This document shows, one piece after another, positions 1 through 64,000 of a stretch of 64,000 nt of DNA. The notes beneath the pieces were generated by a model. The model worked only from the letters and a program-made list of their open reading frames with translations, did not search any database and was not told where the DNA came from. The DNA is from a virus. Within the stretch, counting starts at the first letter, position 1; the number at the start of each line of letters is the position of its first letter. The translations under genes were made by a program, and so were the position numbers. Where the stretch lies: positions 166,512 through 230,511 of IMG/VR virus record IMGVR_UViG_3300029922_000001; one strand, 5' to 3'.

Positions 1-894
1 AGTGGTAAAACCATAATTACTCATACACCAAATACTATTTGCATTTGCTGTACCTTGTTCTATGAAAATAATGGCATCTGGATATATTAAAGAACTTGAA
101 TTGTAATCATTATCTCTGGTAAGTTTCCAAGTACCAGACGTGCTACCATCTTGAGTAACAACATAAATACCATTTTGAGATAAGTCGCTGCTAGTATAAT
201 CTTTGATTAAAATTCTATCAGCTACTAGATTAAAATTCGGTGTACCAGTTGGATTGATATTACCATTAATATTTACACCGTCAATAGTTAAAGTAGTTGT
301 ACTGACTATTGTTATAGTTCCTGAATTTGTACTACTCCAAGACCAATTGCTATTAAATGTAGAAGATGTAGTTGCAGCACGACAAGGTTTTTTGATTACA
401 TTAGTGTCTGCTCCTTTCCTTCCAACATAACGATATCCAGTAATGGTAATTGCGCCACCAGAGTAATATGAACTTGGTGGATTAGTTGCAAAAGTTAAAA
501 TGCCTGTTTCGTAATCAAATAACCAATTGCAGCCATCATCACCAACGGGAATAATCGTTCCATCATACCCTTTAACCACAACTTGATATGCAGAAAGAGA
601 TACGTTATCGTATTTATCAGGAATCCAATCTTTTAATCTATTTCCACCAGTTTCCGCGTACCAAGTGTTATTGCTAGGAACAGTAGTATCTATAGTTAAA
701 GCAAAATTAGTATATAATTCAATTGAGCCAAAAGTTCCATTGGGTTGAACAGGAATAGGATCTATCCACACTTCGCCTATGTGAATATTTTGTGTTAAAT
801 CAGAAACTTCATTAAAATAATACTTATTTGCACTATCTGTTAATCTCTTGTATACACTCTTATTAAAACTTCTACTTTCTTGTGTCCAACTCAT
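1..894 (-). CDS. Virion structural protein, 3' part outside window
   Basis: An open frame runs from an ATG at 894 leftwards past base 1 without a stop, giving about 298 residues of an unfinished protein that starts MSWTQESRSFNKSVYKRL. It is rich in Ser, Thr, Asn, Gly and aromatic residues with short beta-strand-like stretches. A segment near residues 75-125 (KDWIPDKYDNVSLSAYQV, then a Gly/Asp turn and FDYETGILTF) resembles the adhesin or baseplate-proximal proteins of large myoviruses. The start lies 11 nt after the stop of the 928-residue fibre-like gene upstream, so the two are probably co-transcribed. The structural role is inferred from composition and neighbours; the exact part of the virion is not known. 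Confidence 0.6.
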   Translation of the reverse strand, partial: MSWTQESRSFNKSVYKRLTDSANKYYFNEVSDLTQNIHIGEVWIDPIPVQPNGTFGSIELYTNFALTIDTTVPSNNTWYAETGGNRLKDWIPDKYDNVSLSAYQVVVKGYDGTIIPVGDDGCNWLFDYETGILTFATNPPSSYYSGGAITITGYRYVGRKGADTNVIKKPCRAATTSSTFNSNWSWSSTNSGTITIVSTTTLTIDGVNINGNINPTGTPNFNLVADRILIKDYTSSDLSQNGIYVVTQDGSTSGTWKLTRDNDYNSSSLIYPDAIIFIEQGTANANSIWCMSNYGFTT

Positions 895-905
895 TTATTT
901 ATCCA

Positions 906-3692
906 TTAAGATATGCTTCTATCACTTTGTATTGATGTAATACCAATATTTGCTGTATTAAAAAATAATATTACATAAAATACACCAGAACTTCCAGTGC
1001 TATTAGTTCCAATCGACCAATGAACTACATTATTGTTTATACTGATTCTTGCACCATATGCTGTAGACAAAGTAGTACCATCTGTACCTGATTCATTAAA
1101 ATTTTTCGCCAAATCATAATAAACACCGTTAACATATAACATAGCATTGTAATCACCGCTACTGTATGTGCTAATTGTTGTTTGTAATTCAGTAGCTAAA
1201 TTAGTGGTGATATTAAATGGTGAAATTGTGAGATATCCAGTTGAGGCGCTAACCAAAGTAAAACTACGGCAATATGTTTTAGATCCACTAGCTCCACTAT
1301 ATGCAGAATAATCTGAAGAAACTGGATATCTTACAATGCCATTACGAACTTGTGCTTCTGTAGCACCTATACCAGCTATTAAACTAGTCAAACTTGAAGT
1401 CCATGCACTAGTATAAGGGGAAGTGGCAATAACCCTATAATATTCATCAGTAAAGTTTTCATATCCCCTTTCTGAATACAATGTACCCGTTAAAGCGATT
1501 GGATTGGCATATGTATTTGATTGAGTGCTAATACATGCTATTGCATCAGTTGGTGTACTGCCAAATGTACAAAAAGCTAATGCATTAGTATTCGTCAAGT
1601 CTAGAGCAGTGGCTGTTGATGGTGTGGTGGCTCCTGTAGCCTTATATATGCTTGTGGTGATATAATTAAGCATAGAGCTTTGATTAGGGACGCTAAGGCG
1701 AATTCTGACCTTTTGTGTGCCACCTGAACCAGTTCTTGTATATGGTGCATTATAATTAGGTGGTGTTACTGGTGGTAGACATATATTTTCACTAGCATCT
1801 AGATTAACACCTTGATTTGGAATACTTACATTGTCCAAGCCAGCAGGAGCAAACATTTTTGCTATAAATTGACTATTGTAGCATCTATTAAAAATAGCTG
1901 ATGCTCCAGTACCACCAGATGCTTCAAAAGCAACATCAAATACGCTTTGGTATCCGTGATACTCTAATCCGCTAAGAAATTTTTGCATTGCCCCATTTCT
2001 AATTTTAACAATACTAGAAGCTATTGAAAATGTAGGTGTAGAACTTGCAGCAGTAACTGGATCACGCCAAAGTGGTAAGTAATTAGAAGTTCCAGCTTCT
2101 GGATGTATGAATTGATAAGCACTATAACCATCTAAGCTAGAACTATTAATACTAGCTACCGCAGATCCTTCTGCCCAAGCTAATCCATATTTATTAACAC
2201 TTGGCACGTTAAGAGTGTAAATGCCAGTTGATATAGGGCTATTCAAAGTAGAAGTCATGTCATAATCTAATTGAACTGTAGAAGTAAGTGTATTATCCTG
2301 TGTTTTAAGCTGAAGATCACCGTAGGTATATGGTCTAAAAGCTTTACCACAACGGAATGTATTAACTGGTGAATTCAAGTTAAAGCTTGTAACATCAGAT
2401 GTATAGTAAGTGTTTATAATTGTTCCAGCGGGATATGATGTATTAGTCCAAGTACTTGATAAACCAGCCGATAATGTAGCGGTAAACATGTAACTTGGGT
2501 TGATATTGTCAGTTAAGTTATTACCAGTTAATAAACCAGCTTGAGATCCAGATAATAACCATAAAGTTTGGTTGACATCATCAAAAGCGTTTGCTGCTAA
2601 TGTACTAGATATCCATTCATTACCTACTCCATTAGCCCATTGATTACTTCCATCTGGATTTATTGGATATCCACCAAAATATCCATCATCATAGTTGCTA
2701 GATCCAATATGTGGACTGCTTGGTGAGCCAATGGTTACTACATCACCGCTTGAATTAGTCCAAGCTGGAATACCACTAACAACAACAAGTGATTGACCGT
2801 TAGTGCCTATTGCTAATCGTTTATAAGTTGAAGTACCACTATCAAAATAGATAATATCGCCAGGTTGATCAAGTGAGGAACTTAAACTCGTTACAAGGTC
2901 TGCAATTAATAGCTTTTGACTACTACTAAATACAATTGGTTGGGTAAAAGTGTGGACACCAGTCCACGTTGGACTATAAGTTAAATCTAGTGATATAGTT
3001 CCAGTAGTGCTAATTGGTCCACCTGTAATACCATTACTAGTATTAATTAATGTTACAGACCCGCTACCTGTTCCAACCCATGATGTACCATTGTAATATT
3101 GAAGCTGTTTAACTCCAGTATTACTGTTAAAATAAACACTACCTGGTGCTGTTGTAGCTGGTGGAGTAGTACTATTATATAGTGTTATAACACTTGAACT
3201 AGACATAATAATAGATCCAGTCATAGTTCCACCAGATAATTGCAAATATCTAGCGTCTCCTGTGGTTTGAGTTAAAGAATCTAAATTGATATTGTGCCAT
3301 CCAGATCCATTAAAAATTCTAATAGAATCAGTAGATGTATTAAAGTATATTGCTCCAGTAATTTGATTTGATATAGAGGATTCATTAAGAGTGTTGGTAG
3401 ACCATAATCCTAAACCAAATTCATTAGTGGTTAATCCTTGAAAAATCAAGTTGCCGCTCATGTAATCGCCAGATTTTAGAACGTAAAGACCACCTGATAT
3501 TGTCGCCAATGAAATTGTGATTTGATTAGTATCGGAATTTACTGCAACAACAATTCCGTCACCTTCTGCAACATTAACAGCACCAGTTAGTCCATTTAAA
3601 GATGCAACATACCCACCAGAAGACATTCCTCCAATATTGGCAACTATTCTTCTTTCTGGAACAATATATGCACCATCGTTAAAATTACTCAT
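906..3692 (-). CDS. Tail fibre-like structural protein (928 aa)
   Basis: A long protein of low charge, dominated by Ser, Thr, Asn and Gly. Residues 30-60 (SLNGLTGAVNVAEGDGI and following) are the collar-like start seen in many phage fibres. Around residues 140-330 are fibre modules of the type DARYLQLSGGTMTGSI, YYNGTSWVGTGSG and GQSLVVVSGIPAW, which recur in other fibre genes of this window. The C-terminal two thirds is not recognisable to me and may hold the receptor-binding or enzymatic part. No clear Shine-Dalgarno precedes the ATG. Together with the next gene downstream it forms a minus-strand pair, divergent from the gene at 3834. The fibre assignment rests on module similarity within the window and general family knowledge. 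Confidence 0.65.
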   Translation of the reverse strand: MSNFNDGAYIVPERRIVANIGGMSSGGYVASLNGLTGAVNVAEGDGIVVAVNSDTNQITISLATISGGLYVLKSGDYMSGNLIFQGLTTNEFGLGLWSTNTLNESSISNQITGAIYFNTSTDSIRIFNGSGWHNINLDSLTQTTGDARYLQLSGGTMTGSIIMSSSSVITLYNSTTPPATTAPGSVYFNSNTGVKQLQYYNGTSWVGTGSGSVTLINTSNGITGGPISTTGTISLDLTYSPTWTGVHTFTQPIVFSSSQKLLIADLVTSLSSSLDQPGDIIYFDSGTSTYKRLAIGTNGQSLVVVSGIPAWTNSSGDVVTIGSPSSPHIGSSNYDDGYFGGYPINPDGSNQWANGVGNEWISSTLAANAFDDVNQTLWLLSGSQAGLLTGNNLTDNINPSYMFTATLSAGLSSTWTNTSYPAGTIINTYYTSDVTSFNLNSPVNTFRCGKAFRPYTYGDLQLKTQDNTLTSTVQLDYDMTSTLNSPISTGIYTLNVPSVNKYGLAWAEGSAVASINSSSLDGYSAYQFIHPEAGTSNYLPLWRDPVTAASSTPTFSIASSIVKIRNGAMQKFLSGLEYHGYQSVFDVAFEASGGTGASAIFNRCYNSQFIAKMFAPAGLDNVSIPNQGVNLDASENICLPPVTPPNYNAPYTRTGSGGTQKVRIRLSVPNQSSMLNYITTSIYKATGATTPSTATALDLTNTNALAFCTFGSTPTDAIACISTQSNTYANPIALTGTLYSERGYENFTDEYYRVIATSPYTSAWTSSLTSLIAGIGATEAQVRNGIVRYPVSSDYSAYSGASGSKTYCRSFTLVSASTGYLTISPFNITTNLATELQTTISTYSSGDYNAMLYVNGVYYDLAKNFNESGTDGTTLSTAYGARISINNNVVHWSIGTNSTGSSGVFYVILFFNTANIGITSIQSDRSIS

Positions 3693-3833
3693 TATCTACT
3701 AATTCCAAATCATTAAGCTATAAACCTTAACCCAGTGTTTTGTACATTTTTTTTATAATAAGCAGGAAAAAAAATGCCAATACTGGAACATATTAACAGT
3801 GCTTGAGAAACAGCATAATAAACAGGAGTTACA

Positions 3834-4313
3834 ATGTCAAGATACCCAGAAAATTATTACGATACCGAATCAGGTTTACCTACTACAGTAAATAACGTTA
3901 CAACCGATAAAATTTGGTTTAACGACTTGAAAGCACCAGTACAAGATATGTATGGTGATTTTCATATCGACCAAAATGTTGCAGAAAACTTCTCCAACTG
4001 GCAAGCTTTATCAGCAGTTTTAACTACAACCGACTCTCTTATCAACAACTCAACTGGTATTTTAAGCCAAATGACTAATGGTGAATTCACTGTTCCTAAT
4101 CAAGAATGGTTCCTTTCAGTTAATCATATTACAGTTAATAGACTAGTGCGTAGACTTGGATTTATCAATAAATTATTATATAGATTCCAACAACAAACTA
4201 CAGCTTACATTGCCGACAGTATCAATGCTCCTGCAATTGGTCGTTACCCAGAAGGTTACAACGAACTTTGGGATACTCAACAGAAGTTTGGTACTCCAGA
4301 AAACGCAGAATAA
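3834..4313 (+). CDS. Hypothetical protein, possibly virion-associated (159 aa)
   Basis: Starts MSRYPENYYDTESGLP with a good Shine-Dalgarno (AGGAG, 7 nt before the ATG). The protein is soluble-looking, with no signal peptide or membrane segment. It carries many Asn, Thr and Tyr residues and a basic helical stretch near residues 100-120 (NRLVRRLGFINKLLYRF). The sequence RYPEGYNELWD near the C-terminus echoes the N-terminal RYPENYYDTE, a short internal similarity. I do not recognise the family. The gene has its own leader after the divergent fibre genes and ends at a strong terminator, so it is probably a single-gene transcript with high expression; this would fit a virion component, but that is inference. 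Confidence 0.6.
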   Translation: MSRYPENYYDTESGLPTTVNNVTTDKIWFNDLKAPVQDMYGDFHIDQNVAENFSNWQALSAVLTTTDSLINNSTGILSQMTNGEFTVPNQEWFLSVNHITVNRLVRRLGFINKLLYRFQQQTTAYIADSINAPAIGRYPEGYNELWDTQQKFGTPENAE

Positions 4314-4335
4314 TAACTATCGTTTCTCAAGCAAC

Positions 4336-4367
4336 AAAAAAGAGGGATTCTATTCCCTCTTTTTTTG
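4336..4367. terminator. Bidirectional rho-independent terminator
   Basis: A perfect 12-bp inverted repeat (AAAAAAGAGGGA, loop TTCTAT, TCCCTCTTTTTT). The T-run follows the stem on the plus strand, and the mirror-image A-run gives a T-run on the minus strand. It sits between the convergent genes 3834-4313 and 4369-4776 and can end both transcripts. Confidence 0.9.
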
Positions 4368-4368
4368 T

Positions 4369-4776
4369 TTATTTATTTTTCTTCTTAGTTTTCTTTTCTT
4401 CTTTTGGAGTTTCGTATCCCAAAGCTGCCATTTCCTTTTCAGTATTACGATTAATTGCTGCTTCAACTGAGAACTTCTCACCGTATCTAGCTTTTAGCTT
4501 GGCAATATTCGCATCTAAGATTTTATCAAAATCAAAATTAGAAGCATCGCATAAAATAGCGGTATACCACATTAAGTCTCCGACTTCCTCAAAAAGATTT
4601 TCGTAATCTAGTGGTTTTTTGTAATAAATATGCTTTTTCATTTGATCTAAGAGTTCCGCAGATTCGGTACATAGACCAATGACAGCATGAAGTTGACGAA
4701 TAGATGTTTTGTCATCAATCAAATCAGGTACACTTTCTGTACGCTTACAATTTTCGATATAGGTTTTAAATTCCAT
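4369..4776 (-). CDS. MazG-like nucleotide pyrophosphohydrolase
   Basis: A 135-residue all-alpha protein with the metal-binding pattern of the MazG/dUTPase-2 superfamily: ExxE at residues 38-41 (TESAELLDQ) and ExxD at 64-67 (FEEVGDLMWY). In known members these acids bind Mg2+ and the enzyme hydrolyses (d)NTPs to monophosphates and pyrophosphate. In phages this cleans the nucleotide pool or lowers (p)ppGpp; the substrate here cannot be read from sequence. The C-terminus is a Lys-rich tail (PKEEKKTKKKNK). On the minus strand a TACAAT box lies 5 nt before the ATG and there is no Shine-Dalgarno, so the mRNA may be leaderless. The gene is divergent from the exoribonuclease gene. Confidence 0.8.
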   Translation of the reverse strand: MEFKTYIENCKRTESVPDLIDDKTSIRQLHAVIGLCTESAELLDQMKKHIYYKKPLDYENLFEEVGDLMWYTAILCDASNFDFDKILDANIAKLKARYGEKFSVEAAINRNTEKEMAALGYETPKEEKKTKKKNK

Positions 4777-4809
4777 AGCTTATTGTAGGTTTTTTTGTAT
4801 AAAAAGAGC

Positions 4810-5328
4810 ATGAGTGTGTATTTTGTTGATTCGGAATTTTACGAAGACGGAGAAATAATAGATTTATTATCCATTGCTATCGTGGCAAATGATAATAAAC
4901 AATATTACGCTGTGAATTCTGATTTTAACTTCACTAGAGCCAATAAAAATAAATGGCTCAAGGAAAACGTCTTGAAACATATTGATTTGGAGGATAAAAC
5001 AAATCAAAGAAGTAAAAAACAAATTAAATCAGATATTTTAAAATTTATTGGTGATGATAAATCCCCGAAATTTGTGTCAGATTATTGCAGCTATGATTAT
5101 ATTGTGTTATGTCAAATATTTGGTAAAATGATTGATCTGCCTGATAATTTTCCTATGTATTGTAATGATCTACAAATGTTAAAGAAGATAGTTGGTGCTA
5201 AGGATTCTGAATTGCCAACTTTGCCAAACGAACATCATGCACTTAATGATGCCTGTCAAGTACGCGAACAATGGTTATTCTTAGAAAAGCGTTTTCAGGA
5301 AAAATTCAAACAAAAACTGGTTTTTTAA
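4810..5328 (+). CDS. 3'-5' exoribonuclease, RNase AS (Rv2179c-like) family
   Basis: A compact 172-residue DEDD-fold exonuclease. The first catalytic pair is D7/E9 (YFVDSEFYEDG), the third acid is probably D96 (CSYDYIVL), and H143/D147 (HHALNDACQ) completes the DEDDh set. The opening DSEFYEDGEIIDLLSI is close to the RNase AS family, which degrades RNA and prefers adenylate-rich tails. A longer frame begins at a TTG (4795), but ATG 4810 gives a protein starting at the first strand of the fold. A TATAAA box lies 6 nt before that ATG, with no Shine-Dalgarno. Likely roles are mRNA turnover or tRNA 3' trimming; it sits next to the tRNA array. Family confidence is high, substrate unknown. Confidence 0.8.
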   Translation: MSVYFVDSEFYEDGEIIDLLSIAIVANDNKQYYAVNSDFNFTRANKNKWLKENVLKHIDLEDKTNQRSKKQIKSDILKFIGDDKSPKFVSDYCSYDYIVLCQIFGKMIDLPDNFPMYCNDLQMLKKIVGAKDSELPTLPNEHHALNDACQVREQWLFLEKRFQEKFKQKLVF

Positions 5329-5336
5329 GAATACCC

Positions 5337-5366
5337 TTGACAAACTTCAGAGATTGTGGATATAAT
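5337..5366 (+). promoter_or_regulatory. Sigma70-type promoter of the tRNA array
   Basis: Consensus TTGACA at 5337-5342, an 18-nt spacer and consensus TATAAT at 5361-5366. Transcription should start near 5373. It is the best match to a bacterial housekeeping promoter in the window, consistent with early transcription of the tRNA/ncRNA array by host polymerase. Confidence 0.9.
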
Positions 5367-5375
5367 ATCAGTGTT

Positions 5376-5414
5376 ATGAAAACTATGGACTTGAAACTTA
5401 AACGTAAGCGTTAA
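5376..5414 (+). CDS. Putative lysine-rich leader peptide (12 aa)
   Basis: ATG at 5376, about 3 nt after the predicted transcription start, opens a 12-codon frame reading MKTMDLKLKRKR and then TAA. Four of the twelve codons are lysine (three AAA, one AAG) and two are arginine. It stands directly before attenuator-like hairpins and an array made mostly of lysine-type tRNAs. That arrangement resembles amino-acid operon leader peptides, but there is no homology support and so short a frame can occur by chance. Confidence 0.35.
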   Translation: MKTMDLKLKRKR

Positions 5415-5430
5415 TTTCTTCTCTCCCAAA

Positions 5431-5528
5431 TTTTGCGGAGTGGAAGAATTCCTCTGCAAAAAGTCCATAATATTTTCCATCTTATTTACTTATGTAGAGG
5501 TCATCGTGTGTAGTGATCTTTAATTTTT
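5431..5528 (+). promoter_or_regulatory. Attenuator-like leader hairpins before the tRNAs
   Basis: Three mutually constrained helices follow the mini-ORF. First, TTTTGCGGAG (5431-5440) pairs with CTCTGCAAAA (5452-5461), ten pairs with one G-U. Second, CCTCT (5451-5455) can instead pair with AGAGG (5496-5500). Third, GGTCAT (5499-5504) pairs with GTGATC (5513-5518) and is followed by TTTAATTTTT, a weak intrinsic-terminator layout. The second pairing would disrupt the first and third, as in a transcription attenuator. The complementarity is visible; the regulatory role is inference. Confidence 0.4.
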
Positions 5529-5535
5529 AGTATAT

Positions 5536-5606
5536 GGGGATGTAGCTCGACGGTCGAGTTAGAGCCTTTTAAGCTCAAGGCGTGGGTTCGATTCCCTCCG
5601 TCCTCA
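5536..5606 (+). tRNA. tRNA-Lys (UUU)
   Basis: Full cloverleaf of 71 nt without encoded CCA. The acceptor GGGGATG pairs with CGTCCTC with two wobbles, and the discriminator is A (5606). The D stem is GCTC/GAGT. The anticodon loop CTTTTAA gives anticodon TTT; its stem AGAGC/GCTCA has four pairs and a terminal A-A mismatch. The T arm GTGGG-TTCGATT-CCCTC has one T-T mismatch. It reads AAA and AAG. It is the first tRNA after the promoter and is followed by CCGAGA. Confidence 0.85.
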
Positions 5607-5616
5607 CCGAGAATAT

Positions 5617-5687
5617 GGGAAGTTAGTTCAATGGTAGAGCGGGAGAATCTAAATCTCCTAATGAGGGTTCGATTCCCTCACTTCCCA
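5617..5687 (+). tRNA. Amber suppressor tRNA (anticodon CUA)
   Basis: Clean cloverleaf of 71 nt: a perfect acceptor GGGAAGT/ACTTCCC, D stem GTTC/GAGC, a perfect five-pair anticodon stem GGAGA/TCTCC around the seven-base loop ATCTAAA, and a perfect T stem GAGGG/CCCTC with loop TTCGATT. Positions 34-36 are CTA, which reads the UAG stop codon. The discriminator is A; the amino acid it carries cannot be told from sequence. UAG terminates only two of 57 complete genes that I call here (60475-60669 and 62891-63472), so the phage tolerates UAG reading. Confidence 0.9.
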
Positions 5688-5700
5688 CCGAGATAAATAT

Positions 5701-5773
5701 GGGAATAAAGCATAAAGGGTGATGCAGTTGGCTCTTAACCTTCAGAACCTGGGCTCGACCCCCGGTGTTCCCA
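5701..5773 (+). tRNA. Atypical tRNA-Lys (CUU) with mismatched anticodon stem
   Basis: The acceptor GGGAATA/TGTTCCC, D stem GCAT/ATGC and T stem CTGGG/CCCGG are sound, with discriminator A. At standard positions the anticodon arm is GTTGG-CTCTTAA-CCTTC, giving anticodon CTT, but with two adjacent U-U oppositions in the stem. The T loop is CTCGACC rather than TTCGANN. It may be a functional variant, a decaying gene or one shaped to escape anticodon nucleases. Lysine identity is probable but less certain than for its neighbours. Confidence 0.65.
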
Positions 5774-5783
5774 CGAGAAATAT

Positions 5784-5856
5784 GGGGATATAACTCAATT
5801 GGTAGAGTGGCAGACTCTTAATCTGTAAGTTTGGGGTTCAAGTCCCCATGTCCCTA
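5784..5856 (+). tRNA. tRNA-Lys (CUU)
   Basis: 73-nt cloverleaf: acceptor GGGGATA/TGTCCCT, D stem ACTC/GAGT, anticodon arm GCAGA-CTCTTAA-TCTGT with anticodon CTT (codon AAG), T arm TGGGG-TTCAAGT-CCCCA, discriminator A at 5856. The CGAGA trailer follows directly. Confidence 0.88.
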
Positions 5857-5865
5857 CGAGAGCAA

Positions 5866-6190
5866 TTTGAATTTTGGGAAGTTGGCTTAGAAACAGCTAT
5901 CTTATAATGAGTGTCAAGTGGAATGCATCAGGACGAATATAGGTATGAGAAATCTGAATAATCTATCGTGCGCGGTAGATTAATACTGAAATTCGGTTGG
6001 TACTGATGTCGTGTCTCAGCTATCCCAGCATGAGGACGTAGAACCACAGGGGAAGGACAAGTGCAGTATTAATAATATGTTTGGTAGGCGAAGCTACCGA
6101 ACTAAGTAGAGGAAGGTAAGGGATAGGATATTCTACAATGTTATTAATGACCCTTAGAGACTTTGGCGTAGTAGCACACCAAAATTCAAA
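5866..6190 (+). ncRNA. Structured RNA mimicking the 23S GTPase-associated centre
   Basis: Coding potential is absent. The ends TTTGAATTTTGG (5866-5877) and CCAAAATTCAAA (6179-6190) are perfectly complementary over 12 bp. Directly inside, 5878-5903 reads like 23S rRNA helix 43: GUUGGCUUAGAAACAGC keeps the E. coli loop UUAGAA, the same U-U mismatch (5882/5900) and nine-step stem, with a compensatory change (5880/5902). Near the 3' end, 6166-6179 (GCGUAGUAGCACAC) matches helix 44 (GCGUAAUAGCUCAC). Equivalents of A1067 (5889) and A1095 (6170) are kept. About 260 nt lie between them, with hairpins at 5959-5980, 6009-6043 and 6080-6099, and an 11-bp helix joining about 6067-6077 and 6138-6148. Loop ATCCC (about 6022-6026) could pair with GGGAT (6120-6124). 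It lies between tRNAs 4 and 5 and has the same CGAGA trailer (6192-6196). The rRNA comparison is from memory. Confidence 0.8.
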
Positions 6191-6201
6191 ACGAGATGTA
6201 A

Positions 6202-6297
6202 GGGGGTATAGCTTAGTGGTTAAAGCTGGAGACTTTTGGAGTATTTCATGGAATATTGCAAAATCTCTAGACTAGGGTTCGATTCCCTGTGCCCCTA
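6202..6297 (+). tRNA. tRNA with 24-nt insertion in the anticodon loop, probably Lys (UUU)
   Basis: Acceptor GGGGGTA/TGCCCCT, D stem GCTT/AAGC and T arm TAGGG-TTCGATT-CCCTG are tRNA-like, with discriminator A. Between the anticodon stem halves GGAGA and TCTCT lie 31 nt instead of 7. The insert forms its own helix: TTTTG pairs with CAAAA, then AGTATTT with GAATATT, capped by CATG. Removing 24 nt can leave the loop CTTTTAA, identical to that of the tRNA-Lys(UUU) at 5536. It may be an intron-bearing tRNA, a tRNA with an extended arm that cannot decode, or a decoy. Confidence 0.7.
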
Positions 6298-6335
6298 CCG
6301 AGATTAAGACAAGTTTTATATGTATAAACACAAGT

Positions 6336-6665
6336 ATGTGCTGTAATAATTTTGAATATAATATACATCTAGGTCACCCTGTAGACTTAGAAATTGCCAA
6401 ATACAAAACAATTAAACTTCTTCCTCGTCACCGAAAAATAAGTCCCTTAATTACGTGGATTATTAGAGATGATGATGGAACAGTACTGGGCACTACAGAA
6501 ACTCATGGTTTAGAAATGAATGATCCAGAAATTAAGGGGATTTTACAAGAAGCTAAAGAAGCTTATCAATATAGAAATAGACTTTATGTTAAGTATGATA
6601 CATGTAAAGATGAGTACGATAAGCTTGCCGTATTAACTACAATAAGATATGATTATCATACTTGA
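6336..6665 (+). CDS. Hypothetical protein (109 aa)
   Basis: Starts MCCNNFEYNIHLGHPVDLEIAK. There is no signal peptide or transmembrane segment. A conserved-looking central part (WIIRDDDGTVLGTTETHG) suggests a small beta-hairpin, followed by a helix rich in Glu, Lys and Tyr. It is the first protein gene after the tRNA array. A TATAAA box lies 7 nt before the ATG, so it may have its own short-leader transcript. Its end overlaps the ATP-grasp gene by 17 nt (frames differ), so the two are probably translationally coupled. I do not recognise the family. Confidence 0.55.
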   Translation: MCCNNFEYNIHLGHPVDLEIAKYKTIKLLPRHRKISPLITWIIRDDDGTVLGTTETHGLEMNDPEIKGILQEAKEAYQYRNRLYVKYDTCKDEYDKLAVLTTIRYDYHT

Positions 6666-7509
6666 CGATGCTGCAAACCAAGATATTAATGATACAGTAT
6701 CAATGATCGCTAGTAGAATGGGAATGAATAACGTATATCATATTCCAGATCGTGACGATTTAACATACGATGAACTTCTATGGCATATTCCCACAAAAGA
6801 TGATCCTGAAAAGGCAATTTGGATCGGTTACATTCCTTTACAAGACAAATACGATGATCTTTATCAAGAATTGAAGAATAAAAACATTTATTTAGTTAAT
6901 GATCCTAAACAACATCAAAAAGCTATGGAATTTGACTTGTTTTATCCTATTATCAGAGAATACACACCACAAAGCGTAACTATAACTAATATTGTGTCTT
7001 GTAAAACTGTTGCTAAAATTTTAGGATTTCCCATATTTGTAAAAGGTGCAATAAAATCAGAAAAAGAAAAAGGTATTAAAGCTTGTAAAGCAGACAATTT
7101 AGAAGAACTCAAAACTTTAGTAGATCCAATTTTGAAACAAACTTATAGGTCTAGAAATAAAGCTGTTTGCCGTAAATATGTCCCATTAAAATATGTTAAA
7201 AAAACTCCTGGTGATTTTCCTATAGGTAGAGAATATCGTTATTTGATGTATTGTAATAAAATTATAACAAGTGGCTATTATTGGGGCGTAGAAGATGAGT
7301 TATCTAAATTAAGTCATTCTGAAAAACAAGAAGTTGATAATTTAGCTATTATGATTTCTAAAAAATTACAAATACCTTTAATTGCTATAGATATTGGACA
7401 GCTTGATTCTGGAGAATGGATTGTAATTGAAGTTGGCGATCCCCAATGTTGTGGAGTATCACATTCGATGGCTTTTGAATTTTGGAATAAAATAGTTGTA
7501 TATGAATAA
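6649..7509 (+). CDS. ATP-grasp domain protein (R2K-like clade)
   Basis: 286 residues. The N-terminal ~100 residues form a Rossmann-like pre-grasp half. From residue ~115 (SCKTVAKILGFPIFVKGAIKSEKEKG) the sequence follows the ATP-grasp pattern: FPIFVKG with the ATP-binding Lys, acidic and basic residues around GREYRYLMYCNKIITSGYYW, and the metal-binding end IAIDIGQLDSGEWIVIEVGDPQCCG. Such enzymes join a carboxylate to an amine through an acyl phosphate; phage members of the R2K group are thought to modify peptides or proteins, but the substrate is unknown. The gene overlaps both neighbours, indicating an operon 6336-7858. A second possible ATP-grasp protein is at 61500-62141. Confidence 0.7.
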   Translation: MIIILDDAANQDINDTVSMIASRMGMNNVYHIPDRDDLTYDELLWHIPTKDDPEKAIWIGYIPLQDKYDDLYQELKNKNIYLVNDPKQHQKAMEFDLFYPIIREYTPQSVTITNIVSCKTVAKILGFPIFVKGAIKSEKEKGIKACKADNLEELKTLVDPILKQTYRSRNKAVCRKYVPLKYVKKTPGDFPIGREYRYLMYCNKIITSGYYWGVEDELSKLSHSEKQEVDNLAIMISKKLQIPLIAIDIGQLDSGEWIVIEVGDPQCCGVSHSMAFEFWNKIVVYE

Positions 7510-7858
7510 CATGTCTAAAAAGAAAACCAATACAGAAAAATATAAAGAATTTCATAAAAAGCTTTCTAAAGTTAATAAAATTGAATTATGGTCTTTAGAT
7601 TACACTATTGGTGTTTTCTTATATCATAGGATCAAAGCATATCGTCAATTAGCCATTGTAAGATGGGGCGGTATTACTGAAGATAAGCATTACTACGAAA
7701 GATACAGTAAGCTTCTTAAAGATTTGGAAAAAATGGAAGAAGGATTTGGAATTATAGCTAATGAAGAAACTTATTTTAATGATAGACCTGAAGATGTTAA
7801 AAAAGTTGATAAAGCATTAAAGTTATTAAAGAAGAATTTTAGGCAATTATGGTATTAA
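7502..7858 (+). CDS. Hypothetical basic protein (118 aa)
   Basis: A Lys-rich, probably all-helical protein (MNNMSKKKTNTEKYKEFHKKLSK...). ATG 7502 overlaps the stop of the ATP-grasp gene; a second in-frame ATG is at 7511 and an in-frame TTG at 7496, none with a clear Shine-Dalgarno. ATG 7502 is chosen because it gives the usual short overlap seen elsewhere in the window. Helical, basic and with an aromatic end (FRQLWY), it could bind nucleic acid or a partner protein, but this is not supported by any motif. It is the last gene of the 6336-7858 group. Confidence 0.55.
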   Translation: MNNMSKKKTNTEKYKEFHKKLSKVNKIELWSLDYTIGVFLYHRIKAYRQLAIVRWGGITEDKHYYERYSKLLKDLEKMEEGFGIIANEETYFNDRPEDVKKVDKALKLLKKNFRQLWY

Positions 7859-8020
7859 TCACATGCAGTGGATTTTTAACTTTGTAAAATAAAATAGTTA
7901 CTGTATAAATAAAACTGAGTACTATCCAAGCAAAATATTATCAAAAACAATGTCGTAGATCCTACGCGGAATCGGTTGTTTTTAAATAATATTAGTCAAC
8001 GCAGAAAACTCAGGAAATAT

Positions 8021-8947
8021 ATGAGTAAAAACTTAAATATAATTAAAACAAGCATTCCTTATATACCAATTGGAAGGAAATTACTATTTGTTGATCATAC
8101 AACAAAAGGGGACACGAAATATTATTCTCGGGATATATCTTGTAAAGCCTGGAGAAAAAAATGTAGGGAGGGAGTCCCTACTATGATAGTCGAACATGAA
8201 TCTTTATTTATACAAACTATAACAATAGGAACTGTTGCAACAGCGACTAGGCAAGAAGTTTATAGTTGTGAATATGATTTAGAAGAAAGAATAGATGCGC
8301 AAGCTCGCCAAGGTATCAATATAGAAGAAGATACGCTAATATTTGAAGTACTAGAAACTGGTGCTAGAAAAACATTAACAAGAGAAACATTAACTTGTTC
8401 TGATTTAATGACTGCTATTGGTCTTTTATGGAATCATTTAGTTCCGCCAAATAAAATAGTAATGTCACCTAAAAAGTTTTATGAACTATTAGATGATCCA
8501 CGTCTTAGATTCTTTACGGAAATATCCGAAGAAGAAAAGAAAACTAATCCAGTATGGGGAACTTTTAAAGAATTCCCTATATATGTATCTGCTCTTTTGG
8601 GTAATAAAGTTTTTGTGTTAAGCAATCCTGAATTAGTTGGTGTTATACCAATTGACAAAGATGTTGATGTAATAACCGAATTTGAAATTAGAAAAATTCG
8701 TGATGAAAATCTTTATTATGAAATTCTTGGGGCAGGAGTAATTAATGATTACTCTATTGTTGTGATTAATGTTATTGGTGCAGACAAAGATATAGAAACT
8801 GTTAATACTTTTGGCGCAACTCTTACTCCTTTAGGTGCTGCTAAGACATTATCAGGAGACACAAAGAAAAAACAAATAATCTCTGATCAAACATGTACTA
8901 AGGACACGCAAGAAGGAGAATCACTAGATAAAATAAAGGGAAATTAA
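8021..8947 (+). CDS. Possible HK97-like capsid-fold protein (308 aa)
   Basis: The frame is open from a TTG at 7976, but AGGA six nt before ATG 8021 makes MSKNLNIIKTSIPYIP the likely start. The C-terminal half looks like the P/A domain of HK97-type major capsid proteins: a strand-helix segment (NKIVMSPKKFYELLDDPRL), a turn into GTFKEFPIYVSALLGNKVFVLSNPELVGVIPI, then DVDVITEFEIRKIRDENLYYEILGAGVINDYSIVVINV. Capsid and head-decoration proteins often end on an aGvvN..aia.i strand of this kind. At 308 residues it is short for a jumbo-phage capsid protein and no maturation cleavage is obvious. It stands alone, after a 160-nt gap, away from other virion genes. The capsid-fold call is tentative. Confidence 0.45.
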   Translation: MSKNLNIIKTSIPYIPIGRKLLFVDHTTKGDTKYYSRDISCKAWRKKCREGVPTMIVEHESLFIQTITIGTVATATRQEVYSCEYDLEERIDAQARQGINIEEDTLIFEVLETGARKTLTRETLTCSDLMTAIGLLWNHLVPPNKIVMSPKKFYELLDDPRLRFFTEISEEEKKTNPVWGTFKEFPIYVSALLGNKVFVLSNPELVGVIPIDKDVDVITEFEIRKIRDENLYYEILGAGVINDYSIVVINVIGADKDIETVNTFGATLTPLGAAKTLSGDTKKKQIISDQTCTKDTQEGESLDKIKGN

Positions 8948-8990
8948 TCTATCTCGACACTATTCCCATTATTTTATTGGGAACCGAGTA

Positions 8991-9371
8991 TTAAATGTCA
9001 TCCAACGTCATTTGCCTTGTTTTAGGCGTTATTTTGGCTTTTCTGACGCTCTTATGTACTTTTACGGGTAATTCATCACCTTCGTACTTTAAGTCCTCTA
9101 TAGCGATATAATATTTATCGGGAAGATACTCAGCATACCCAACATACTTCTTTTGCCAGTAGATTTTTAAATAATCAGGCGTGGTTCTGTATTCAATATA
9201 ATAAACCTTATCAATCCAATCCGAAGTGAGTCTATATTTTTGTTCATCAGGGATATAAATTAAATCCCAGTTCAAATGTTTTTTATCAAACTCATAATAT
9301 GCTCCACGTCCACCATGAACTATGCAATTTGCAGCGGTAGCTATAGCAACTCCTGAATGAGATTGAAACAT
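8991..9371 (-). CDS. Hypothetical protein (126 aa)
   Basis: Starts MFQSHSGVAIATAANCIVHGGRGAYYEF. The N-terminal Ala/Gly-rich segment is followed by a beta-rich body with many Tyr residues (YYIEYRTTPDYLKIYWQKKYVGYAEYLPDKYYIAIEDL) and a basic C-terminus. There is no signal peptide or membrane segment. The GGRGAYYEF motif suggests a small binding site, but I do not recognise the family. It is divergent from the Thg1-like gene and the two promoters overlap; the transcript should start at or next to the ATG. Confidence 0.55.
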   Translation of the reverse strand: MFQSHSGVAIATAANCIVHGGRGAYYEFDKKHLNWDLIYIPDEQKYRLTSDWIDKVYYIEYRTTPDYLKIYWQKKYVGYAEYLPDKYYIAIEDLKYEGDELPVKVHKSVRKAKITPKTRQMTLDDI

Positions 9372-9391
9372 AACTTATTATATGCTATAAT
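9363..9391 (+). promoter_or_regulatory. Promoter of the Thg1-like gene, leaderless
   Basis: TTGAAA (9363-9368), a 17-nt spacer and TATAAT (9386-9391); the ATG at 9398 lies exactly 6 nt further, where transcription should begin. No Shine-Dalgarno can exist in such a transcript. The -35 box overlaps the first codons of the divergent gene. Confidence 0.8.
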
Positions 9392-9406
9392 AATCCCATG
9401 AAACAA
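9377..9406 (-). promoter_or_regulatory. Promoter of the divergent gene 8991-9371
   Basis: Read on the minus strand: TTGTTT (9406-9401), an 18-nt spacer and TATAAT (9382-9377), with the ATG 5 nt downstream at 9371. It interlocks with the plus-strand Thg1 promoter, so polymerase binding to the two is probably exclusive. Confidence 0.65.
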
Positions 9407-10192
9407 GATAAAGATGCTTTAGGCAACAGAATGAAGGATCATGAACACCGAACACGGATTTTACTTCCGCGTAGAACAAATACAATGATTAGGCTTGATG
9501 GAAAAGCTTTTCATACCTTTACAAAAGGATTCAAACGTCCTTTTGATACGGATTTAATGAATATCATGAATCAAACAGCATTAGAAACATGTTCTACAAT
9601 TCAAGGTGCCAAGTTTGCTTATGTTCAATCTGATGAAATTACTATTTTGGTTACAGATTACGAAACTGATGCATGGTTTGATGGTAATATCCAGAAGATG
9701 ACATCAATTTCAGCTTCTTATGCAACATCTGCGTTCAATGCTCATTATGGTAAATACATTTACGATCAAAATCCTAGCGAGTTTGACCCCTTAAAGGTTA
9801 AAAAAGCTAATTTTGATAGCCGTGTATGGACTTTAGCTGATCCTAATGAAGTTATTAATGTTTTAATTTGGAGACAACAAGATTGTGTAAAAAATAGTAT
9901 TTCTATGGCAGCACAATCAATGTTCTCTCAGAAAGAATTGCAAAATAAGCATTCTGACGACATGCAAGAGATGATGTGGCAAAAAGGCGTCAATTGGAAT
10001 GATTATACTGTTGGCGAAAAGCGTGGTCGTTTTATCGAAAAGATTTCCACACAAAAGGATATCGAATACATAGATAAGCGAACTGGTGAAAAACATATCA
10101 AAGAAGGTGTTATTCGATCTAAATGGAAAGTCGTAGAACCACCAACTTTTTCAACAGACAAAGACTTTATTCGTCGTTTCATGCCCATTTAA
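9398..10192 (+). CDS. Thg1-like 3'-5' polymerase (tRNA guanylyltransferase family)
   Basis: 264 residues with the full Thg1 signature: KDALGNRMKDHE (5-16), the palm motif MIRLDGKAFHTFTKGF (30-45) with metal-binding D34, and YVQSDEITIL (75-84) with catalytic D79 and E80, then QKMTSISASYATSAFN. Thg1 adds G to the 5' end of tRNA-His in eukaryotes; bacterial and phage Thg1-like proteins repair 5'-truncated tRNAs by template-directed 3'-to-5' addition. A phage with its own odd tRNAs could use it to repair or finish their 5' ends, or to restore tRNAs damaged by host defence. It has its own strong, apparently leaderless promoter. Length is typical of the family. Confidence 0.92.
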   Translation: MKQDKDALGNRMKDHEHRTRILLPRRTNTMIRLDGKAFHTFTKGFKRPFDTDLMNIMNQTALETCSTIQGAKFAYVQSDEITILVTDYETDAWFDGNIQKMTSISASYATSAFNAHYGKYIYDQNPSEFDPLKVKKANFDSRVWTLADPNEVINVLIWRQQDCVKNSISMAAQSMFSQKELQNKHSDDMQEMMWQKGVNWNDYTVGEKRGRFIEKISTQKDIEYIDKRTGEKHIKEGVIRSKWKVVEPPTFSTDKDFIRRFMPI

Positions 10193-10569
10193 TGGTAAAA
10201 TGGCTTATTGAATGCAGTATTGTAGTTAGTAAGATCCTTTAAGTGCTTGATGGCTATTTTATCTAGATCATAGTAATTTATTTTACCAGTATGTTCGATT
10301 AAAATAGCCTTCATAAGCTTAGTCACTGGACAATATATGTTAGAAAATATAATATAGTGACATAAATCGGAATATTTTTTAGCCAACGCGATAGCTTCAT
10401 TAGCATTATAGAATGCTTTACTATTACACCAACAATAACAAGATTCGGTAGGTGGTTGTGTGTCACAGTAATATACTAAATCTTGAGTAGAAGAAATTGT
10501 AAAATTATCTTCTTGGAATAAATGTTTTGCTATATGATCGTCACCGATAATCATATAGCAATTATACAA
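10189..10569 (-). CDS. Hypothetical protein (126 aa)
   Basis: Begins MYNCYMIIGDDHIAKHLF; a second ATG five codons in (10554) is an alternative start. It is Cys-rich for this genome (seven or more Cys), with CYCWCNSKAFYNANEAIALAKKY in the middle, but there is no regular zinc-finger spacing. Predicted as an alpha/beta soluble protein. Its last bases overlap the end of the convergent Thg1-like gene by 4 nt. TnpB is inserted just upstream of its start. No family recognised. Confidence 0.5.
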   Translation of the reverse strand: MYNCYMIIGDDHIAKHLFQEDNFTISSTQDLVYYCDTQPPTESCYCWCNSKAFYNANEAIALAKKYSDLCHYIIFSNIYCPVTKLMKAILIEHTGKINYYDLDKIAIKHLKDLTNYNTAFNKPFYH

Positions 10570-10622
10570 AATATTTTTAAATTAATGCAGGAATCTTAAT
10601 ATATACATAAGAATTTATATTT

Positions 10623-11744
10623 ATGCTTATAAATAGATCTATTCAATATAGATTATATCCTAACAATAAACAAATTAAATTATTATCTAATAATTTGGAA
10701 GGTTGTAGACTACTTTATAATCAAATGTTGAATCAAAGAAAAGAAGGATGGGAACAAGATAAGCAATCCTTTTCTTGTTATGATCAGCAAAAATATTTTA
10801 AAGATTATCTAGATAAACTAGAATATAATATTCATGCTCAAGTTAAACAAAATGTTGCCGTTAGAGTTGACTTAGCTTTTAAGGCTTTCTTTCGTAGAAT
10901 TAAAAATAAAGAAAATCCAGGTTATCCTAGATTTAAATCTTTTGGTAGATATGATTCATTCACTTATCCTCAAACTGATTACGGATATAAAATTAAAGAT
11001 AAACAAATATATTTATGTAAGATAGGTAATGTTAAAGTTGTTATTCATAAACAAATCACTGGATTTATCAAAACATGTACTATCAAGAAAGAAAGTGATA
11101 GATGGTTTGTTATTTTTACTTATGAAGCAGAATCAACATCTTATGAATCTTCTACTAATTTAGAGATTGGTATTGATGTAGGTTTAAAATCTTTTGCAGT
11201 GTTCTCAGATAATACAACTATTGATAATCCTAGATTCTTTAAACAAGAAGAAAAGAATATTGGAAGATTACAAAGACGAAAAGAAAAAGCTAATGGTAAT
11301 CAAAAACAAAAATTAAAGAAAGCTATTCAAAAACGTCATGCTAAAGTTAAAAATAAGAGAAAAGATTTTTGTCATAAGCTTTCGAGATCAATCGTCAATA
11401 AATATAAAATTATTTGCATTGAAGATTTAAACATTAATCAAATGAAAGAAAACATGAGATATTTATCAAAAAGTATTCATGATGCTTCTTGGAAACTATT
11501 CTTGAACTATCTAATCTATAAAGCGGAAGAAGCTGGTAGATTATTAATTCAAGTCAATCCTGCGTATACTACCCAGGATTGTAGTAAATGTGGTTATAGA
11601 GTTAAAAAGAAGCTTTCAGATCGTATTCATAATTGTCCTAATTGTGGACTCTCTATGGATCGTGATCTAAATGCTTCCCTAAACATTTTGAGAATAGGAT
11701 TATATTCTCTTGGTATTAAATCCATAGAAGATTCTTTTAATTAA
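10623..11744 (+). CDS. tnpB: TnpB-type RNA-guided nuclease (IS605 OrfB family)
   Basis: 373 residues with the TnpB layout: N-terminal wedge/REC part (MLINRSIQYRLYPNNKQIK, YNQMLNQRK), then a RuvC-like nuclease split over D185 (IGIDVGLKSF), E267 (IICIEDLNI) and D348 (MDRDLNASLNIL). A four-Cys zinc ribbon sits between the last two (C320, C323, C338, C341). All catalytic residues are intact. In IS200/IS605 elements TnpB cuts DNA under guidance of an omega RNA made from the transposon right end. No TnpA gene is present, and only 16 nt separate the stop from the convergent neighbour, so a conventional right end with a free guide region is hard to fit. This may be a solitary TnpB acting as a homing nuclease. 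Confidence 0.9.
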   Translation: MLINRSIQYRLYPNNKQIKLLSNNLEGCRLLYNQMLNQRKEGWEQDKQSFSCYDQQKYFKDYLDKLEYNIHAQVKQNVAVRVDLAFKAFFRRIKNKENPGYPRFKSFGRYDSFTYPQTDYGYKIKDKQIYLCKIGNVKVVIHKQITGFIKTCTIKKESDRWFVIFTYEAESTSYESSTNLEIGIDVGLKSFAVFSDNTTIDNPRFFKQEEKNIGRLQRRKEKANGNQKQKLKKAIQKRHAKVKNKRKDFCHKLSRSIVNKYKIICIEDLNINQMKENMRYLSKSIHDASWKLFLNYLIYKAEEAGRLLIQVNPAYTTQDCSKCGYRVKKKLSDRIHNCPNCGLSMDRDLNASLNILRIGLYSLGIKSIEDSFN

Positions 11745-11760
11745 GAATAGTAATCACATT

Positions 11761-12426
11761 TTAATGACCAAAGAAGCTCATTTTGAGAACACCAAACTGA
11801 GACAGACCTTCGAGTACTAAGATTAAGAAGAGAATTCCACCACCCCAAACTGCAATATTCTTAAATACTTTTTGAAAATGAGGTAATTTTTCATTAATAG
11901 CATTAATATTACTAATCATAGGTTTCAATGTAGCAATTTCTTGAAAAATCTTCTTTTGATTTTCGTCTATTTCTTCAAATAAAGTTGCATGATATTTGTC
12001 GCTTGAATCATTGTAATCTTCCAATAGTCTTTCGTTGGTTTGGCTAAGGTGCAATACCTTTTCCATTTTTTCTTCAACTTTAGCCATAATAGATACATTA
12101 GAATCAAGTTTACTTGCGCTAACATGCAATAAACCTTCTGTTTTATCTTGTTTTTGCAAAATTTGCTTAACAGTATCAAACATGTCTGTAAGAATTTTAT
12201 TAGAAACTTCCCTATAAACAGATAGCTCAGTATTTATATCATTTAACTCATTTGTAAGATGGAAAAATTGTTCTTTTTCATCACCGTGGTTTTCTTTAAT
12301 AAGAACCTGTAATCTGTTTAGGATTTCAAGCACCTTGGTTAATGCTTCAGCGAATTTTTCGTGAGCCTCAATTTGTGCGGCTATCTTCTCATATGTAATT
12401 AAATTAAGATTTTCTTCATTATTCAT
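11761..12426 (-). CDS. Coiled-coil protein with C-terminal membrane anchor (221 aa)
   Basis: From ATG 12426 (MNNEENLNLITYEK) the protein is almost wholly helical, with Leu/Ile heptads and many Glu, Lys and Gln residues up to residue ~185. It ends in one hydrophobic segment (IAVWGGGILFLILVLEGLSQF) and a short tail, i.e. a tail-anchored coiled coil. A longer frame begins five codons earlier; the chosen ATG has GGAAAGG just upstream and overlaps the stop of the preceding gene, suggesting coupling. Such proteins in phages can be holin-associated, superinfection or membrane-scaffold factors. No specific family is recognised. Confidence 0.6.
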   Translation of the reverse strand: MNNEENLNLITYEKIAAQIEAHEKFAEALTKVLEILNRLQVLIKENHGDEKEQFFHLTNELNDINTELSVYREVSNKILTDMFDTVKQILQKQDKTEGLLHVSASKLDSNVSIMAKVEEKMEKVLHLSQTNERLLEDYNDSSDKYHATLFEEIDENQKKIFQEIATLKPMISNINAINEKLPHFQKVFKNIAVWGGGILFLILVLEGLSQFGVLKMSFFGH

Positions 12427-12772
12427 TAACCTTTCCCCCAATCTTTTGCAGCATCTGTTCTAGTTTTTGTGTACTAGTTTTAAGTCTATCTATGGACTCG
12501 TCATAAGGAATGAGTTCAATCATTAAACACTTAGTACCGTGATTGAGGTATTGTCTGTTTACTTTATATTTTTGATTATTTATGGTAATGGGTCTATCTG
12601 AATATATAGTGTCTAAATTCTTAAATTTTTGAATATGTTCACTCCATTTGTCATTGAATAAACATTCGCGTGATTGTACATCAATAACAGCGGCTGGATG
12701 TTGCTTTACGTCAAGTAAGCCTCTAATGATTTCCACTGTTTGTTTAGTAAATTCGATTTCTTTTGTTAGCAT
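12419..12772 (-). CDS. Small hypothetical protein, PAS-like fold possible (117 aa)
   Basis: ATG 12772 (MLTKEIEFTKQTVEIIRGLL) is preferred over an upstream ATG at 12790 because AGAGGA lies directly before it. The middle (HPAAVIDVQSRECLFNDKWSEH ... NHGTKCLMIELIPYDES) has the strand-helix alternation of small sensory domains such as PAS, but similarity is weak. The C-terminal 30 residues are helical and could pair with the coiled-coil product of the next gene, with which it overlaps by 8 nt. Its Shine-Dalgarno and start codon lie in one arm of a perfect inverted repeat (12771-12819). Confidence 0.5.
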   Translation of the reverse strand: MLTKEIEFTKQTVEIIRGLLDVKQHPAAVIDVQSRECLFNDKWSEHIQKFKNLDTIYSDRPITINNQKYKVNRQYLNHGTKCLMIELIPYDESIDRLKTSTQKLEQMLQKIGGKVNE

Positions 12773-12819
12773 GGTTCCTCTGATGGTCAATAGTTTTATT
12801 CAACTATTAGAGGAACCAT
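12771..12819 (-). promoter_or_regulatory. Hairpin sequestering ribosome site of gene 12419-12772
   Basis: On the minus strand ATGGTTCCTCT (12819-12809) is perfectly complementary to AGAGGAACCAT (12781-12771), which holds the Shine-Dalgarno AGAGGA and the ATG. Between them AATAGTT and AACTATT form a second helix. The folded RNA would hide the start site until it is opened, for example by translation of the upstream macrodomain gene or by a bound factor. Confidence 0.5.
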
Positions 12820-12826
12820 ACCTCTT

Positions 12827-13768
12827 TTACTCTTCGTCGGTAACATATTTTTTATGAGCAGGGTTCTCTTTTTTAAAGATTCTAGCGTAATATTCTTCAT
12901 AAGTATTAAAAACTTCTCTTGTAGTTACAACAAAGTAAATCTTTTCAATTTGAGATTCTTGGTTTTCTTCAAAATATCTTAATACAGCAGAAATTTGAGC
13001 TAAAGCACCTTGATAAACATTAAGAGTTCCGCAATCCATAGGGGTAATAACTAAACTCTTGCATTGTATACTGTCAGCTAACAATAATGAACGGTTAGTT
13101 GCAGTAGAAATGTATTTTTCTTCTGTTAATCCTCCACCACCTGATACAATAGCGTGGGCAACACTCTTGAAAGGTAATTCTGGAATATTAGATGCATCAG
13201 TGTTGTAAACATGACCCATTTTAATAGGAACACCATTTTCATTAATTCTATTAAGTTGATTTTGTAGTTTAAAACCACTTAAAGTTTGCAATACTGGATC
13301 AAGAATTTCTAATAGGTTGTTATTTGGATATACAAGCATATCAGCTTTAACCTTATAGGGAGAAGGGACTAAATGAACAGAAATTTTCACATTGTCAATA
13401 CTAGGCTTGTAGGCTTGTGGTTTTTCATCATCATTTTTACGATAAGGTTGATAATCTTCAACGACTTCATTACCAATCACAACGTCTTCTTCGGAATTCC
13501 AATCGTACATGCTGTGTAAGAAAACACAGTTCTCATATTTACCGCGACAATTTTCATCCCACTTTTCATTATTGATATAATGTTGTTTATTTGGGACAAT
13601 ATCATTAAAAACACCAATTAGAGGATTGACAAACTTTTTATTGTCTTCATCAAATTCTTCTTCCACCATGTTTTTAAAAACACAATCATATTGTGAATTG
13701 TCAAATATTACATAAAATGGACATTCTGCACATGCCTGTTGTATAGAAAGTATTTTTATTTTTTTCAT
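12827..13768 (-). CDS. Macrodomain protein with Cys-rich N-terminus (313 aa)
   Basis: Residues 1-95 carry spaced cysteines (C13, C16, C29 and two more in ENCRGKYENC), compatible with metal binding. From about residue 130 the sequence follows the macrodomain fold that binds ADP-ribose: KADMLVYPNNNLLEI, VPIKMGHVYNTDASNIPEL, then SVAHAIVSGGGGLTEEKY, LLLADSIQCKSLVITPMDCGTLNVYQG and a final YFVVTTREVFNTYEEYY. Known macrodomains remove ADP-ribose from proteins, DNA or RNA, or process ADP-ribose-1''-phosphate from tRNA splicing. In a phage, reversal of host ADP-ribosylation defence (DarT-like) is plausible. A TATAAT box 6 nt before the ATG indicates a leaderless transcript that starts just after the terminator of the upstream operon. 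Confidence 0.7.
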   Translation of the reverse strand: MKKIKILSIQQACAECPFYVIFDNSQYDCVFKNMVEEEFDEDNKKFVNPLIGVFNDIVPNKQHYINNEKWDENCRGKYENCVFLHSMYDWNSEEDVVIGNEVVEDYQPYRKNDDEKPQAYKPSIDNVKISVHLVPSPYKVKADMLVYPNNNLLEILDPVLQTLSGFKLQNQLNRINENGVPIKMGHVYNTDASNIPELPFKSVAHAIVSGGGGLTEEKYISTATNRSLLLADSIQCKSLVITPMDCGTLNVYQGALAQISAVLRYFEENQESQIEKIYFVVTTREVFNTYEEYYARIFKKENPAHKKYVTDEE

Positions 13769-13784
13769 ATTAAAATTATACAGT

Positions 13785-13808
13785 AAAAACGGTTGATCTT
13801 AAACCGTT
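13785..13808 (-). terminator. Rho-independent terminator after 13817-14512
   Basis: On the minus strand AACGGTT, loop TAAGATC, AACCGTT and then TTT follow the stop of the 231-residue gene. A seven-pair stem and a short U-run end the 16568-13817 transcript. The promoter of the macrodomain gene begins right behind it. Confidence 0.75.
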
Positions 13809-13816
13809 CAAGGTGT

Positions 13817-14512
13817 TTAATAATTGTAATTATTTGTCAACCATGTATTTGGTGAATTAATTTCATCGTTTATGTTTTCTTGATATGCCTCATTAGATGT
13901 ATTTTGTGTGGATTTTGTGAATTTATCATATTGAGCTTGATAACTGCTAACAAGATACTGAACTATATCATTTCTAGAGTCAGTTTCTGCTTTTATAATA
14001 GCCTGTTGTTTAGTAATTGGCTTAGTGGTGTCAGTAAGTAAATCTTGATAATATGTAATTCTAAGTGAGTTCTCAGGCATATTGTTATATTTTTGTTTTG
14101 CGGCATTTAGAGTGTATTGTAACTGATAGGCTTTTTCTTGCTTAGCTCTTTCTAGCATTGGGCTACCTTGTTCCATCGCTTGATTTCTTAAAGCAACTTC
14201 CTGTGGAGTCATACCTTCCATATATTTTTGTTGTTTAATGGGACCATAATCAGGTGTACTATTATCATGATAACCACCACCTGGAATATGATCAGTTTTA
14301 TCAACCATTAATTGAGAACCATAGCTAGTATCATATGCATTTTGGAATGGATTAACAGGGGCTTTTAGTCCATTTTCGCCTTGCCATAAATTATCAAAAA
14401 TAGCTAATCTTTCCATTACTCTAGTTATTCCATCAGCTTCAACGTCTAGATTTTTACGATCTAATTTATATGCAAATCTTTCTAAAAATTCTAATGATTC
14501 TTTTTTATCCAT
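13817..14512 (-). CDS. Hypothetical, probably virion-associated protein (231 aa)
   Basis: Mostly helical, polar and rich in Gln, Asn, Tyr and Lys (MDKKESLEFLERFAYKLDRKN...). It has long helices at residues 105-150 and 170-205 and a disordered Asn/Tyr C-terminus. There is no membrane segment and no known motif. Its start overlaps the end of the 687-residue gene by 8 nt, so the two are translated together and probably act together. The pair resembles internal head or portal-associated proteins of jumbo phages in composition only. It is followed by a good terminator. Confidence 0.55.
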   Translation of the reverse strand: MDKKESLEFLERFAYKLDRKNLDVEADGITRVMERLAIFDNLWQGENGLKAPVNPFQNAYDTSYGSQLMVDKTDHIPGGGYHDNSTPDYGPIKQQKYMEGMTPQEVALRNQAMEQGSPMLERAKQEKAYQLQYTLNAAKQKYNNMPENSLRITYYQDLLTDTTKPITKQQAIIKAETDSRNDIVQYLVSSYQAQYDKFTKSTQNTSNEAYQENINDEINSPNTWLTNNYNY

Positions 14513-16568
14513 TCATACCACCCTGTTCCATCTTGGACGCAAAACCTTGTTGACTTCTCATTTCGTCAATTAAATTAGGAGACATATCTGTAATAGAAGA
14601 TTTTTCTCTTATTTGATTGTAAATAGGTTGAATTTGAGATAATACTTTTTGGTTTAATTGAGCCATAGCCTGTTGAAGTGCCTGTGGATTTTTACCATAT
14701 TGTTGTAAAATCTGTTGAATTTCTTGTGTTGTTTGTTGTTCCAATGAATTTAATGGATCAAGTTGACTAACACGCACATTTTCCTTCTTTTTAGATGCAC
14801 CAGTAAATGGAGCAGTTGAAACAGGAGGAACAGGTGGTGTTGGTGGGGCTGGAATTGTATTTACAGGCTGAAACATACCAGGTGAGTGTAAATTAGGCTG
14901 TACGCCCATTCCAGCGGCATGAGCGCCAGCAGCAATACCTAAACTACCTAAAATAAACATTCCAACCTTACCCATCGTTTTAAGTTTATCAGTAGCCAAT
15001 TTAGCGTAATGGTGTGAAAGACTATTAACATCAGAAAGATGATTAATGTGCTTTTTAGCTCTAAATCCTAATCTTTCAATCATGAAAGCAATTGTTTGAT
15101 ATTTAGAATTCTCAATAACGCCTTGGAAATTTTTAGTGTAAGAACCACGAGGGAAAGTTTTTCTAGTTTCCACTGTTCTGTCAGCAATATACGCTTGCTT
15201 GAGAGCATTTAAATAATCTCTAAATTTACCTTCAATAGCCAACATAATACTTTGAGCCATACCAGCATGTCTTTTACCTTCGTTTGCTAAAGCAAATTTA
15301 GTGTAAAGGTGGTGTCCAGCAAATTCATTCAAAGCATTCTCAACCAATATGTCTCTACCAACACGAGTGGCTTCGTCTAAACCTACTCCAAAAAGACTAT
15401 AAAAATCTTCACTAGCATTAGCATCAGCAATGATATTATTTTTACTAGCTTCTCTAATAAAAGCGTTATTTTCACTCATGATTTTCTTTAACGCTTCGTC
15501 CCCTTGTTGTTTGATGTAAGTGGCGGGATAAGGATGTTCTGTTAAAGTAGCAGGTAAACCTTCGGATGGGTTTTCATAAATGCTTCTTGCAACACTTCTT
15601 GCTACTGAAGGTCCGTGTTGTGGATGGGTGTCTATAAAGTGCTGAAAGGCTCTATAGTAATCATGAATATAAGGTGTTCCGGTTTCAGTCATATTGCCCA
15701 CAAAAGGTCTAGATAAAGGTTTCACTACTTCTTGTACTGATAATGGTTGTGTTTTTTTATCAGAAGGTGCAACTTTTTCTATATATTTAATTGCGGTAGT
15801 TTTATTGAATAAACCTGTAGAAACAAGTTCGTTTATAAATTTATTTTTGATAAAAAGTTTTTCTTCTGGATTTTTGTTAGCTAATTCTGGTAACATTTGA
15901 TTCAAAGCCTCTTCTAACGCAATCATTTTTGATTTAGCTTTTTCCATCTTTGCTTCTACTTGTTCATCTTGGTATTTAGGAACAAAGGTAGGAGTAATGT
16001 TGTTTAACATACGAATAGCATCATTAACAGTCATCATTTGATTTTTTGTAGGATCAAAACGACTAGCCATTTGATTAGCTTCGTTAGCAGGGATTCCAAC
16101 TTGTGTAAATGTGCTTGCTAATGAAGCGGTATCTGCAAATTTGCCCTTACTACCAATAAAACTATTTAATGTTTTAGTTAAAACACTGCGGACATTAGGA
16201 TCAGACAATAAATTAGTATGACCATTTAGCATTTTAGACAAAAACCAATAAGGTGCTTTATTACCATCTTGATCGGTCAGAACTTCATTGAGAATTTCAG
16301 AAGATTCAACGTCTTGAGACTTTCCAAATGTGGAAAACAAAGAATAAACTAAGCTTCTGAATTTAGGAGATTTGTGGAATAACTCTCTCCACATTTTATA
16401 ATCAAGTGGTCCTTTTGCAAAACGATATATTGTATCGTTATGTTTATAGCCAACAATAACCCTACCACTGTCTGTAACAATGGTAGGTCTTGCCAATTTA
16501 ATAAATTCTTCTAATTGATTTTCTGGTAAATCGCATAAATTTTGTGTATTAGCTACAACATACTTCAT
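14505..16568 (-). CDS. Large hypothetical protein, possible internal virion protein (687 aa)
   Basis: Starts MKYVVANTQNLCDLPENQLEEF. The first ~520 residues are largely helical with many Lys, Asn and Ala. Near residue 540 is one hydrophobic Gly/Ala stretch (KVGMFILGSLGIAAGAHAAGMG) that could cross a membrane. It is followed by a Pro-rich linker (PAPPTPPVPPVSTAP) and a Gln-rich coiled-coil end (QQTTQEIQQILQQYGKNPQALQQ). This order (helical body, glycine-rich membrane-active segment, Pro/Gln-rich tail) is found in some internal or ejected virion proteins and tape-measure-like proteins, but I see no diagnostic motif. It is coupled to the 13817-14512 gene. Confidence 0.55.
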   Translation of the reverse strand: MKYVVANTQNLCDLPENQLEEFIKLARPTIVTDSGRVIVGYKHNDTIYRFAKGPLDYKMWRELFHKSPKFRSLVYSLFSTFGKSQDVESSEILNEVLTDQDGNKAPYWFLSKMLNGHTNLLSDPNVRSVLTKTLNSFIGSKGKFADTASLASTFTQVGIPANEANQMASRFDPTKNQMMTVNDAIRMLNNITPTFVPKYQDEQVEAKMEKAKSKMIALEEALNQMLPELANKNPEEKLFIKNKFINELVSTGLFNKTTAIKYIEKVAPSDKKTQPLSVQEVVKPLSRPFVGNMTETGTPYIHDYYRAFQHFIDTHPQHGPSVARSVARSIYENPSEGLPATLTEHPYPATYIKQQGDEALKKIMSENNAFIREASKNNIIADANASEDFYSLFGVGLDEATRVGRDILVENALNEFAGHHLYTKFALANEGKRHAGMAQSIMLAIEGKFRDYLNALKQAYIADRTVETRKTFPRGSYTKNFQGVIENSKYQTIAFMIERLGFRAKKHINHLSDVNSLSHHYAKLATDKLKTMGKVGMFILGSLGIAAGAHAAGMGVQPNLHSPGMFQPVNTIPAPPTPPVPPVSTAPFTGASKKKENVRVSQLDPLNSLEQQTTQEIQQILQQYGKNPQALQQAMAQLNQKVLSQIQPIYNQIREKSSITDMSPNLIDEMRSQQGFASKMEQGGMNG

Positions 16569-16591
16569 GCTTTTATTTTCAAATAATCTGG

Positions 16592-16924
16592 TTAAATATC
16601 CTTTGCGTTTGTGAAGGCAATTGCTTCCTTTCTTCTTCTATTAACATCCTTGCGGTGTAATAGATAACCATACACGAGGAAAAACAACACAGGCAAAGCA
16701 TAAAGTGCATTAGGACTATGAGTGATTAAAGCATTGTCACTAGCAAAAAGAACCCAAATCGTACTCCAACAGCCGCACAAGGTGATCATGAAAAACATGA
16801 ACTTGCCAAAACCGTTGATAATCGTATCTAAAAGACCGAATGTAATGACCTTGCCGCTCTTGTAGGCGTTGTCGAAGTCCTGTACGATTTCCAATCTTTG
16901 ATTGTTCTGATTATAGTTGCTCAT
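16592..16924 (-). CDS. Small membrane protein, two transmembrane segments (110 aa)
   Basis: A cytoplasmic N-terminus (MSNYNQNNQRLEIVQDFDNAYKSG) is followed by two hydrophobic helices, about residues 35-62 (FMFFMITLCGCWSTIWVLFA) and 75-92 (LYALPVLFFLVYGYLL), and a basic tail (HRKDVNRRRKEA), giving an N-in/C-in hairpin. It could be a holin- or superinfection-type protein, but two-segment membrane proteins are too general to name. A TACAAT box lies exactly 6 nt upstream of the ATG with no Shine-Dalgarno. Confidence 0.6.
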   Translation of the reverse strand: MSNYNQNNQRLEIVQDFDNAYKSGKVITFGLLDTIINGFGKFMFFMITLCGCWSTIWVLFASDNALITHSPNALYALPVLFFLVYGYLLHRKDVNRRRKEAIAFTNAKDI

Positions 16925-16955
16925 GTTTTAATTGTACCAGCATTAAAGCTATTTG

Positions 16956-19178
16956 TCAAGTCTTGAATGGTAAATTTTTAAAAACTGGAACTTCATTATA
17001 CATTTCGTACATGAGAGCATTCAAATTAGTAGAACGTTGTTGTTGTCTATCATTGGTTACAGCCGCATCAATAGCAGATTGTGTGCCCATGACAATGCAA
17101 AGTTTTTTAGCTCTAGTGACACCAGTATAAAACAAATTTCTCTGTAACATATTAGCATGAGAAGGATGTAAAATCATAATTACAGCGTTATATTCACTAC
17201 CTTGAACTTTGTGTACAGTACAACAGAATGAGTGAACAATATCTATGACATCACTTTTATCATAGGAAATTGGGTGTGGAATATCAGGGTATTGGACCTT
17301 GATATCTACATTATCATTACCTACTTTAACAATATCTGCAATTACACCAGTGTCGCCATTAAAAATTTCTTTATTATAGTCATTTCTGATTTGCATAACA
17401 CGATCCCCAACCCTAAGAACCCTAAAATCATTCTTGTATTCATTTTTGGATATGCTGGGTGGATTTAATGCTTGCTGTAAGACTGGATTTAAGTCTTCTA
17501 CGCCTAATCCTCTCTTGTTCATGGGGCTAAGAATTTGAATTTCCGACGTTGGAATACCAAGCTTAGGAATTTGTTCAGTAATCATAGTTATTAAATATTT
17601 TTTAAGTAATTCCATGTCGGAAACAGATACGAACATACAACTTTGCCCCTTGCTTTCTTTAGGTGAAGGCAAAGTTGGGACTCTTCCATGAATAATATCG
17701 TGTGCAACGCTAATAATAGACGAACCAGCTTCTTGACGGTAAATTCGTTCTAATTTAGTCTTAGAAATAAAACCACCATCAATAAGATCCTTAAAAACAT
17801 TACCAGGACCAACAGGAGGTAACTGATCTGAGTCACCAATAAAAATAATACGAGTATTAGTTTGTAGTGCCTCAAATAATTTAGCAGCTAAGACAACATC
17901 AATCATAGAGGATTCATCAATGATTAAACATTGAGTTGGCAATGGATTAAATTTATTAAACTCTGCCTTACCACTCTTGTCATATTTCAAAAGTCTATGA
18001 ATTGTACTAGCGGGATAGCCTGAAGCACTACGTAGCTTTTTGGCAGCTTTACCAGTTGGTGAACATAGACTAAAACTCACACCATAATGTTCAAAAGCAC
18101 GGCATAGTGTTCTTGTGATTGTTGATTTACCCGTACCTGGTCCTCCACGTAGAATTTTAACACGCTCAACCATTGCTTCAAAAAGTGCTTGAAACTGTTC
18201 ATCATCCAATGTAATTCCCTCAGTAACTAATTGGTATTTTTCAACTGCTGCTTTAAATTCCTCAACAGAATTGACCAATGGAACATTAGGATAGTGATCA
18301 TTTTCAAAAATACGTTCAGCAATAGTTTTTTCAGCGTAGTACAATTCAGCTAAGAAAATCTTATATTTGTCAAAGACGAAATCGCCTTTATCAATACCTT
18401 TAGTAAGAGCAGAGCTAAACTCAGACACCGTAATATCGTAATCTAGAAGTTTTATAACGCTATCTGCAAGAGCATCTTGCATCATATAACAGTGTCCTTG
18501 CTTACTGTGAGCCTCTAGCGTGTGTTCTGTAGCGGCAACGATTCTTTCTAGGGAATTATATTTTACACCCCGCGATAAGGCAAATTTATCAACCCTATCA
18601 AAACCCAACATTCTAACCTTGATAAGATCGTAAGGGAAATTTTCAATTGTAGAAATAGGATCAGGGAATCGTTCAATAATACGCTTAGCGATAGTTGCAG
18701 ACCATCCTAATGCCATAATTTTACCAAGTATTTGATTTTCATTACGCTTGTCTTCCCAATTTTCAGCAACAGAATCGGCACGATGCTTTTGGATGTCAGG
18801 AACCTCATAGACTCGTTTAGGGTCATGGTCCAAAACTTCCAACGTTTTATCGCCAAAATGGGCAACAATAGCATTTGCTGTAACAATTCCAACATCTGCA
18901 AACAGGTGAACTAGATAGTTGGTAATACCTTCTAGTGTGGAAAAACCATTTTCTTGATACGATAATGATTTGTATTGCTTTCCATATTTAGGGTGTTGAA
19001 CTTCTTCAACCTGAAAAGTGATTTGTGCGCCATTGGTTAGGTTCGATAATTCGCCAACAACTTTAACAGTGCCTTTTTTGGTTTGTAAAGTTACGATAGC
19101 GTATCCGCTATCAAATCGAATTACATTGATAACTTCACCTTTAACGGTCTTAGATGGAGATTGTGTTTCTACACTCAT
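16956..19178 (-). CDS. RecD2-like superfamily 1B DNA helicase
   Basis: About 740 residues. The N-terminal OB-like domain (VKGEVINVIRFDSGYAIV ... GELSNLTNGAQITFQVEEV, HPKYGKQYK) and helix-hairpin-helix region match RecD2. The helicase core has Walker A GGPGTGKST (~345), Walker B LIIDESSMID, motif III IFIGDSDQLPPVGPGN, motif V VHKVQGSEYNAVIM and motif VI FYTGVTRAKKL. RecD2 proteins unwind DNA 5'-to-3' without RecBC and act in recombination-dependent replication and repair. An earlier ATG (19187) overlaps the -10 box, so the first usable start is ATG 19178 (MSVETQSPSK), 7 nt after TATAAT. All motifs are intact. Confidence 0.9.
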   Translation of the reverse strand: MSVETQSPSKTVKGEVINVIRFDSGYAIVTLQTKKGTVKVVGELSNLTNGAQITFQVEEVQHPKYGKQYKSLSYQENGFSTLEGITNYLVHLFADVGIVTANAIVAHFGDKTLEVLDHDPKRVYEVPDIQKHRADSVAENWEDKRNENQILGKIMALGWSATIAKRIIERFPDPISTIENFPYDLIKVRMLGFDRVDKFALSRGVKYNSLERIVAATEHTLEAHSKQGHCYMMQDALADSVIKLLDYDITVSEFSSALTKGIDKGDFVFDKYKIFLAELYYAEKTIAERIFENDHYPNVPLVNSVEEFKAAVEKYQLVTEGITLDDEQFQALFEAMVERVKILRGGPGTGKSTITRTLCRAFEHYGVSFSLCSPTGKAAKKLRSASGYPASTIHRLLKYDKSGKAEFNKFNPLPTQCLIIDESSMIDVVLAAKLFEALQTNTRIIFIGDSDQLPPVGPGNVFKDLIDGGFISKTKLERIYRQEAGSSIISVAHDIIHGRVPTLPSPKESKGQSCMFVSVSDMELLKKYLITMITEQIPKLGIPTSEIQILSPMNKRGLGVEDLNPVLQQALNPPSISKNEYKNDFRVLRVGDRVMQIRNDYNKEIFNGDTGVIADIVKVGNDNVDIKVQYPDIPHPISYDKSDVIDIVHSFCCTVHKVQGSEYNAVIMILHPSHANMLQRNLFYTGVTRAKKLCIVMGTQSAIDAAVTNDRQQQRSTNLNALMYEMYNEVPVFKNLPFKT

Positions 19179-19185
19179 TAGGTTC

Positions 19186-19215
19186 ATTATAAACGATTTG
19201 AAGCCTCTAAGTCAA
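19186..19215 (-). promoter_or_regulatory. Promoter of the RecD2-like helicase gene
   Basis: Minus strand: TTGACT (19215-19210), 18-nt spacer, TATAAT (19191-19186), start codon ATG 7 nt further at 19178. It is a near-consensus sigma70 promoter with practically no leader. Confidence 0.8.
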
Positions 19216-19349
19216 CCTAAAAGACATTCTCTTTTTTGGCGTACATAATAAGGCATATAATAAATTAAGCTAGATTTAATATCTAAGAGGAATTTAAAAA
19301 ACATTTTTGAATGAAATATTGTATTCTAAAAAACAAAAAGGAGAATAAA

Positions 19350-19634
19350 ATGCAAAAAGAATTCAATAATAATAATGTAGACGAAAGTGCCGGTCAAGGT
19401 CATTGGAAATTCATACTTTATAAGCCCGAAGATGGTAATGCGCTTCCAAATTTCATTGGCTATTTAAGAACAAACACTAATTTCCACACAGTAGGTGTTA
19501 AACTCGAAAATGGTAGTCTTAAAACGATTGCCAGTATACCTAGTGGAAATGTTGCCGCTGTTTATGACGTAAATATTGTCGAAAGGATAGACGAAAAATT
19601 AAAGGAAAAAGCCACAGCATCCAGTAAAAAATAA
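19350..19634 (+). CDS. Hypothetical protein (94 aa)
   Basis: ATG 19350 has AAGGAG six nt upstream; a longer frame from 19311 lacks a ribosome site. The product (MQKEFNNNNVDESAGQGHWKFILYK) is a small beta-rich domain (FIGYLRTNTNFHTVGVKLENGSLKTIASIPSGNVAAVYDV) with a charged helical end. It looks like a compact single-domain protein. A TATAAT at 19256-19261 can drive it, leaving a leader of about 80 nt. It is the first of a plus-strand run 19350-20945 in which genes follow each other with 2-16 nt gaps. No family recognised. Confidence 0.6.
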   Translation: MQKEFNNNNVDESAGQGHWKFILYKPEDGNALPNFIGYLRTNTNFHTVGVKLENGSLKTIASIPSGNVAAVYDVNIVERIDEKLKEKATASSKK

Positions 19635-19636
19635 TT

Positions 19637-19918
19637 ATGTGGTATTCGCCTGATGAAACTAATAAGATAAAGAAAGTAGAGGAACAAAAAGGACCCAATG
19701 GGACTTTACTTTCTTTATTAACTAAAAAAATTGTTAAAAGAATTTTGTTTAGTAAGGGTGAGTATCGTATCTATGACGAAGACGTAGAAGTTTTCACACG
19801 TAAAATCTTGAATCAAATTCAGAAAAGCTATGGTGACATTGAGAAAATTCGATATAAAATTCCTAATACCGAATTGTTACCCATTATAGAAAAGATAGCC
19901 AAACAAATTGTAAAGTAA
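19637..19918 (+). CDS. Hypothetical protein (93 aa)
   Basis: MWYSPDETNKIKKVEEQKGP then a basic, helical domain (LLSLLTKKIVKRILFSKGEYRIYDEDVEVFTRKILNQI). It has high Lys and Ile content and no membrane segment or known motif. It starts 2 nt after the preceding stop with no separate Shine-Dalgarno, so it is probably translated by re-initiation. A small nucleic-acid-associated or adaptor protein is possible but unsupported. Confidence 0.5.
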   Translation: MWYSPDETNKIKKVEEQKGPNGTLLSLLTKKIVKRILFSKGEYRIYDEDVEVFTRKILNQIQKSYGDIEKIRYKIPNTELLPIIEKIAKQIVK

Positions 19919-19934
19919 ATTGTATAATTTAAGT

Positions 19935-20945
19935 ATGCAAAATAGAAAATTTGATCCAGATAGAATTATTGATTATAATGTAGACTATTACACTATATTA
20001 GGCTTGAAGAGAGATGACTTTCCTAAAGACACAAGCCCAAATTCTAAGAGAAAAATTGCCGATTTGCTTGATCGTGCCTACAGAGAAAGTGCAATCATTT
20101 GTCATCCTGATAATGGTGGCACAGAAGAAGACTTTAAGAGACTTATTAGGGCACACACCGTTCTTAGTGACCATTTAATGCGTAAAATGTATGATAGTGG
20201 CGGTACATATAGACCAAGAACGATAGAAGATGGTACCAGTGATTGGGAAATTGACTGGGATAAGTTAGGAAACTATAGAAAAGGTACTACAGCAGATACT
20301 ATTGGATATGGTTTATTTGCCATCGTATGTGACATCATTGACGAATTGAATTTAATTCCAGCATTTTACCCATCTGAGCCTTATCACTCTTATAATTGGG
20401 ATTTTGTTATTCTTAAAAAAGAAATTAAAGCAATTATCAATGGTAATCTCGTTAAATCTCCTGAAATTCCCAAATTAGCTATTGCTGTCGTACCAGATGA
20501 AGAAGAAGTTTTACGACTTACAGATAGTAGTAAAATTGCAACATCATTGCCATTTAAAATTTATATATATATCCCTCGTAAAAGTATTCAGCCATTGAGA
20601 GCAAATGACGAAGAAATTAAAGGAAATAGTCGCTCATACACTATGAAAGGTCATATGAAAGCTATTACATATTCTGATATAGATTTAGTAGAAACAACGC
20701 AACTTTCAGTTGCTGAAGATTATCTTCGTAATAATTTGATTCATGATTTGGAAAAGTATCGTAATGGAACGCTTGAAAAAGAACAACAAAAGAAAGATAC
20801 TGAAGCTAAACGTACCACTTGGATGGACACTGAGCAAATCAAACAAATGGATCAGAACTTATTGAAGGCAATTTTACAGACAAAGGTTTACACATTTAAA
20901 CCTGATCCTACTAAATCTGAGTTTTTACAAAAAATTCCAGATTAA
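19935..20945 (+). CDS. J-domain (DnaJ-like) co-chaperone, 336 aa
   Basis: ATG 19935 lies 6 nt after TATAAT (19923-19928); an upstream TTG at 19920 is inside this promoter and is rejected. Residues 18-85 form a J domain: DYYTILGL, helix II KIADLLDRAYRESAIICHPDNGG with the HPD motif at 57-59, and helix III DFKRLIRAHTVLSDHLMRKMYD. J domains stimulate ATP hydrolysis by Hsp70. The rest (90-336) is unrelated to the zinc-finger DnaJ body and may hold the client-binding part specific to this phage. The obvious partner is the DnaK at 36092-37876. Confidence 0.85.
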   Translation: MQNRKFDPDRIIDYNVDYYTILGLKRDDFPKDTSPNSKRKIADLLDRAYRESAIICHPDNGGTEEDFKRLIRAHTVLSDHLMRKMYDSGGTYRPRTIEDGTSDWEIDWDKLGNYRKGTTADTIGYGLFAIVCDIIDELNLIPAFYPSEPYHSYNWDFVILKKEIKAIINGNLVKSPEIPKLAIAVVPDEEEVLRLTDSSKIATSLPFKIYIYIPRKSIQPLRANDEEIKGNSRSYTMKGHMKAITYSDIDLVETTQLSVAEDYLRNNLIHDLEKYRNGTLEKEQQKKDTEAKRTTWMDTEQIKQMDQNLLKAILQTKVYTFKPDPTKSEFLQKIPD

Positions 20946-21027
20946 TCATCATGTGGTTGTTAAAAGGGATAAAAAACATATTCTTATTAATGACTGGTAA
21001 TCGTCCCGTCCACCAGGAGGAATTATA

Positions 21028-21549
21028 TTGGCACAACGACATATATATATTTTAGACACTTGTGTATTGCTACACGATCCTAAATCTTTATTCAAATTCC
21101 AGAACAATGATGTTTATTTACCTTTAGCCGTCATTGATGATCTTGACGACCAAAAGGCTCGTAAAGAAGCTGTTGCTGCGTCCGCAAGAGAGGTTTTTAG
21201 ACAACTAAAACCTTTGAATTTGGATCAAATAGGAGATGAAGGCATACCCCTTAATAAAGAAGGTGGTAAATTGTTTATCTATAATCATGATAAACAAAGC
21301 GAAACCCCTAACATTACACGCATGAATTCAGATAATGCATTAATTGTCTGCTGTCTTGTGTTGCAAGCTAAATTCCCAGATCAAAAGGTAACTATTGTTA
21401 CAAAAGATACAGGATTGAGAGTCAGAGCAGCAGCTTATGGTTGTCTTACTGAAAACTATCGTTCCGATCTAATTGAAGATGGAATATATTCTGGTGTCAG
21501 ATATATTACTACAACTTTGATCCCAACTGAAGCTAAGGTTGAAGTTTAA
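21028..21549 (+). CDS. PIN-domain ribonuclease, PhoH-associated type
   Basis: A TTG start at 21028 with a strong Shine-Dalgarno (AGGAGG). The protein (MAQRHIYILDTCVLLHDPKSLFKF) matches the PIN half of the PIN-PhoH (YlaK-like) fusions: first acid D10 in YILDTCVLLHD, later acids in MNSDNALIVCC and VTKDTGLRVRA. PIN domains cut single-stranded RNA with divalent metal. It is in the same frame as the PhoH gene downstream and separated from it by one TAA and 36 nt, so an ancestral fusion appears to have been split. A 34-codon frame at 20951-21055 overlaps its start and may be a coupling peptide. Confidence 0.85.
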   Translation: MAQRHIYILDTCVLLHDPKSLFKFQNNDVYLPLAVIDDLDDQKARKEAVAASAREVFRQLKPLNLDQIGDEGIPLNKEGGKLFIYNHDKQSETPNITRMNSDNALIVCCLVLQAKFPDQKVTIVTKDTGLRVRAAAYGCLTENYRSDLIEDGIYSGVRYITTTLIPTEAKVEV

Positions 21550-21585
21550 TCTATCAATAAAAAACTTAAAGTAAAATTAGACAAC

Positions 21586-23424
21586 TTGAATCCTAATGAA
21601 TTTGTGATTTTCCAAACTCCTAAAAAGGCAGAAGAAATTGTAACTTCTAAAGTGTATCATCATTTTGATGGATTTCTTTATGAAGTTGCGGCTACCACAG
21701 ATACATTTATGGGTATTAAGCCTAAAAACATTGAACAAGAATGCGCAATGCAATTGTTAATTGATCAAAGAATCCACATGGTTTGTTTGTCAGGAAAAGC
21801 AGGTTCAGGAAAAGCACAACCTCTATATTCTCAGGTTTTAACTCCAAGTGGATACGTTGAAATGGGTGATTTAAATAAAGGAGATTTTGTAATTGGTGAC
21901 GATGGTTTACCTGCTGAAGTTTTAGATATTTACCCACAGGGTAAAAAAGATATTTATAGAGTTTATTTTTCAGATGGCTCTTTTACAGATTCTTGTGATG
22001 AACACATTTGGTCCGTAAAAGATGAGCAGGATAGAAATTATAAAAGAGAATATCGTGATTTAGAGCTTAAAGAAATAATGAAAAAAATTAAAGGTCATGA
22101 TGGTAGAAAAAACTATTCCATACCATTAGTGAAACCTGTTATTTTTGATGAAAAACAGCATGTAATAGATCCTTATTTGTTTGGGGTTTTATTGGGTGAT
22201 GGTTGCATGAAGTTTAATGGTGTTTATTTATCCACTTCTGATAGTGAAATTTTAGAAAGTTTTAAACACTTATTGCCAAAAAACTATTATCTTCAACACT
22301 CTGATAAATATGATTATAGAATTAATAACATAAAAACACCTGGAGTTAAACAGGAAAACGTTATACAGCAAGAAATTATTAGACTTAATTTAAAAGGATC
22401 TTCTTCTATTGATAAATTTATCCCTAATGAATATAAGTTCGATTCTGTAGAAAACAGAATTAAACTACTGCAAGGACTAATGGATTCTGATGGTACTTGT
22501 GATAAATCTGGTCAGAGTATAATCTTTACAACAGTATCTTCTAGATTAGCAGAAGATATGGAGTTTATTGTCAATAGTTTGGGTGGTGTTATTAAAAGCA
22601 CCAATCAATATAAAAAATACAAATATAAAGGTGAAATGAAAATTGGTAAAAAATCTCATATATTAACTATAAGCTTGCCGATAGATATCAGTCCATTCAG
22701 ACTTAGTAGAAAAAATAATCTTTATATTAATAAATCTAAATATTTACCTTCAAGATATATTACCGATGTTGAATTTATTGGAAACATAGATTGCCAATGT
22801 ATTTATGTTAATAACGAAAGTCATAGATATGTTACAGATAATTTCATTGTTACTCATAATACAATTCTTGCTCTAGCTGCTGCAATGGATCAAATAAACG
22901 CTGGTGTCTTTAACAAAATAATTGTTATTAAACCAATTGTTCCAGTTGGTGGTAAAGATATTGGTGCTTTACCTGGTGATAAGTTTGAAAAATTAGCACC
23001 TTGGCTTGGACCTATTAGCGACAACTTCGCTCAATTATGTGGTAATTTTGGTTTTCATGGTGCAGACACTTTTGAAGCAGCAGTTAAGGATGGTTTAATT
23101 GAAGTAGAAGCAATGGCTTATATTCAGGGACGATCTATTCCTAAAACCGTTATTCTTGTAGATGAAGCACAAAACTTAACTCCTAGAGAAGCTAGAAACA
23201 TTGTGGAACGTTGTGGAGAGGGTAGTAAAATCATCTTACTTGGTGACGTTTCTCAAATTGAAAACAATTATCTTGATAAAGAAAGTTGTGGTTTAGCTCA
23301 TGCTATGAATGGTACTAAAACACAAGATATTTGCGGTTGTGTAACATTAAAATCAGTTACTAGAAGTCCTCTTGCTGCTATTGCTAGTGAGATTTTCTCT
23401 TCTCCCGAAGCACAAGGTAGGTAA
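21586..23424 (+). CDS. phoH: PhoH-family ATPase precursor containing an intein (612 aa)
   Basis: After removal of the intein (residues 77-425) the protein is 263 residues: a PhoH P-loop ATPase with Walker A split exactly between K76 and T426 (GKAGSGK / TILALAAAMD), IVIKPIVPVGG, Walker B KTVILVDEAQNLTPREA, IILLGDVSQIEN and a C-terminal SVTRSPLAAIASEIF. PhoH proteins couple ATP hydrolysis to RNA unwinding; paired with a PIN domain they act as RNA helicase-nucleases. The only good start in frame is TTG 21586, without a Shine-Dalgarno; translation could depend on coupling or read-through from the PIN gene. Activity requires protein splicing, because the P-loop is interrupted. Confidence 0.88.
   Translation: MNPNEFVIFQTPKKAEEIVTSKVYHHFDGFLYEVAATTDTFMGIKPKNIEQECAMQLLIDQRIHMVCLSGKAGSGKAQPLYSQVLTPSGYVEMGDLNKGDFVIGDDGLPAEVLDIYPQGKKDIYRVYFSDGSFTDSCDEHIWSVKDEQDRNYKREYRDLELKEIMKKIKGHDGRKNYSIPLVKPVIFDEKQHVIDPYLFGVLLGDGCMKFNGVYLSTSDSEILESFKHLLPKNYYLQHSDKYDYRINNIKTPGVKQENVIQQEIIRLNLKGSSSIDKFIPNEYKFDSVENRIKLLQGLMDSDGTCDKSGQSIIFTTVSSRLAEDMEFIVNSLGGVIKSTNQYKKYKYKGEMKIGKKSHILTISLPIDISPFRLSRKNNLYINKSKYLPSRYITDVEFIGNIDCQCIYVNNESHRYVTDNFIVTHNTILALAAAMDQINAGVFNKIIVIKPIVPVGGKDIGALPGDKFEKLAPWLGPISDNFAQLCGNFGFHGADTFEAAVKDGLIEVEAMAYIQGRSIPKTVILVDEAQNLTPREARNIVERCGEGSKIILLGDVSQIENNYLDKESCGLAHAMNGTKTQDICGCVTLKSVTRSPLAAIASEIFSSPEAQGR
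21814..22860 (+). mobile_element. Class 3 intein with LAGLIDADG homing endonuclease
   Basis: 349 residues inserted in the PhoH P-loop. It begins with Ala instead of Cys or Ser (AQPLYSQVLTPSGYVEMGD) and ends FIVTHN before Thr. The block B segment is CDEHIW with His140 and Trp142 (precursor numbering); block F is CIYVNNESHRYVTDNFIVTHN with Cys405. Trp in block B, Cys in block F and Thr at +1 are the WCT triad of class 3 inteins, which start splicing from the internal Cys. Between the splicing blocks are two LAGLIDADG-type motifs (LFGVLLGDGC and LLQGLMDSDGT), so the homing nuclease looks intact. Confidence 0.9.
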
Positions 23425-23473
23425 TTTTTATACACTTTATAGAAAATAAATCTTTAAAGTGTATAATTGAATT

Positions 23474-26023
23474 ATGGCAATTGGTGTTAATTGGGTAGTT
23501 TATAATAATAGCGCGAATGTGGGCACTAATCCTACAATTGTAGATTATATTAATTTTACAACAGACTCTCCCTTACCCACAAGTACTACATGGTCTACAC
23601 CAGTGTCTTTTGGTTTTCAAGCAGTTAGTGCGAATCTTAGTAATGTCAATCTTTGGGCAAATAAAAACATTATTGATAGAAATACGTTAAAATTTATTGA
23701 TATGTCTCCTAAGCTGTCTGCACCAGCAGGGTCGGTAACATTAAATTTTGGCGGTTCAGGTTCTTTGACTGGATCTTATTTTTACGCTGTTACTTTTGTG
23801 ACCGCAACAGGTGAAACAAACTTGGGTGGAATTAGCAGTATTAGTCTTACAGCACAACAAGTTAATATATCAGCTATTCAGATTGATTCATCTGGTTTAG
23901 CTATTGCAAGAAATATATATAGAACCACTGCTGGTGGATCAACTTATCATTATTTAACAACGATTGCAGACAACACAACTACTACGTTTACAGATAACAT
24001 TCCTGACTCGAATCTTCCTACAATTGATTCTACAACAATTAGTAATACCACAGGATTGAATTTTTATAAGCTTAAAGCTTTAGATTTAGATGCACCATAT
24101 ATTTTTCAAGTAGATTATGCAACTTCGGCTGTATATCCATTTTTTGAAACAGGTAATGTAGATCAATATGCAACATTGGGGACTCCTGTCACAGCGGCTA
24201 GTTTTATTATTGATGGTATTACCATTTCTACATCAATAACAGGCAGTAAAATTATATTACTTAAAAATCAAGGTTTTCCAGGTGTACACGATCCAATTAC
24301 TAATGGTGTTTATGTTCTAAATCATGGTTCTGGAACGTATACACTTACCAGACACCCTTTCTTTAGTACACATTTTAATTATTTAACTGATGTTAAGATA
24401 CAAGTGAATGGTGGAACTACGAACGCTGATACGTTTTGGGCGTTATCATTCTGTGCTGTTGATCAATTTTCACCACCATCCCCAAGTGCTAGTTTTAATC
24501 CTTTAAATATGGAATTTATTGCTTCCAGTTTATCGTCTGCCGCAAATGCGATCAGTGTTTATGCGTATCAACTAAGAAAGCCAACAGAAGCTTATGTTCC
24601 ATATCCTACTTGCTCTATTAATATTGAAACGAATTTAACAACTGATAATTTAAGTGATTTATATACTGTTAATCTTCCATTGCGCCAACAAGGTGTTAAT
24701 TTAAGTAATAATGATGAAATTATTCTTTCTGGTCAAACTAATACTATACAAAATGGGTCTTATTTGGTAACGAATGTTAATTCCATTAATCAAACTTGTA
24801 ATTTGTCTAGAAAAACATCTACTAGTGAATTTTTAGCACCTGGTTTTAGTTTGATTTCAGGCGAAGGTGTAAATAAAGGTTTGTCAAGTTGCTTGTTTGC
24901 TTCTTGTGTTCCTCAAGAATATTTAGTGGCTAATTTACGTTTAACTAGTGCGGAAAATGCATTAACAGGTGGCAGTTATACTCCAAATGATTTAGTGTAC
25001 AATACTGCATTAATTGGCTGGAATAGTGTTTCGGTTTGTTATCAATATGACACCACAACGGTTGCTTCTAGTTTCACAGGTCAAAATTCATTTATATTGG
25101 TCACTTCCGAACCATATGGCGGTTATTATGTACGTGTTGGATCATCTGCTATATTTAAACAGCATAATCCTTATCCTTTATGGCACATGGTAGTGAAATA
25201 TGTATACACTCAAAGTGGTGTATACACTCGCACTGATCAAGTGTCTTCATTTACTTCAGGTAGCGTTACTATACCAGTAGGCTATACAGTAAGTTACCTT
25301 AATGATAAGGTGGTAGATCCTCTAGGTAATTCTACTAATCCATTTAGGGTGTCTTTAAACACATTTAATCATTATGAAGCAGTACAATACACTCCAGTAT
25401 CAGGCGATACAATTGCACCACCATCTCCTGCTATTCCAGGCTTTCCAAATGCTTTTGTATTAACAACAACCAATCCACCAGAGTTTAACTTCGTACAATG
25501 GGCGGCTACCGCAACACCTACAGCAAGTGAAATCAATACTACATTTACAATTTACTATGTTGAGTCATCAACATTAGATCAAAAACAATTTTACATACCA
25601 TATAGCAGCACAGTATTAAAAACTGAAGGTGCGTATTTATTTAATCCTATATATGATTTTAGATACGTAACCTATTATGATGGAACCAACTATTATTGGT
25701 TTACATGGGAAATAAATACAATGACAGATAGCACTACTATTTGGCATCCGTTTTTTGTGTTCCGCAATGACGTTTTTGGTTTTACTTGTAAAACTTTATA
25801 CCCTTCGGATTACGTTGATATATCTGATGTTTTTGGAAATCCTTTGATGTTGAATTTTTGGAATTATGCTCCTATTATTTCTGATAATGCTTTAACAAAT
25901 GGCACGTTTAGCATGGACGTAAATCAAAAATCATACTCAGGAAGGTATTTAATGAGCTATCAACAGCCACCAAATGGCAATTATCACTTAACATTAAACG
26001 CAACTTTAAATAATTCTATTTAA
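23474..26023 (+). CDS. Virion/tail protein with an Fn3-like module (849 aa)
   Basis: A large Ser/Thr/Asn-rich beta protein (MAIGVNWVVYNNSANVG...). Residues ~95-185 form a module (GSYFYAVTFVTATGETN ... ARNIYRTTAGGSTYHYLTTI ... TTTFTDNIPD) that recurs twice in the fibre gene 46731-51953. The remainder has long beta stretches with aromatic residues and resembles adhesin or baseplate-attached proteins. Start: ATG 23474 is 6 nt after TATAAT (23462-23467) with no Shine-Dalgarno. It heads a transcript with the next two genes. The virion assignment is by composition and shared modules. Confidence 0.65.
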   Translation: MAIGVNWVVYNNSANVGTNPTIVDYINFTTDSPLPTSTTWSTPVSFGFQAVSANLSNVNLWANKNIIDRNTLKFIDMSPKLSAPAGSVTLNFGGSGSLTGSYFYAVTFVTATGETNLGGISSISLTAQQVNISAIQIDSSGLAIARNIYRTTAGGSTYHYLTTIADNTTTTFTDNIPDSNLPTIDSTTISNTTGLNFYKLKALDLDAPYIFQVDYATSAVYPFFETGNVDQYATLGTPVTAASFIIDGITISTSITGSKIILLKNQGFPGVHDPITNGVYVLNHGSGTYTLTRHPFFSTHFNYLTDVKIQVNGGTTNADTFWALSFCAVDQFSPPSPSASFNPLNMEFIASSLSSAANAISVYAYQLRKPTEAYVPYPTCSINIETNLTTDNLSDLYTVNLPLRQQGVNLSNNDEIILSGQTNTIQNGSYLVTNVNSINQTCNLSRKTSTSEFLAPGFSLISGEGVNKGLSSCLFASCVPQEYLVANLRLTSAENALTGGSYTPNDLVYNTALIGWNSVSVCYQYDTTTVASSFTGQNSFILVTSEPYGGYYVRVGSSAIFKQHNPYPLWHMVVKYVYTQSGVYTRTDQVSSFTSGSVTIPVGYTVSYLNDKVVDPLGNSTNPFRVSLNTFNHYEAVQYTPVSGDTIAPPSPAIPGFPNAFVLTTTNPPEFNFVQWAATATPTASEINTTFTIYYVESSTLDQKQFYIPYSSTVLKTEGAYLFNPIYDFRYVTYYDGTNYYWFTWEINTMTDSTTIWHPFFVFRNDVFGFTCKTLYPSDYVDISDVFGNPLMLNFWNYAPIISDNALTNGTFSMDVNQKSYSGRYLMSYQQPPNGNYHLTLNATLNNSI

Positions 26024-26033
26024 TAAAAGGTAA

Positions 26034-26576
26034 ATGAATGATGGTTTGAGAATAGAAATAATAGTTGGAGGACAATGCGAACTAATGTCTAATTTGAAGG
26101 AAGAATTTTTAAATACACTGATGGAACTTGCACCAGATGTTGATGGGTTTGATGAACAAGAAAGCATCATACATCTAGCTATCTCTAAGTATAATAAAAT
26201 TACATCTAATAAAAGGGTGAGCGGTAAGCTTACATCTAAAATTAAAGAATCACAAATTGTAGATTCGTTACTTTATGCTCTAGATACTTATGAAGATAAA
26301 TCTGTCATTGCTAATAACTCAACAAAAGATTTAGATCGTATATTAAGACAGGCTTATAGAAACTCAGATAATATTGGCTTTGACTTAGTGGATGACAATA
26401 AAGATTTACATGTTTTCTTTGACGAAGAAGGTGTTGATGATCGTGATGAAGACGTGGAAGATGATGAAAATTATACTATTCACGACGAATTGCATAATTC
26501 AGACAATAATAAACTCGAAGATTGCTTTGAGAATTTAGTTGGTGGAAAACACAGAAGTAACTGGAATATAGTTTAA
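26034..26576 (+). CDS. Acidic hypothetical protein (180 aa)
   Basis: Starts MNDGLRIEIIVGGQCELMSNLKEEF; an internal ATG at codon 18 preceded by GGAGG (12 nt) is an alternative. The C-terminal half is very acidic (EGVDDRDEDVEDDENYTIHDE). The N-terminal half is helical. Its stop overlaps the ATG of the next gene (TAATG), so the two are translationally coupled. Acidic small proteins in virion operons are often scaffold or assembly factors, but nothing specific is seen. Confidence 0.5.
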   Translation: MNDGLRIEIIVGGQCELMSNLKEEFLNTLMELAPDVDGFDEQESIIHLAISKYNKITSNKRVSGKLTSKIKESQIVDSLLYALDTYEDKSVIANNSTKDLDRILRQAYRNSDNIGFDLVDDNKDLHVFFDEEGVDDRDEDVEDDENYTIHDELHNSDNNKLEDCFENLVGGKHRSNWNIV

Positions 26577-27376
26577 TGAGTTTAATTGATTTACGTTTAG
26601 TATATGCACAGGCACAAGCGCCACAACAACCTATGCCAGAAGATCCAATGGCAGCAATGGGTGCTGACCCAATGGGAATGGGTGGAGATCCTGCAATGGG
26701 CGGTGGAGATCCAATGGCAGCAATGGGCGGTGCTGGAGGCGCACCACCAGGTGGAATGGATATGGGAATGGGTGGAGGCGGTGAAGGAACTGCTGAAATG
26801 GCAAACCCACAAGGTGCTGATCGTCAAGAAATTGGTGGACCACTAAATGAAGTTGCATTAGTACTACACGATTTTGATATTCAGCAAAAAGTAGAAACTA
26901 CAGGTAAAGATCCAGCTAAATTAGCTCAAGAAATTTGGATAGCTTATGGTGGTGATAAAACAGGTGGAGTAGTACCAGGTAGAGTAGGACAAAGAGATCC
27001 TGATCAAAATGTACCAGAGGATCAAATTGAAGCAGAAAGACAATCTACTGAAGATACTCGTTGGGATAGATTACCTAGAGGTTTAAATATTGCACAAGTT
27101 ATTTTAGGTTCAGATGATCCTCAAGATAAAGCAGATCCACAAGAAGCTTTTAATACACTGGAAAAGCTTTGCCAAGGTATGTTGATTAGTTCCGCACAAA
27201 GTTTAAATCCTGTTTATCAAAAAGCTTATGGTGCCCCACCCCCTGCTGCTGGTGGTGGAGGAATGCCTACTGCCAGTGTTAAATATTGGTATAAATTAGC
27301 AAGCAAGTATGATCGTGGTAATAAATTGCGTTCAGCCGATTTAGTAGATAGAATGCTTGCCGCTTATTTAGTTTAA
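26576..27376 (+). CDS. Met/Gly/Pro-rich low-complexity protein (266 aa)
   Basis: Residues 15-80 are a low-complexity run of Gly, Met, Ala, Pro and Asp (repeated DPMAAMG and MGMGG units). Residues 90-190 form a charged domain (LNEVALVLHDFDIQQKVETTG, LAQEIWIAYGGDK). The C-terminus is a basic amphipathic helix (SVKYWYKLASKYDRGNKLRSADLVDRMLAAYLV). The WYKLA element recurs as WYKIA at the start of the 62176-62850 protein, hinting at a shared docking signal. It is coupled to the preceding gene. Function unknown; a virion or scaffold role is a guess. Confidence 0.55.
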   Translation: MSLIDLRLVYAQAQAPQQPMPEDPMAAMGADPMGMGGDPAMGGGDPMAAMGGAGGAPPGGMDMGMGGGGEGTAEMANPQGADRQEIGGPLNEVALVLHDFDIQQKVETTGKDPAKLAQEIWIAYGGDKTGGVVPGRVGQRDPDQNVPEDQIEAERQSTEDTRWDRLPRGLNIAQVILGSDDPQDKADPQEAFNTLEKLCQGMLISSAQSLNPVYQKAYGAPPPAAGGGGMPTASVKYWYKLASKYDRGNKLRSADLVDRMLAAYLV

Positions 27377-28072
27377 TTTAAAAAATTGATCTGAATTCAA
27401 ATCATTATTAGTATTGCAGTAGCCAACATTATCTTTATTGGCATATGATGGAGTCATTGTTGTTATATGAATATCAGTCCACATAATAAGTCCCTTTGCA
27501 CCATTTCTTGCTTGGAATGTAGGGTTTCCAAAAGAAGAAGGAATAAAATAAGGATTGCCTATTACTTGATTTTGATTCATTAACGCGGTAGTTCCAAAAG
27601 CTATTGTTGATGATGGGTAAGATATTTCTTCTAAACCTACACCTTTATAAGTTAAGGTTATTGTTGGTAATTGAGGACTTAGATAAAAATAGTTATAGCC
27701 ATAACCATTAAATCCAATCCAGTCCATTATGTGATTATTAAATAATGGATCTTGATTAATAGCTTTTGATTTAGTATAAAGAGATAAAATTCCTTGATTA
27801 TAGTCTAATACACCATTTTGGTATTTAGCCCACCAAAATATAGAGGTATTGGTGGAGTCATCAAATATGGCAAATGGCATTGTGTTTTCATCATAATCAC
27901 TATTGTATAGTTGCCAAGCGTAACCGATTTGTTTTAAATTAGAGGTTGATTGCGTCATTAGTGCTTGTCTTTTGACGCTACTGAATACAGGAAACAAAAT
28001 CGCGGCTAATAAACACAAAATTGTGATTACCGTCAGTAATTCGATCAACGTAAAAGCCTGTTTTTTGTTCAT
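27368..28072 (-). CDS. Prepilin-type (pseudopilin-like) protein, 234 aa
   Basis: The N-terminus MNKKQAFTLIELLTVITIL is a type IV prepilin leader: a short basic stretch, cleavage before Phe, Glu at +5 and a hydrophobic helix (LTVITILCLLAAILFPVF), followed by SNLKQIGYAWQLYNSDYDE, the conserved segment of prepilin-like proteins abundant in Armatimonadota and Planctomycetes. A host prepilin peptidase would process it, placing it in the inner membrane or in a pilus or secretion fibre. The position before the cleavage site is Ala rather than the usual Gly. The C-terminal domain is beta-rich. A TATAAT on the minus strand about 27 nt before the ATG may be its promoter. It overlaps the end of the convergent gene by 9 nt. 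Confidence 0.85.
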   Translation of the reverse strand: MNKKQAFTLIELLTVITILCLLAAILFPVFSSVKRQALMTQSTSNLKQIGYAWQLYNSDYDENTMPFAIFDDSTNTSIFWWAKYQNGVLDYNQGILSLYTKSKAINQDPLFNNHIMDWIGFNGYGYNYFYLSPQLPTITLTYKGVGLEEISYPSSTIAFGTTALMNQNQVIGNPYFIPSSFGNPTFQARNGAKGLIMWTDIHITTMTPSYANKDNVGYCNTNNDLNSDQFFKLN

Positions 28073-28211
28073 GGTGTTGTTTTCTGAGGCAATATCTGTA
28101 TTATACCATGTTTTTCAGTCACTAATGAAATTTATTTTTTAGATTTTTTCTTAAAAATCAGTTAAAACAAGGCACAGTGATGGAAAAAATCGCTATACTG
28201 ACTTATAGAAC

Positions 28212-30122
28212 ATGAACGAAAACAAAGTTAATAAATATAATGCGTCTAATATTGAAATTCTAGACGGGTTAGACCCTGTAAAACGTCGCCCTGGAATGTA
28301 TATTGGCGATACTGGAGAAAGAGGATTTCATCATCTTTTTAAAGAGGTTCTAGATAACAGCATTGATGAAGCTATGAATGGTTATGCTACAAGCATACAC
28401 ATTAAGCTACATGATGATGAACGAACCATAGAAATTAGAGATAATGGGCGTGGAATTCCAGTTGATATTCATCCAGACCGTGGAGTTAGTGCGCTTGAAG
28501 TCATTTTAACCACTTTACATGCTGGTGGAAAATTCAATAACGATTCCTATAAGGGTGGTGCTGGTGGTTTACATGGAGTTGGTATTTCGTGTGTTAATGC
28601 ACTTTCTGAATTTTTAGAGGTTGTTGTTCAACGTAAAGGTGAAGGCGTTTTTTACCAAAAGTATGAAGAAGGTATTCCCTGTGCAGATGTTCGTAAAATT
28701 AAAGAAGCCACAGCACAAGGTACTTTGGTTAAATTTAAACCAAGTGCCAAGTACTTCAAAAGCTTAACCTTTGACGAAAACAAAATTAAAGATTTTCTTC
28801 AAGAAGCCGCATTTCTTAATGCTGGATTGATTTTAACTTTTGTTAGTAAAAAACACCCAGAAGGATTAAAATTCCAATTTTCAGGTGGTATTTCTGATTA
28901 CGTTAAATCATTAATGGTTAATGTTGATGGTGTATACCCAACTGAGCCTGTAATGATTAAAGGAAAGTTGGACACTATTTCTGTTGAAGTTGCTTTTCAA
29001 TATTCCAATAAGGATGGTGAGTATATCCATTCTTTTGCAAACAACATTAGAACTATAGATGGTGGTTCACACGTTTCTGGTTTAAAGAAGGCATTTACTC
29101 GTGTGGTTAACAATCAAGCATTAAAGCAAAATATTCTCAAGGAAAAAGATGCTAAATTAGCTGGTGAAGATATTAGAGACGGTATTTTAGCTGTCGTTAG
29201 TGTTCGTTTACCACAAGCACAATTTGAGGGTCAAACTAAAAACAAATTAACTACAACTGAAGCCGAAACAGCTTTAAATACTGTTGTTGGAGAGGCGTTA
29301 ACTACTTTCTTTGAAAAGAATCCTTCTATTCTTAAATCTATTACAGAACGTGCTATTACTAATCAGAAGGCTAAAGAAGCAGCTAAGAAAAGTTTTGATA
29401 ATGAAAAGAAAAAGGGTGTCTTAAAATATAATAGACCTGAGAAATTGAAAGATTGTATTTCTAAAAAGACAGAAGAGAGAGAATTGTTCTTAGTTGAAGG
29501 TAATTCAGCCGCTGGTAGTGCTACTGATGGTAGAGATAACTATACACAAGCTGTTTTGCCAATTAAGGGTAAGATTATTAATGCCGAAAAGACTGATTTT
29601 GAATCTCTTTTTGCTAATAAAGAAGTTCAATCACTGATCGCTTCGATTGGTACAGGAATTCAGACTGACAAAAATGATAAATTCAATATCAATGATTGTA
29701 AGTACAATAAAATCATTATTATGACTGATGCTGATATTGATGGCGCACATATTGCTATTTTACTTTTGACTTTCTTTTGGAGATATATGAAACCTCTTGT
29801 GGAAGCTGGTAAAATATACTTTGCTCAACCACCTTTATATAAAACTACCCTCGGTAAAGATATTAATTATTTTTGGGATCAAGATTTGATGCAAAAGCAC
29901 TTAAATAAAAACCCAAAGGCATTTTTAACACGCTTTAAGGGATTGGGTGAAATGAAGTCAGGAGAGCTAGGTTCTACTACAATGGATAAGCGTTTTAGGA
30001 AGTTAATTCAGATTACAGCACTTGATGCCCAACAAGCTGACGAAACATTGAGTATAGTAATGGGTAAGGATGCTGCTCCAAGAAAAGCAATGATTATAGA
30101 TTACACAAAGGATGGAAATTAA
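28212..30122 (+). CDS. Type IIA topoisomerase, ATPase subunit (GyrB/ParE-like)
   Basis: 636 residues, the usual length of ParE or a short GyrB. The GHKL ATPase has E45 and N49 (LFKEVLDNSIDEA), DNGRGIP (77-83) and GGLHGVGISCVNALS. The TOPRIM domain near 425-510 has the EGNSAAGSA glutamate and TDADIDGAHI, ending with the GyrB tail (RFKGLGEMKSGEL, TMDKRFRKLIQI). With the A subunit it makes a transient double-strand break and passes DNA through it, changing supercoiling or unlinking replicated DNA. Its stop overlaps the ATG of the A subunit (TAATG), a tightly coupled pair. A TATACT box lies 12 nt before the start. Confidence 0.95.
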   Translation: MNENKVNKYNASNIEILDGLDPVKRRPGMYIGDTGERGFHHLFKEVLDNSIDEAMNGYATSIHIKLHDDERTIEIRDNGRGIPVDIHPDRGVSALEVILTTLHAGGKFNNDSYKGGAGGLHGVGISCVNALSEFLEVVVQRKGEGVFYQKYEEGIPCADVRKIKEATAQGTLVKFKPSAKYFKSLTFDENKIKDFLQEAAFLNAGLILTFVSKKHPEGLKFQFSGGISDYVKSLMVNVDGVYPTEPVMIKGKLDTISVEVAFQYSNKDGEYIHSFANNIRTIDGGSHVSGLKKAFTRVVNNQALKQNILKEKDAKLAGEDIRDGILAVVSVRLPQAQFEGQTKNKLTTTEAETALNTVVGEALTTFFEKNPSILKSITERAITNQKAKEAAKKSFDNEKKKGVLKYNRPEKLKDCISKKTEERELFLVEGNSAAGSATDGRDNYTQAVLPIKGKIINAEKTDFESLFANKEVQSLIASIGTGIQTDKNDKFNINDCKYNKIIIMTDADIDGAHIAILLLTFFWRYMKPLVEAGKIYFAQPPLYKTTLGKDINYFWDQDLMQKHLNKNPKAFLTRFKGLGEMKSGELGSTTMDKRFRKLIQITALDAQQADETLSIVMGKDAAPRKAMIIDYTKDGN

Positions 30123-32557
30123 TGGCACGTAAAACAGCAACGGAATTATCAATACCAGTAGTAGAAAAAATAGATACATCTTCATTGCAAGATGTATTAA
30201 AAAAGAATTTTAGAATTTATGCTGATTACGTTATCTCAGATCGTGCTTTACCAGACATGAGAGACGGATTAAAGCACTCTCAGCGTCGTGTACTTATTGC
30301 TATGAAAGACTTAGGATTAGAACCAAACGGTAAGTATTCTAAGTCTGCTAAAATTTGCGGTACAACTTCGGGTGATTATCATCCTCATGGTGAAGGTGTT
30401 GTCTATCCAACTATGGTTAGAATGGCTCAGGATTGGGTTTGTAGACATTGTTTAATTGAGGGGCAGGGTAATTACGGAAATATTAATGGAGAGCCACCAG
30501 CGGCAATGAGGTACACTGAAGCAAGATTGTCACAATTTGGTAATTTACTTTTAGAAGAATTAAGTCCTACTGTTGTTGACTATATTCCCACCTATAATGA
30601 TGAAAAGAAAGAACCTGTAGTCTTACCAAGTCGATTTCCTAATCTATTGGTAAATGGTGCGTCAGGTATTGCTGTTGGTTTTTCTACTGATATTTTGCCA
30701 CATAACTATATTGAAATATCAAATTTGATTTCAGCTTATGTAAAAAACAAGAAATTAAGCGTAGATGATATAATGAAAATTATGCCAGGACCAGATTTTC
30801 CAACTGGCGGTGTCATTCGTGGACAAGATGGTGTTAAGGAATATTACAGAACCGGCAAAGGCTCTGTCGTGTTAGAAGGTGTTTATAATGTAAAGAAAAC
30901 TCCTAAAGATACACATATTATTGAAATTACAGGAGTTCCTTATCAGGTTTCCCCTGAAGCACTTACAACTCAAATCCGTGCATTATCTGATACAAAAGTT
31001 ATTGAAACCATTCTTGTAGAAGACTACTCCAATAGAAAAGAAGAAGAAATCAATATTTCTATTATTATAGAGATACCAAAACATGCAAATGTTGATAATA
31101 CTTTGGCTCATATCCTTAAAAGCACAGATTTAAGAGTTAAAATCAGCATCAATCAAACAGTTTTAATTGATAATAAGGTGGTAGAAAACGTTCCAGTCTT
31201 GAAGTTCATTGAAAGCTTCGTAGATTATCGTGTAGATATTCTTACGAAGAAATTCAAAAATGAACTAGGTGAAGTGAACGCCAGATTGCATATTATTGAA
31301 GGATTGATTAGTGCTATTAAGCACATTGATGCGGTTGTTGATCTAATTAAGAAGTCAAAATCCCCAAATGAAGCTATTGCTGGTATGATTGAGGCTAAAT
31401 ATGTGACAACTGATATTCAAGCGAAGGCTGTATTGGCGTTAAGATTAAGCAAATTGACCAGACTGGAGACTGATACTCTACTTAATGAAGAAAAGGAATT
31501 GAATTCTAGAATGGATTTTATTAATGATTTATTCTCTAATGATACAAATATTTATAATTTTGTAGTTAAAGAACAAAAAGAACTATCTAAGAAGTATGGC
31601 AATGACAGGAAAACTCAAATTTCCACACCTGTTGATAATATCGTCATCAAGGTTCCTATTATTGAAGAAAAATTCAAGATCAATGTTACTTGGGATGGAT
31701 TCGTTAAGAAACAGCTAGTCAATCAGGTTGATGTTAGTGATGGCGTTGTATTAGGTGAACAATTAGAGGATTATTCTCGTGATTATTCTGTAACTTCTTC
31801 AAATGCTTTACTTGTTTTCACAAATAAAGGCTTATTGTATCGTAAATTATGTGCTGATATTCCTTTGACAGCTAAGAATGCTAAAGGCGCACATATCCAC
31901 AATCTAATTGATCTACCTCAAGATGAACATGTTCTTGCTCATATGTTCGTGTCTAACTTCAGAGAAGATCAGTACGTAGTCATTGGCACAACCTCTGGAT
32001 TTATCAAGAAAACCTCTATTTCTGATTATGAAACCACTCAAAAGAATAGGATATTCACTTATCAACCTCTTGAAGATGGCGATGAAGTTGTTTCCCTAGA
32101 TGTAATAAACACAAATGATAGTTTAGTTTGTGTCAGTAAGGAAGGATGTTTGGTTAGATATAATGAGTCTACAATTACACCTAGACCAAGAACAGCACAA
32201 GGTGTAGTTGCTATGAAGCACATAGATAATGATTCTTTAGCGGCTGTATTTAAGGTTAATGATAAGCAGAGAATTATTTTTAATACAAGTTTAGGTTTTG
32301 TAGTTACTGTTAACGTTAAAGAACTAGAAGAAGAAACTCGTTCCGCAACACCAAAACACACAATTACGATTCAGCCAGGACGAAATGGTAATCTAACGGG
32401 AATCAAAGTGGGAGACTGTATTAAATATAAGGACGGAGAAGGTAATATTCAGATTCTGCCATTTGACGCTTGTAAAGCCACTAAGCCTATGACTGCTAAA
32501 TCTAAAACAGTTGTATTAGGTAGTAAGGTCTTAAATCCCAACGATGTCCTTCTGTAA
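30122..32557 (+). CDS. Type IIA topoisomerase, cleavage subunit (GyrA/ParC-like)
   Basis: 811 residues with the whole breakage-reunion core: RALPDMRDGLKHSQRRVLIAM, the winged-helix segment SGDYHPHGEGVVYPTMVRMAQ (83-103) and the catalytic Tyr131 in AAMRYTEARLS, followed by the tower and coiled coil and a C-terminal beta-pinwheel from about residue 530. The GyrA box (QRRGGKG type) is not seen in the pinwheel, which favours a decatenating topoisomerase IV-like enzyme. The residues at the usual quinolone contact sites are Gly92 and Pro96 where E. coli GyrA has Ser83 and Asp87. Confidence 0.95.
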   Translation: MARKTATELSIPVVEKIDTSSLQDVLKKNFRIYADYVISDRALPDMRDGLKHSQRRVLIAMKDLGLEPNGKYSKSAKICGTTSGDYHPHGEGVVYPTMVRMAQDWVCRHCLIEGQGNYGNINGEPPAAMRYTEARLSQFGNLLLEELSPTVVDYIPTYNDEKKEPVVLPSRFPNLLVNGASGIAVGFSTDILPHNYIEISNLISAYVKNKKLSVDDIMKIMPGPDFPTGGVIRGQDGVKEYYRTGKGSVVLEGVYNVKKTPKDTHIIEITGVPYQVSPEALTTQIRALSDTKVIETILVEDYSNRKEEEINISIIIEIPKHANVDNTLAHILKSTDLRVKISINQTVLIDNKVVENVPVLKFIESFVDYRVDILTKKFKNELGEVNARLHIIEGLISAIKHIDAVVDLIKKSKSPNEAIAGMIEAKYVTTDIQAKAVLALRLSKLTRLETDTLLNEEKELNSRMDFINDLFSNDTNIYNFVVKEQKELSKKYGNDRKTQISTPVDNIVIKVPIIEEKFKINVTWDGFVKKQLVNQVDVSDGVVLGEQLEDYSRDYSVTSSNALLVFTNKGLLYRKLCADIPLTAKNAKGAHIHNLIDLPQDEHVLAHMFVSNFREDQYVVIGTTSGFIKKTSISDYETTQKNRIFTYQPLEDGDEVVSLDVINTNDSLVCVSKEGCLVRYNESTITPRPRTAQGVVAMKHIDNDSLAAVFKVNDKQRIIFNTSLGFVVTVNVKELEEETRSATPKHTITIQPGRNGNLTGIKVGDCIKYKDGEGNIQILPFDACKATKPMTAKSKTVVLGSKVLNPNDVLL

Positions 32558-32563
32558 AATAAA

Positions 32564-32607
32564 GGGGTGAGCAATGATTTTATTGAAAAATAAGATATGC
32601 TCACCCC
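32564..32607 (+). promoter_or_regulatory. Stem-loop covering the start codon of gene 32597
   Basis: GGGGTGAGCA (32564-32573) and TGCTCACCCC (32598-32607) form a perfect 10-bp stem with a 24-nt loop. The ATG at 32597 straddles the stem base. A 13-codon frame (ATG 32574 to TGA at 32613-32615) starts right after the purine-rich left arm and runs through the right arm. Translation of that frame could open the stem; this is inference. Confidence 0.5.
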
Positions 32608-33568
32608 AGGAATGATATATAGAATAGAACCAGCTACTGGTAGTGCGTCTAAAAGTATTCGATTAAAAACCAACGACGAAGCAAATTATAATTATTTGCC
32701 CATTAATGAATGTACCTTAAATTGGGAACAAACATTTGAAATTAAATATTTGATTCAAGGTGGACCTAGAGCAAATATTGCCGATATTGGTTTGCGTGTA
32801 ATTAAGGGTAAGCTATCCATGCCTTTAAGAGTAGATATTAATGGTGATTTATTACCTGGCGTTATATCTATTTTAAGATGCGCTGAATTTCAGGTCAACA
32901 ATACGTATTTGGAGATTAGTACCAATCACTTTTTATCGCCTTCAGTTGTTCCATATGTTGTTGCTGATGGCTGGGCAAGTAACAATATTGGTTTATTGAA
33001 TATTACAACCTGTTTAATATCTAATTTATCAATTGAGGGACGTTCTGGTGGTAATTTAACGTTAAGCTGTGATATTAGTGGAATTATTGATTCTAGAAAT
33101 ATAAGTGACGTTATCAGTTTGGATGACATAGATTTATCTGGCAGAGAATTGGTTTTTGCTGATTGTAAAGCGTATAGATATGAAGCTAGATTACCAATTA
33201 GTATGTTTCAAGTTAACGTGAAGTCTACTATTACTGAAGATGTTTTTATCAATCCACCAGGGACACCTATAAGTATGAGAAGTGATCAAGCACAGTTCAT
33301 TTCAGCTAATAATTGGGAGTCTAGTGGTAAATATGAACAGTTTGTAAAGAAAAGACTTGAAAAAAGCAGTTTTCTTCAAGGTGGTATCATGCAAAATCAA
33401 AATATGACTTTTGAAATTGGTCCATTAAAGGTTATCTACTATACGCCTATGTTTAATGTGTCTACTCAAAACATAGATCCTAAATTGATTAAGAGAACCG
33501 CAACTTTCACAAATATAACACCACCATTTTATATGGAGAATACGGGATTCAATTTTTTTAATTATTGA
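32597..33568 (+). CDS. Putative tail tube or tail-terminal structural protein (323 aa)
   Basis: A beta-rich soluble protein (MLTPGMIYRIEPATGSASKSI) containing CTLNWEQTFEIKYLIQGGP, ADIGLRVIKGKLSMPLRVDI and a long series of short strands. A second in-frame ATG at 32612 is preceded by CAGGA and could be used instead. Together with the 344-residue gene 95 nt downstream it forms a pair of similar size and style, as tail tube paralogues often do in large myoviruses. It follows the topoisomerase genes with a regulatory hairpin at its start. The tail tube idea rests on size, beta content and pairing, not on a diagnostic motif. Confidence 0.5.
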   Translation: MLTPGMIYRIEPATGSASKSIRLKTNDEANYNYLPINECTLNWEQTFEIKYLIQGGPRANIADIGLRVIKGKLSMPLRVDINGDLLPGVISILRCAEFQVNNTYLEISTNHFLSPSVVPYVVADGWASNNIGLLNITTCLISNLSIEGRSGGNLTLSCDISGIIDSRNISDVISLDDIDLSGRELVFADCKAYRYEARLPISMFQVNVKSTITEDVFINPPGTPISMRSDQAQFISANNWESSGKYEQFVKKRLEKSSFLQGGIMQNQNMTFEIGPLKVIYYTPMFNVSTQNIDPKLIKRTATFTNITPPFYMENTGFNFFNY

Positions 33569-33662
33569 AACGCTGGATATATTCTGTAAAACTCTATACG
33601 TTTATTTAAATACAGGAAGGAATTCTCTTTCATATGTTTAATTTATAATTAGGGGTTTAAAT

Positions 33663-34697
33663 ATGCCAATAGGTAATAAATTTAGTAGTGCTTTCAGACA
33701 ATTACAAATAAGTGGTCAAACATACCTTGCTGATGATTTTACAAGAGCAAAGAGTATGGAAGTTTCAGATGTTGACCTTATCAAAGGTACCATTTTAACT
33801 CAGGTTTTGGACATCGGTGGTGTTGTCGAAAAGTATACTGTAGAAGTTCCTATTCTTGTTGGTGGTGGTAAGCCATTAGATGGTCGTACCCTCTTAACGA
33901 CTAAGATTAACGAAATTATAACTCAAACATTTACATTACCAATTTTAGAAAGAGGCAATATAAATGTTAGCAAAGGTGAATGTAAGGCTTCTATTACTAT
34001 GATTTCTGATGGTATCATCAATCCTTCTGTTTTCTCTGTTTTAGGCGAAGTTGATCCTTCAACTTCTGTATTAAATCCTGCTAATTCTGCCAATATTCCA
34101 ACGAGAGTTGCAAAATGGTACGATTTCCGCATTGGTATTGGAAGATATCAGCTTTGGCTTGAACAATTATCTTTAGATGTTAACGTTAAGACTGAAAACC
34201 TTTATTTTTTTAATGGTCCTGGCGCTTTCTCGGGCAGTACAGACTTACCAAGTGGTTCTAACACATATAATTTTGGAACTCAGTTTCCTTGGATCATGGT
34301 AAAGTCTGTTGGTATCACTGGAAGTGGTACAGCCGCTGTTGAAATTGATACTGGAAATACAGATGTTGGTTATGGGGACTACAACTCAGTTAATGAAGCG
34401 TTAAACGTATCATTAGGCGCAAACGAACAAAGTGAACTAACATTACAAAGACCAGGTAGAGTTATGTGGGAACCTACAGGCTTTACAATGGAAATTTTCC
34501 AACCATCTGACTCTGTTCCTGCTTCAGAAAATGAAAACACTACTGGAGCATGGATACCTTTGTTTACGTTAGATGGTACCAATTCCATAATTGACTTTAG
34601 CAAGTGCGTTATCAAAAAAGCTGATTTTCACATGAAGGCAGCAGATAAGATGACTGTTAATTTCGAATTCCATTGTTGGGTTGGACAGCCTTATTAA
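33663..34697 (+). CDS. Putative tail tube protein (344 aa)
   Basis: MPIGNKFSSAFRQLQISGQTYLADDFTRAKSMEVSDVDLIKG. It is beta-rich with few Cys, balanced charge and an ordered appearance throughout, ending FHMKAADKMTVNFEFHCWVGQPY. AGGGG precedes the ATG at a suitable distance and TATAAT is 13 nt upstream of it, indicating a separate, well-translated message, as expected for an abundant virion protein. It converges with gene 34694-35257 and overlaps its end by 4 nt. It could also be a sheath or baseplate protein. Confidence 0.5.
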   Translation: MPIGNKFSSAFRQLQISGQTYLADDFTRAKSMEVSDVDLIKGTILTQVLDIGGVVEKYTVEVPILVGGGKPLDGRTLLTTKINEIITQTFTLPILERGNINVSKGECKASITMISDGIINPSVFSVLGEVDPSTSVLNPANSANIPTRVAKWYDFRIGIGRYQLWLEQLSLDVNVKTENLYFFNGPGAFSGSTDLPSGSNTYNFGTQFPWIMVKSVGITGSGTAAVEIDTGNTDVGYGDYNSVNEALNVSLGANEQSELTLQRPGRVMWEPTGFTMEIFQPSDSVPASENENTTGAWIPLFTLDGTNSIIDFSKCVIKKADFHMKAADKMTVNFEFHCWVGQPY

Positions 34698-35257
34698 TGT
34701 TCTTCTAGATCATTATCATCATTATCATCATCATACCAATCATCGTTTTCATCATCGTAAAAATCGTAATTTGAACTTGAACTATCATATGCTTCAAATT
34801 CATCTAATGCGCTTTTTACGACACCGAGTGTTACTGTTGATAGTTTACCAAATATCAATGCATCCCCAAGACTACACTGACTAGAAAAGAGTTTGTTTCT
34901 CTTTGTACGCCAAACAACTCTGCAATACACAATGTCACCTTTAACAGATTCTACAGTAATGGAATCTATATAATTTCCACAGTTTTTCATATATTCCATG
35001 TATAGCTGATAAATTGTAGGTAACAATGAGTTGAAATGTAATTCAGCATAGTAAAAACTTAAATAATTGGCATCTCCAACAGTTAGAGGTTGAATAAACT
35101 TTTTGGATGGAGTCATTATTAAGATGAAAGGACCATGTTCAGGATCTGTGACAATCTTAGTATCTATTATTGCAACATGTTGTAAATCTTGAATAGATTT
35201 TAGTTTACGTTCAAAGGTAAATAAATCAGCACCAATTGGTATTTTTAAATTATCCAT
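34694..35257 (-). CDS. Bifunctional-nuclease-like (DUF151) protein, 187 aa
   Basis: Residues 25-150 match the pattern of the DUF151/BFN fold: a strand pair with FILIMTPSKKFIQPLTVGDANYL (family: LPIxIGxxEA), a helix, then YIDSITVESVKGDIVYCRVVW (family: VxIxxLxDGxFYAxL) and SSQCSLGDALIFGKLSTVTLGVVKSALDEFE (family: RPSDAIALAL...PIxVxxxVLDE). Known members have DNase and RNase activity. The C-terminus is a very acidic tail (YDDENDDWYDDDNDDNDLEEH). It stands 9 nt downstream of RNase HII on the minus strand, probably in one operon with DnaK. Family assignment is moderate. Confidence 0.5.
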   Translation of the reverse strand: MDNLKIPIGADLFTFERKLKSIQDLQHVAIIDTKIVTDPEHGPFILIMTPSKKFIQPLTVGDANYLSFYYAELHFNSLLPTIYQLYMEYMKNCGNYIDSITVESVKGDIVYCRVVWRTKRNKLFSSQCSLGDALIFGKLSTVTLGVVKSALDEFEAYDSSSSNYDFYDDENDDWYDDDNDDNDLEEH

Positions 35258-35266
35258 AATATATAT

Positions 35267-35908
35267 TTAACCCAAATCATTTAAAGAAACCTGTGTATAA
35301 TTCGATAAAGCTTTAATTTTAAACGACATTCTATGTAAACCTTGAATTTTACCATATTTTTTAATTAAAGCAATGTGTTCTGGATTACCATAACCTTTAT
35401 TGTCGGATAAATTGTAATTTGGATATGTTATAGATAATTCATCCATATATTTATCGTGTGTAACTTTTGCAAGTATAGATGCCGCCGCAACTGACGCGCT
35501 TAAAGAATCCATTCTTGGCATCATTAACATATTTTTCATTTTTAATGGAGATTGATCTATTACGTATAAATCAATTTTTAATTTTGATGCACAAACGGTT
35601 TCTTTAATAGCTATTTCCATAGCCTTAGTATTAGATGGATTAATACCGATGCGATCTATTTCTTCTGCTTGTATAAAGGCAACATGCCAAGCAATAGCTT
35701 GTTTTGTAATTTCCTCATATAGATCTAGTCGATTTTTAGGGCTTAGTTGCTTACTATCTTTAATACCTTTTATGTTTGTGTCTGCGTGAAATATGACCGC
35801 TCCAGCGCATATGGGTCCAGCCAGACTACCTCTTGCGCACTCATCAACCCCAATAATATTGGGTCCATATTTAGCTCTAAGACTATTGTCAAAATCAAAA
35901 ACGTTCAT
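35267..35908 (-). CDS. rnhB: Ribonuclease HII
   Basis: 213 residues. Catalytic D22 and E23 lie in GVDECARGSLAGP, a third acid in DLYVIDQSP and the fourth in PRMDSLSASVAAASILAKV; the C-terminal signature is NKGYGNPEHIALIKKYG and HRMSF. It cuts RNA in RNA-DNA hybrids and removes primers or misinserted ribonucleotides during replication. The usual GRG motif that reads the RNA-DNA junction is CARG here, i.e. the first Gly is Ala. It overlaps the end of the membrane peptide gene upstream by 4 nt. Confidence 0.92.
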   Translation of the reverse strand: MNVFDFDNSLRAKYGPNIIGVDECARGSLAGPICAGAVIFHADTNIKGIKDSKQLSPKNRLDLYEEITKQAIAWHVAFIQAEEIDRIGINPSNTKAMEIAIKETVCASKLKIDLYVIDQSPLKMKNMLMMPRMDSLSASVAAASILAKVTHDKYMDELSITYPNYNLSDNKGYGNPEHIALIKKYGKIQGLHRMSFKIKALSNYTQVSLNDLG

Positions 35909-36120
35909 TTTTTTAAGTGCATTGATAAATCAATTATATGATACAGTAGTAACACGATCATTAATAATATGTATACTCGTAACGTAAAGAGAGCTAATTT
36001 AGTCCCTTTACTTAGTTTCATTAACCCTAGTTCAGCACCATCGTATTTAACTTCTGGTTCGTCAAACATTGGGTGAATAACATAAAATTCTTTATTTTGT
36101 TTCTCCAATAGTCGCTCCAA
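35905..36120 (-). CDS. Small single-pass membrane protein (71 aa)
   Basis: The frame starts with TTG at 36120, inside the 3' end of dnaK; an ATG at 36069 would give 54 residues. It has one hydrophobic helix (LALFTLRVYILLMIVLLLYHI) and short charged ends. It overlaps dnaK upstream and rnhB downstream by a few bases, so it is translated within one operon (38549 to 34694, minus strand). Function unknown; size and topology would fit a lysis accessory or inner-membrane regulator. Confidence 0.5.
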   Translation of the reverse strand: MERLLEKQNKEFYVIHPMFDEPEVKYDGAELGLMKLSKGTKLALFTLRVYILLMIVLLLYHIIDLSMHLKK

Positions 36121-37876
36121 TTTTATTTACTTTGGTTTCTGCCCAAACATAAACATCATCTGAAGCATTCTTAATTATAGCTTCAACTTCCTTTGATAGT
36201 TCACTAAGGATCTCTATATTCGTAGAATCTTTTGCATCATTTAATGAAGCAAGCATATCTTCTAATTCATCAATAAATTCTTGTGTAAATGCAGCCTTGT
36301 TATTGCGTAAGAATGATTCAATTTGAATGAGTTGTGAGAATAGAACAGCCTGACCATTTTTAATGGTCAGTTCTAATTGATCTTGTTCTTTGTGTAATTC
36401 TGCATTTTTTAGAATATCTTGAATTTCTTCAGGAGTTAATGAAGAACCACCAGTAATAAGCATTTCTACTTCAGTACCAGTGATAGCATCTAATGCTTTA
36501 ACACTTAAAATTCCATTAACGTCAATCTTAAAGGTAACATCAATCTTGGCTACGCCTCTTGGTGCTGGAGCTATTGTAAGTTTAAATTCGTCAAGTTTAC
36601 GGTTATCTTTAACATTAGGACGTTCACCTTGGAAAACTTTAACATCAACAGATTCTTGACCATCTTCATAAGTGGTAAATCTTTCAGTGAATTCATGAGG
36701 GATGGTAGTGTTTCTACGAATCATAACACTCATTAACTCTCCATAAACCTCAACACCTAAACTGAGTGGTGTTACGTCAAGTAGTAAAATATCTCTCTTT
36801 CGATTACCAGTGATCGTTGCAGCTTGAATAGCGGCACCAATTGCAACTGCTTCATCTGGATTAACACCCTTATGTGGTTCTAATCCAGTTAACTTTTTGA
36901 GTTCATCTGATACATATGGAATTCTTGTAGATCCACCAACTAAAACGATTTGATTAAGGTCTTTATAGTCTATGTGAGCATCGTTTAAAGCTTGCTTAAC
37001 GGACATTAATGTTTCAGTGATCAACGGTTTAATCATTTCGTTGAATTTAGCTCTAAACATTTTATATCTAAAGGGTTTAGCACCGAAAAAGTAAGGAATT
37101 TTAACTTCGTATGATTGGTTAAATGATAATTGCTTTTTCATTTTTTCCGCAGCTTCTCTAAGGCGAGAAAGAACTGCAACATCACTACAGTCTAAATCAG
37201 GCATTTCTTTGTTTACTTCTTTGATGAAGACATTCATAATTAACTTATCAATATCGTCACCACCTAAAGCTGTGTTACCAGCAGTGGATTTGACTTCAAA
37301 AACACCATCATCACTAAGTTTCAAAACAGTAACATCAAATGTTCCACCACCTAAATCATAGACCAAAATAGTTTCGTTTTTGTTTTTACCTAATCCATAA
37401 GCTAATGAAGCGGCTGTAGGTTCATTGATAACTCTTAATACGTTCAAACCAGCAAGTTCACCCGCAACCATTGTGGCTTTTCTTTGATTATTATCAAAGT
37501 AAGCTGGAACGGTAATAATAACATCTGTGATTTCTTCTTCTAAGAAACTTTCTGCATCATTTTTTAGCTTTCTAAGAATTTCTGAACTAATTTCTTCTGG
37601 ACTTAAAACTCTATCCTTAATCCTAAATCGTTTGTTAGTTCCCATATATCGCTTAATAGATCGAATAACATTTTCGGGAGTAAATGCCTCTTGTTCAATA
37701 GCAGAATTTCCAATAAGAACTTCTCCATCTACAATTGTGAAAACCGAAGGGGTGGTTCTGTCGCCTTCTGAATTTGTTAAAACTTCAATAGTACCATCAT
37801 CTTTAACGTGAGCTACGCAAGAAAATGTAGTTCCAAGGTCTATGCCGAGTACGGAAATATATTCTTTATTTTTCAT
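36092..37876 (-). CDS. dnaK: DnaK, Hsp70 chaperone (594 aa)
   Basis: Nearly full-length Hsp70. The ATPase domain has LGIDLGTTFSCVA (10-22), TVPAYFDNNQRKAT, NEPTAASLAYGLG, VYDLGGGTFDVTVL and VGGSTRIPYV. It is followed by a linker and substrate-binding domain (LLLDVTPLSLGVEVYGELMSVMI, FQGERPNVKDN) and a shortened helical lid. The EEVD/acidic tail of many bacterial DnaKs is absent, which explains the shorter length. It refolds or holds proteins with a J-domain partner (see 19935-20945). AAGGA precedes the ATG. The start overlaps the end of the HNH gene. Phage-encoded complete DnaK is uncommon. Confidence 0.95.
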   Translation of the reverse strand: MKNKEYISVLGIDLGTTFSCVAHVKDDGTIEVLTNSEGDRTTPSVFTIVDGEVLIGNSAIEQEAFTPENVIRSIKRYMGTNKRFRIKDRVLSPEEISSEILRKLKNDAESFLEEEITDVIITVPAYFDNNQRKATMVAGELAGLNVLRVINEPTAASLAYGLGKNKNETILVYDLGGGTFDVTVLKLSDDGVFEVKSTAGNTALGGDDIDKLIMNVFIKEVNKEMPDLDCSDVAVLSRLREAAEKMKKQLSFNQSYEVKIPYFFGAKPFRYKMFRAKFNEMIKPLITETLMSVKQALNDAHIDYKDLNQIVLVGGSTRIPYVSDELKKLTGLEPHKGVNPDEAVAIGAAIQAATITGNRKRDILLLDVTPLSLGVEVYGELMSVMIRRNTTIPHEFTERFTTYEDGQESVDVKVFQGERPNVKDNRKLDEFKLTIAPAPRGVAKIDVTFKIDVNGILSVKALDAITGTEVEMLITGGSSLTPEEIQDILKNAELHKEQDQLELTIKNGQAVLFSQLIQIESFLRNNKAAFTQEFIDELEDMLASLNDAKDSTNIEILSELSKEVEAIIKNASDDVYVWAETKVNKIGATIGETK

Positions 37877-38549
37877 TGTGTAGTTCCTTGTACAATAAAA
37901 TTAGTTCTGAAATAACTTTAATCCAACTATCTCTATTATAATTAGTTTTTGAGTGACATGAATAACACAAAGGTATAAGATTTTGTTCTGTGCAATTTTT
38001 TTTATTATAATCTATATGATGCACAGCTAATCTAACATTATTTTTATTGCATATTAAACATTTATTATCATATGTCTGTTTTATGTGAGTTTTTAATTTT
38101 TTTGTCCATTCTTTGGAATATGGTTCAAATGAAGTTCCTCCTTTCCAATTTGGATGATTTTCACCACTTAGTGAATTTTGACAAAGCAATTCATATTGTT
38201 TACTTGTATATGCCCATTTACCCTTTTTAGATTCACTTAGATGTTTTTTAGTTTCATCAGAATGTTTTTTTGAGAAAAAATGATTTAATTCACCAATTCT
38301 GGGGTTTTTAATTAAATAAGTTTTTAAACTCTCACTGATTTTTTGAGACACTTCAGGGCGACAGGATGGATTGTTTTCTCCGCTTACCTGTTTAGAACGT
38401 TTTTGACGTATTTCTTTTGCTCTTTGTTTCCCTATTCTTTCTTCCCATGTTATTTGAGATTGCCACTCTTTTTGACAATTTTTTGAACAAAATCTTTGTT
38501 TATTTTTTCTTTCAAATTCATTATTACATTTTTCACATATTAACATCAT
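37866..38549 (-). CDS. HNH homing endonuclease with NUMOD3-like repeats
   Basis: 227 residues. The N-terminal zinc finger is CEKCNNEFERKNKQRFCSKNC; then come DNA-binding repeats of NUMOD3 type (SGENNPSCRPEVSQKISES, HFFSKKHSDETKKHLSESKKG, GENHPNWKGG). The C-terminal HNH is CLICNKNNVRLAVHHIDYNKKN ... NLIPLCYSCHSKTN with both zinc Cys pairs. This is the architecture of free-standing phage homing nucleases. It lies directly before dnaK, its end overlapping the dnaK start by 11 nt, with a dnaK-like coding relic on its other side (38572-38628). It is more AT-rich and Lys-rich than its neighbours, as mobile genes often are. Confidence 0.9.
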   Translation of the reverse strand: MMLICEKCNNEFERKNKQRFCSKNCQKEWQSQITWEERIGKQRAKEIRQKRSKQVSGENNPSCRPEVSQKISESLKTYLIKNPRIGELNHFFSKKHSDETKKHLSESKKGKWAYTSKQYELLCQNSLSGENHPNWKGGTSFEPYSKEWTKKLKTHIKQTYDNKCLICNKNNVRLAVHHIDYNKKNCTEQNLIPLCYSCHSKTNYNRDSWIKVISELILLYKELHNEK

Positions 38550-38571
38550 ACAACATGTATTATAAATAAAA

Positions 38572-38628
38572 TTATTTGACCCTTGTTGATCCTAGATCAA
38601 TACCGGAAAAATAAGTATTTTTCTTGTA
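38572..38628 (-). pseudogene. Relic of an Hsp70 N-terminal coding segment
   Basis: Read on the minus strand this non-coding stretch gives YKKNTYFSGIDLGSTRVK and then TAA. GIDLGST is the phosphate-binding motif of Hsp70/actin-type ATPases, and the run before it resembles the intact dnaK start (KNKEYISVLGIDLGTT). There is no start codon. It lies immediately upstream of the HNH gene, which is itself immediately upstream of dnaK, so it is probably the old 5' end of dnaK, displaced by insertion of the HNH gene. Confidence 0.55.
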
Positions 38629-38638
38629 GAAATAAAAT

Positions 38639-41107
38639 ATGCCAGTACCTTTTCAACTGCCATATGATATTGTAACACTTGCTCAAAGTGGCACGATAAG
38701 GTTTATTAATCCCATAGATGATGTAACTGTTGGAACCGAAACAGATATCGTTTACCAAAGTGCATCTTCAATAGATACATTATCAATTGGTAGAGCTTCT
38801 TCTTCGGCTTTATTAACCTTGAAAATGTCTTCGAGTTTTGAAGGTGTTGGTATTGGTGTTACTTCACCAACTGCTAAATTACATCTTGAAGCAGGAACAA
38901 CAACTATACCGATGTTACAATTCAATGCTGGATCTGTTTTAACTACGCCATTAGCTGGCGTTATGGAATGGGACGGAACCAGTTTATATATGACCCAAAC
39001 CACAGGACCAACTAGAAAAACATTATTATATGCTGATTTTTCTAATTTAGGTGGTTCAGGTGTGTTGCCATTAGCGTATGGTGGTACTAATGCAAACTTA
39101 ACTGCTGCATTAGGTGGTGTTGTTTATAGTACATTAACATCACTGGCTATTTCTAGCGTAGGTGTATCGGGACAATTATTTAAATCAGGTGGAAGTGGTG
39201 TTCCAAGTTGGGGTTATATTTCCAGTATAGTTACTGCTAGTACTGGAATAATTATTTCTGGATCTAGTACTGTAACTGTTGCAGTTGATCAAACGTCTGC
39301 ATTTACTCCAACCTGGAATGGGTTACATATTTTTGCAAATGGTTTAACTGTAACTAATGCCAAAACCACAGTGGCTACTGCTACTGTTAGTTATGCATCA
39401 TTAAGAATTCCTTCTTCTGGTGGCACAACACCTACTTCTCCTGTTTCTGGAGATTTTTGGTGGGATGGAACTGGTTTATATTTCAATAATGGTTCATCTA
39501 ATGTGAATATATTGGCACTAACTGGTGTTACTGGTAGTAGTTCTGCTGGAAATATTGCATATTGGACTGGATCAACTACAATAGCGGGTTATCCTGGTTT
39601 TGTTTATTCCCCAGGTTCAGGATTGTCTCTAGCTGAAGGTGCTGGATTTGGTGGTGGAATAACGATATCTGCGGGTGGTTTAGTTGTTGCTGGTGGTACT
39701 ACAACTATTAATGGGTTAAATGGTTTTGTAGTAGCTGATTCTAGTGGTCTTTTATCTAGTGTTTCTTCAATTTCTATTGCGGTAGGTGGAACTGGAATAA
39801 CATCATATACGACTGGAGACATGTTATATGCTTCTGCCACAAACGTATTAAGTACACTGCCTATTGGTTCTACAGATCAAGTGCTTACAGTTATAGGCGG
39901 TATTCCAGCTTGGTCAAATTTGTCATCTATTGGAATTAGTGGAACTATTACCAATAACGAAATCGCTTATGGTGGTGGAACAGATACCATAACAGGAAGT
40001 TCCACGTTTGTTTATGTTTCTGGAAATGTGGGTATTGGAACCACTAACCCAACCGCTTTATTACAAATTGCTGCTGGAACCACAAGTAATCCAATGCTTA
40101 AATTTACTTCTGGAGTTTTATTAACATCTGCTGTAGCTGGTGTTATGGAATGGAATGGAACTAGTCTATATATTACTCAAACTACAGGACCAACTAGAAG
40201 AACTTTGTTATATACTGATTTTTCTAATTTGGGTGGTTCAGGTTTGCTACCGTTGGCAAATGGTGGAACTAATGCTAACTTAACTGCTTCGGCAGGTTCC
40301 ATTGTTTATAGTACGTCATCAGCGATGGCACTTTCAGGAGTTGGAACTTCTGGACAATTATTACTTTCTGGTGGTACAGGTTCACCAACTTGGTCTAGTG
40401 TTAGTACTGTTTTGTCTACTACTGCGTATTTACAAGGTGGAAATAGTTTTAGTGCTTTAGCCACATTGGGAACTAATGATAATAATAGTTTATCCATTAA
40501 AACAAATGGTAATATAGTAGCTACATTTACAACATCTGGAAGTTTAGGTATTGGTACTACAACTTCTCCATCTTCTCAGGTAACAGTTGTTACTAATTCA
40601 ACTAGTAATATTGGTATATACGTAGATGCAATGTCGGAGCAAACCGCAAATCTTCAAGAATGGGCTGTTAACGGTGTTGTTATGGCTTCCATAGATAGTG
40701 TTGGGCATTTAAGAGCTACTGCTAAATCCTTCGATATTAAACATCCAATTAAACCCAATACCAGATTATTACATGGTAGTTTTGAAGGACCTGAATACGG
40801 AATTTATTATCGTGGAGAAGTGGAAGGATACCTATCTAATGGAATTATACAGGTTAATTTACCTGATTATTGGGCTAAATTAGTTGGTAAAAATTATTCT
40901 GCTCATATTGATGCAATTGGTGATTATGATCTGTATAAGTATAGCCAAGATGAAATGGGTTTTCTTGTAAAAATCAAGTCAAAATGGTGGAATCGTTGGT
41001 TTATTCGCAATAAAAAAGTGAAATTTGATTTTATTGTGATTGGCGCACGATTAGACATTGATTTTGCGTTAGAAGAACCTGACAAAAACATAAAAAGACT
41101 CCAATAA
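38639..41107 (+). CDS. Tail fibre protein with conserved C-terminal domain (822 aa)
   Basis: A Ser/Thr/Gly-rich fibre (MPVPFQLPYDIVTLAQSGT). It contains two copies of a ~105-residue block, at about 95-200 and 470-575, each reading MEW(D/N)GTSLY ... TQTTGPTR ... DFSNLGGSG ... LPLA(Y/N)GGTNANLTA. The last ~130 residues form a distinct domain (KSFDIKHPIKPNTRLLHGSFEGPEYGIYYRGEVEG ... LPDYWAKLVGKN) shared with the end of the 41246-46444 protein and known at the C-termini of many marine and large-phage fibres. It probably helps trimer assembly or receptor contact. The 3' end of the gene is part of a 41-bp tandem repeat. Confidence 0.8.
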   Translation: MPVPFQLPYDIVTLAQSGTIRFINPIDDVTVGTETDIVYQSASSIDTLSIGRASSSALLTLKMSSSFEGVGIGVTSPTAKLHLEAGTTTIPMLQFNAGSVLTTPLAGVMEWDGTSLYMTQTTGPTRKTLLYADFSNLGGSGVLPLAYGGTNANLTAALGGVVYSTLTSLAISSVGVSGQLFKSGGSGVPSWGYISSIVTASTGIIISGSSTVTVAVDQTSAFTPTWNGLHIFANGLTVTNAKTTVATATVSYASLRIPSSGGTTPTSPVSGDFWWDGTGLYFNNGSSNVNILALTGVTGSSSAGNIAYWTGSTTIAGYPGFVYSPGSGLSLAEGAGFGGGITISAGGLVVAGGTTTINGLNGFVVADSSGLLSSVSSISIAVGGTGITSYTTGDMLYASATNVLSTLPIGSTDQVLTVIGGIPAWSNLSSIGISGTITNNEIAYGGGTDTITGSSTFVYVSGNVGIGTTNPTALLQIAAGTTSNPMLKFTSGVLLTSAVAGVMEWNGTSLYITQTTGPTRRTLLYTDFSNLGGSGLLPLANGGTNANLTASAGSIVYSTSSAMALSGVGTSGQLLLSGGTGSPTWSSVSTVLSTTAYLQGGNSFSALATLGTNDNNSLSIKTNGNIVATFTTSGSLGIGTTTSPSSQVTVVTNSTSNIGIYVDAMSEQTANLQEWAVNGVVMASIDSVGHLRATAKSFDIKHPIKPNTRLLHGSFEGPEYGIYYRGEVEGYLSNGIIQVNLPDYWAKLVGKNYSAHIDAIGDYDLYKYSQDEMGFLVKIKSKWWNRWFIRNKKVKFDFIVIGARLDIDFALEEPDKNIKRLQ

Positions 41108-41214
41108 TAAAGGTTTTTATATTTAAATATCTAAAAAGACTCCAATAATAAAGGTTTTTATATTTAAATATCTAAAAAGACTCCAATAATAAAGGTTTTT
41201 ATATTTAAATATCT
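41092..41214 (+). repeat. Three perfect tandem copies of a 41-bp unit
   Basis: Units at 41092-41132, 41133-41173 and 41174-41214 are identical. Each begins AAAAAGACTCCAATAATAAA and ends with the 12-bp palindrome ATATTTAAATAT plus CT. The first copy includes the last codons and stop of the upstream fibre gene (KRLQ, TAA). It fills the gap before the next fibre gene. Confidence 0.95.
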
Positions 41215-41245
41215 AATTAAGAAATAGTATAACAGGGAAATCAGT

Positions 41246-44200
41246 ATGGCGAACAATAAGGGCAAAAAAAACGTGGGCGAACAAAATACTTTCAACGATG
41301 ATAATGTACTAGTTGACGAATTAGTTAGTAGTAAACAGGTTGAAGTTGAAACAACTGAAGAACCAAACGTTCAAGCAGAATCGTTAGATTTTACTATGCA
41401 GTCTGGTACTAGTGAAGGTACTGGTATTACATCTGATCCTACTACCAGTAATGGTGGTGTTATTTCTAAAGATATTGAAATAATTACTAGCTGGGTTAAT
41501 GGTTCCTTTGGTTCTACTGCCGCTGCCTATAGCTCTCTTGATTTTAAAATATCTAGAACTACAGATACTGAGCCAGTAACGACAGGCGAAGTTAAGGTTT
41601 CTTTATTTAATCATGGTGAGTGGCCCTCCACTCGTACTTCGTGGACAAACAACCCTAACTTACCAGTTTTAGCAATTGGTGGTTCTTGGAATAATGCAAG
41701 TACTGGTGCTACATCCTTTACATTAAGCGCCCCAACAGTTGGTGGATCTTTTGTTTATGGTGGAGCTAGTGGAGCGGGTTCAACATGGACTGGTATTGCA
41801 CCTACAATTTATCTAAAGCCATTTGATGGCACTGTTGAAGCATCAAACTTTGTCGCAATTGCACAACCTGCTGGTGGCGCACCAAACTCAGGTAGTGCTG
41901 GTACCTTTAATGGTTTAGTTTTAACTAATAACACTACTGGATTTGCAATGTATGGTGGAACTTCAACTGAACTTGGTCATGGACAAACAGCCGCAAATCA
42001 AATAACATTTTATAGTGGAACTTCATTTGGTTCTGGTGGTTCAACAGGAAGTGTAATAACATTTAACAGCAATTTAACCATTGGTAGTGCTGGTGCCCTT
42101 ACTCTTAACCCAGCTTCTGGTGGTTCAACTGTTACTGTACCTGCTACTGGAACCTTAATCACTTCTACCCCTGCTGGTCAGCAACTTATTTCAGGTGCCG
42201 CATCTTCTGCTGGTTTAAGACTTCAACCAAGTGCCACAGGTACTCCAAATATTGCAGAATTTTATGGTGCTACAGCTACATTAGGTACTTTAACTGTTGT
42301 TGCTAATGGTGGCACTTCAACAAACGCAAACTCAGCATATATTAGTCAAAATGCTGTATTTTTTGGTGATGGATCTGGATTAGTTAACATTGTACCTGCT
42401 GGATTTAATGGTATTTTACCAATGAATAAAGGTGGTACTGGAGCAAACCTTACTGGTAATGCTGGTGCTATCGTTTATACTAATGGTACAACCACAATGG
42501 CGATTAACTCTCCTGCTGGTTCTGCTGGTATTCCTTTATTGTCAGGAACTTCTGGTACAGGAACACCAACGTTTACAGCATTAAGTTTGGCTGGTGGTTC
42601 TTCTGTTGTAACAGGTACATTACCAATTGGTAATGGTGGAACAGGTACAGCATCAGCACCAACTCAATACGGTGTAATTTATGCTACTACAACTTCAGCA
42701 TATGCATCTACTGCTGCTGGTACTACAACTACAGTATTAATTGGTAACGCTGCTGGTTCCCCAACTTTTGGAGCAGTTGTCTTAACTACAATGGTTTCTG
42801 GTACTTTGCCTATTGCTAATGGTGGAACTAACTCTACTACTGCTGCTTCTGCTGGTGCGGTAATTTATTCTTCTGCTTCCGCATTCTTACCTAATACCCC
42901 TGCTGGTTCTGCTGGTATTCCACTTGTATCAGGAACTTCTGGTACAGGCGCACCAACATTTTCAGCATTAAACTTAGCTGGTGGAACTTCTATAATTACT
43001 GGTACCTTACCAGTTGGTAATGGTGGAACAGGCGCTTCATCTTTCTCTTCCACTAACTCATTAATAGTTTCAGGTTCAACTTCTACTAATCCGCTTACTA
43101 CAGTTACTGGTGCGGCAGGATTGCTTTATGGAACCGCTGCCAATACAGCCCCAACATTTGTAACATCAGTTGGTACCGCTATGACATTCACTGCTGGTAT
43201 AACTTTGAATGGTGGAACCAATAGTGTAACCGTTACACCAATTAACTCTACAGATATTGTCAATAAAGCTTATGTTGATAATGTAGCACAAGGTATTTCT
43301 GTTCGTGGATCAGTTAGAGCTTCATCTGTACCAACATTTGAATCATTAATTGGTGGTTTACTATTGGGTGGTGGTATTAGCAGTGCTTGGTATACCAACT
43401 CTACTATTACATGGAATAGTGTTACTTACACTGGATATATTACAACCACTGTTACAACTACTAATAATACACCAGGTACTTCAGCCGTTACTTCTGGTGG
43501 TATCTATACAGGATTTGACTCACCTAGTGGAACTTCATCAGCATTGAACTTAGGTGATCGTGTCTTAATTAAAGATTTCTCCAACTCTGCTACATATAAT
43601 GCAATTCCAGGTACATTGCGTTCTTCAGCTAATGGTATTTATGTTGTTGTAACCACTGGTGGTGGTGGACCTAATTATACTATCGCTTTTGCTCGTGCGT
43701 TAGATTGTACAACCGCCGCTCAGTTAAGTGAAGGTGTATTCACGTTTATAGACGAAGGAGCAACTGAAGCTGAAACTGGTTGGATTCAAGTTGATAATAC
43801 TTCAGTTATTAATCCTGCGTCAGCCGCAGCAAGTGCCGCTGTAACACCACAGTTTACTCAATTTACTGGTGCTGCTGATGTTACTGTTGTTATGGGACTT
43901 CAAAAGAGTACCAATACTATAGGTGCTAATGTTAATATAACATCTGGATCAACAACATTTAGTTTAGGTGGTAATGCTGTTTCTCCGTTCTCTAATAACA
44001 CTAATCCAACATTTACAGTAACTTCAGCATCTGCCGCAACACTCACATTAACACAGAATACATCAGGTTGGTCATTAGCAGCGGGTAGTACAAACGTTAA
44101 TACATTAACATTGAGTCAAGCTGGAACTGCAACCTATACAATTGCTGGTACTGGTGGAACGTTAACAATTTCCAACTCAGCTTCATTAACTGCTACAAAT

Positions 44201-46444
44201 ACAGGAACATTAACAATTACTGGTACTGGTGGAACATTAACAATTTCCAATACAGCTTCATTAACCGCTACTAACTCTGGAACATTAACAATTGCTGGTA
44301 CTGGTGGAACATTAACAATTTCCAATACAGCCTCCTTAACTGTTACTAACTCTGGAATTATTACTATTACTGGTGGTGGTGGAACTGTTTCAATTGGTTC
44401 AAACGTTACAGTTGCTGGTTCATCTGCTGTTTCAATTTCTTCACCTGTTACAGTTGCTGCTTCATCAACAGTATCAATCTCTTCTGGTGTTACAGTTGCT
44501 GGTTCATCTGCTGTTTCAATTTCTTCACCTGTTACGGTTGCCGCTTCCTCAACAGTATCAATCTCTTCTGGTGTTACAGTTGCCACTAATGCTTCATTGT
44601 CTACTTCTGTTGCTGGTGGTGGTGCTGCTTCAACCGGTGGTATACTATTAACTAACAATATACAAGGTACTAATGCTGCTCAAGCTGCATTAAGCTTAAA
44701 TAGCGCATCAGGTGCGCTTGCTTTGGCTACATTCACCTTTACATTAGGTTCTTCTTCTACACTAAGTACAAATAGCCAAACCTTTACATTAACTTCTTCA
44801 ATGGGTAATGTAACCTTGGCGGCTGGTGTTGGTACATCTGCCACCACACACAACCTTGTTCAATCTGGTACTACTCAATATGTTCTAGAATCTGCTACAG
44901 CACCAACAGCGTTGGGTGATATGTATTATGCCTCTACTACATCTTATGCTACCATGACTAAATTAAGTATTGGTGTCCGTGGCGCAACTTTGGTTGCTAA
45001 TAGTGCAACTCCAACCCCAACCTGGCTTGCGCCATCAGCTACTGCTGGCGTAGCCGTTGTTTCTGGTGGTACTGGTGCTGACGTTGCCTATGGAACAGTA
45101 GTTGTCGCGGGTGGTGGAACTGGTGCGATAACATTAACATTAAATGGTGTTCTCTACGGTAATGGAACTTCCGCTGTAGGTATTACGGCTCAAGGTGGAA
45201 CTAATACAATTCTAACTGCTAATGCTGGCGCACCTAGCTTCTCAGCTACTCCAGTTATTAATACTTCTGTACAAATTGGTGTAGCAGGAACATCTACAGG
45301 ACAATTAATCTTAGCTAATGGAACTGGTGCTAACACTACTAAAATACAAGCTGGTGCTAGTGCCCCTTCATTAACATACACCTTGCCAACAACCACACCA
45401 ACTAGTGGTCAAATTCTATCTTCAGACAACGCTGGAAATCTTTCTTGGATTACAAACGTTACTGGTACCGTTACTGGTACAGGTACCGCTGGACAGGTAA
45501 CTTATTGGAGTGGAACTAGTGTTATCACTGGCAGTGCAGGATTCCTATATGGAAGCAATCAGTTAACAGTTACTGGTTCTAGTGGTAGTGGTATTATTGA
45601 TACAGTTACTGGTTTGACTACAACATCAACTCAGGGTTTTGCTTTACAAAATACTACTGCTTCTACATCTGGTGCTACACAACAACAAAGTCCTGGTTTT
45701 GACCTTATTGGACATGCTTGGAATACAACTCCTACCGCCGCTGATAATACTATCAGATTTAGAGAAGAACTTCAAGTTACTTCAGCTTCTACGCCTTCTG
45801 GAACTTTAGTTTGGAAATCATCTGTTGATACCGGTACAGCTTCATTCACTAATAGAATGACGTTGACTACAGGTGGTGCTTTAACAGTCACTAGCTCATT
45901 AAGTGCTGGTGGTGGAGGATTTACTACTACAGCTAATGGTAATGTAACTATTGCACCACAAGCTTCTGGAACTAACACTATTACACTTAAAACAAATGTA
46001 ACTGATGATGGTTCTGGAACAGTATATCTACTTAATGCTACTGACTCTACTGGTAATGTAAAGGCATCTATTACAGGTAGTGGTGTGATTAGAGGTTCAT
46101 CTAAGTCCTTCTGTATCCCTCACCCTACAAAAGCCAAAAAGAACCTTGTTTATGGATGTCTTGAAGGTCCAGAACATGGTGTTTATCACAGAGGAACAGT
46201 AGAAGGTAAAGGAATAGTTAGAATTGATTTACCAGAATATTGGTCTAAGTTAGTTGCTAAGGGTGATTACACAGTTACTTTAACTGGTTGGAATGGCTCT
46301 AATATGACATTAGTTGATAAGGATGAAAATGGTTTCAATGTTCAATGCACCAACTTCTTTAAGAAACTATTTAGATTACCATACAAATTTGAATACGTCT
46401 TAGTTGGAGCTAGAGAATACTTTGATATTGAGGAAGATGTATGA
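41246..46444 (+). CDS. Giant tail fibre protein (1732 aa)
   Basis: A charged start (MANNKGKKNVGEQNTFNDDN) then more than 1500 residues of Gly/Thr/Ser/Ala-rich repeats: LPxxxGGTGxxxxx modules (residues 380-620), NKAYVDNVAQGISVRGSVRAS (~675), tandem ATNSGTLTITGTGGTLTISN-like units (950-1040) and SISSPVTVAASSTV units (1050-1115). The C-terminal ~125 residues are the KSFCIPHPTKAKK ... LEGPEHGVYHRGTVEG domain also found at the end of the 38639-41107 fibre. Such proteins form long trimeric fibres with a C-terminal assembly or recognition domain. GGGAA lies upstream of the ATG. The stop overlaps the start of the 88-residue gene (ATGA). Confidence 0.85.
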   Translation: MANNKGKKNVGEQNTFNDDNVLVDELVSSKQVEVETTEEPNVQAESLDFTMQSGTSEGTGITSDPTTSNGGVISKDIEIITSWVNGSFGSTAAAYSSLDFKISRTTDTEPVTTGEVKVSLFNHGEWPSTRTSWTNNPNLPVLAIGGSWNNASTGATSFTLSAPTVGGSFVYGGASGAGSTWTGIAPTIYLKPFDGTVEASNFVAIAQPAGGAPNSGSAGTFNGLVLTNNTTGFAMYGGTSTELGHGQTAANQITFYSGTSFGSGGSTGSVITFNSNLTIGSAGALTLNPASGGSTVTVPATGTLITSTPAGQQLISGAASSAGLRLQPSATGTPNIAEFYGATATLGTLTVVANGGTSTNANSAYISQNAVFFGDGSGLVNIVPAGFNGILPMNKGGTGANLTGNAGAIVYTNGTTTMAINSPAGSAGIPLLSGTSGTGTPTFTALSLAGGSSVVTGTLPIGNGGTGTASAPTQYGVIYATTTSAYASTAAGTTTTVLIGNAAGSPTFGAVVLTTMVSGTLPIANGGTNSTTAASAGAVIYSSASAFLPNTPAGSAGIPLVSGTSGTGAPTFSALNLAGGTSIITGTLPVGNGGTGASSFSSTNSLIVSGSTSTNPLTTVTGAAGLLYGTAANTAPTFVTSVGTAMTFTAGITLNGGTNSVTVTPINSTDIVNKAYVDNVAQGISVRGSVRASSVPTFESLIGGLLLGGGISSAWYTNSTITWNSVTYTGYITTTVTTTNNTPGTSAVTSGGIYTGFDSPSGTSSALNLGDRVLIKDFSNSATYNAIPGTLRSSANGIYVVVTTGGGGPNYTIAFARALDCTTAAQLSEGVFTFIDEGATEAETGWIQVDNTSVINPASAAASAAVTPQFTQFTGAADVTVVMGLQKSTNTIGANVNITSGSTTFSLGGNAVSPFSNNTNPTFTVTSASAATLTLTQNTSGWSLAAGSTNVNTLTLSQAGTATYTIAGTGGTLTISNSASLTATNTGTLTITGTGGTLTISNTASLTATNSGTLTIAGTGGTLTISNTASLTVTNSGIITITGGGGTVSIGSNVTVAGSSAVSISSPVTVAASSTVSISSGVTVAGSSAVSISSPVTVAASSTVSISSGVTVATNASLSTSVAGGGAASTGGILLTNNIQGTNAAQAALSLNSASGALALATFTFTLGSSSTLSTNSQTFTLTSSMGNVTLAAGVGTSATTHNLVQSGTTQYVLESATAPTALGDMYYASTTSYATMTKLSIGVRGATLVANSATPTPTWLAPSATAGVAVVSGGTGADVAYGTVVVAGGGTGAITLTLNGVLYGNGTSAVGITAQGGTNTILTANAGAPSFSATPVINTSVQIGVAGTSTGQLILANGTGANTTKIQAGASAPSLTYTLPTTTPTSGQILSSDNAGNLSWITNVTGTVTGTGTAGQVTYWSGTSVITGSAGFLYGSNQLTVTGSSGSGIIDTVTGLTTTSTQGFALQNTTASTSGATQQQSPGFDLIGHAWNTTPTAADNTIRFREELQVTSASTPSGTLVWKSSVDTGTASFTNRMTLTTGGALTVTSSLSAGGGGFTTTANGNVTIAPQASGTNTITLKTNVTDDGSGTVYLLNATDSTGNVKASITGSGVIRGSSKSFCIPHPTKAKKNLVYGCLEGPEHGVYHRGTVEGKGIVRIDLPEYWSKLVAKGDYTVTLTGWNGSNMTLVDKDENGFNVQCTNFFKKLFRLPYKFEYVLVGAREYFDIEEDV

Positions 46445-46707
46445 TTTTAATAAATATTAAATCTAACAAATACCCAGATGCTACAAAGCTAATGATTGAA
46501 GAAGGAAATTTCCATTTCATGGCTGGTATTCGCTGTTGTTTAAGTTTATTAGACAATGATCATAATGTTCTAGTGAAAAGATTATTAGTTATTAATGGTG
46601 AGGATTTCAAAAACATTCTACAAAAAGCTAATAGTCTTGCAGCTTTCAAGGTTAAAATAATGAATTTAATGGATTTGATTGAGTGTCCTGATATTCCATT
46701 AATTTAA
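46441..46707 (+). CDS. Small protein coupled to fibre genes (88 aa)
   Basis: MILINIKSNKYPDATKLMIEEGNFHFMAGIRCC. A compact alpha/beta protein with no membrane segment. Its ATG overlaps the stop of the giant fibre gene (ATGA), so it is translated by coupling, and the next fibre follows 23 nt later. The position between two fibres fits a small fibre chaperone or adaptor, as phages often encode beside fibre genes, but no homology is recognised. Confidence 0.5.
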   Translation: MILINIKSNKYPDATKLMIEEGNFHFMAGIRCCLSLLDNDHNVLVKRLLVINGEDFKNILQKANSLAAFKVKIMNLMDLIECPDIPLI

Positions 46708-46730
46708 TTGTTGTATAAAGAATATAAATT

Positions 46731-49700
46731 ATGGCTCAAGTCGATGTAATTATAACGCCACTGACTGGTAACATTGTCTTTTACGACAATGACCTTGCTG
46801 CACAAAATAGTGTCCGTATTCAAGGAGAGTCACAAGGTGTTTTGTATTTTGCTGGTGACGGAGTTAATATTCCTAGTTCTGGCTTAACAGCCCCAACAGC
46901 AAGTACTAATCCTAATCAATCTGCATTGCCATATCCAGGTCAAGCCGCAAATGCATCAGCTAGTAATTCCTTGTTTGTTATATTAGACTCTATAACCGGT
47001 ACTATTACACCAGGTTTATCTGGTTATGAAATGGGTTCCAGTACATTACCTTGGAGATATTGGGGTACAGCCGCAAACTTTAGTGGTGCAGTTACTTTAG
47101 CTGCAACATCTTCTTTATTTTTAGCTAATACTGGTGGTTCCAATGGCGCACCATTAACTTTTTCCGTATCTGCTTCAGCCCCAACCTCTTTATCTGCTGG
47201 TCAAATGTGGTGGGATGGAACTAATCTTAATTTTTATACCTCCACAACCAAGATTTTTGGTTGGGCTGATTTTTCCAATGTATCGGGGTTTTTAAGCGTA
47301 TCACATGGTGGAACAGGGGTTGGAACATTTACCTCTAACGGAGTGTTATATGGTAATACTACTTCAGCCATTCAGGTTACGGCAGCATCTGGTGCTATAG
47401 GCGCTATTCTGCAAACAACCTCTTCAGGTGGTGTCCCATCTTTTGCCAATACTTTACCAGGAACATACACATTTTCTGGTTCGGGAACCGCATTAACAGT
47501 TACGAATAATGCATTAATTTCTGGTAACACTACATCACCAACTTATTATGGTTCCTCTTCTTCTGGTGGAACCCTAACGCTTAGTTCGACTTCGAATGCG
47601 ACCAAAGGTAAGATTTTAATTGGTTCCAATGCTGCTTTTGATGAAGTAAACACTAGGCTTGGTGTTGGTACACAGGGTCCAGTCCAAAGACTAGATGTTG
47701 GCTATGGACATTTTCGATTTACAACACTTTCACACCCAAGCGCACCAACCGTAGCAACAGGCTCTGCTGGATCACTCACGGGAAATTATTACTATTTCGT
47801 AACTTTTGTTACTACCCAAGGTGAAACAAATGCTGGCATAGTCTCATCTGTAGTTACTCCATCATCTCAACAAGTGAGTCTTACGGCAATTCCAACAGAC
47901 GCAACAGGCAATGCCACATCTCGAAATATTTATCGAACGACTACTGGCGGTGCTTCGGGTGGACCATTCTACTTACTAACGACCATAGGTGACAATACTA
48001 CCACCTCCTATACAGATAATACGGTTGATGGATCACTAGGTACTATAAATTATTTCAGCAGAGAAAACACCACCGCTGGCTATTTTTATGTAGGAACCCA
48101 ATTTAGCGGATATTCAGGATTTTCAAATACTATATTTGGTCAATCTAACCAGAACATAAACAATATTTCTGGTACTTCAAATGTTGGTTTCGGACCCTTC
48201 ACATATACCTCGCTCACCACAGGAACCAGAAATTCCGCTGTAGGATATAATGCACTCAACGCCCTAACAACAGGAAGTTACAATACTGGAGTAGGATGTT
48301 TCACTTTAGTTTCAGTTACAACAGGACAAAATAATGTCGGAATGGGACACAAGACACTTCAGGGTAGTATTGTTGGCAGCAATAATACTGCAATAGGAAG
48401 TAGCTGTTGTGACTATAACGTAAATGGATCAAGTATTGTAAGTATTGGATATAATTCATTAAACCAAAACTCTTTTTCAAGTAATATTACAGCATTAGGT
48501 ACTAGTACGGACTTTGTGTGTCCTGCCACGTTCACTGCTACAGCGACGAGTGGCGCTGGTTTGAATACTGGTGTGTATCAGTACATGGTCACATTTGTTG
48601 TCAACTCTAATGAAACCAATCCAAACTGTATAGTTAATGCCCCTGTCAGCGTTACAACAACGGGTTCAAACTCTCAGGTTTCAATAACAGGTATCCCAAC
48701 TTATACTGGTCCGTATACTGCCACCCGAAAATTGTATCGAACAAAAGTAGGAGGATCATCAACATCTACTTTTTACTTGCTAACAACAATAGGAGATAAC
48801 ATAACAACTTCTTACACAGATAGCACGGCTGATACTTCATTGGTAACGACATATAACCCAGTGAATAGTGGTATCTTAATAGGAGCGGGGGCGACTGGGC
48901 TTTACGCAAATCAGTTGGTAATTGGAAGCACAACATCCTCGGTTGCTGATGCTTATATAGGCAATGGAATCTATACATCTTCTCCCCAAAGTGTAACACT
49001 TCACGCAACGGGTGCCTCTGCATCGAACACGGCTGGAGCGAATTTCACTATCGCTCCAGGTCAAAGTACAGGAACTGCTGCTGGAGGATTCTTCTCAGTT
49101 CAAACTGCTGCTGCTGGCTCAAGTGGCTCTACCTTTAATGCTTTAACTGAGCGATTCCGAATTGATTCAACAGGCTTAACGAGTGTTAAGGGTTCATTTA
49201 ACGCTGGTTCTAGTGCCCAAATGACCATTGATACCTCTGGAAATATCGGAACTTCTGGTGGATATACTCAAACTGGAACAACAGCAAATACTTTTTCTGG
49301 TGCAACTACATTTTCAGCCGCAAGTACAGCTTTAACTGTCAATAATAATGCTACAATTAGTGGTTTATTAGGTGTTGGAGCCGCATCTTCCGCAGGTAAC
49401 CAATTAAATGTAGTTACAACCGCTATTGGTAATGTTGGAATTTATGTTAATGCCATTACTGGTCAAACAGCTAATTTACAAAACTGGGCTGTTAATGGTA
49501 CTCTAGTAGCTAATATTAATGCAAGTGGTAATTTTACTGCTACAACAACTATAACAATAAACAACATTGCTAGTGGTAATCCAATTTCCTTTACAGCCTC
49601 TGCGGGTGTAAGTGCTACTCAAGCTTATATTCTACCAACTAACGTTCCAAGTGGAACCGGTCAATTCTTAACATGTACATCAACAGCACCATATCAATTT

Positions 49701-51953
49701 GCTTGGGCTGTACCTGCCGCAAGTGCTTCTAGCGTATCTATTGGTAGCACGGTTACTGGTGGTACAGATACTTACATGCTTTACATTACCAATATAGGAA
49801 CTCCAACCTTATCTCAAGATCCTGGTTTGACTTATAACTATGGAAACCAAGCGTTGCAATTGGCTGGTACAGTCTCAAATGCGGCTAATTTGATAGTAAC
49901 AAAAGCTGGAATTACCACAACATCAACAGCGGTTGCCCAAATTGTTAATAGCACTTTATCAACTGGTGGAAGTACTTTACAACAAAGTCCTGCTTTAGAT
50001 TATATTGGTCACGCTTGGAATACAACCGCTACAGCGGCTGATAATTTTGTAAGAATGAGAAGTGAACTTCAAGTTACTTCTGCGGCTACTCCTACTGGTA
50101 CATTTATTTGGAAATCTTCAGTAGATACTGGAACTGCCTCATACACCAATAGAATGACCTTAACCACTGGTGGATTACTTACAGTTTCTAATGGTTTAAC
50201 TATTACAGCAGGAACTTTCACTATTGGTAGTTTTACTTTTGCATTGAGTTCTAATTCAACTTTAAGCCTTAACAGTCAAACGTTGACCATGAATACTACA
50301 ATAGGTAATTTTACTATTGGTGCTGGCACCGGTACTTCTGCTACTCAGCATAATTTTGTTCAATCAGGCACTACTCAATATGTTCTAGAGTCAGCTACCG
50401 CCCCAACAGCGTTGGGTGACATGTATTATGGTAGTACTACTTCTTATGCTACTATGACTAAATTAAGTATAGGAGTTCGTGGTGCAACGTTAGTTGCATC
50501 AACATCAACCCCAACACCAACTTGGCTTGCACCATCCTCCACCGCTGGCGTAGCCATCATTTCTGGAGGTACTGGTGCTGATTTGGCTTATGGTACAATT
50601 GTTGTAGCGGGCGGTGGAACAGGAAATAATACATTTGGCTCTACTAATTCATTATTAGTAACTGGTTCTAGCTCCACAGGAGCATTTGCCACTGTTACTG
50701 GTGCTAGTGGATTATTATATGGTACCGCTGCCAATACCGCTCCTACATTCACCACTTCTATTGGTGCTACTATTACATTCAGTAATGGTGCTACTATTTC
50801 AGGTGGAACCTTTACTTTGAACACATTAGAAAGTTGTACTTTAACTATTACAGGTACTGCTCCAAATGCTGGTAGATCCGATGTTGATACATGGCAACCA
50901 TCAGGTGCCCCAACAACTGATTATTATGCTTATTATCAACAGGTCAAATATGATTCTAACCAAGCGAATACTTTTGGAATTGCTGGTTTAAGATCCGATG
51001 CTATTACCACTGCTACAATGACAAGCTCTACATTGGCTCGCACTGATAGTATGCTTGCTTTTTATAGTCCAGGTCATGGTGGTACAGTATCTCAGGCTAC
51101 AGGTTTAAGAGTTACACAATTAGCTACTTGGTTAGGAACTACTACTAATTATATGGGTGTTCGTATTGAAAGTAACTATACTTCAGGAACATTAACTAAT
51201 GCTGCTGGTTTATATATAGATGTTATTGGTAGTAAGGGTTCTTCATCAGGTGCTTCAGTTTATTTGGTTTCTGATGGAACAGCTAAAACTGGATTATCTT
51301 GGGGAACTAGCACTTCTGCATACACTGCTGATGTAGGTTTATTCCGTTCTGGTGCAGGCACTTTAACTATTACTGGCACGGCAACTGTAACTAATGGTTT
51401 AACTATTAATAATGCAAAAACAACAGTTGCTGCCTCTACAACAGGTTATGCATCCTTAAATATTCCTGCTGGTACAGCCCCAACTTCACCATCTAATGGT
51501 GATACCTATTATGATAGTAGCGGAATTCTTTGGTTCTATGATGGAACGACAGCTAAGAGAATTAATAAGCATCAAGCTTCAATTTGTATGTGTGCTGGTT
51601 ACACTCCAACAGGTACGGGCACTGGAGACGTTTGTGAATTCGTAGTGCCATATAAGGGTGATGGAACTACTCAAATAACTTATAATGTAAGAAGAATTGA
51701 TTTTAGAGTTGGTACTGCTGGTACTGGTGGTAGTGTTACTGTTGAGGTTTACACCGGAACATCTGCATTTCCAGCATATGGTACAGCAACTGTTATTGGA
51801 ACAACAACACTTACAACGGGTACATATGAAAATTCCACAACTTCCTCCTTTACAACGTCCACAGTTCAAAGTGGTAATAAAGTTAGATTTACCCCTGTCA
51901 CCATTGCGGGTACTGCAAACTGGACAGTTATGTTAGAGTTGGAGGAAGCATAA
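46731..51953 (+). CDS. Giant tail fibre protein, mosaic (1740 aa)
   Basis: MAQVDVIITPLTGNIVFYDNDLAAQ start, then fibre modules. Residues ~325-445 and ~600-705 are two copies of an Fn3-like module (YYYFVTFVTTQGETN, SRNIYRTTTGG, YLLTTIGDNTTTSYTDN). Residues ~480-590 are head-like repeats of trimeric adhesin type (TGTRNSAVGYNALNALTTGS, GQNNVGMGHKTL, GSNNTAIGSS). The part after residue ~820 shares long stretches with the 41246-46444 fibre. The last ~130 residues (MCAGYTPTGTGTGDVCEFVV ... VMLELEEA) are a small jelly-roll-like tip. DNA of about 47690-49170 has visibly different codon choice (more GC-ending codons), which points to acquired sequence. Confidence 0.82.
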   Translation: MAQVDVIITPLTGNIVFYDNDLAAQNSVRIQGESQGVLYFAGDGVNIPSSGLTAPTASTNPNQSALPYPGQAANASASNSLFVILDSITGTITPGLSGYEMGSSTLPWRYWGTAANFSGAVTLAATSSLFLANTGGSNGAPLTFSVSASAPTSLSAGQMWWDGTNLNFYTSTTKIFGWADFSNVSGFLSVSHGGTGVGTFTSNGVLYGNTTSAIQVTAASGAIGAILQTTSSGGVPSFANTLPGTYTFSGSGTALTVTNNALISGNTTSPTYYGSSSSGGTLTLSSTSNATKGKILIGSNAAFDEVNTRLGVGTQGPVQRLDVGYGHFRFTTLSHPSAPTVATGSAGSLTGNYYYFVTFVTTQGETNAGIVSSVVTPSSQQVSLTAIPTDATGNATSRNIYRTTTGGASGGPFYLLTTIGDNTTTSYTDNTVDGSLGTINYFSRENTTAGYFYVGTQFSGYSGFSNTIFGQSNQNINNISGTSNVGFGPFTYTSLTTGTRNSAVGYNALNALTTGSYNTGVGCFTLVSVTTGQNNVGMGHKTLQGSIVGSNNTAIGSSCCDYNVNGSSIVSIGYNSLNQNSFSSNITALGTSTDFVCPATFTATATSGAGLNTGVYQYMVTFVVNSNETNPNCIVNAPVSVTTTGSNSQVSITGIPTYTGPYTATRKLYRTKVGGSSTSTFYLLTTIGDNITTSYTDSTADTSLVTTYNPVNSGILIGAGATGLYANQLVIGSTTSSVADAYIGNGIYTSSPQSVTLHATGASASNTAGANFTIAPGQSTGTAAGGFFSVQTAAAGSSGSTFNALTERFRIDSTGLTSVKGSFNAGSSAQMTIDTSGNIGTSGGYTQTGTTANTFSGATTFSAASTALTVNNNATISGLLGVGAASSAGNQLNVVTTAIGNVGIYVNAITGQTANLQNWAVNGTLVANINASGNFTATTTITINNIASGNPISFTASAGVSATQAYILPTNVPSGTGQFLTCTSTAPYQFAWAVPAASASSVSIGSTVTGGTDTYMLYITNIGTPTLSQDPGLTYNYGNQALQLAGTVSNAANLIVTKAGITTTSTAVAQIVNSTLSTGGSTLQQSPALDYIGHAWNTTATAADNFVRMRSELQVTSAATPTGTFIWKSSVDTGTASYTNRMTLTTGGLLTVSNGLTITAGTFTIGSFTFALSSNSTLSLNSQTLTMNTTIGNFTIGAGTGTSATQHNFVQSGTTQYVLESATAPTALGDMYYGSTTSYATMTKLSIGVRGATLVASTSTPTPTWLAPSSTAGVAIISGGTGADLAYGTIVVAGGGTGNNTFGSTNSLLVTGSSSTGAFATVTGASGLLYGTAANTAPTFTTSIGATITFSNGATISGGTFTLNTLESCTLTITGTAPNAGRSDVDTWQPSGAPTTDYYAYYQQVKYDSNQANTFGIAGLRSDAITTATMTSSTLARTDSMLAFYSPGHGGTVSQATGLRVTQLATWLGTTTNYMGVRIESNYTSGTLTNAAGLYIDVIGSKGSSSGASVYLVSDGTAKTGLSWGTSTSAYTADVGLFRSGAGTLTITGTATVTNGLTINNAKTTVAASTTGYASLNIPAGTAPTSPSNGDTYYDSSGILWFYDGTTAKRINKHQASICMCAGYTPTGTGTGDVCEFVVPYKGDGTTQITYNVRRIDFRVGTAGTGGSVTVEVYTGTSAFPAYGTATVIGTTTLTTGTYENSTTSSFTTSTVQSGNKVRFTPVTIAGTANWTVMLELEEA

Positions 51954-51954
51954 T

Positions 51955-52689
51955 ATGGCAATTACATTAGTTAATAATAATTATACTACATCAACTTTAG
52001 GACCTTCTCCATCAAGTATTTCGGCTACTGTTACAGCCGCAACAAGTGGAAATGTTTTGATTTTAGCATTGATGGTGCCTAAAGCTGGAACGATTTCTTC
52101 TTTAGCATTAACTAATGTAACTTGGACACTCGCTTCATCTGTAGCAAGTAATGGTTTATATGAGTTATATATTTATTATGGAATTGTAAGCGGAACTGGA
52201 GGTACTTCATTAACATTTACTGTGACTGGTGCTAGTTCTGGTCAACCATGTAGTATTCAAATGTCAGAATGGTCTGGACTAAGTACTTCTACTGTTGTTG
52301 ATGGTTCTCCAGTAACAAATGCACAAGCTTTACAAACAGGAATTTCAGAAACTACATCTACAGGGAGCTTGACAACTGGCACTGCTGGTGATTTAGTGAT
52401 TGCATTTATGTGCGCTGATGGTTCTGCTGGTTCTGGATATAGTGCAAGTGGTTCACCTGGTAATTCGTTTACATCTATTAGCACAACAAATAGTGGTGGT
52501 GCCGCTATTATCGCAACACAGTTAGCATACCAAATTGAGAGTTCTACAGGCACTTATTCTAGTAGCCAAGCGTTCTCTGGAGGTTCTTCTCAAAACTTTT
52601 ATTGCACAAGTATTATTCTTGGTTTCTTAGCGGCTACTGGTGGCGGTGGTGGTGCTGTTCGTCGTCGTTGTTGGGTGAGTATGAGTTAA
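51955..52689 (+). CDS. Fibre-tip-like beta protein (244 aa)
   Basis: Starts directly after the stop of the preceding fibre (TAATATGG). MAITLVNNNYTTSTLGPSPSS begins a beta-sandwich-like protein (VLILALMVPKAGTISSLALT, TAGDLVIAFMCADGSAG, CTSIILGFLAATGGGGG) with a short basic end (VRRRCWVSMS). Several tailed phages and bacterial surface proteins carry similar ~220-residue beta domains. A tip or accessory adhesin function is likely from context; the polyglycine and RRRC end is unusual. Confidence 0.6.
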   Translation: MAITLVNNNYTTSTLGPSPSSISATVTAATSGNVLILALMVPKAGTISSLALTNVTWTLASSVASNGLYELYIYYGIVSGTGGTSLTFTVTGASSGQPCSIQMSEWSGLSTSTVVDGSPVTNAQALQTGISETTSTGSLTTGTAGDLVIAFMCADGSAGSGYSASGSPGNSFTSISTTNSGGAAIIATQLAYQIESSTGTYSSSQAFSGGSSQNFYCTSIILGFLAATGGGGGAVRRRCWVSMS

Positions 52690-52701
52690 TAGGACGGTAT
52701 T

Positions 52702-53748
52702 ATGAGATTTCATTTATTGGGTTTGCCAAATGCGCCTATTAGTAAAAAATACAATTCAAATCCATTTATTATTAAATGTTATCACATGGCAGATATGATG
52801 ACTTCTTTAGGTTATGAAGTCTTTACGTATGGGGTTGAAGGATCTGAGGCTAATGCAAACAATATTACATGTTTAAGTAATGAATCATTTGATCATTTTT
52901 ATCCTTATAATCCTGAAATTGTTGGATATGATTATGACGATTTACAACCTTGGCGTGAATTCAACAGTAATTGCGCTAGAGCTATTGAAACCAATAAACA
53001 AGATGGTGATGTTATCTTATGTCCTATGGGGCATTATCATGATTTAGTCAGGGATCATACAAAATTGCCATGTGTTGAATTTAGTATTGGTCATATTGCT
53101 TCTACTGATAAAAACTACAGAATATTTGAAAGTTATTCTTGGGCTAATTTTGTATATGGTAGTGAAAACAAACAATTACCACACGAAATGGACACTGTAA
53201 TTCCTGCGTTTTTCGATCCTAAAGATTTTGACTCAACTCAAGAGACTGAAAAATACTTATTGTTTATAGGGCGATTAATTCCTGAAAAGGGAATTGATTT
53301 AGCTATAAAAACTGCGGAATATGCCAAAATGAAGTTAATTGTTGCGGGTGTTGGCGATTACAAGCCACAAAGTGATTACGTAGAATATATTGGATCTATC
53401 AACGTGGAGCAACGTAAAGAATTACTTGCTAAAGCTAAAGCTTTATTGGTCCCAAGTCAATACAATGAACCATTTGGTTCTGTAGTGATTGAAGCTATGT
53501 TATCGGGAACACCAATTATTAGTTCTAATCGTGGTGCTTTACCGGAAATCAATCTTCATAGGCAAACAGGCTTCGTTTGTTGGTGTGAGCAAGATTACTA
53601 TGACGCTTATGATAACTTAATTAAATTACAAACCGATAAAAATTGGAAACATTATGACCAATATTCAAAAGAAAAAGTGCGTTGGTCTTATGATACATAT
53701 TTTAAACGATTAGATCAGTATTTGAAACAGGATGTTAAGACAAATTAA
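52702..53748 (+). CDS. Glycosyltransferase, GT4-type (GT-B fold)
   Basis: 348 residues. The N-terminal half resembles GT-B acceptor domains (FHLLGLPNAPISKKYN ... YHMADMMTSLGYEVFTYG). The C-terminal half has the nucleotide-sugar site: YLLFIGRLIPEKGIDLAIKTA (~177-197), VEYIGSINVEQRKELLAKAKALLVPSQ and the E-x7-E motif NEPFGSVVIEAMLSGTPII (~253-271), SNRGALPEI. It transfers a sugar from an activated donor. Located between fibre genes with its own AGGA site, it may glycosylate a fibre or the host surface. Confidence 0.88.
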   Translation: MRFHLLGLPNAPISKKYNSNPFIIKCYHMADMMTSLGYEVFTYGVEGSEANANNITCLSNESFDHFYPYNPEIVGYDYDDLQPWREFNSNCARAIETNKQDGDVILCPMGHYHDLVRDHTKLPCVEFSIGHIASTDKNYRIFESYSWANFVYGSENKQLPHEMDTVIPAFFDPKDFDSTQETEKYLLFIGRLIPEKGIDLAIKTAEYAKMKLIVAGVGDYKPQSDYVEYIGSINVEQRKELLAKAKALLVPSQYNEPFGSVVIEAMLSGTPIISSNRGALPEINLHRQTGFVCWCEQDYYDAYDNLIKLQTDKNWKHYDQYSKEKVRWSYDTYFKRLDQYLKQDVKTN

Positions 53749-53762
53749 GGAATAAATAAAAT

Positions 53763-55013
53763 ATGAACTATTTGATTATACCACCAAGAGGATTAGCCTC
53801 TAGTTTAGGTACACTATTTGTAACTAATGTAAACTCCAAAAATGGTGCATTATCCATTACTGGTGGCAGTGGTATAAGTATTGATAATACTGGTTTAAGT
53901 GAAATTGTTGTTAATGTTACAACAAATGTAGTACAATCCAATTTAGCGGTGTCTTTTTCCGCTCCTGTCACTTTATCCAGCGTCATCATTCCATTGGCTG
54001 CATCAGCCCCTGGATCGCCAACAAATGGTAATCTATATTACAATACAAGTAACTCTGAATTGCAATTATACTACAGTTCTTCCTGGGTCGTTTTAAATGC
54101 AACTGGTGGTTCAATTGGTGGTACTTTATCGGGAGGTCCAAACACTGGCAGTTTACTATTTGTTGGTAGTGCTGGTGTTCTTACTCAAAATACAAATCTT
54201 GTAGTTAAAACAACTTCAGGTGTACAAGTTGGAATTGGTACCAGCACTCCAAGTACTGCATTGCAGGTTATTGGAACAGTTAAATCAACTGCATTATTAG
54301 CTACTAGTTTAGCTACAGCAACAACACCAGGTGCTAATTTAGTTACTTCAGATGGTAGTGGTAATTTAATTGCGGCTTTACCATCAACAGTTATTGGTTC
54401 TGTTGGCGTTTTACAAGGTACAAATACAGGTCCATTAGTTATTAATTCAACTAATACAATGACTTTATCAGGTGCTGGATTGTTAGGTGTTTATATTGAT
54501 AATAGTGGCAATGTAGGTATTGGAACTAATGTAGTAACCACTAAACTAACTGTTTTAGGAAATATTCAAGCTACTAATATTGGAGTAAGTAATGTTGGAA
54601 GCATAGAAAAGGGTGAAGACGTTGTATTAAGCGGCAGTAGTCAACAGTTAGCTTGTAAATCCTTATTAGATTTTGCTGGTAGTATTGTAGCCACTTTAAC
54701 TACCACTAATAATACAATTGATCCTACTGGACGTGTGGTTATTCAATTAACTACTGGAAGTCCTTGGTTATCAACTGATAGAATGGCTTTAACTACAAAT
54801 AAGGGGCATCACACTCAAACATTAGTATTACAATGGGTTAATTCGGTTACAGCACCAAATCCTATATTGGTATCAGGTGGAAATATTTTATTAACTGCTA
54901 ATTGGGTACCTGCTCAAAACAACATATTAGTATTAATGTACATTTGCAATAGCATTGGAACTGCTGGTAATTGGGCAGGTACTTGGTGTGAGATATCTAG
55001 AAGTGCGATTTAA
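53763..55013 (+). CDS. Tail fibre protein (416 aa)
   Basis: MNYLIIPPRGLASSLGTLFVTNVNSKNGALSITGGSGI opens like the collar of other fibres. The middle has LSASAPGSPTNGNLYYNT-type and TPSTALQVIGTVKSTAL modules. The C-terminal 140 residues (KGEDVVLSGSSQQLACKSLLDF ... NNILVLMYICNSIGTAGNWAGTWCEISRSAI) form a separate compact domain, probably the tip. Its last 4 nt overlap the end of the convergent DUF2997 gene. It is the last plus-strand fibre of the block. Confidence 0.72.
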   Translation: MNYLIIPPRGLASSLGTLFVTNVNSKNGALSITGGSGISIDNTGLSEIVVNVTTNVVQSNLAVSFSAPVTLSSVIIPLAASAPGSPTNGNLYYNTSNSELQLYYSSSWVVLNATGGSIGGTLSGGPNTGSLLFVGSAGVLTQNTNLVVKTTSGVQVGIGTSTPSTALQVIGTVKSTALLATSLATATTPGANLVTSDGSGNLIAALPSTVIGSVGVLQGTNTGPLVINSTNTMTLSGAGLLGVYIDNSGNVGIGTNVVTTKLTVLGNIQATNIGVSNVGSIEKGEDVVLSGSSQQLACKSLLDFAGSIVATLTTTNNTIDPTGRVVIQLTTGSPWLSTDRMALTTNKGHHTQTLVLQWVNSVTAPNPILVSGGNILLTANWVPAQNNILVLMYICNSIGTAGNWAGTWCEISRSAI

Positions 55014-55219
55014 CTTTTAGTTTGATTTTGAACGTGTGGTTTTACAGCAGATTTTTTATAGTAGTCATCTTCTTTGTGTGTTTCTATAACATTAAAACCA
55101 GGAATTTTATCTAAAAATTCCATCAACTTCAAACATTCTGGACCTTCAGTACCTTCTGGTTTAACGTGAATTTGTCCATTTTTATCAATTTCAATATGTA
55201 GTTCAACTTTTTTTGCCAT
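55010..55219 (-). CDS. DUF2997 family protein (69 aa)
   Basis: MAKKVELHIEIDKNGQIHVKPEGTEGPECLKLMEFLDKIPGF fits DUF2997 along its length: an N-terminal strand with IxID.xG, an EGxxGxxC turn (the usual Cys is present) and the helix after it, then a Tyr-containing end. In cyanobacteria and phages it is encoded beside DUF1257, as here, where its ATG directly follows the DUF1257 stop (TAAATG). The biochemical role of the pair is not established. Confidence 0.8.
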   Translation of the reverse strand: MAKKVELHIEIDKNGQIHVKPEGTEGPECLKLMEFLDKIPGFNVIETHKEDDYYKKSAVKPHVQNQTKS

Positions 55220-55639
55220 TTAAATAACCTTTGATGATATAATGCTTACATTTACCCGTGCTTTTTGTTTTAGATTAGTAGTGCGAGTGTTTTTAAATCT
55301 ATTCATAGATAAAGCTTTTTCAATACCAGCTTTAGCATAAGCTTGTATTACTCTTTTATCAATTTCTAAATTTTTATCGTAATCACTAATTTTCATTAGA
55401 TAACTTTGTGTTTTATCATCCCATTCAAAACCTAAATCATTTGATGCACCTGTAAAAATTGCATTTAATTGTTGTCTTGGTATAATAATACTAGCAGCTT
55501 CTGGTCTTTCATCACCCATAAAGCCTTTAAGTTTTACTTTAGTATCTGTTACAGTTGGTTTAAATCCTAACTCTTCTAAACCTGTCAACAGAAATTCTTT
55601 GATTTTAAGATCGCATTGAATGATTTTATATGCAGACAT
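55220..55639 (-). CDS. DUF1257 (Ycf35-like) protein, 139 aa
   Basis: MSAYKIIQCDLKIKEFLLTGLEELGFKPTV, then an Ile-rich strand region, DLGFEWDDKTQSYLMKISDYDKN and the family hallmark EIDKRVIQAYAKAGIEKAL. Family members are ~110-140 residues and occur as ycf35 in plastids and cyanobacteria, and in phages, next to DUF2997 and often near an AAA+ ATPase. No AAA+ gene lies next to this pair. A TATACT box is 6 nt before the ATG, again suggesting a leaderless message. Confidence 0.78.
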   Translation of the reverse strand: MSAYKIIQCDLKIKEFLLTGLEELGFKPTVTDTKVKLKGFMGDERPEAASIIIPRQQLNAIFTGASNDLGFEWDDKTQSYLMKISDYDKNLEIDKRVIQAYAKAGIEKALSMNRFKNTRTTNLKQKARVNVSIISSKVI

Positions 55640-55681
55640 AATATAAGTATACGCCTCATGTAATGATATTTCCTTGATTTA

Positions 55682-56026
55682 TTATTGATTTAATAAAAAT
55701 GTATTATATTTAGGCATTAAATTAATTAATATTTTACATTTAGGACAGTGTAAAATATTAGATTTAATTTCTAGTGGTAATTTATCTGAAACATCATTAG
55801 GTATTTCTAATGGAATATTACGAATAGATGGTAGCCCACTTCCATTAAAATAAACAGGTTCTAAAAAACAAAATGGACAACCAAAAATTTTATTAAGTTT
55901 ACCGTTGTTAGCACCAACAACGGTGTCTTCAAGTAAAAATAAATCTTCTTCTGTAAAATTTTCAGACAGGTTATCTATTATTTTTTTATAAAACTCCGGG
56001 TGTGTATTTTTTAAATTAGTAATCAT
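55682..56026 (-). CDS. Zinc-ribbon protein (114 aa)
   Basis: MITNLKNTHPEFYKKIIDNLSENFTEEDL forms a short helical N-terminus. Two CxxC knuckles follow, FGCPFCFLEPVYF (~49-52) and LHCPKCKILINL (~93-96), separated by about 40 residues, a zinc-ribbon arrangement. Such small ribbons bind nucleic acid or protein. Its ATG overlaps the preceding stop (TAATG), so it is the last member of a coupled three-gene operon (56713-55682). Confidence 0.6.
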   Translation of the reverse strand: MITNLKNTHPEFYKKIIDNLSENFTEEDLFLLEDTVVGANNGKLNKIFGCPFCFLEPVYFNGSGLPSIRNIPLEIPNDVSDKLPLEIKSNILHCPKCKILINLMPKYNTFLLNQ

Positions 56027-56376
56027 TATAGTTGAATTTTTTTATCAATTGATACTTCTTCGTTTGTAATATCTTGGTTGTCATAAATTACAATACAATT
56101 TTCTTGAAACCAATTAAGTGTATTAGATAGTGTTTCTCTTAGTATCACAATTCCGTGTAGTAAAATAGCCCCTAGTTCACTGTTTCTTCCTGAATTACTC
56201 ATTCCTTCAGTTAAAATATAGGTTGCGGCAAGTGCTTCTTCAATTCTTTGCATAACGATATCGGGAGATTCAGAAGCTAAATCATTTTTAATATCTTGTT
56301 CCTTTTGTTCAAAATCTTTACGACTTTCTTCAATATCTTCTTCAATATCTTCTTCAATAATTTTATTCTGTCTCAA
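56026..56376 (-). CDS. Hypothetical acidic helical protein (116 aa)
   Basis: MRQNKIIEEDIEEDIEESRKDFEQKEQD: an acidic, repetitive N-terminal helix (EEDIEEDIEES), then RIEEALAATYILTEGMSNSGRNSELGAILLHGIVILRETLSNTLNWF and a polar end. It overlaps the upstream gene by 14 nt and the downstream gene by 1 nt. Probably a partner of the RHH-like protein encoded just upstream. No family recognised. Confidence 0.5.
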   Translation of the reverse strand: MRQNKIIEEDIEEDIEESRKDFEQKEQDIKNDLASESPDIVMQRIEEALAATYILTEGMSNSGRNSELGAILLHGIVILRETLSNTLNWFQENCIVIYDNQDITNEEVSIDKKIQL

Positions 56377-56713
56377 CTTTCAACTCCTTGTGTAAAACAA
56401 AATAATAAATAGCTGATGTTATTATTCTACAATATGAAATTTTTTTTCTAGAAAAAGCATCTGATTTAAAATTATCCATTTGAAGAAAAAGTTCCATAGG
56501 TAAGTCCACTACGGAAATCTTGTCATATTCAAGTTTAGTTTTATGTATTATTTTTCTTTTAGCACTTTTTTGATTTAATAATTTATGTAATGCAAATATA
56601 ATTGCATCTTTTTTGGATATATTGTTTTTTCTTGTGTGTGTATCAAATTCTTCCATCATGCCTTCTGGCAAATAATACACTATACGTTTAATATTTTTCT
56701 TAATCGGTTCCAT
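56363..56713 (-). CDS. Double ribbon-helix-helix-like DNA-binding protein (116 aa)
   Basis: Two similar halves. Residues ~8-48 (IKRIVYYLPEGMMEEFDTHTRKNNISKKDAIIFALHKLL) and ~66-112 (ISVVDLPMELFLQMDNFKSDAFSRKKISYCRIITSAIYYFVLHK) each read as strand, helix A and helix B with SKK or SRKK before the second helix, the pattern of RHH (Arc/MetJ) repressors. RHH proteins usually bind DNA as dimers of one unit; two units in one chain would make a single-chain dimer. AAGGA upstream of the ATG supports the start. It could regulate its own operon. Confidence 0.5.
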   Translation of the reverse strand: MEPIKKNIKRIVYYLPEGMMEEFDTHTRKNNISKKDAIIFALHKLLNQKSAKRKIIHKTKLEYDKISVVDLPMELFLQMDNFKSDAFSRKKISYCRIITSAIYYFVLHKELKVETE

Positions 56714-56743
56714 CTTTCATCCTTATAGGCTAATTTTATATAT

Positions 56744-57700
56744 TTATACAGGATTTGCAGGTACTACTTCCTTCAAAGTGATAAAATTCATAGGTAATCC
56801 ACTACTTGCTGACATTCTCAACCAGTATTGTGGTCCATAGACAATAACTTGTGGAGGAAGTAAGTTGTCGCTATGTCTTCCTGCTAAGTTAGCATCTACG
56901 GCAGCTTGAATTGCATATTCAGGATCTTGTGTTAATTCTGTAGGTACCCAATCGGCTGGTGGTATAATTCTCATAACACCACTGTAAGCAAGATGTACCA
57001 AACCACTACTGTCATTATTAGATGTTCCATCAATAAGATTTCCAGTAGGTAGATTTGTCCAGGCACCATTCCAATATTGAATAGTTACACCAGCGGTATT
57101 CCAAGTTTGTGGTTTATTAAAGAATAAATTGGTAATAGGAGAGAATGATGCCATATACCATTGATCAGTACTATTTTGCAATACAGGAAATCCATAAGGG
57201 TTCATTGATTGTTTAAGTTCTCTTGTATAATCAATGAAACTGTTATCTGGGTGATTTACAAAATTCTTGAAACTAATATCGTTTAACCAAGGCGTAGTAT
57301 CAGTAGCACTTAATGTACTAGGTTCTCTACCTTCACCAATTGCTGTAACATTGAAAATAGTTCCAGGTGTAATTGCTGAAGCATTAATTTTGATATACAA
57401 GCAATTAGTTCGATATAAATCTTCAACATATAATTCATTAAAAAAAATATTTTCATTTAAACTACCTGCTGTTACCGCGCCCCAGGTCATAGCCAAATTA
57501 GTATTATTTGCATCTTCACCAGAATGGTTTACAATTGTGAAGGTTGGACTAGATACAGAGTGGTTTGCAGTTACAATCAATTGATTTAATACAGAAAAAT
57601 TCTCCCAATTGAAAATTGTAAGATAAACAGTGTTACCTGCTGAAGCCACACTGTATCCAGATGCTTTAATTCTTTTTTTAAACGTTGAATAGTAACTCAT
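56744..57700 (-). CDS. Virion structural protein (318 aa)
   Basis: MSYYSTFKKRIKASGYSVASAGNTVYLTIFNWENF. A beta-rich protein with aromatic-rich strands (NTAGVTIQYWNGAWTNL, SGVMRIIPPADWVP, VIVYGPQYWLRMSASSG), typical of tail or baseplate proteins. No membrane segment, signal or catalytic motif. It is read opposite to the fibre block but is flanked by it. The virion role is inferred. Confidence 0.55.
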   Translation of the reverse strand: MSYYSTFKKRIKASGYSVASAGNTVYLTIFNWENFSVLNQLIVTANHSVSSPTFTIVNHSGEDANNTNLAMTWGAVTAGSLNENIFFNELYVEDLYRTNCLYIKINASAITPGTIFNVTAIGEGREPSTLSATDTTPWLNDISFKNFVNHPDNSFIDYTRELKQSMNPYGFPVLQNSTDQWYMASFSPITNLFFNKPQTWNTAGVTIQYWNGAWTNLPTGNLIDGTSNNDSSGLVHLAYSGVMRIIPPADWVPTELTQDPEYAIQAAVDANLAGRHSDNLLPPQVIVYGPQYWLRMSASSGLPMNFITLKEVVPANPV

Positions 57701-57739
57701 TTTTATTAATCCCTAGATAACAAGTTAGGAAAACGTCTT

Positions 57740-57769
57740 AAAGATTCCTTTTACTAGAAGGATTTTTTG
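57740..57769 (+). terminator. Intrinsic terminator on the plus strand
   Basis: AAAGATTCCTT (57740-57750), loop TTACTAG, AAGGATTTTTT (57758-57768): about ten pairs with one T-T opposition and a run of six T. No plus-strand gene ends here; it would stop transcripts reading antisense through 55010-57700 from the fibre block. Confidence 0.6.
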
Positions 57770-57793
57770 ATATGGAGCGTGTACAATATCCAT

Positions 57794-57849
57794 AGTTGAA
57801 TTGCATACCTTGTGAAATGGCATGACGGGGTTCTCTATAGAATTCAACT
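57794..57849 (+). other. Structured intergenic segment before the DHH gene
   Basis: AGTTGAATT (57794-57802) and AATTCAACT (57841-57849) are perfectly complementary and enclose 38 nt with a smaller CC/GG, CAT/ATG helix. It lies between a terminator and the promoter of the DHH gene and upstream of that transcription start. It may be a small RNA, an operator-like inverted repeat or the leader of the divergent gene 56744-57700. Confidence 0.35.
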
Positions 57850-57855
57850 TCGAGT

Positions 57856-57885
57856 TTTACAATCAAGACTGATTCTCCTTATAAT
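57856..57885 (+). promoter_or_regulatory. Promoter of the DHH/ThyX operon
   Basis: TTTACA (57856-57861), an 18-nt spacer and TATAAT (57880-57885); the ATG at 57891 is 5 nt downstream. A near-consensus sigma70 promoter with no room for a Shine-Dalgarno. Confidence 0.8.
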
Positions 57886-57890
57886 AGAAT

Positions 57891-59015
57891 ATGAAGAAAA
57901 CCTGTGTACTCAGCCACGCCGCCGACCTAGATGGTTGTGTTGCCGCATTAAATACTTATCACGCTTTAAAAAATAAACCTAATCTTTATGAAATCAACTC
58001 AGAAGATGTTTACTTCGCTGACTACGCTGATTCAGAAGCTAAATTATTGGAATTAGTTTCCAAATATGAATGCTTATTTATCACTGATCTTTCTTGGAAG
58101 TCTACTTCTTTATTAGATAAACTTCCAAAAGATGAAAAGTTCTTCGTATTTCTAGATCATCATAAGGATTCTAAAGCTGTTTTTGATGCCTTTCGAAGTG
58201 ATTTTCCTAATGTTTGGGCTGAATTATCAGATGATGATTCAAAATGTGCCGCTGATATGGCATTTGAACTGTTTGACTCTAAGTGGTCTGAAGAAATTAA
58301 TAAGTTTGTTCCCAACAAAATGCAACCTTATATGTCAGAAAATGATTGGATTAAAGAGTGTCTAAGAACATTGACAAGATATACTCATTCTAGAGATTTG
58401 TGGATTCGTGACGAACCAATGGGTGAACTGTTAACAGAAGTTATCGCAGTGAAAGATGTTCCATTCCTCTTTAATTATTTTGTTGATTATTTTGACAATG
58501 CATTTGGACCTGGTTATGACTATAATGGAGAAGTATTGTTTTCGGAAAGTTACGATTTTTATACTCCAAAAGAATTTAAGTGTTATCATGATGAATGTGA
58601 AAGAACAAACGAAATTTCCTATGCTATGGCTGGTAGAACTCGTCTATCAGGTGAACTTAAACTACCTGGTGATACATCAGTTTGGCTACATAGTATGTAC
58701 TCTTTTGGACCAATTTCAGAAATAGGTGCCACGGTAGTAGAACAATACAAATTAGGTTGGGCTGTTATGGTCAACTTAGAAAGAGGTTCATTATCTATTA
58801 GGTCTAATAAGGAAACTTTTGAACTATTAGGTATTGGAGCAAATGATATCGCTAAAATGTATGGTGGTGGTGGACACACTCTTGCCGCTGGTGCCCCACT
58901 TGAAATTGATGATATGCGTAATATTAACAGTATTCATAACGAAATTATGACCGTATTAATCAAGGCGATTCCACAACAACTACAAAACAAAGGCTTATTA
59001 AAAGGTGTCGAATGA
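57891..59015 (+). CDS. DHH-family phosphoesterase (NrnA/NrnB-like), 374 aa
   Basis: Motif I HAADLDGCVAAL (9-20; the family pattern is HxDxDG, here with Ala at the first D position), motif II CLFITDLSW, the name motif FLDHHKDS (D89-H90-H91), and a C-terminal DHHA1 domain with GGGGHTLAAGA (325-335). Members hydrolyse 3'-phosphoadenosine phosphate, nanoRNA or cyclic dinucleotides using Mn2+. A phage enzyme could recycle short oligonucleotides or remove cyclic-nucleotide defence signals; the substrate is not readable. It overlaps the ThyX-like gene by 4 nt (ATGA). Confidence 0.85.
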   Translation: MKKTCVLSHAADLDGCVAALNTYHALKNKPNLYEINSEDVYFADYADSEAKLLELVSKYECLFITDLSWKSTSLLDKLPKDEKFFVFLDHHKDSKAVFDAFRSDFPNVWAELSDDDSKCAADMAFELFDSKWSEEINKFVPNKMQPYMSENDWIKECLRTLTRYTHSRDLWIRDEPMGELLTEVIAVKDVPFLFNYFVDYFDNAFGPGYDYNGEVLFSESYDFYTPKEFKCYHDECERTNEISYAMAGRTRLSGELKLPGDTSVWLHSMYSFGPISEIGATVVEQYKLGWAVMVNLERGSLSIRSNKETFELLGIGANDIAKMYGGGGHTLAAGAPLEIDDMRNINSIHNEIMTVLIKAIPQQLQNKGLLKGVE

Positions 59016-60478
59016 AAGTAACACAAGTATCAATTATCCCAACTGAAGCATCAAAGAATGCTGGTCGTCCCTCTTTAACACCTGAATTGTTAGCCGCAAC
59101 AGGTGCTAGATATTCCCGAAATAATGAAGGATTAGAAAATATTTTAAATAAAATAGATATTAATAATCCAGATAAAAGTGTTGATACTATTTTTAAGTAC
59201 ACGGATTTTGGTCACCAATCAATATTAGATAATATTCCTGTATCTATGTTTATGGATGATATCAGTGTTTTCTTAGCTTATTTTCTTTGGTCTGTTTGTC
59301 CAACCGCCAGTGGTCAAGAAAGCAGTACTAGATACGTTAAAATGACAAAAGATGGTTTAGTAGACCCAGAATTACTTGGTATTAACAAAGAAGAACATCA
59401 AGAATGGTATAAAAATATGAATGATGCTGTTATGGCTTATGAAGATCAATTAAAGTTTTGGACTAAATATGGCGAAGAACATCCTGAATTAATGCGAATA
59501 CCTAAGACATTAATGGAAGATACTTCCGAAAAAGCTAAAAAACAAGTTGACAGAATGAAGCGCAATTATGCATTCGATAGATCAAGATATTACATTCCGG
59601 TTGCTATGAAAACAAATGTAATGATGGTTATGTCTGCAAGATCATGGGTTAGTCTTTGTGTTCAATTATTGAGTCATCCTATTCCAGAGTTTCAATTGCT
59701 TGGTGATAAAATTAAGTCTGAATTAGAATTGGTTTCTCCAAGATCTATAAAACATGCAGTTCCTCATGAGGCTATGATTGAAACCCATAAAGCTAATTTG
59801 GGAAATGCTCAATGTTACATTGGATCAGTATCAACTGATCAAGCTAGTGATTATCAATCTGATGGTGCATATTTACAAATTCACAAACAATCTGGACAAG
59901 TTCCAATTGATTGTAACGAAGATGGTGATCTTGATGTATCATTCGATCTTAAAAAACGAACTAATAGATATTCTTCAGTTGGTCCATATTTATCTAACCA
60001 ATTTGTGACTTTTGGTTGGGATAATGTTTCTATTGCGGAAATTAGAGATTTTAATCGCCATAGAACAGGTAAGAAGTCTTGTATTTTATGCCCTGGAGGA
60101 TTTTACAAAGCTGATGATCAGTTACTTGAAGCTGATAAGTATTTAGCTAAGAAGAATTTTGTTGAAACTAAGACCACAAATATTGCATTAGAAAAATTAG
60201 GTGCTGGTGATGCCAGTTATATCTATTGGACGTTATTAGGTCATCAATATCCATTCGAACACACTACTTCCGCAGATCATTTTATCTACGAAGCAGAATT
60301 AAGAACAGGAGTTGGTTCACACTATAAATATGCTGAACATCTTCGTAATGTACTACAATTATGGTATGCCGAATATCCAGAAACAAGTCCATATGAAAGA
60401 AAGAGAATTGCAGAAGATTTAGGTGTAGAGGTAGATTTGAGTGGTACTATTTTTGAAGGGAGTGCTGAACCAGAATGA
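59012..60478 (+). CDS. ThyX-like (flavin-dependent thymidylate synthase) protein, 488 aa
   Basis: About twice the length of classical ThyX. The N-terminal half has FGHQSILDNIPVSMFMDDI (66-84) and TASGQESSTRYV (98-109), matching the S..E.STRY part of the ThyX motif, but the preceding RHR is VCP. Near residue 340 the second half has DNVSIAEIRDFNRHRTG with RHR but no STRY. ThyX makes dTMP from dUMP with FAD and methylene-tetrahydrofolate. The family relation is clear; whether this long form makes dTMP or has another role is open. The frame overlaps both neighbours by 4 nt. Confidence 0.75.
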   Translation: MKVTQVSIIPTEASKNAGRPSLTPELLAATGARYSRNNEGLENILNKIDINNPDKSVDTIFKYTDFGHQSILDNIPVSMFMDDISVFLAYFLWSVCPTASGQESSTRYVKMTKDGLVDPELLGINKEEHQEWYKNMNDAVMAYEDQLKFWTKYGEEHPELMRIPKTLMEDTSEKAKKQVDRMKRNYAFDRSRYYIPVAMKTNVMMVMSARSWVSLCVQLLSHPIPEFQLLGDKIKSELELVSPRSIKHAVPHEAMIETHKANLGNAQCYIGSVSTDQASDYQSDGAYLQIHKQSGQVPIDCNEDGDLDVSFDLKKRTNRYSSVGPYLSNQFVTFGWDNVSIAEIRDFNRHRTGKKSCILCPGGFYKADDQLLEADKYLAKKNFVETKTTNIALEKLGAGDASYIYWTLLGHQYPFEHTTSADHFIYEAELRTGVGSHYKYAEHLRNVLQLWYAEYPETSPYERKRIAEDLGVEVDLSGTIFEGSAEPE

Positions 60479-60669
60479 GTAATGATATAGGTAAAAATAT
60501 GAGTAATGATATAGGTAAAAATTATCAGCAAAATCCTGATGGTACATGGTCGGAAGCAATTCCGTTACCTTTCTATTATAGTTTAATTCCTTTCTTGTGG
60601 CTTCGACTAACTGGTTATAAAGATAACTATGGTCGTAAGGCACAATTTATAGGATGGGAAAAAGATTAG
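60475..60669 (+). CDS. Small hypothetical protein with duplicated start (64 aa)
   Basis: The first 24 nt (MSNDIGKN) are repeated perfectly (60475-60498 and 60499-60522), so the gene has two start codons in one frame. The rest (QNPDGTWSEAIPLPFYYSLIPFLWLRLTGYKDNYGRKAQFIGWEKD) is aromatic-rich with one moderately hydrophobic stretch. The first ATG overlaps the ThyX-like stop (ATGA). It ends with TAG, one of only two UAG stops in the window, and overlaps the convergent gene by 4 nt. Function unknown. Confidence 0.5.
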   Translation: MSNDIGKNMSNDIGKNYQQNPDGTWSEAIPLPFYYSLIPFLWLRLTGYKDNYGRKAQFIGWEKD

Positions 60670-61496
60670 TCTTTCTTAACACTAGTTAACATTCTAATGA
60701 TATTAGCATTTAAAATTAAATAGTCTTTGTTTTCAGAACGGAACCTTCTTAATGGTTTGATATTGTGTGGTAATTCATCCATACTACCAACAATCATTAT
60801 GAAGGTTCTACTATTTAATGATGCTAATACATCTAATTTAGACATTAAGTTATCAGTAACATAAAGTGTTACATCGTCACTATATTGATTTGTAAACATT
60901 GTGTTGTGACTTAATATTTTAACCACATTATTATTGATATCTGAATATATTTTAGTTATGGGTATAGTGTCTGTAATAGCTTTAGCAATACCACTTTCAT
61001 TAGATACATCTCCTGTTATAGCCTTACGGATGTCTTCTGGAGTGGCTTCTGAGAACGTTTCTAATTCCCCTTTGTCATTTTCTATGGGAATACGAGAACC
61101 AAAGAATGGTAAACCTTCTAGACCATTAAGAATAATGAATTCTTTACGAACTCCCCAGAAATCTTTTTGAATAACAATTGGATCTTTAGTAAGCTGTCTT
61201 AAACCTTCCCAAATTGTCGTTGCAGCAGGTAAATCAGCCCCTTTTATAAATAATGTAGCTAAAGAAGACGGTAAAATAATTCCTGCCCTAATAGCTACAG
61301 CTTCACTATCTTTATTGATATCTTCTGGTATCATAAAGTAAAAATTTGGTTTAGTGATCCAATTTAATTTTGTTTCCTCAATGTCTTCACCATAAAAAAT
61401 AAACATTTTTTGATATCCAGGTAAATCCATAATCACTTCATTAGCACGAAGTGCATCATTGAGATTATAACATAATATAGCGATAGTAAATAACAT
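60666..61496 (-). CDS. Hypothetical protein (276 aa)
   Basis: MLFTIAILCYNLNDALRANEVIMDLPGYQKMFIFYGEDIEE. Mixed alpha/beta with regularly alternating hydrophobic strands; the first 12 residues are hydrophobic but look like a buried beta strand rather than a signal peptide. SSLATLFIKGADLPAATTIWEGL and VGSMDELPHNIKPLRRFRSENKDY are distinctive but match no family I know. It starts 3 nt after the stop of the ATP-grasp-like gene and is probably its functional partner. Confidence 0.5.
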   Translation of the reverse strand: MLFTIAILCYNLNDALRANEVIMDLPGYQKMFIFYGEDIEETKLNWITKPNFYFMIPEDINKDSEAVAIRAGIILPSSLATLFIKGADLPAATTIWEGLRQLTKDPIVIQKDFWGVRKEFIILNGLEGLPFFGSRIPIENDKGELETFSEATPEDIRKAITGDVSNESGIAKAITDTIPITKIYSDINNNVVKILSHNTMFTNQYSDDVTLYVTDNLMSKLDVLASLNSRTFIMIVGSMDELPHNIKPLRRFRSENKDYLILNANIIRMLTSVKKD

Positions 61497-61499
61497 GGT

Positions 61500-62141
61500 T
61501 TAAGAAAGTGTACTGTAATAGTTTATTGCATCAGATACCTCATGTGCAATGTCTTGATTTGAAATGAAAAAATGTAAATCTAAATCATTAAATTTAGGAC
61601 TTACATTAAAGTCCACAGCTACTGGTATGTCTTTTTTATTTATATCGCAAATATAATCTATAGACCAAATAGGTTGTGGCACAGCATCAATATATTGTTT
61701 TAGTGGTGATTCCGCAAGTATATCTACCGCATATCGCCCCTGATTAGCCATCCATTCATGATCACTGCTATATCTAATAATAAACTGCCTTTTGCCTATT
61801 TGTAATAGTTTATATGAAGTAGTTATTTGTTGAGAACATTCTATAAATTCACAACAGAAATTATCGGGGTATAAATCAGTGGCTACAGTTGATGGTAAAA
61901 GTAATTTACCTTTGCCTTCGTGTTGGTTAATATCCGTATAGACAACCAATGTCGGGAATTGCGATGATAATTCTTTTACTATACCATGTTGGGGTACGAA
62001 ATACCCTAAACTTCTAAGCTTTTCAAATTGTTGAATTTTATTTGGTCCACCCGAAGAAATCCTTTGAAATTCCACTCCATCTTGAGTGAAATATTTATCA
62101 TATGGTTGTTCAAAGTCAGATTTAAGTGTAACTTTATACAT
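61500..62141 (-). CDS. Possible ATP-grasp-like protein (213 aa)
   Basis: MYKVTLKSDFEQPYDKYFTQDGVEFQRI. An N-terminal region with a SGGPNKIQQFEKLRSLGYFVP helix is followed by strands (TLVVYTDINQHEGKGKLLLPS, RQFIIRYSSDHEW) and an end QPIWSIDYICDINKKDIPVAVDFNVSPKFNDL. The last segment (strand with D, then VDFNxxP) resembles the metal-binding DxN motif of ATP-grasp enzymes. It is short for a full ATP-grasp ligase and the ATP-binding Lys is not obvious. AAGGAG precedes the ATG. The next gene follows after 3 nt. Confidence 0.4.
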   Translation of the reverse strand: MYKVTLKSDFEQPYDKYFTQDGVEFQRISSGGPNKIQQFEKLRSLGYFVPQHGIVKELSSQFPTLVVYTDINQHEGKGKLLLPSTVATDLYPDNFCCEFIECSQQITTSYKLLQIGKRQFIIRYSSDHEWMANQGRYAVDILAESPLKQYIDAVPQPIWSIDYICDINKKDIPVAVDFNVSPKFNDLDLHFFISNQDIAHEVSDAINYYSTLS

Positions 62142-62175
62142 TGATTAGCTCCTTACACACTTTATACAAATTTTC

Positions 62176-62850
62176 TTATATAAAACTTTTAAAAGGGCGG
62201 GTTCTTAGCTTCTTAACGGTAAAATTGTTGTTTTGTGTTTCTTGGGGTGCTAAAATCTTATCTAATAATGACTCATTAGATTCTTCTTCAGGTGCTGGCA
62301 TAGGCTGTACGGGTTGTAATTGTGGCTTTGGCTTGGCTTTAGATGCTGGTTCTAAAATTTGTTTTGGTTGATATAGTTTATCTGGTGGGATATTAGGTAT
62401 TGGTTCAACTGGCTCATTTTCTTGAACGCCACTTTGTGGTTGCTCAATTTGAATTGGTGCGGCAACTCCACCATTTTGCTTAGGATATGTATCTTCTAGA
62501 TATTGAGTACTGGCTTGATTGTAAATCTGTGACATCTTCTTACAGATTGGACAAGCACCTGGATTAATATTCCAGTAGCTAATAGTTTCACCAGTTTCAG
62601 GAATAGCACCAACTTCTATCAAATCGCATCTACAGTGATTATGCATTTTTGGCACTCGAAAACCACGCCCATCAACTGGATGAATTTTCTTGATATAGTC
62701 AAGAACTTTACCTTGGGCATAGCTAGGTGTTGGCATATTACTCATAAGAGCAACTGCATAGTTTTCTAACCCATCTGGAAGATGGTGAGTGAGTTCTGCA
62801 ACTTCAGGAAAGTCGGTTGCTAAATTTTGAGCTATCTTGTACCAAGGCAT
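62176..62850 (-). CDS. Hypothetical protein with Cys/His cluster and Pro-rich tail (224 aa)
   Basis: MPWYKIAQNLATDFPEVAELTHHL. Residues ~68-105 hold HNHCRCDLIEVG and GACPICKKM; the first is reminiscent of the H-x-x-CRC end of MuF-like head morphogenesis proteins, and with CPIC it could bind zinc. From residue ~125 to the end it is Pro/Gln/Glu-rich and probably disordered (QPKQILEPASKAKPKPQLQPVQPMPAPEEE), finishing in a basic peptide (KKLRTRPFKSFI). The WYKIA start echoes WYKLA in the 26576-27376 protein. A minor head role is possible. Confidence 0.45.
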   Translation of the reverse strand: MPWYKIAQNLATDFPEVAELTHHLPDGLENYAVALMSNMPTPSYAQGKVLDYIKKIHPVDGRGFRVPKMHNHCRCDLIEVGAIPETGETISYWNINPGACPICKKMSQIYNQASTQYLEDTYPKQNGGVAAPIQIEQPQSGVQENEPVEPIPNIPPDKLYQPKQILEPASKAKPKPQLQPVQPMPAPEEESNESLLDKILAPQETQNNNFTVKKLRTRPFKSFI

Positions 62851-62890
62851 ATAATCTCATTCTAAACGAATACAAGATAGCCCTTGTTAC

Positions 62891-63472
62891 CTATAGGAAA
62901 TCTTCGATAGTAATATCTTTACCATCGAAGTTGGATCTTAGTTTCTTTAACGCTTTTTGAGTTGTTTTGTAAACCTTATTAACTTCCCATCCTAATTGTT
63001 CGGCAATATCTGAAGCCTTTTCTCTTTCGCTATATGTGGCAAGCAAGACTAATTTTTCATCATCAGTAAGAGTGTTTAAAGCCTCTTTAAGAACTAATTT
63101 AATGGTGATAAGGTCTAATTCCTCATGAGCATTAGAAGAGTGTTCTAATGGCAATTCTACGTATGCAGGAATAGGCTCATTAGAGTTGTGAGGTATGTGC
63201 ATTAAACCGGTTTCACCACGCAAATGCTTTCTGACAGCATTGTATGCTTTTACCCATGCAAACGTAATAAACTTAACGCCTTTAGATTCGTCATATTTTC
63301 TATGGGCATCAAGAATACCAAGCTGGGCGTGTTGAAATGCATCCTTATAATCTTCAGACTTTGGATCTGATTTAAACTTAGATGTAATTTCGTGTGCCAA
63401 AGAAGTGTAATCTTTTAGGACTTGATTTTCTTTGTCTGTGTTTTCTTCGTTTATATTTAATGTCTTTAGCAT
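62891..63472 (-). CDS. RNA polymerase sigma-70-family factor (193 aa)
   Basis: A region 2-like part is at ~42-90: DAFQHAQLGILDAHRKYDESKGVKFITFAWVKAYNAVRKHLR, with the core-binding and -10-recognition helices. A region 4-like helix-turn-helix is at ~130-182: LNTLTDDEKLVLLATYSEREKASDIAEQLGWEVNKVYKTTQKALKKLR. Region 1 and most of region 3 are missing, as in alternative sigmas of 180-200 residues. It likely redirects host polymerase to later phage promoters. The stop is UAG; read-through would add 27 codons before TGA. Confidence 0.85.
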   Translation of the reverse strand: MLKTLNINEENTDKENQVLKDYTSLAHEITSKFKSDPKSEDYKDAFQHAQLGILDAHRKYDESKGVKFITFAWVKAYNAVRKHLRGETGLMHIPHNSNEPIPAYVELPLEHSSNAHEELDLITIKLVLKEALNTLTDDEKLVLLATYSEREKASDIAEQLGWEVNKVYKTTQKALKKLRSNFDGKDITIEDFL

Positions 63473-63538
63473 TTTCTCACATTCCTTAACTTCGCAAGAA
63501 GGACTTTCAATGGTGCAAAGGTAATTATTATATTATAG

Positions 63539-64000
63539 ATGAAACACAAAATTCCTGCTCCATTATATAAAAATATACTCAACCCCGTAAAGCTCTCTTC
63601 TATAGACTATACCACACTAAAGGGCATTGATGGTATGGCAACACATTTAATGAGAGAATCCCAGTATGGTGGGAATGCTTTGAATCATGTTGGACTCAAT
63701 ATAGCAGATAGATTTCGTGATAATTTCGATGATATCTTTAAAAATATTCAAGAAGCATATCAAGGAATACAAAATATTCCTAATTTGCCATTAACTTACA
63801 AAAACTATATTTGTCAGTATTTGTATACTATGTTAGATATAATGGCACCCGAAGTGCAAAATCCAGAATATAAAGAAAATTACAGTGCAATTCAATCTAC
63901 TGTGTATCAACAGTATTTACAACAACAAAAAGGGATGACGACTAAGAATGTTAATCAAATGCATCAGGATAACTATGTACCACCTAAATTCAAATCTTCT
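63539..64000 (+). CDS. Hypothetical protein, 3' end outside window (154+ aa)
   Basis: ATG 63539 opens a frame that runs to the window end: MKHKIPAPLYKNILNPVKLSSIDYTTLKGIDG, then a helical, Gln/Asn/Tyr-rich chain (IFKNIQEAYQGIQNIPNLP, LPLTYKNYICQYLYTMLDIM, VYQQYLQQQKGMTTKN). It is divergent from the sigma factor gene, with an AT-rich 66-nt gap in which TATATT lies upstream of the ATG. Composition resembles the 13817-14512 protein (possible virion component), but no motif is recognised. Confidence 0.5.
   Translation, partial: MKHKIPAPLYKNILNPVKLSSIDYTTLKGIDGMATHLMRESQYGGNALNHVGLNIADRFRDNFDDIFKNIQEAYQGIQNIPNLPLTYKNYICQYLYTMLDIMAPEVQNPEYKENYSAIQSTVYQQYLQQQKGMTTKNVNQMHQDNYVPPKFKSS

What the first reader, a model, noticed from the sequence alone, without database searches (positions are those of the whole stretch)
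5866..6190. Phage RNA that mimics the ribosomal GTPase-associated centre
Between tRNA genes lies a ~325-nt non-coding segment closed by a perfect 12-bp helix. Just inside its 5' strand is a hairpin (5878-5903) matching helix 43 of 23S rRNA at 22 of 26 positions. It keeps the loop UUAGAA, the U-U mismatch and one compensatory pair change. Just inside its 3' strand is GCGUAGUAGCACAC (6166-6179), 12 of 14 identical to helix 44. In the ribosome these two hairpins are adjacent and bind L11, elongation factors, RelA-related signals and thiostrepton; here about 260 nt of extra structure separates them. The order (closing helix, H43, insert, H44, closing helix) is the same as in rRNA. A phage-made decoy or docking RNA for L11, EF-Tu/EF-G or stringent-response factors is a plausible, to my knowledge undescribed, system. 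The E. coli comparison is from memory.
Basis: partly seen in the sequence, partly recalled or inferred. Interest (0 to 1): 0.93.

Follow-up and report, generated by a model that had tools for sequence, protein, structure and literature searches.

The report
Phage RNA copying a ribosome piece
Large bacterial viruses carry, among their transfer-RNA genes, a previously uncatalogued RNA whose two ends rebuild the small patch of ribosomal RNA where protein L11 and the translation factors dock, so the virus may be making a ribosome decoy.

Summary
Window 5866-6190 is a non-coding unit in a phage tRNA array. Its ends form a closing helix, an H43 copy (22/26 identical to E. coli 1056-1081) and an H44 copy (12/14), with a 253-nt insert between U1090 and G1091. 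A covariance model built only from bacterial 23S rRNA finds it (33 bits, E=1e-7).

It is not a one-off. I found the same architecture in 134 distinct loci: named phages (GAP32, CBB, BF, XacN1, pf16, UNO-G1W1, 4_4572 and others), IMG/VR contigs and a few bacterial assemblies. The closing helix, the H43 base, the long-range 1082-1086 pair and a first insert helix all covary. All 73 members lying within 500 nt of a tRNA are on the same strand. Inserts vary from 47 to 338 nt and mostly look unrelated. Rfam has no family for it and I found no paper.

Best reading: a trans-acting mimic of the L11-binding domain, probably a sponge for uL11. It lacks the stretch of H42 needed for L10. Factor-facing loop bases are relaxed while the fold core is almost invariant. 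Weakened L11-dependent (RelA) signalling is a plausible, untested consequence. Mimicry is shown from sequence; binding, expression and effect are inferred.

The parts
5862..6191 (+). whole RNA unit (phage GAC-mimic RNA), between tRNA-Lys(CTT) and tRNA-Gln in the tRNA array; outer limits approximate
   Evidence: array spacer CGAGA at 5857 and 6192, one after each tRNA and after this unit; no ORF
5866..5877 (+). P1, 5' strand of closing helix; its inner 9 bp correspond to E. coli 1047-1055
   Evidence: 12-bp perfect inverted repeat; 9-bp helix conserved and covarying in 128 sequences
5879..5903 (+). H43 mimic (E. coli 1057-1081), loop A1067 = 5889
   Evidence: 22/26 identity for 5878-5903; 23S CM 33 bits, E=1e-7
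5904..5908 (+). AUAAU = 1082-1086: UAA triloop closed by the long-range 1082-1086 pair (A-U here, U-A in rRNA)
   Evidence: U-A 47 / C-G 25 / A-U 16 of 93 members
5909..5912 (+). GAGU = 1087-1090, H44 5' strand before the insert
   Evidence: 91 of 93 members read G1089 U1090
5913..6165 (+). insert domain between U1090 and G1091 (253 nt here; 47-338 nt in the family)
   Evidence: insert length statistics; subfamily alignment A2
5913..5915 (+). P2, 5' strand (GUC), first insert helix
   Evidence: P2 covariation in 116 members
6159..6161 (+). P2, 3' strand (GAC)
   Evidence: P2 covariation in 116 members
6048..6052 (+). AGGGG, pairs with CCCU at 6151-6154; conserved in this subfamily (GAP32, CBB, BF, XacN1 and others)
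   Evidence: alignment A2 and RNAalifold columns 183-186 / 371-378
6151..6154 (+). CCCU partner, within GACCCUUAGAGAC before the linker
6162..6165 (+). UUUG linker
   Evidence: UUUG or UUUUG in 112 of 116 members
6166..6179 (+). H44 mimic (E. coli 1091-1104), A1095 = 6170, A1101 = 6176
   Evidence: 12/14 identity; unbiased conservation in 31 members
6179..6190 (+). P1, 3' strand of closing helix
   Evidence: inverted repeat
5536..5608 (+). tRNA-Lys(TTT), array member
   Evidence: ARAGORN and Rfam
5617..5689 (+). tRNA with CTA anticodon (amber reader), array member
5701..5773 (+). tRNA missed by ARAGORN, found by Rfam
5784..5857 (+). tRNA-Lys(CTT), array member just upstream
6202..6299 (+). tRNA-Gln(TTG as called), array member just downstream; anticodon arm carries extra bases

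Best explanation
SHOWN from sequence: phages encode, inside tRNA operons, a discrete RNA that folds its two ends into the 58-nt L11-binding domain of 23S rRNA (helices 43 and 44 and their tertiary core) on a private 9-bp stem, with a variable structured domain inserted in the 5' strand of H44. INFERRED: the RNA is cut out of the tRNA-array transcript with the tRNAs, folds like the ribosomal GAC, and binds the host's free or exchanging uL11. Made in large amounts, it would act as a sponge that leaves part of the 50S subunits without L11. Because L11 is needed for RelA activation (relC = rplK, established knowledge), the likely benefit is damping the stringent response and L11-dependent control when phage growth empties the tRNA pool, the same stress the neighbouring tRNAs relieve. 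The insert would stabilise the RNA, keep it out of ribosomes, or carry a second, host-specific function. Within the stated confidence: GAC fold about 0.95, L11 binding about 0.7, sponge as the selected function about 0.45.
For: A 23S-only CM finds the window (E=1e-7) and 38/39 phage records, and Rfam's own LSU model hits a homologue at positions 1084-1153, E=4.7e-6. P1 pairs at 83% against 37-47% for slid partners in 98 members with dissimilar inserts and stops after 9 bp. Compensatory changes occur at 1058-1080 and at the 1082-1086 pair, and in P2. The fold core is nearly invariant: G1059 96/96, U1060 94/96, U1066 95/96, C1072 96/96, and G1091, C1092, G1093 and C1100 31/31 each. Factor-loop bases relax: A1067 83/96, G1068 78/96, A1096 22/31, 1097 free, although they are invariant in the 23S sample apart from 1097. 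Removing the insert gives GAGU-GCGUA, the common bacterial 23S sequence. tRNA operon membership is same-strand 73:0, with a shared CGAGA spacer. H42 beyond about 1047/1112 is absent, so no L10 site. Precedent for dose: ROOL can be as abundant as 16S rRNA (PMC12286853).
Against: No expression, binding or phenotype data exist. L11 contacts were not modelled in 3D, and the insert at 1090/1091 could interfere with L11. L11 in finished ribosomes may exchange too slowly to be titrated. A1067 and A1095 are still mostly kept (86%, 90%), which a pure L11 sponge does not need. Each genome usually has one copy. Bacteria can make more L11 through L1-L11 operon control.
Confidence: 0.5

Rival explanations
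1. Docking platform: the RNA imitates the GAC in order to capture translational GTPases or RelA/SpoT-type factors (directly or through L11/L12) and bring them to the phage RNA or hold them off the ribosome.
For: A1067 (86%), A1095 (90%), A1098 (97%) and loop UUAGAA are mostly kept. This phage also encodes a full-length bL12, E=6e-26, as do a few other carriers.
Against: No sarcin-ricin-like element noticed in the inserts. H42/L10 site absent. Factor-facing bases are the variable ones. Only 8 of 40 other carriers have any L12 match and most named carriers have none.
Confidence: 0.15
2. Decoy for a host anti-phage effector or rRNA-modifying enzyme that recognises the GAC (nuclease, methylase, ADP-ribosyltransferase), protecting ribosomes during infection; the variable insert reflects an arms race.
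For: Phage tRNA arrays are a known place for countering RNA-targeting defence (general knowledge). Insert hypervariability with a constant head.
Against: I know of no defence effector that targets the GAC. Conservation follows the L11/fold core rather than one cleavage or modification base.
Confidence: 0.13
3. Structural reuse: the rRNA-derived three-way fold only serves as a stable end cap for a ribozyme, cage-forming RNA or scaffold whose real function lies in the insert; L11 binding is incidental.
For: Phage RNAs near tRNAs (GOLLD, ROOL) form cages without protein (PMC12286853). Inserts have their own conserved modules (CACCCCGUAACUGGUAAGG-type hairpin in 21 members; AGGGG/CCCU subfamily).
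Against: The constant part is the GAC, not the insert; inserts range from 47 to 338 nt and mostly look unrelated. A mere cap would not need invariant L11-domain tertiary bases.
Confidence: 0.15
4. The insert is an intron in a GAC minigene: splicing out U1090|...G|G1091 would leave an exact bacterial-type 58-nt GAC RNA.
For: The 5' side ends in U (91/93) and the insert ends in G (112/116), as in group I introns, and removal restores GAGUGCGUA in register.
Against: Inserts as short as 47 nt, 19 of 116 under 100 nt. No group I or II intron match in Rfam for the window or for 12 loci carrying other members. No shared intron core.
Confidence: 0.04
5. Captured or contaminating 23S rRNA fragment without function.
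For: Sequence derives from or matches 23S.
Against: Compensatory evolution, same-strand tRNA linkage and presence in isolated, completely sequenced phages. IMG/VR H43 hits contained no plain 23S copy.
Confidence: 0.01

Closest known systems
GTPase-associated centre / L11-binding domain of bacterial 23S rRNA (H43-H44, E. coli 1051-1108)
   Same: sequence, secondary structure, 1082-1086 long-range pair, U1060, C1072, A1088, loop bases
   Different: stand-alone phage RNA; own 9-bp stem instead of H42; 47-338-nt insert between 1090 and 1091; U1090-A1101 pair; relaxed 1067, 1068, 1070, 1096, 1097
GOLLD and ROOL RNAs (phage RNAs near tRNA islands)
   Same: phage-encoded, large, structured, in or beside tRNA arrays, function unknown
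   Different: no Rfam match to either; much shorter; the constant part is an rRNA domain (PMC12286853)
OLE RNA (proposed to sequester ribosomal protein RpsU)
   Same: idea of an RNA that imitates a ribosomal-protein site
   Different: unrelated sequence; bacterial; different protein (PMC12286853)
Autoregulatory r-protein mRNA leaders that imitate rRNA sites (L1, L10, S8 and others; from knowledge)
   Same: mimic of an rRNA protein-binding site outside the ribosome
   Different: those act in cis on their own mRNA; this is a separate unit in a tRNA array and no r-protein gene adjoins it
Virus-encoded ribosomal proteins (bS21, bL12; PMC6375957)
   Same: phages supplying parts that can enter or compete with host ribosome components; this phage also encodes bL12
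   Different: those are proteins; this is an rRNA-like RNA
Phage RNA mimicry of the ToxI antitoxin (phiTE, PMC3475682, title and abstract only)
   Same: phage RNA that imitates a host RNA to neutralise a protein
   Different: different target and, as far as I know, no sequence relation

Membership tests
23S rRNA L11-binding domain fold | matches a 23S-only covariance model | tested here: met
   33.0 bits, E=1e-7 in the window; 38/39 records
23S rRNA L11-binding domain fold | long-range 1082-1086 pair and H43 base pairs conserved with compensation | tested here: met
   1082-1086 U-A/C-G/A-U in 88 of 93; 1058-1080 pairs in 93 of 93
23S rRNA L11-binding domain fold | continuous H44 5' strand (1087-1092) | tested here: not met
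   insert between 1090 and 1091: a derived mimic, not a plain rRNA fragment
23S rRNA L11-binding domain fold | binds uL11 and thiostrepton | not testable with these tools
   needs biochemistry
Full ribosomal stalk base (H42 to H44, L10 site) | H42 with its kink beyond 1047/1112 | tested here: not met
   pairing falls to the shuffled level beyond 1047-1112
GOLLD / ROOL / any Rfam 15 family | matches its covariance model | tested here: not met
   only tRNAs at gathering score; nothing on the RNA at E<=10; in 12 loci with homologues the only match on the RNA that I see is a sub-threshold LSU match at the GAC
Group I / group II intron | conserved catalytic core, length over about 200 nt | tested here: not met
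   no Rfam intron match; inserts 47-338 nt, median 148
tRNA-array unit | lies among tRNAs, same strand, same spacer | tested here: met
   73:0 same strand within 500 nt; CGAGA after each unit
r-protein autoregulatory leader | directly upstream of the gene for the bound r-protein | tested here: not met
   neighbours are tRNAs; no L11 or L10 gene found in G000

The most novel reading that the evidence does not exclude
A widespread class of phage trans-acting RNA that imitates a functional centre of ribosomal RNA, titrates uL11, and turns infected cells into a relaxed (relC-like) state, co-expressed with tRNAs as a unit that keeps translation going during infection.
Probability: 0.38. Interest if true: 0.97.

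Novelty: categorically new. Interest (0 to 1): 0.93.

Why it matters
It would be, to my knowledge, the first viral RNA that copies an rRNA functional centre, and it is common enough to be studied at once in cultured phages (GAP32, CBB, BF, XacN1, pf16, UNO-G1W1, 4_4572). It opens a route by which phages could act on ribosomal protein supply, elongation control or the stringent response with RNA alone. It also gives a large natural set of GAC variants showing which bases the L11 fold can spare, and a new covariance family for annotating phage tRNA arrays.

Tried and rejected
Known RNA family: Rfam at gathering and permissive thresholds, none on the RNA. Intron in a GAC minigene: rejected on insert size and absence of an intron core. 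rRNA contamination or fragment: rejected by covariation and genomic context. Chance H43 match: of 119 exact H43-pattern hits clear of a contig edge in viral contigs, about 92 are this RNA, about 27 are other sequence (mostly apparent protein-coding DNA), and none is plain 23S. Phage bL12 as obligate partner: present in this phage but with any match in only 8 of 40 other carriers; a scan from the L12 side found only one relative, so not pursued. L11 or L10 genes in the phage: none found. Plasmid scan with the composite query listed only H43-side hits and no place covering 80% of the query, consistent with 23S copies. RNAalifold of the window's subfamily resolved P1, H43, H44 and the AGGGG/CCCU pair, but not the rest of the insert. 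Literature: ten searches of CC-licensed PMC found no description; subscription papers and preprints are largely outside that library.

Full report
WHAT IS THERE. The window lies in a 441,498-bp IMG/VR virus record. At 5536-6299 it has a tRNA array: Lys(TTT), a CTA-anticodon tRNA, one tRNA that only Rfam finds (5701-5773), Lys(CTT) and Gln. Between Lys(CTT) and Gln sits a 325-nt segment without an ORF, closed by a perfect 12-bp helix. Reading E. coli 23S numbering onto it, 5878-5903 is 1056-1081 with four differences, one pair of them compensatory, and 6166-6179 is 1091-1104 with two differences. The array spacer CGAGA occurs ten times on the + strand of the window. Six of those are one after each of the five tRNAs and one after this RNA, so the RNA is a unit of the array.

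IT IS rRNA-LIKE BY AN INDEPENDENT MODEL. I collected bacterial 23S GAC sequences, aligned 23 and built a covariance model from them alone. It finds the window at 33.0 bits, E=1e-7, with the next hit at 8.2 bits, and finds 38 of 39 phage records carrying the RNA, usually once per genome. Rfam's own bacterial LSU model also recognises one homologue at model positions 1084-1153, below its gathering score.

IT IS A FAMILY. blastn of the RNA, or of the E. coli GAC itself, finds unannotated places (in one or two genomes overlapped by short hypothetical ORFs) in jumbo and other large phages: XacN1, BF, CBB, GAP32, XbC2, XaC1, Kaldavass, pEa_SNUABM phages, Aeromonas 4_4572, Milchi, Astolliot, pf16 and UNO-G1W1 (regions). 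GTDB species genomes gave only 25 pattern hits in 257 Gb; many of these carry the whole RNA, some very similar to viral contigs and at least one in a phage-like neighbourhood.

COVARIATION. In 128 distinct sequences the outer helix P1 pairs from 1055-1104 out to 1047-1112 and then drops to the shuffled level, i.e. 9 bp; most of its pairs use all four Watson-Crick types. In 98 members with dissimilar inserts it pairs at 83%, against 37-47% when partners are slid by 1-3. The H43 base pair 1058-1080 is U-A, G-C, A-U or C-G (plus three G-U wobbles), paired in all 93 members with standard spacing. The pair 1082-1086, a long-range contact of the L11 domain, is U-A in 47, C-G in 25 and A-U in 16 of 93. 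The insert starts with a roughly 4-bp helix P2 that also covaries.

WHAT IS CONSERVED AND WHAT IS FREE. To avoid the bias of the search pattern, H43 bases were counted in members found through H44 and vice versa. Bases of the fold core are near 100%: 1059, 1060, 1062, 1063, 1066, 1072, 1073, 1091-1093, 1098-1100. Bases at the tip that face factors or solvent relax: A1067 86%, G1068 81%, A1070 76%, A1096 71%, 1097 free. The 23S sample is invariant at these positions except 1097. 1061 is often A, a change I remember as stabilising the isolated rRNA domain. U1090 faces A1101, a standard pair that the rRNA lacks when it has U1090-U1101. All this says that the L11-domain fold is what selection keeps. 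The assignment of individual bases to L11 or factor contacts is from knowledge and was not modelled.

THE INSERT. It lies between U1090 and G1091, in the 5' strand of H44, and ranges from 47 to 338 nt, median 148. Removing it restores the common bacterial sequence GAGUGCGUA. There are recurrent modules: a CACCCCG(UAAC/GAAA-like)GGUAAGG hairpin in 21 members, and an AGGGG...GACCCUUAGAG subfamily that includes the window, GAP32, CBB, BF and XacN1. Most inserts have no evident similarity to each other. A few members have a further hairpin between H43 and the triloop (L013, L062, L077, L082, L125). Milchi and Astolliot carry a second, divergent copy about 300 nt upstream.

CONTEXT. Of 133 loci, 55% lie within 500 nt of a tRNA and 39% within 50 nt, against 34% and 19% for random positions in the same tRNA-rich loci, and all 73 within 500 nt are on the tRNA strand. 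Near the window's array are a MazG pyrophosphohydrolase (4369-4776), an Rv2179c-like exoribonuclease (4795-5328), an R2K ATP-grasp protein (6649-7509) and a Thg1-like protein (9398-10192). The same phage encodes a full-length bL12 elsewhere (sequence), but no L11 or L10 was found, and most other carriers lack bL12.

MECHANISM. Shown from sequence: GAC fold, stand-alone unit, tRNA-operon membership. Inferred: it is expressed and processed with the tRNAs; it binds uL11, since the selected bases are those of the L11 fold; it cannot host L10/L12 because H42 is cut short; at high copy it competes for L11 with 50S subunits. Precedent for such dose exists: ROOL RNA can be as abundant as 16S rRNA (PMC12286853). 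L11-poor ribosomes cannot activate RelA (relC phenotype, established knowledge), so the gain would be a damped stringent response during tRNA stress. Rivals are factor docking, a decoy for an unknown GAC-targeting defence, and structural reuse as an end cap.

NOVELTY. Rfam 15 has no family for it and ten full-text searches found no description, with the caveat that only CC-licensed papers were searched. Phage RNAs near tRNAs (GOLLD, ROOL) and RNAs proposed to bind r-proteins (OLE) are known, but I know of no viral RNA that copies an rRNA functional centre.

Noticed in passing
G000:C1:304136-304336 (outside the window; locus L254): The phage encodes a full-length bL12 (N-terminal dimerisation part and C-terminal domain; PF00542 E=6e-26). 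Other carriers of the RNA with L12 matches: G020 and G025 (strong), W11, G018, G022, G036 (shorter).
   Followed up: partly
window 6202-6299: tRNA-Gln has about 27 extra bases in the anticodon arm (TTTTGGAGTATTTCATGGAATATTGCAAAATCTC); possible tRNA intron or misassigned anticodon.
   Followed up: no
window 5617-5689: tRNA with CTA anticodon called tRNA-Pyl; probably an amber suppressor tRNA, suggesting TAG recoding in this phage.
   Followed up: no
L229 and L230 (Pseudomonas phages Milchi and Astolliot), 2655-2982: A second, divergent GAC-like RNA about 300 nt upstream of the standard copy. IMG/VR records G038 and G041 also give two matches each.
   Followed up: partly
window 4369-4776 and 4795-5328: MazG pyrophosphohydrolase and Rv2179c-like 3'-5' exoribonuclease just upstream of the array; MazG has been linked to (p)ppGpp (from memory), which would fit an anti-stringent role.
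   Followed up: no
window 10623-11744: TnpB-like protein (OrfB_IS605 plus Cas12f1-like TNB domain).
   Followed up: no
window 12827-13768: Macro-domain protein; possibly reverses ADP-ribosylation.
   Followed up: no
window 9398-10192: Thg1-like tRNA-His guanylyltransferase in a phage.
   Followed up: no
L071 1253-1372 and 1411-1479, minus strand: Sub-threshold YrlA (Y RNA-like) matches, E=0.013 and 1e-4, close to the GAC RNA; possible tRNA-like RNAs.
   Followed up: no
L204, L221, L223 (Clostridiaceae strain 9, Flintibacter muris DSM 110149, bacterium D16-76): Assemblies of cultured gut bacteria contain the RNA; the L221 and L223 neighbourhoods hold several methyltransferase-like ORFs and look phage-like, suggesting prophages or co-sequenced phages.
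   Followed up: partly

Follow-up and report, generated by a model that had tools for sequence, protein, structure and literature searches.

At least five tRNA genes of one phage (Lys, Gly, Cys, Thr and Leu) carry hairpins of 17 to 31 nt in the anticodon loop, one of them within the window (the whole stretch of 64,000 nt analysed here, bases 166512 to 230511 of a 441,498-bp virus record). Hairpins of this type are inserted between nucleotides 36 and 37 (35 and 36 in Cys) of otherwise intact tRNA genes for several isoacceptors in unrelated phages, and the ends of the inserts are complementary to the anticodon. We consider it probable, at roughly 60%, that these are hairpin tRNA introns, which a staggered double-strand cut would release before an RNA ligase of the phage seals the exons, a reading drawn from gene sequence and predicted folding.

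The window gene (positions 6202 to 6297, plus strand) was called as a tRNA by both ARAGORN and Rfam model RF00005, the latter at 55.4 bits (E = 2.2e-10, against a cut-off of 29), indicating a complete cloverleaf. Its 5′ exon (nt 1 to 36 of the predicted tRNA-Lys(UUU), positions 6202 to 6237, from RF00005, ARAGORN and the fold) holds the acceptor, the D arm, the 5′ half of the anticodon stem and loop nucleotides 32 to 36 (CTTTT); its 3′ exon (6262 to 6297, from sequence, RF00005 and comparison of trailers) opens with A37 A38 and continues through the stem strand TCTCT, a 4-nt variable loop, the T arm, the acceptor and discriminator A73. Between nucleotides 36 and 37 lie 24 extra nt, the predicted intron GGAGTATTTCATGGAATATTGCAA (6238 to 6261), placed by the fold and by the excision that gives a 2-nt 3′ overhang and a 7-nt loop. 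The insert lengthens the anticodon stem into a 17-bp hairpin, in which GGAGA pairs with TCTCT, C32 is bulged, TTTTG pairs with CAAAA, and one G·G mismatch is followed by AGTATTT paired with GAATATT and a CATG loop; the arm folds at −36.1 kcal/mol (z = −3.6), with an equal or better fold in 0 of 200 shuffles. The usual 7-nt anticodon loop is absent, its place being taken by 31 nt folded as a hairpin, and 7 nt are reached only after removal of 24. Taking out 6238 to 6261 yields CTTTTAA, the loop of an intact tRNA-Lys(UUU) at 5536, and if this is assumed to be the mature loop the boundaries of the insert are unique (U36|G and A|A37). The original prediction, made from the letters alone, had described the 24-nt hairpin in the anticodon loop, the arms of the extended stem with loss of the normal loop, and the restoration of CTTTTAA, and each of these was confirmed.

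The ARAGORN label for this gene, Gln(TTG), was rejected as an artifact of the insert, and ARAGORN labels were wrong for four of the five interrupted tRNAs of the phage. Nearest-neighbor tRNAs give no isotype information for the window tRNA body; the predicted Lys identity rests on the class I shape, which rules out the Leu options, together with the overhang rule set out below. BLAST of the joined exons returned only distant tRNAs (about 75%), so that no close uninterrupted copy of the kind that the prediction took as a mark of a dead gene came to light.

The interrupted tRNA is the final gene of an array at 5536 to 6299 whose other members, all on the plus strand, are the intact tRNA-Lys(UUU) (5536 to 5608), an intact tRNA with the amber anticodon CUA (5617 to 5689) and an intact tRNA-Lys(CUU) (5784 to 5857), each found by ARAGORN and Rfam, and a further tRNA (5701 to 5773) scored at 45 bits by Rfam and not called by ARAGORN. 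A trailer, (C)CGAGA, follows nearly every tRNA gene of the phage, interrupted or intact (CCGAGA at 6298 to 6303 in the window gene), and is likely a processing signal; because the interrupted tRNAs share the CGAG(A) trailer of the intact ones, they sit in the same processing units. The phage has a second CUA-anticodon tRNA (genome positions 353602 to 353673), making two amber suppressors, and TAG is the stop in 37 of its 448 ORFs (read with code 11). Window positions 5868 to 6190 hold a structured noncoding RNA of about 320 nt with paired ends GAATTTTGG/CCAAAATTC (z = −2.5), for which no Rfam family was found. It contains GTTGGCTTAGAAACAGCTATC, with 19/21 identity to the L11-binding GTPase-center loop of bacterial 23S rRNA (best match on the other genome strand, 15/21), and the RNA resembles an rRNA mimic adjoining the tRNAs. 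Farther along the window, a single ORF (21586 to 23424) matches a terminase ATPase and PhoH with LAGLIDADG_3 in between, and is possibly an intein or a fusion.

A tRNA scan of the complete 441-kb record, beyond the window, placed the other interrupted tRNAs, of which the original prediction makes no mention, on the minus strand at genome positions c245888-245993 (31-nt hairpin), c251433-251524 (17 nt), c253296-253394 (18 nt) and c275381-275484 (18 nt). A further candidate (389592-389681) has a 14-nt insert in a perfect helix and restores no sensible loop, and a tRNA-like gene at c247524-247620 (U73, CCGAG trailer) has an ambiguous fold, the repeated TTCC of its long hairpin arm permitting two registers; a 265-nt “tRNA-Pro” call at 388257 was not accepted as a tRNA. 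The insert sequences are mutually unrelated, and at the window gene and those other interrupted tRNAs that score above the Rfam gathering threshold, tRNA is the only family assigned. Single-protein searches (RNase H, MCP) turned up no close relative of the phage, the matches being at most phage G-like proteins at about 28%. The record also encodes a tmRNA (293574 to 293927; L015 3574-3927), and this indicates a bacterial host; its tag, GKSYAYVG, is unusual, without the customary ALAA end.

Although their sequences differ, the five clear cases have a common anatomy. All five keep Y32-U33 and A37-A38 and break at nucleotides 36/37 (35/36 in Cys); each arm has a normal 5-bp anticodon stem, then a single nucleotide left unpaired in the 5′ strand (nt 32 or 34), an exon-intron helix and an apical hairpin beyond it. 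The last dinucleotide of the intron is the reverse complement of the final two bases of the 5′ exon in 5/5, though the anticodons differ (intron end/exon end: AA/UU, GG/CC, GC/GC, AC/GU and CU/AG), and a G·G mismatch lies at intron positions +2/−4, one pair past the exon-intron pairs, in three of the five (window, Gly and Thr). From these cases we derived a rule, later applied elsewhere: among the excisions that leave a 7-nt loop, the one giving a 2-nt 3′ overhang is chosen, base pairs being counted on both sides. Exactly one excision per arm satisfies it, giving Lys(UUU), Gly(GCC), Cys(GCA), Thr(UGU) and Leu(UAG). The odd loop length of 7 nt allows a 2-nt overhang only if one side carries a single unpaired base, which the conserved 5′ bulge provides. 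Assuming one break position throughout, whether 36/37 or 35/36, does not work for some isotypes, whereas the choice of a 2-nt overhang fits all five. The tRNA bodies agree with the predicted anticodons for Gly (8 of the 15 nearest tRNAs are Gly; U73), Thr (5 of 15; U73) and Leu (class II variable arm, A73 and a location within a Leu tRNA cluster), and the restored Gly loop, UUGCCAA, is that of ordinary bacterial tRNA-Gly(GCC).

The original prediction had proposed looking for the same insert in related phages; the exact window insert patterns matched no other viral contig, but hairpins of the same type were found elsewhere. A generic pattern, in which the D and T arms of a tRNA lie 14 to 44 nt too far apart, matched at least 120 viral contigs against a chance expectation, by our own estimate, of <1, and 87 of 116 distinct matches among those listed had at least six acceptor pairs, although the set is mixed, comprising several kinds of expanded anticodon arm and some adjacent tRNA pairs. 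Window-type cases are tRNA-Thr(UGU) on an 89-kb contig (L223), an 81-kb contig (L237) and a 342-kb contig (L130), tRNA-Gly(GCC) in the same phage as L223 (L260), and tRNA-Lys(UUU) and tRNA-Lys(CUU) on one 99-kb contig (L261/L114). When L223 and L237 are aligned with the uninterrupted tRNA-Thr of Cronobacter phage CR9, their inserts of 27 and 28 nt fall exactly at 36/37 with no ambiguity, and L237 matches intact phage tRNAs by BLAST only as far as nucleotide 36; these two are thus insertions into normal tRNAs, at a point fixed independently of the overhang rule. L237 was retrieved with a pattern that already required both G's of the G·G mismatch. The rule is obeyed by L223, L130, L114, L125, L237 and L261, and roughly by L260. 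It is not obeyed by the candidate at genome position 389592 or by L116, L152, L198, L201 and L206, and in L259 it leads to a conflicting identity; the six L cases are of other kinds or unclear. Among about 85,000 prokaryote genomes, matches to the window-class pattern were confined to ten archaeal contigs, where the introns look like ordinary archaeal ones; no bacterium matched.

On the reading that the 24-nt insert belongs to a family of hairpin tRNA introns with at least five members in the phage and relatives in others, a nuclease would cut with a stagger across the helix, giving a 2-nt 3′ overhang and leaving 3′-OH and 5′-phosphate ends. An ATP-dependent RNA ligase of the phage would then join nucleotide 36 to 37 (35 to 36 in Cys), so that a tRNA with the usual 7-nt loop, able to decode, would result (tRNA-Lys(UUU) in the window). 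Cutting might be done by host RNase III or Mini-III, or by an HNH-RNA ligase fusion of the phage, and sealing by that fusion, a T4 Rnl1-like ligase or a T4 Rnl2-like ligase; all these assignments are speculative, as is the possible benefit that the precursor would hide its anticodon loop from anticodon nucleases. Helices of 14 to 17 bp are short for bacterial RNase III, and the phage encodes no RNase III. We advance only tentatively, as a real possibility short of an expectation, the wider proposal that bacterial viruses possess a protein-based tRNA splicing of their own, in which anticodon-pairing hairpins would be excised by a staggered cut and the ends joined by an ATP-dependent phage ligase, possibly a single bifunctional HNH-RNA ligase, with the tRNA hidden from anticodon nucleases until mature.

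A search of the phage for an RNA ligase or splicing endonuclease, also suggested by the original prediction, succeeded for the ligase only. The phage encodes five ATP-dependent RNA ligases, four of PF09414 (one HNH fusion, one with a PHA02142 OB domain, one short and one related to RNA ligase 2, resembling phage RNA ligase 2 proteins over its length) and one Rnl1-type of PF09511 (genome 402770-403822), which with a T4-type PNKP (HAD_PNKP+AAA_33; 287883-288761) makes up the T4-type RNA repair pair. Neither RtcB (PF01139) nor an EndA-type endonuclease (PF01974) was found in the phage genome; RtcB was absent from the ten other records searched, and the L114 contig gave no PF09414, PF09511 or RtcB match. 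The L223 phage has a 363-amino-acid HNH-RNA ligase that shares 41% identity with the window-phage protein across 331 residues, and the L237 phage a 212-amino-acid ligase of the same family (41% identity in the ligase domain); second ligase-like matches in both were set aside as NAD-dependent DNA ligases. Only 33 of 50,697 phage records match the HNH-RNA ligase of the window phage. Many phages with HNH-ligases nonetheless have no such introns, as judged from the parts examined (in LR745208, for instance, the parts examined hold no hairpin tRNAs), and large phages often have RNA ligases, making the association with hairpin tRNAs suggestive, not proof. HNH-Rnl2 fusions of jumbo phages, of the same HNH + PF09414 family as in the window and L223 phages, are already known, the published guess being DNA attack plus RNA repair (PMC7824862); no proposed link to tRNA introns was found in the accessible literature.

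T4-type tRNA repair is the nearest known enzymology. Sealing the anticodon-loop break left by PrrC in tRNA-Lys is the same chemistry, and its PNKP and Rnl1 have counterparts in the phage, but T4 repair restores an existing tRNA, whereas splicing here would mean taking out an insert that the genome itself encodes. To our knowledge, tRNA introns in bacteria and their viruses are only large and self-splicing. Such introns are described as large self-splicing elements in the literature also (PMC4090602). Group I introns, like the window insert, lie in the anticodon loops of bacterial and phage tRNAs, but their core usually exceeds 140 nt, so that hairpins of 17 to 31 nt could hold none, and Rfam gave no group I hit. 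Archaeal and eukaryal introns, removed by EndA or TSEN with RtcB or Trl1, are closer in form: likewise small, in the anticodon loop and paired to the anticodon region, with a dependence on proteins and joining by an RNA ligase that we propose for the phage too. That the inserts are themselves introns of this kind, cut by the splicing endonuclease and sealed by RtcB, is already contradicted and hardly credible, even though they lengthen the anticodon stem and are of fitting size (archaeal introns typically have 12 to 25 nt, PMC4090602), and the window-class pattern also matches archaeal introns. The two 3-nt bulges and 4-bp helix of a bulge-helix-bulge, or its hBH/HBh′ variants, are missing; there is one single-nucleotide bulge and then a continuous helix in three arms (own1, own4 and own5), the other two being similar. 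The break is at 36/37 (unambiguously so in L223 and L237 against CR9) or 35/36 instead of the canonical 37/38, PF01974 and RtcB are absent from the phage, the virus is bacterial by its tmRNA, and the predicted ends are 3′-OH and 5′-phosphate.

The main rival to splicing, which we regard as unlikely but worth weighing, is the bait proposed in the original prediction: a nondecoding decoy, in which the unspliced tRNA with its extended arm titrates anticodon nucleases, retron-type effectors or other tRNA-binding defenses. Intact copies of three of the five isotypes (Lys, Cys and Thr) in the phage speak for it, since splicing is not obviously needed for those three, as does the retention of a complete cloverleaf and trailer, and phage tRNAs that evade or offset tRNA-targeting defenses are documented. 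The nearest functional ideas are those of phage tRNAs with mutated loops that evade anticodon nucleases (PMC10264068), where base changes keep a 7-nt loop and nothing is inserted, and of phage tRNAs that counter retrons (PMC11555353). A decoy, however, needs no match of the hidden anticodon to the tRNA body, nor intact Y32-U33 and A37-A38, insertion exactly at 36/37 or intron ends complementary to the anticodon, and known anticodon nucleases read the loop that the interrupted tRNAs lack. The small intron dependent on a protein splicing system, the other idea of the prediction, is better supported, by the exact placement of the inserts in otherwise intact tRNAs, the fitting mature loops, and the five ligases and PNKP, while the splicing itself is our interpretation of these features. 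The aminoacyl-tRNA synthetases for Lys, Gly, Cys and Thr recognize the anticodon. This weighs against an improbable third account, that the unspliced tRNA is charged and used outside decoding (e.g., as amino-acid donor, in priming or in regulation), for which the intact acceptor, D and T arms and the CCA encoded by many interrupted phage tRNAs could be cited: the anticodon such synthetases must read is paired and split, and nothing in this account explains why five unrelated hairpins share one junction. Less credible still are inert insertions or dying genes, in which short palindromes landed in tRNA loops and were never removed; the candidate at 389592, L198 and L217, which restore no sensible loop, could be of this sort, but every other tRNA feature is intact, intron ends covary with the exon, and Thr(UGU), Gly(GCC) and Lys(UUU) are interrupted at the same place in unrelated phages.

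RNA splicing of the kind favored here, by removal of a protein-cut hairpin, is not known in bacteria or their viruses. The open-licence literature yielded no account of short hairpin introns in phage tRNAs, a negative that is weak evidence of absence, and the huge-phage paper does not mention introns. If real, hairpin introns of 17 to 31 nt in phage tRNAs would add a third mode of tRNA splicing, supply a function for the many huge-phage RNA ligases now read only as repair enzymes, and suggest a way of hiding the anticodon from host nucleases. Wherever genes of this sort are annotated, the tRNA counts and anticodon assignments given for phages are in error.

Several other expanded anticodon arms were seen among viral tRNAs. 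A second insert family of about 42 to 46 nt (L182 2569-3136, L196 276-792, L165, L168, L175, L179 and L181) lies within the anticodon stem, on its 5′ strand following CG (at about 28/29 or 29/30), with the shared motif AAATG-hairpin-C(T)AACAGCAA, and is carried by several tandem tRNAs per phage. The sole real case from a Lys-specific pattern (L230, c4652-4771) was rejected as a window-type relative, being of a different kind: a tRNA-Lys(UUU) whose anticodon loop is split, precisely between 36 and 37, by an entire minihelix of acceptor and T arm with ACCA at its end. The arrangement resembles a mini-tRNA nested in a tRNA, and RNase P and a 3′ nuclease could release the insert. Inserts possibly like it occur in the tRNA-Asn of Salicola phage SCTP-2 (L072 8729-8850) and in L238/L242. 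In seven contigs (L128, L172, L200, L207, L215, L222 and L226) a tRNA-like gene has TCAYGGTGAAGGRCCAAAnnGC replacing the normal anticodon arm, and in LR756508 (L052 12080-12730) neighboring tRNA-Lys and tRNA-Arg genes have anticodon-loop introns of 193 and 175 nt, which are group I-like by size alone.

What the first reader, a model, noticed from the sequence alone, without database searches (positions are those of the whole stretch)
27368..28072. Prepilin-type protein encoded by a phage
A complete type IV prepilin leader with FTLIELLTV and the SNLKQIGYAWQLYNSDYDE segment is typical of cellular proteins in Armatimonadota and Planctomycetes. In a phage it could alter or plug host pili or secretion fibres used as receptors, or block superinfection. 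It is also the best host clue in the window.
Basis: partly seen in the sequence, partly recalled or inferred. Interest (0 to 1): 0.66.

Follow-up and report, generated by a model that had tools for sequence, protein, structure and literature searches.

The report
Orphan prepilin gene in huge phage
A very large bacterial virus carries one gene for a pilus-type protein like those some bacteria make in large numbers, and related viruses keep similar genes, which suggests it is used to remodel the surface of the infected cell.

Summary
Window 27368-28072 (-) encodes a 234-aa prepilin-type protein with an intact class III leader (MNKKQA|FTLIE). It lies in a 441,498-bp virus record and is that record's only prepilin hit. 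Its whole length aligns with prepilin-like proteins that Lentisphaerota/Verrucomicrobiota encode in tens to hundreds of copies, but the C-terminal H-X9-DG motif is degenerate. A chimera or stray capture is unlikely: two other huge-phage contigs (379 and 479 kb) carry its closest relatives (43% and 36% identity) and share its terminase. Unrelated T4-like phages carry cousins, one group near the Gp23 capsid gene, with dN/dS 0.05-0.17 in the 9 of 15 pairs with dS under 1.5. None of 16 viral records searched encodes a prepilin peptidase, and none of 7 an assembly ATPase above cut-off, so processing must rely on the host. Most likely it is an 'orphan prepilin' inserted into the host envelope and co-assembled with host type IV-like filaments to change the surface (receptor masking or superinfection exclusion). 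Identity is well supported; the purpose is inference. Armatimonadota or Planctomycetes as host is not shown: neither phylum could be searched, and the cellular relatives found are Verrucomicrobiota-type.

The parts
27368..28072 (-). prepilin-type gene, 234 aa
   Evidence: full-length relatives
28055..28072 (-). codons of the class III leader MNKKQA; predicted cleavage between A6 and F7
   Evidence: sequence; PF07963 match residues 1-27. Cleavage position is inference from the family motif
28040..28054 (-). FTLIE, mature residues +1 to +5, with the conserved glutamate E+5
   Evidence: sequence; F7 T8 L9 E11 invariant in 18 sequences
27896..28048 (-). long N-terminal helix, residues 9-59, including the SNLKQIG segment
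   Evidence: AlphaFold2 model, block pLDDT 83-95 from residue 11 to 70
27461..27508 (-). degenerate H-X9-DG region, residues 189-204 (RNGAKGLIMWTDIHIT)
   Evidence: aligned with RHxxxxNIxWxDGHV of bacterial relatives; D200 and H202 kept, H to N and G to I changed
28100..28108 (-). candidate extended -10 promoter TGGTATAAT
   Evidence: sequence; pattern count not above chance in the window (11 found, mean 8.07 in shuffles), so suggestive only
26576..27376 (+). neighbour, 266 aa, overlaps the prepilin tail to tail by 9 bp; no confident family
28212..30122 (+). GyrB-type topoisomerase gene, divergent from the prepilin across a 139-bp gap
30122..32557 (+). GyrA-type topoisomerase gene

Best explanation
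A functional phage gene encodes one orphan type IV prepilin-like protein. Shown: intact leader, full-length kinship to bacterial prepilin-like proteins, closest kinship to genes of related huge phages, selection to keep such proteins in other phage lineages, no prepilin peptidase found in the phage record. Inferred: after translation the host membrane-insertion machinery places it in the inner membrane, the host prepilin peptidase cuts A6|F7, and E+5 lets it dock into a host type IV pilus-like or pseudopilus filament. Its divergent C-terminal domain then changes the filament or envelope, most likely to stop further phages adsorbing or to mask receptors on the infected cell and its debris. The identity (functional phage prepilin) I hold at about 0.9, the host processing and insertion at about 0.75, the whole chain to surface masking at the figure given.
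For: Leader and family models. Full-length alignment with 17 bacterial proteins. Two huge-phage contigs with the closest relatives, 43% and 36% identity, sharing TerL with the window's phage at 40-42%. TerL-led check: 2 of 28 contigs of 20 kb or more carry an N_methyl gene, and G243, also in the TerL list, carries one. dN/dS 0.05-0.17 in the 9 of 15 viral prepilin pairs with dS under 1.5. No prepilin peptidase in 16 of 16 viral records; no T2SSE ATPase above cut-off in 7 of 7. In a T4-like group the gene lies near Gp23 capsid and/or head-tail adaptor genes in 17 of 23 loci, which suggests late expression there. The only three entries returned by the structural second look are type IV pilins, best Z 5.2.
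Against: No experiment, expression or host data. Foldseek itself found no significant match and the model is middling (mean pLDDT 69.5, C-terminal parts under 50). The receptor/exclusion role rests on analogy. In the window the gene lies beside topoisomerase genes, not recognised structural genes, so timing is unknown there. Most TerL-clade contigs tested (26 of 28, mostly fragments) show no prepilin. Selection was measured on other phages' prepilins, not on this gene.
Confidence: 0.42

Rival explanations
1. Host-supporting auxiliary gene: the phage tops up or swaps a host pseudopilin or pilin so that the infected cell keeps attaching to particles or secreting polysaccharide-degrading enzymes during a long infection.
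For: Bacteria of this family keep very many paralogues (150 scored matches in one genome). The bacterial relative L028 sits among heparinase-like and glycoside-hydrolase-like genes, named only from reading the sequences.
Against: Nothing ties the phage copy to secretion or feeding; neighbours differ between phages; no peptidase or assembly ATPase goes with it in the records searched.
Confidence: 0.25
2. Virion or lysis part: the prepilin-type N-helix serves as a membrane anchor for a phage protein used in morphogenesis, lysis or exit, with no role in host filaments.
For: In one T4-like group the gene lies in the head/neck module; in contig L037 it is in one frame with a DUF6580 domain.
Against: Cleavage-motif residues and E+5 are kept, and the C-terminal domain stays like the cellular family, which a bare anchor would not need.
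Confidence: 0.15
3. Passenger gene picked up from the host and not yet lost.
For: Degenerate H-X9-DG motif; own transcription unit on the opposite strand to its neighbours.
Against: Codon usage and GC3 ordinary for the window (rank 19 of 54 from the least typical); related phages keep homologues; other phage lineages show strong purifying selection.
Confidence: 0.08
4. Assembly chimera or bacterial contamination.
For: None found; reads could not be checked.
Against: Flanked on both sides within the same virus record, ordinary codon usage, closest relatives in two other huge-phage contigs with the same TerL type.
Confidence: 0.02

Closest known systems
Prepilin-like proteins of Lentisphaerota/Verrucomicrobiota with the C-terminal RHxxxxNIxWxDGHV motif (H-X9-DG type; family name recalled)
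   Same: Leader, N-terminal helix with SNLKQ segment, GYGYN core motif, overall length and order of motifs
   Different: 23-31% identity to the 17 aligned; H of RH is N and G of DGH is I; the common cysteine pair is absent; encoded by a phage as a single copy
DUF1559 / SBP_bac_10 (PF07596) planctomycete proteins
   Same: Same leader and similar SNLKQIG segment; some viral cousins do match PF07596 (L070, L083)
   Different: The window protein has no PF07596 match at E 0.01
GspG major pseudopilin (TIGR01710) and GspH/ComG minor pilins
   Same: First 50-60 residues
   Different: Far below curated cut-offs (31.8 against 88.85 bits for GspG)
PHROG phage families with prepilin N-termini (phrog_27437, 11263, 11596, 13280, 10597; phrog_3433 'pilin', class moron)
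   Same: Phage-encoded; match within the first 52 residues
   Different: No match to the rest of the protein; no tblastn match in 50,697 reference phage records
Phage morons that alter type IV pili or exclude superinfection (known from Pseudomonas phages; recalled, no call)
   Same: Proposed outcome
   Different: Those are not prepilins; the mechanism here would be subunit mimicry

Membership tests
Type IV prepilin-like (class III leader) proteins | Short basic leader, G or A at -1, F at +1, E at +5, hydrophobic helix | tested here: met
Type IV prepilin-like (class III leader) proteins | Pilin fold: long N-terminal helix plus C-terminal beta domain | tested here: inconclusive
   AF2 model has helix 9-59 and strands but mean pLDDT 69.5; VIA second look gives PilA4 Z 5.2, 116 aligned, rmsd 3.4, then two more type IV pilins; Foldseek nothing significant
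Type IV prepilin-like (class III leader) proteins | Cleavage and N-methylation by prepilin peptidase | not testable with these tools
   No peptidase of its own in the record; host unknown
H-X9-DG prepilin-associated proteins | Intact H-X9-DG motif | tested here: not met
   RNGAKGLIMWTDIHI at the motif; the L036 and L037 relatives have the H and DGH intact
H-X9-DG prepilin-associated proteins | Full-length homology to proteins bearing the motif | tested here: met
DUF1559 (PF07596) | Match to the Pfam model | tested here: not met
   threshold E 0.01
GspG major pseudopilin | TIGR01710 over cut-off | tested here: not met
   31.8 bits against 88.85
Superinfection-exclusion or pilus-altering phage moron | Changes host pili or adsorption when expressed | not testable with these tools
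   No experiment

The most novel reading that the evidence does not exclude
Orphan prepilins are a recurrent, so far undescribed class of phage effector. Huge phages and T4-like phages of bacteria with very large prepilin families have repeatedly captured one or two family members and keep them under purifying selection as Trojan subunits: processed by the host peptidase and built into the host's own filaments to rewrite the cell surface for the phage. The same trick would have arisen several times.
Probability: 0.3. Interest if true: 0.75.

Novelty: new variant of a known kind. Interest (0 to 1): 0.5.

Why it matters
The cellular family belongs to the largest unexplained paralogue sets known to me in PVC-type bacteria: 150 scored matches in one Lentisphaerota genome, and, for the related DUF1559, 68 paralogues in Planctopirus limnophila with two of them essential (passage in PMC10632474). 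Phages that carry and conserve a single member offer a handle on what these proteins do at the cell surface, and a possible new route by which phages reshape host envelopes. The same genes may help to link huge uncultivated phages to hosts once other phyla are searched.

Tried and rejected
Relatives by the window protein alone: none in 50,697 phage records, plasmids or viral contigs with query-derived patterns; the alignment-based scan was needed. The L036 and L040 prepilins also had no match in the phage records. The neighbour 26576-27376 gave no relatives. GyrA led to one distant virus, G255, without a prepilin. One common origin of all viral copies: not supported in the 49-row tree (6 label changes; starred branches force at least 2). 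Monophyly of the window protein with L036b and L037: 97/50 in the 49-row tree; in the 26-row tree the long-branched bacterial L028 falls inside the group (P0001 with L028, 84/69), the group with L028 has 96/95, and holding the three together is not rejected (p-AU 0.48). L028 as a hidden phage gene: rejected, its surroundings read as a bacterial chromosome, and G094 has no match to the phage TerL (which the tool warns shows little). Foldseek against PDB and BFVD gave nothing significant. Promoter: TGNTATAAT is not enriched in the window. dN/dS gave no value for 2 of 15 pairs (saturation) and the 4 with dS above 1.5 (values 0.04-0.16) are set aside as near saturation. A second, larger alignment was made but not folded.

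Literature: searches listed no paper that I recognised as describing phage-encoded prepilins of this type; one search was swamped by general virome papers and one search listed one paper on thaumarchaeal mobile elements (PMC6563490, seen only as listing, two uses of 'prepilin', not read), so absence from print is only as strong as those searches. For PMC10632474 and PMC2754498 I saw passages; for PMC12619734 and PMC7162821 I saw passages, and their main texts hold no word beginning pilin, pilus or pili; the rest I saw as search listings.

Full report
Observation. The ORF at 27368-28072 on the minus strand is real: 234 aa, ATG to TAA, no internal stop. It passes the curated cut-offs of PF07963 and TIGR02532. 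The quoted leader and SNLKQ segment are there. The window is part of a 441,498-bp virus record, in which this is the only N_methyl match. It stands alone on the minus strand, overlaps the preceding gene tail to tail by 9 bp and is divergent from a GyrB-type gene. Its codon usage and GC3 are ordinary for the window (rank 19 of 54 from the least typical by codon likelihood).

Kinship in bacteria. One Lentisphaerota genome (L003, G001) gave 150 scored matches out of 322 first-look candidates. In 240 genomes drawn from its phylum, 11 had matches at E 1e-15 or better, the best 74.5 bits at 30% identity over residues 3-219. An alignment with 17 of these proteins runs the whole length. Bacterial members carry RHxxxxNIxWxDGHV near the C-terminus; the window protein reads RNGAKGLIMWTDIHI there and lacks the family's usual cysteine pair. 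A profile of three phage proteins found 3 of 288 genomes of one class at E 1e-24 or better, the best 95.8 bits. That a phrase like FPVFxQA(K/R) is an Armatimonadota hallmark is my recall and comes from no call.

Kinship in phages. With the alignment, a scan of viral contigs gave 387 stretches, 206 confirmed relatives, 80 kept. Two stand out: L036 in a 378,848-bp contig (38% over 4-234, E 5e-41) and L037 in a 478,840-bp contig (37% over 2-207, E 2e-31); aligned identities are 43% and 36%. L036 has two tandem prepilin genes downstream of a GroEL-like gene, named from reading the sequence. In L037 the prepilin is in one frame with a DUF6580 domain, though an internal ATG just before the leader allows separate translation. 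A profile from the three proteins found these two and three weaker loci.

Same phage clade. The window phage's terminase (L122, 720 aa) has relatives in G241 (L036), G242 (L037) and G243 (L083) at 39-42% identity, and none in 9 other viral records tested. To avoid choosing phages by their prepilin, I scanned for the terminase: 172 relatives, 80 kept. Of the 29 kept contigs of 20 kb or more, G243 (L193) had already been searched and I gave the other 28 to the N_methyl search; 2 of 28 matched, G266 (315,852 bp) and G280 (113,559 bp). With G243 this is 3 of 29, and 2 of the 2 contigs over 300 kb. The two fragments of 169 and 178 kb had none. So the gene type is common but not shown to be universal in the clade. 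The G266, G280 and G243 proteins belong to a different branch from the window's.

Other phages. Cousins occur in T4-like phages. In L052 the prepilin lies between a Gp23 capsid gene (PF07068, E 7.9e-75) and a head-tail adaptor gene (phrog_211), in the order seen. Of 23 loci in this group, 12 carry the capsid gene and 15 the adaptor within the fetched stretch, 17 at least one; 6 carry neither there. Near the L070 prepilin is a DNA polymerase and near that of L057 an rIIA-type gene; of the ten neighbours tested there, the two each from L064 and L083 had no PHROG match. Of 15 pairs of viral prepilins compared, 13 gave a dN/dS value, 0.04-0.17; in the 9 with dS under 1.5 it was 0.05-0.17; 2 were saturated and gave none. 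Several pairs share sequences, so they are not all independent. No pair includes the window gene, whose relatives are too distant.

Dependence on the host. Prepilin peptidase PF01478: 0 of 16 viral records, with the model ringing in 12 of 14 control genomes. T2SSE ATPase PF00437: 0 of 7 records over cut-off, weak sub-threshold hits in 5. N_methyl genes: 1-2 per record in 15 of 16 (14 of those 15 were picked from the prepilin scan, G000 is the window's own record, and G255, picked by GyrA, had none). These are orphan prepilins that would need host processing and assembly. The records may be incomplete, so absence is as found in them.

Structure. AlphaFold2 with 19 sequences gave mean pLDDT 69.5, a confident helix 9-59, and a poorly resolved C-terminal domain. 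Foldseek found nothing significant in PDB or BFVD. The VIA second look at 87 chains returned three entries, all type IV pilins, the best PilA4 of Thermus at Z 5.2, rmsd 3.4, 116 residues. By the tool's own caution Z under 8 is weak; I count it as consistent with, not proof of, a pilin fold.

Trees. In 49 rows the window protein groups with L036b and L037 (97/50) and the bacterial L028 (96/87). Viral rows need 6 label changes against 15.4 in shuffles; well-supported branches force at least 2. In 26 rows the group with L028 has 96/95, L028 sits inside it on a long branch, and a clade of the three phage proteins is not rejected (p-AU 0.48). L028 lies in a bacterial chromosome region with heparinase-like and PEP-CTERM-like genes (names from reading). 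Capture from bacteria on more than one occasion is the simplest reading; direction is inferred.

Mechanism. Shown: leader, helix (predicted), kinship, conservation in phages, no processing genes found. Inferred from type IV pilus biology: membrane insertion, cleavage, docking through E+5. Inferred with less confidence: the outcome. Location in a head/neck module in one lineage suggests late expression and hence protection of progeny or exclusion of rivals; in the window no timing evidence exists. Rivals are set out in their field.

Known or new. PHROGs lists phage families that match within the first 52 residues, one called pilin and classed as moron, so phage prepilins as such are not new. 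Full-length members of this bacterial family in huge phages, kept in a clade and recurring in T4-like phages, I did not find described in the nine paper searches named under Tried and rejected.

Noticed in passing
window 5617-5689 (+): ARAGORN calls a tRNA with anticodon CTA (labelled tRNA-Pyl), a possible TAG suppressor; stops of 54 window genes are TAA 47, TGA 6, TAG 1.
   Followed up: partly
window 21586-23424 (+): Gene whose product matches PhoH and, upstream of it, LAGLIDADG_3; may hold an intein.
   Followed up: no
L130-L133 (G242, G241): Terminase genes of G241 and G242 are interrupted in frame by roughly 330 residues at the GKS motif, intein-like, while those of G000 and G243 are not.
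   Followed up: partly
window, upstream of 8991-9371(-), 9398(+), 12827-13768(-), 23474(+), 37866-38549(-), 57891(+): TATAAT lies 11-15 bases before the start codon, which would give leaderless mRNAs; 11 of 54 genes have TATAAT within 60 bases upstream, 2.9 expected from window density but 5.6 from shuffles of those regions.
   Followed up: partly
window 36092-37876 (-): Protein of phrog_22485, hit at 40-50% identity in 484-735-kb uncultured phages, with one hit record annotated DnaK; links this phage to other huge phages.
   Followed up: partly
L037 9491-10771 (+): DUF6580 domain and prepilin in one open frame.
   Followed up: partly
window 9398-10192 (+), 10623-11744 (+), 12827-13768 (-): Thg1-type tRNA guanylyltransferase, IS605 OrfB/Cas12f1-like gene and a macro-domain protein.
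   Followed up: no
window 41246-46444 and 46731-51953 (+): Two giant ORFs (1732 and 1740 aa) in the most GC-rich part of the window (about 0.40); the second has no PHROG match.
   Followed up: no
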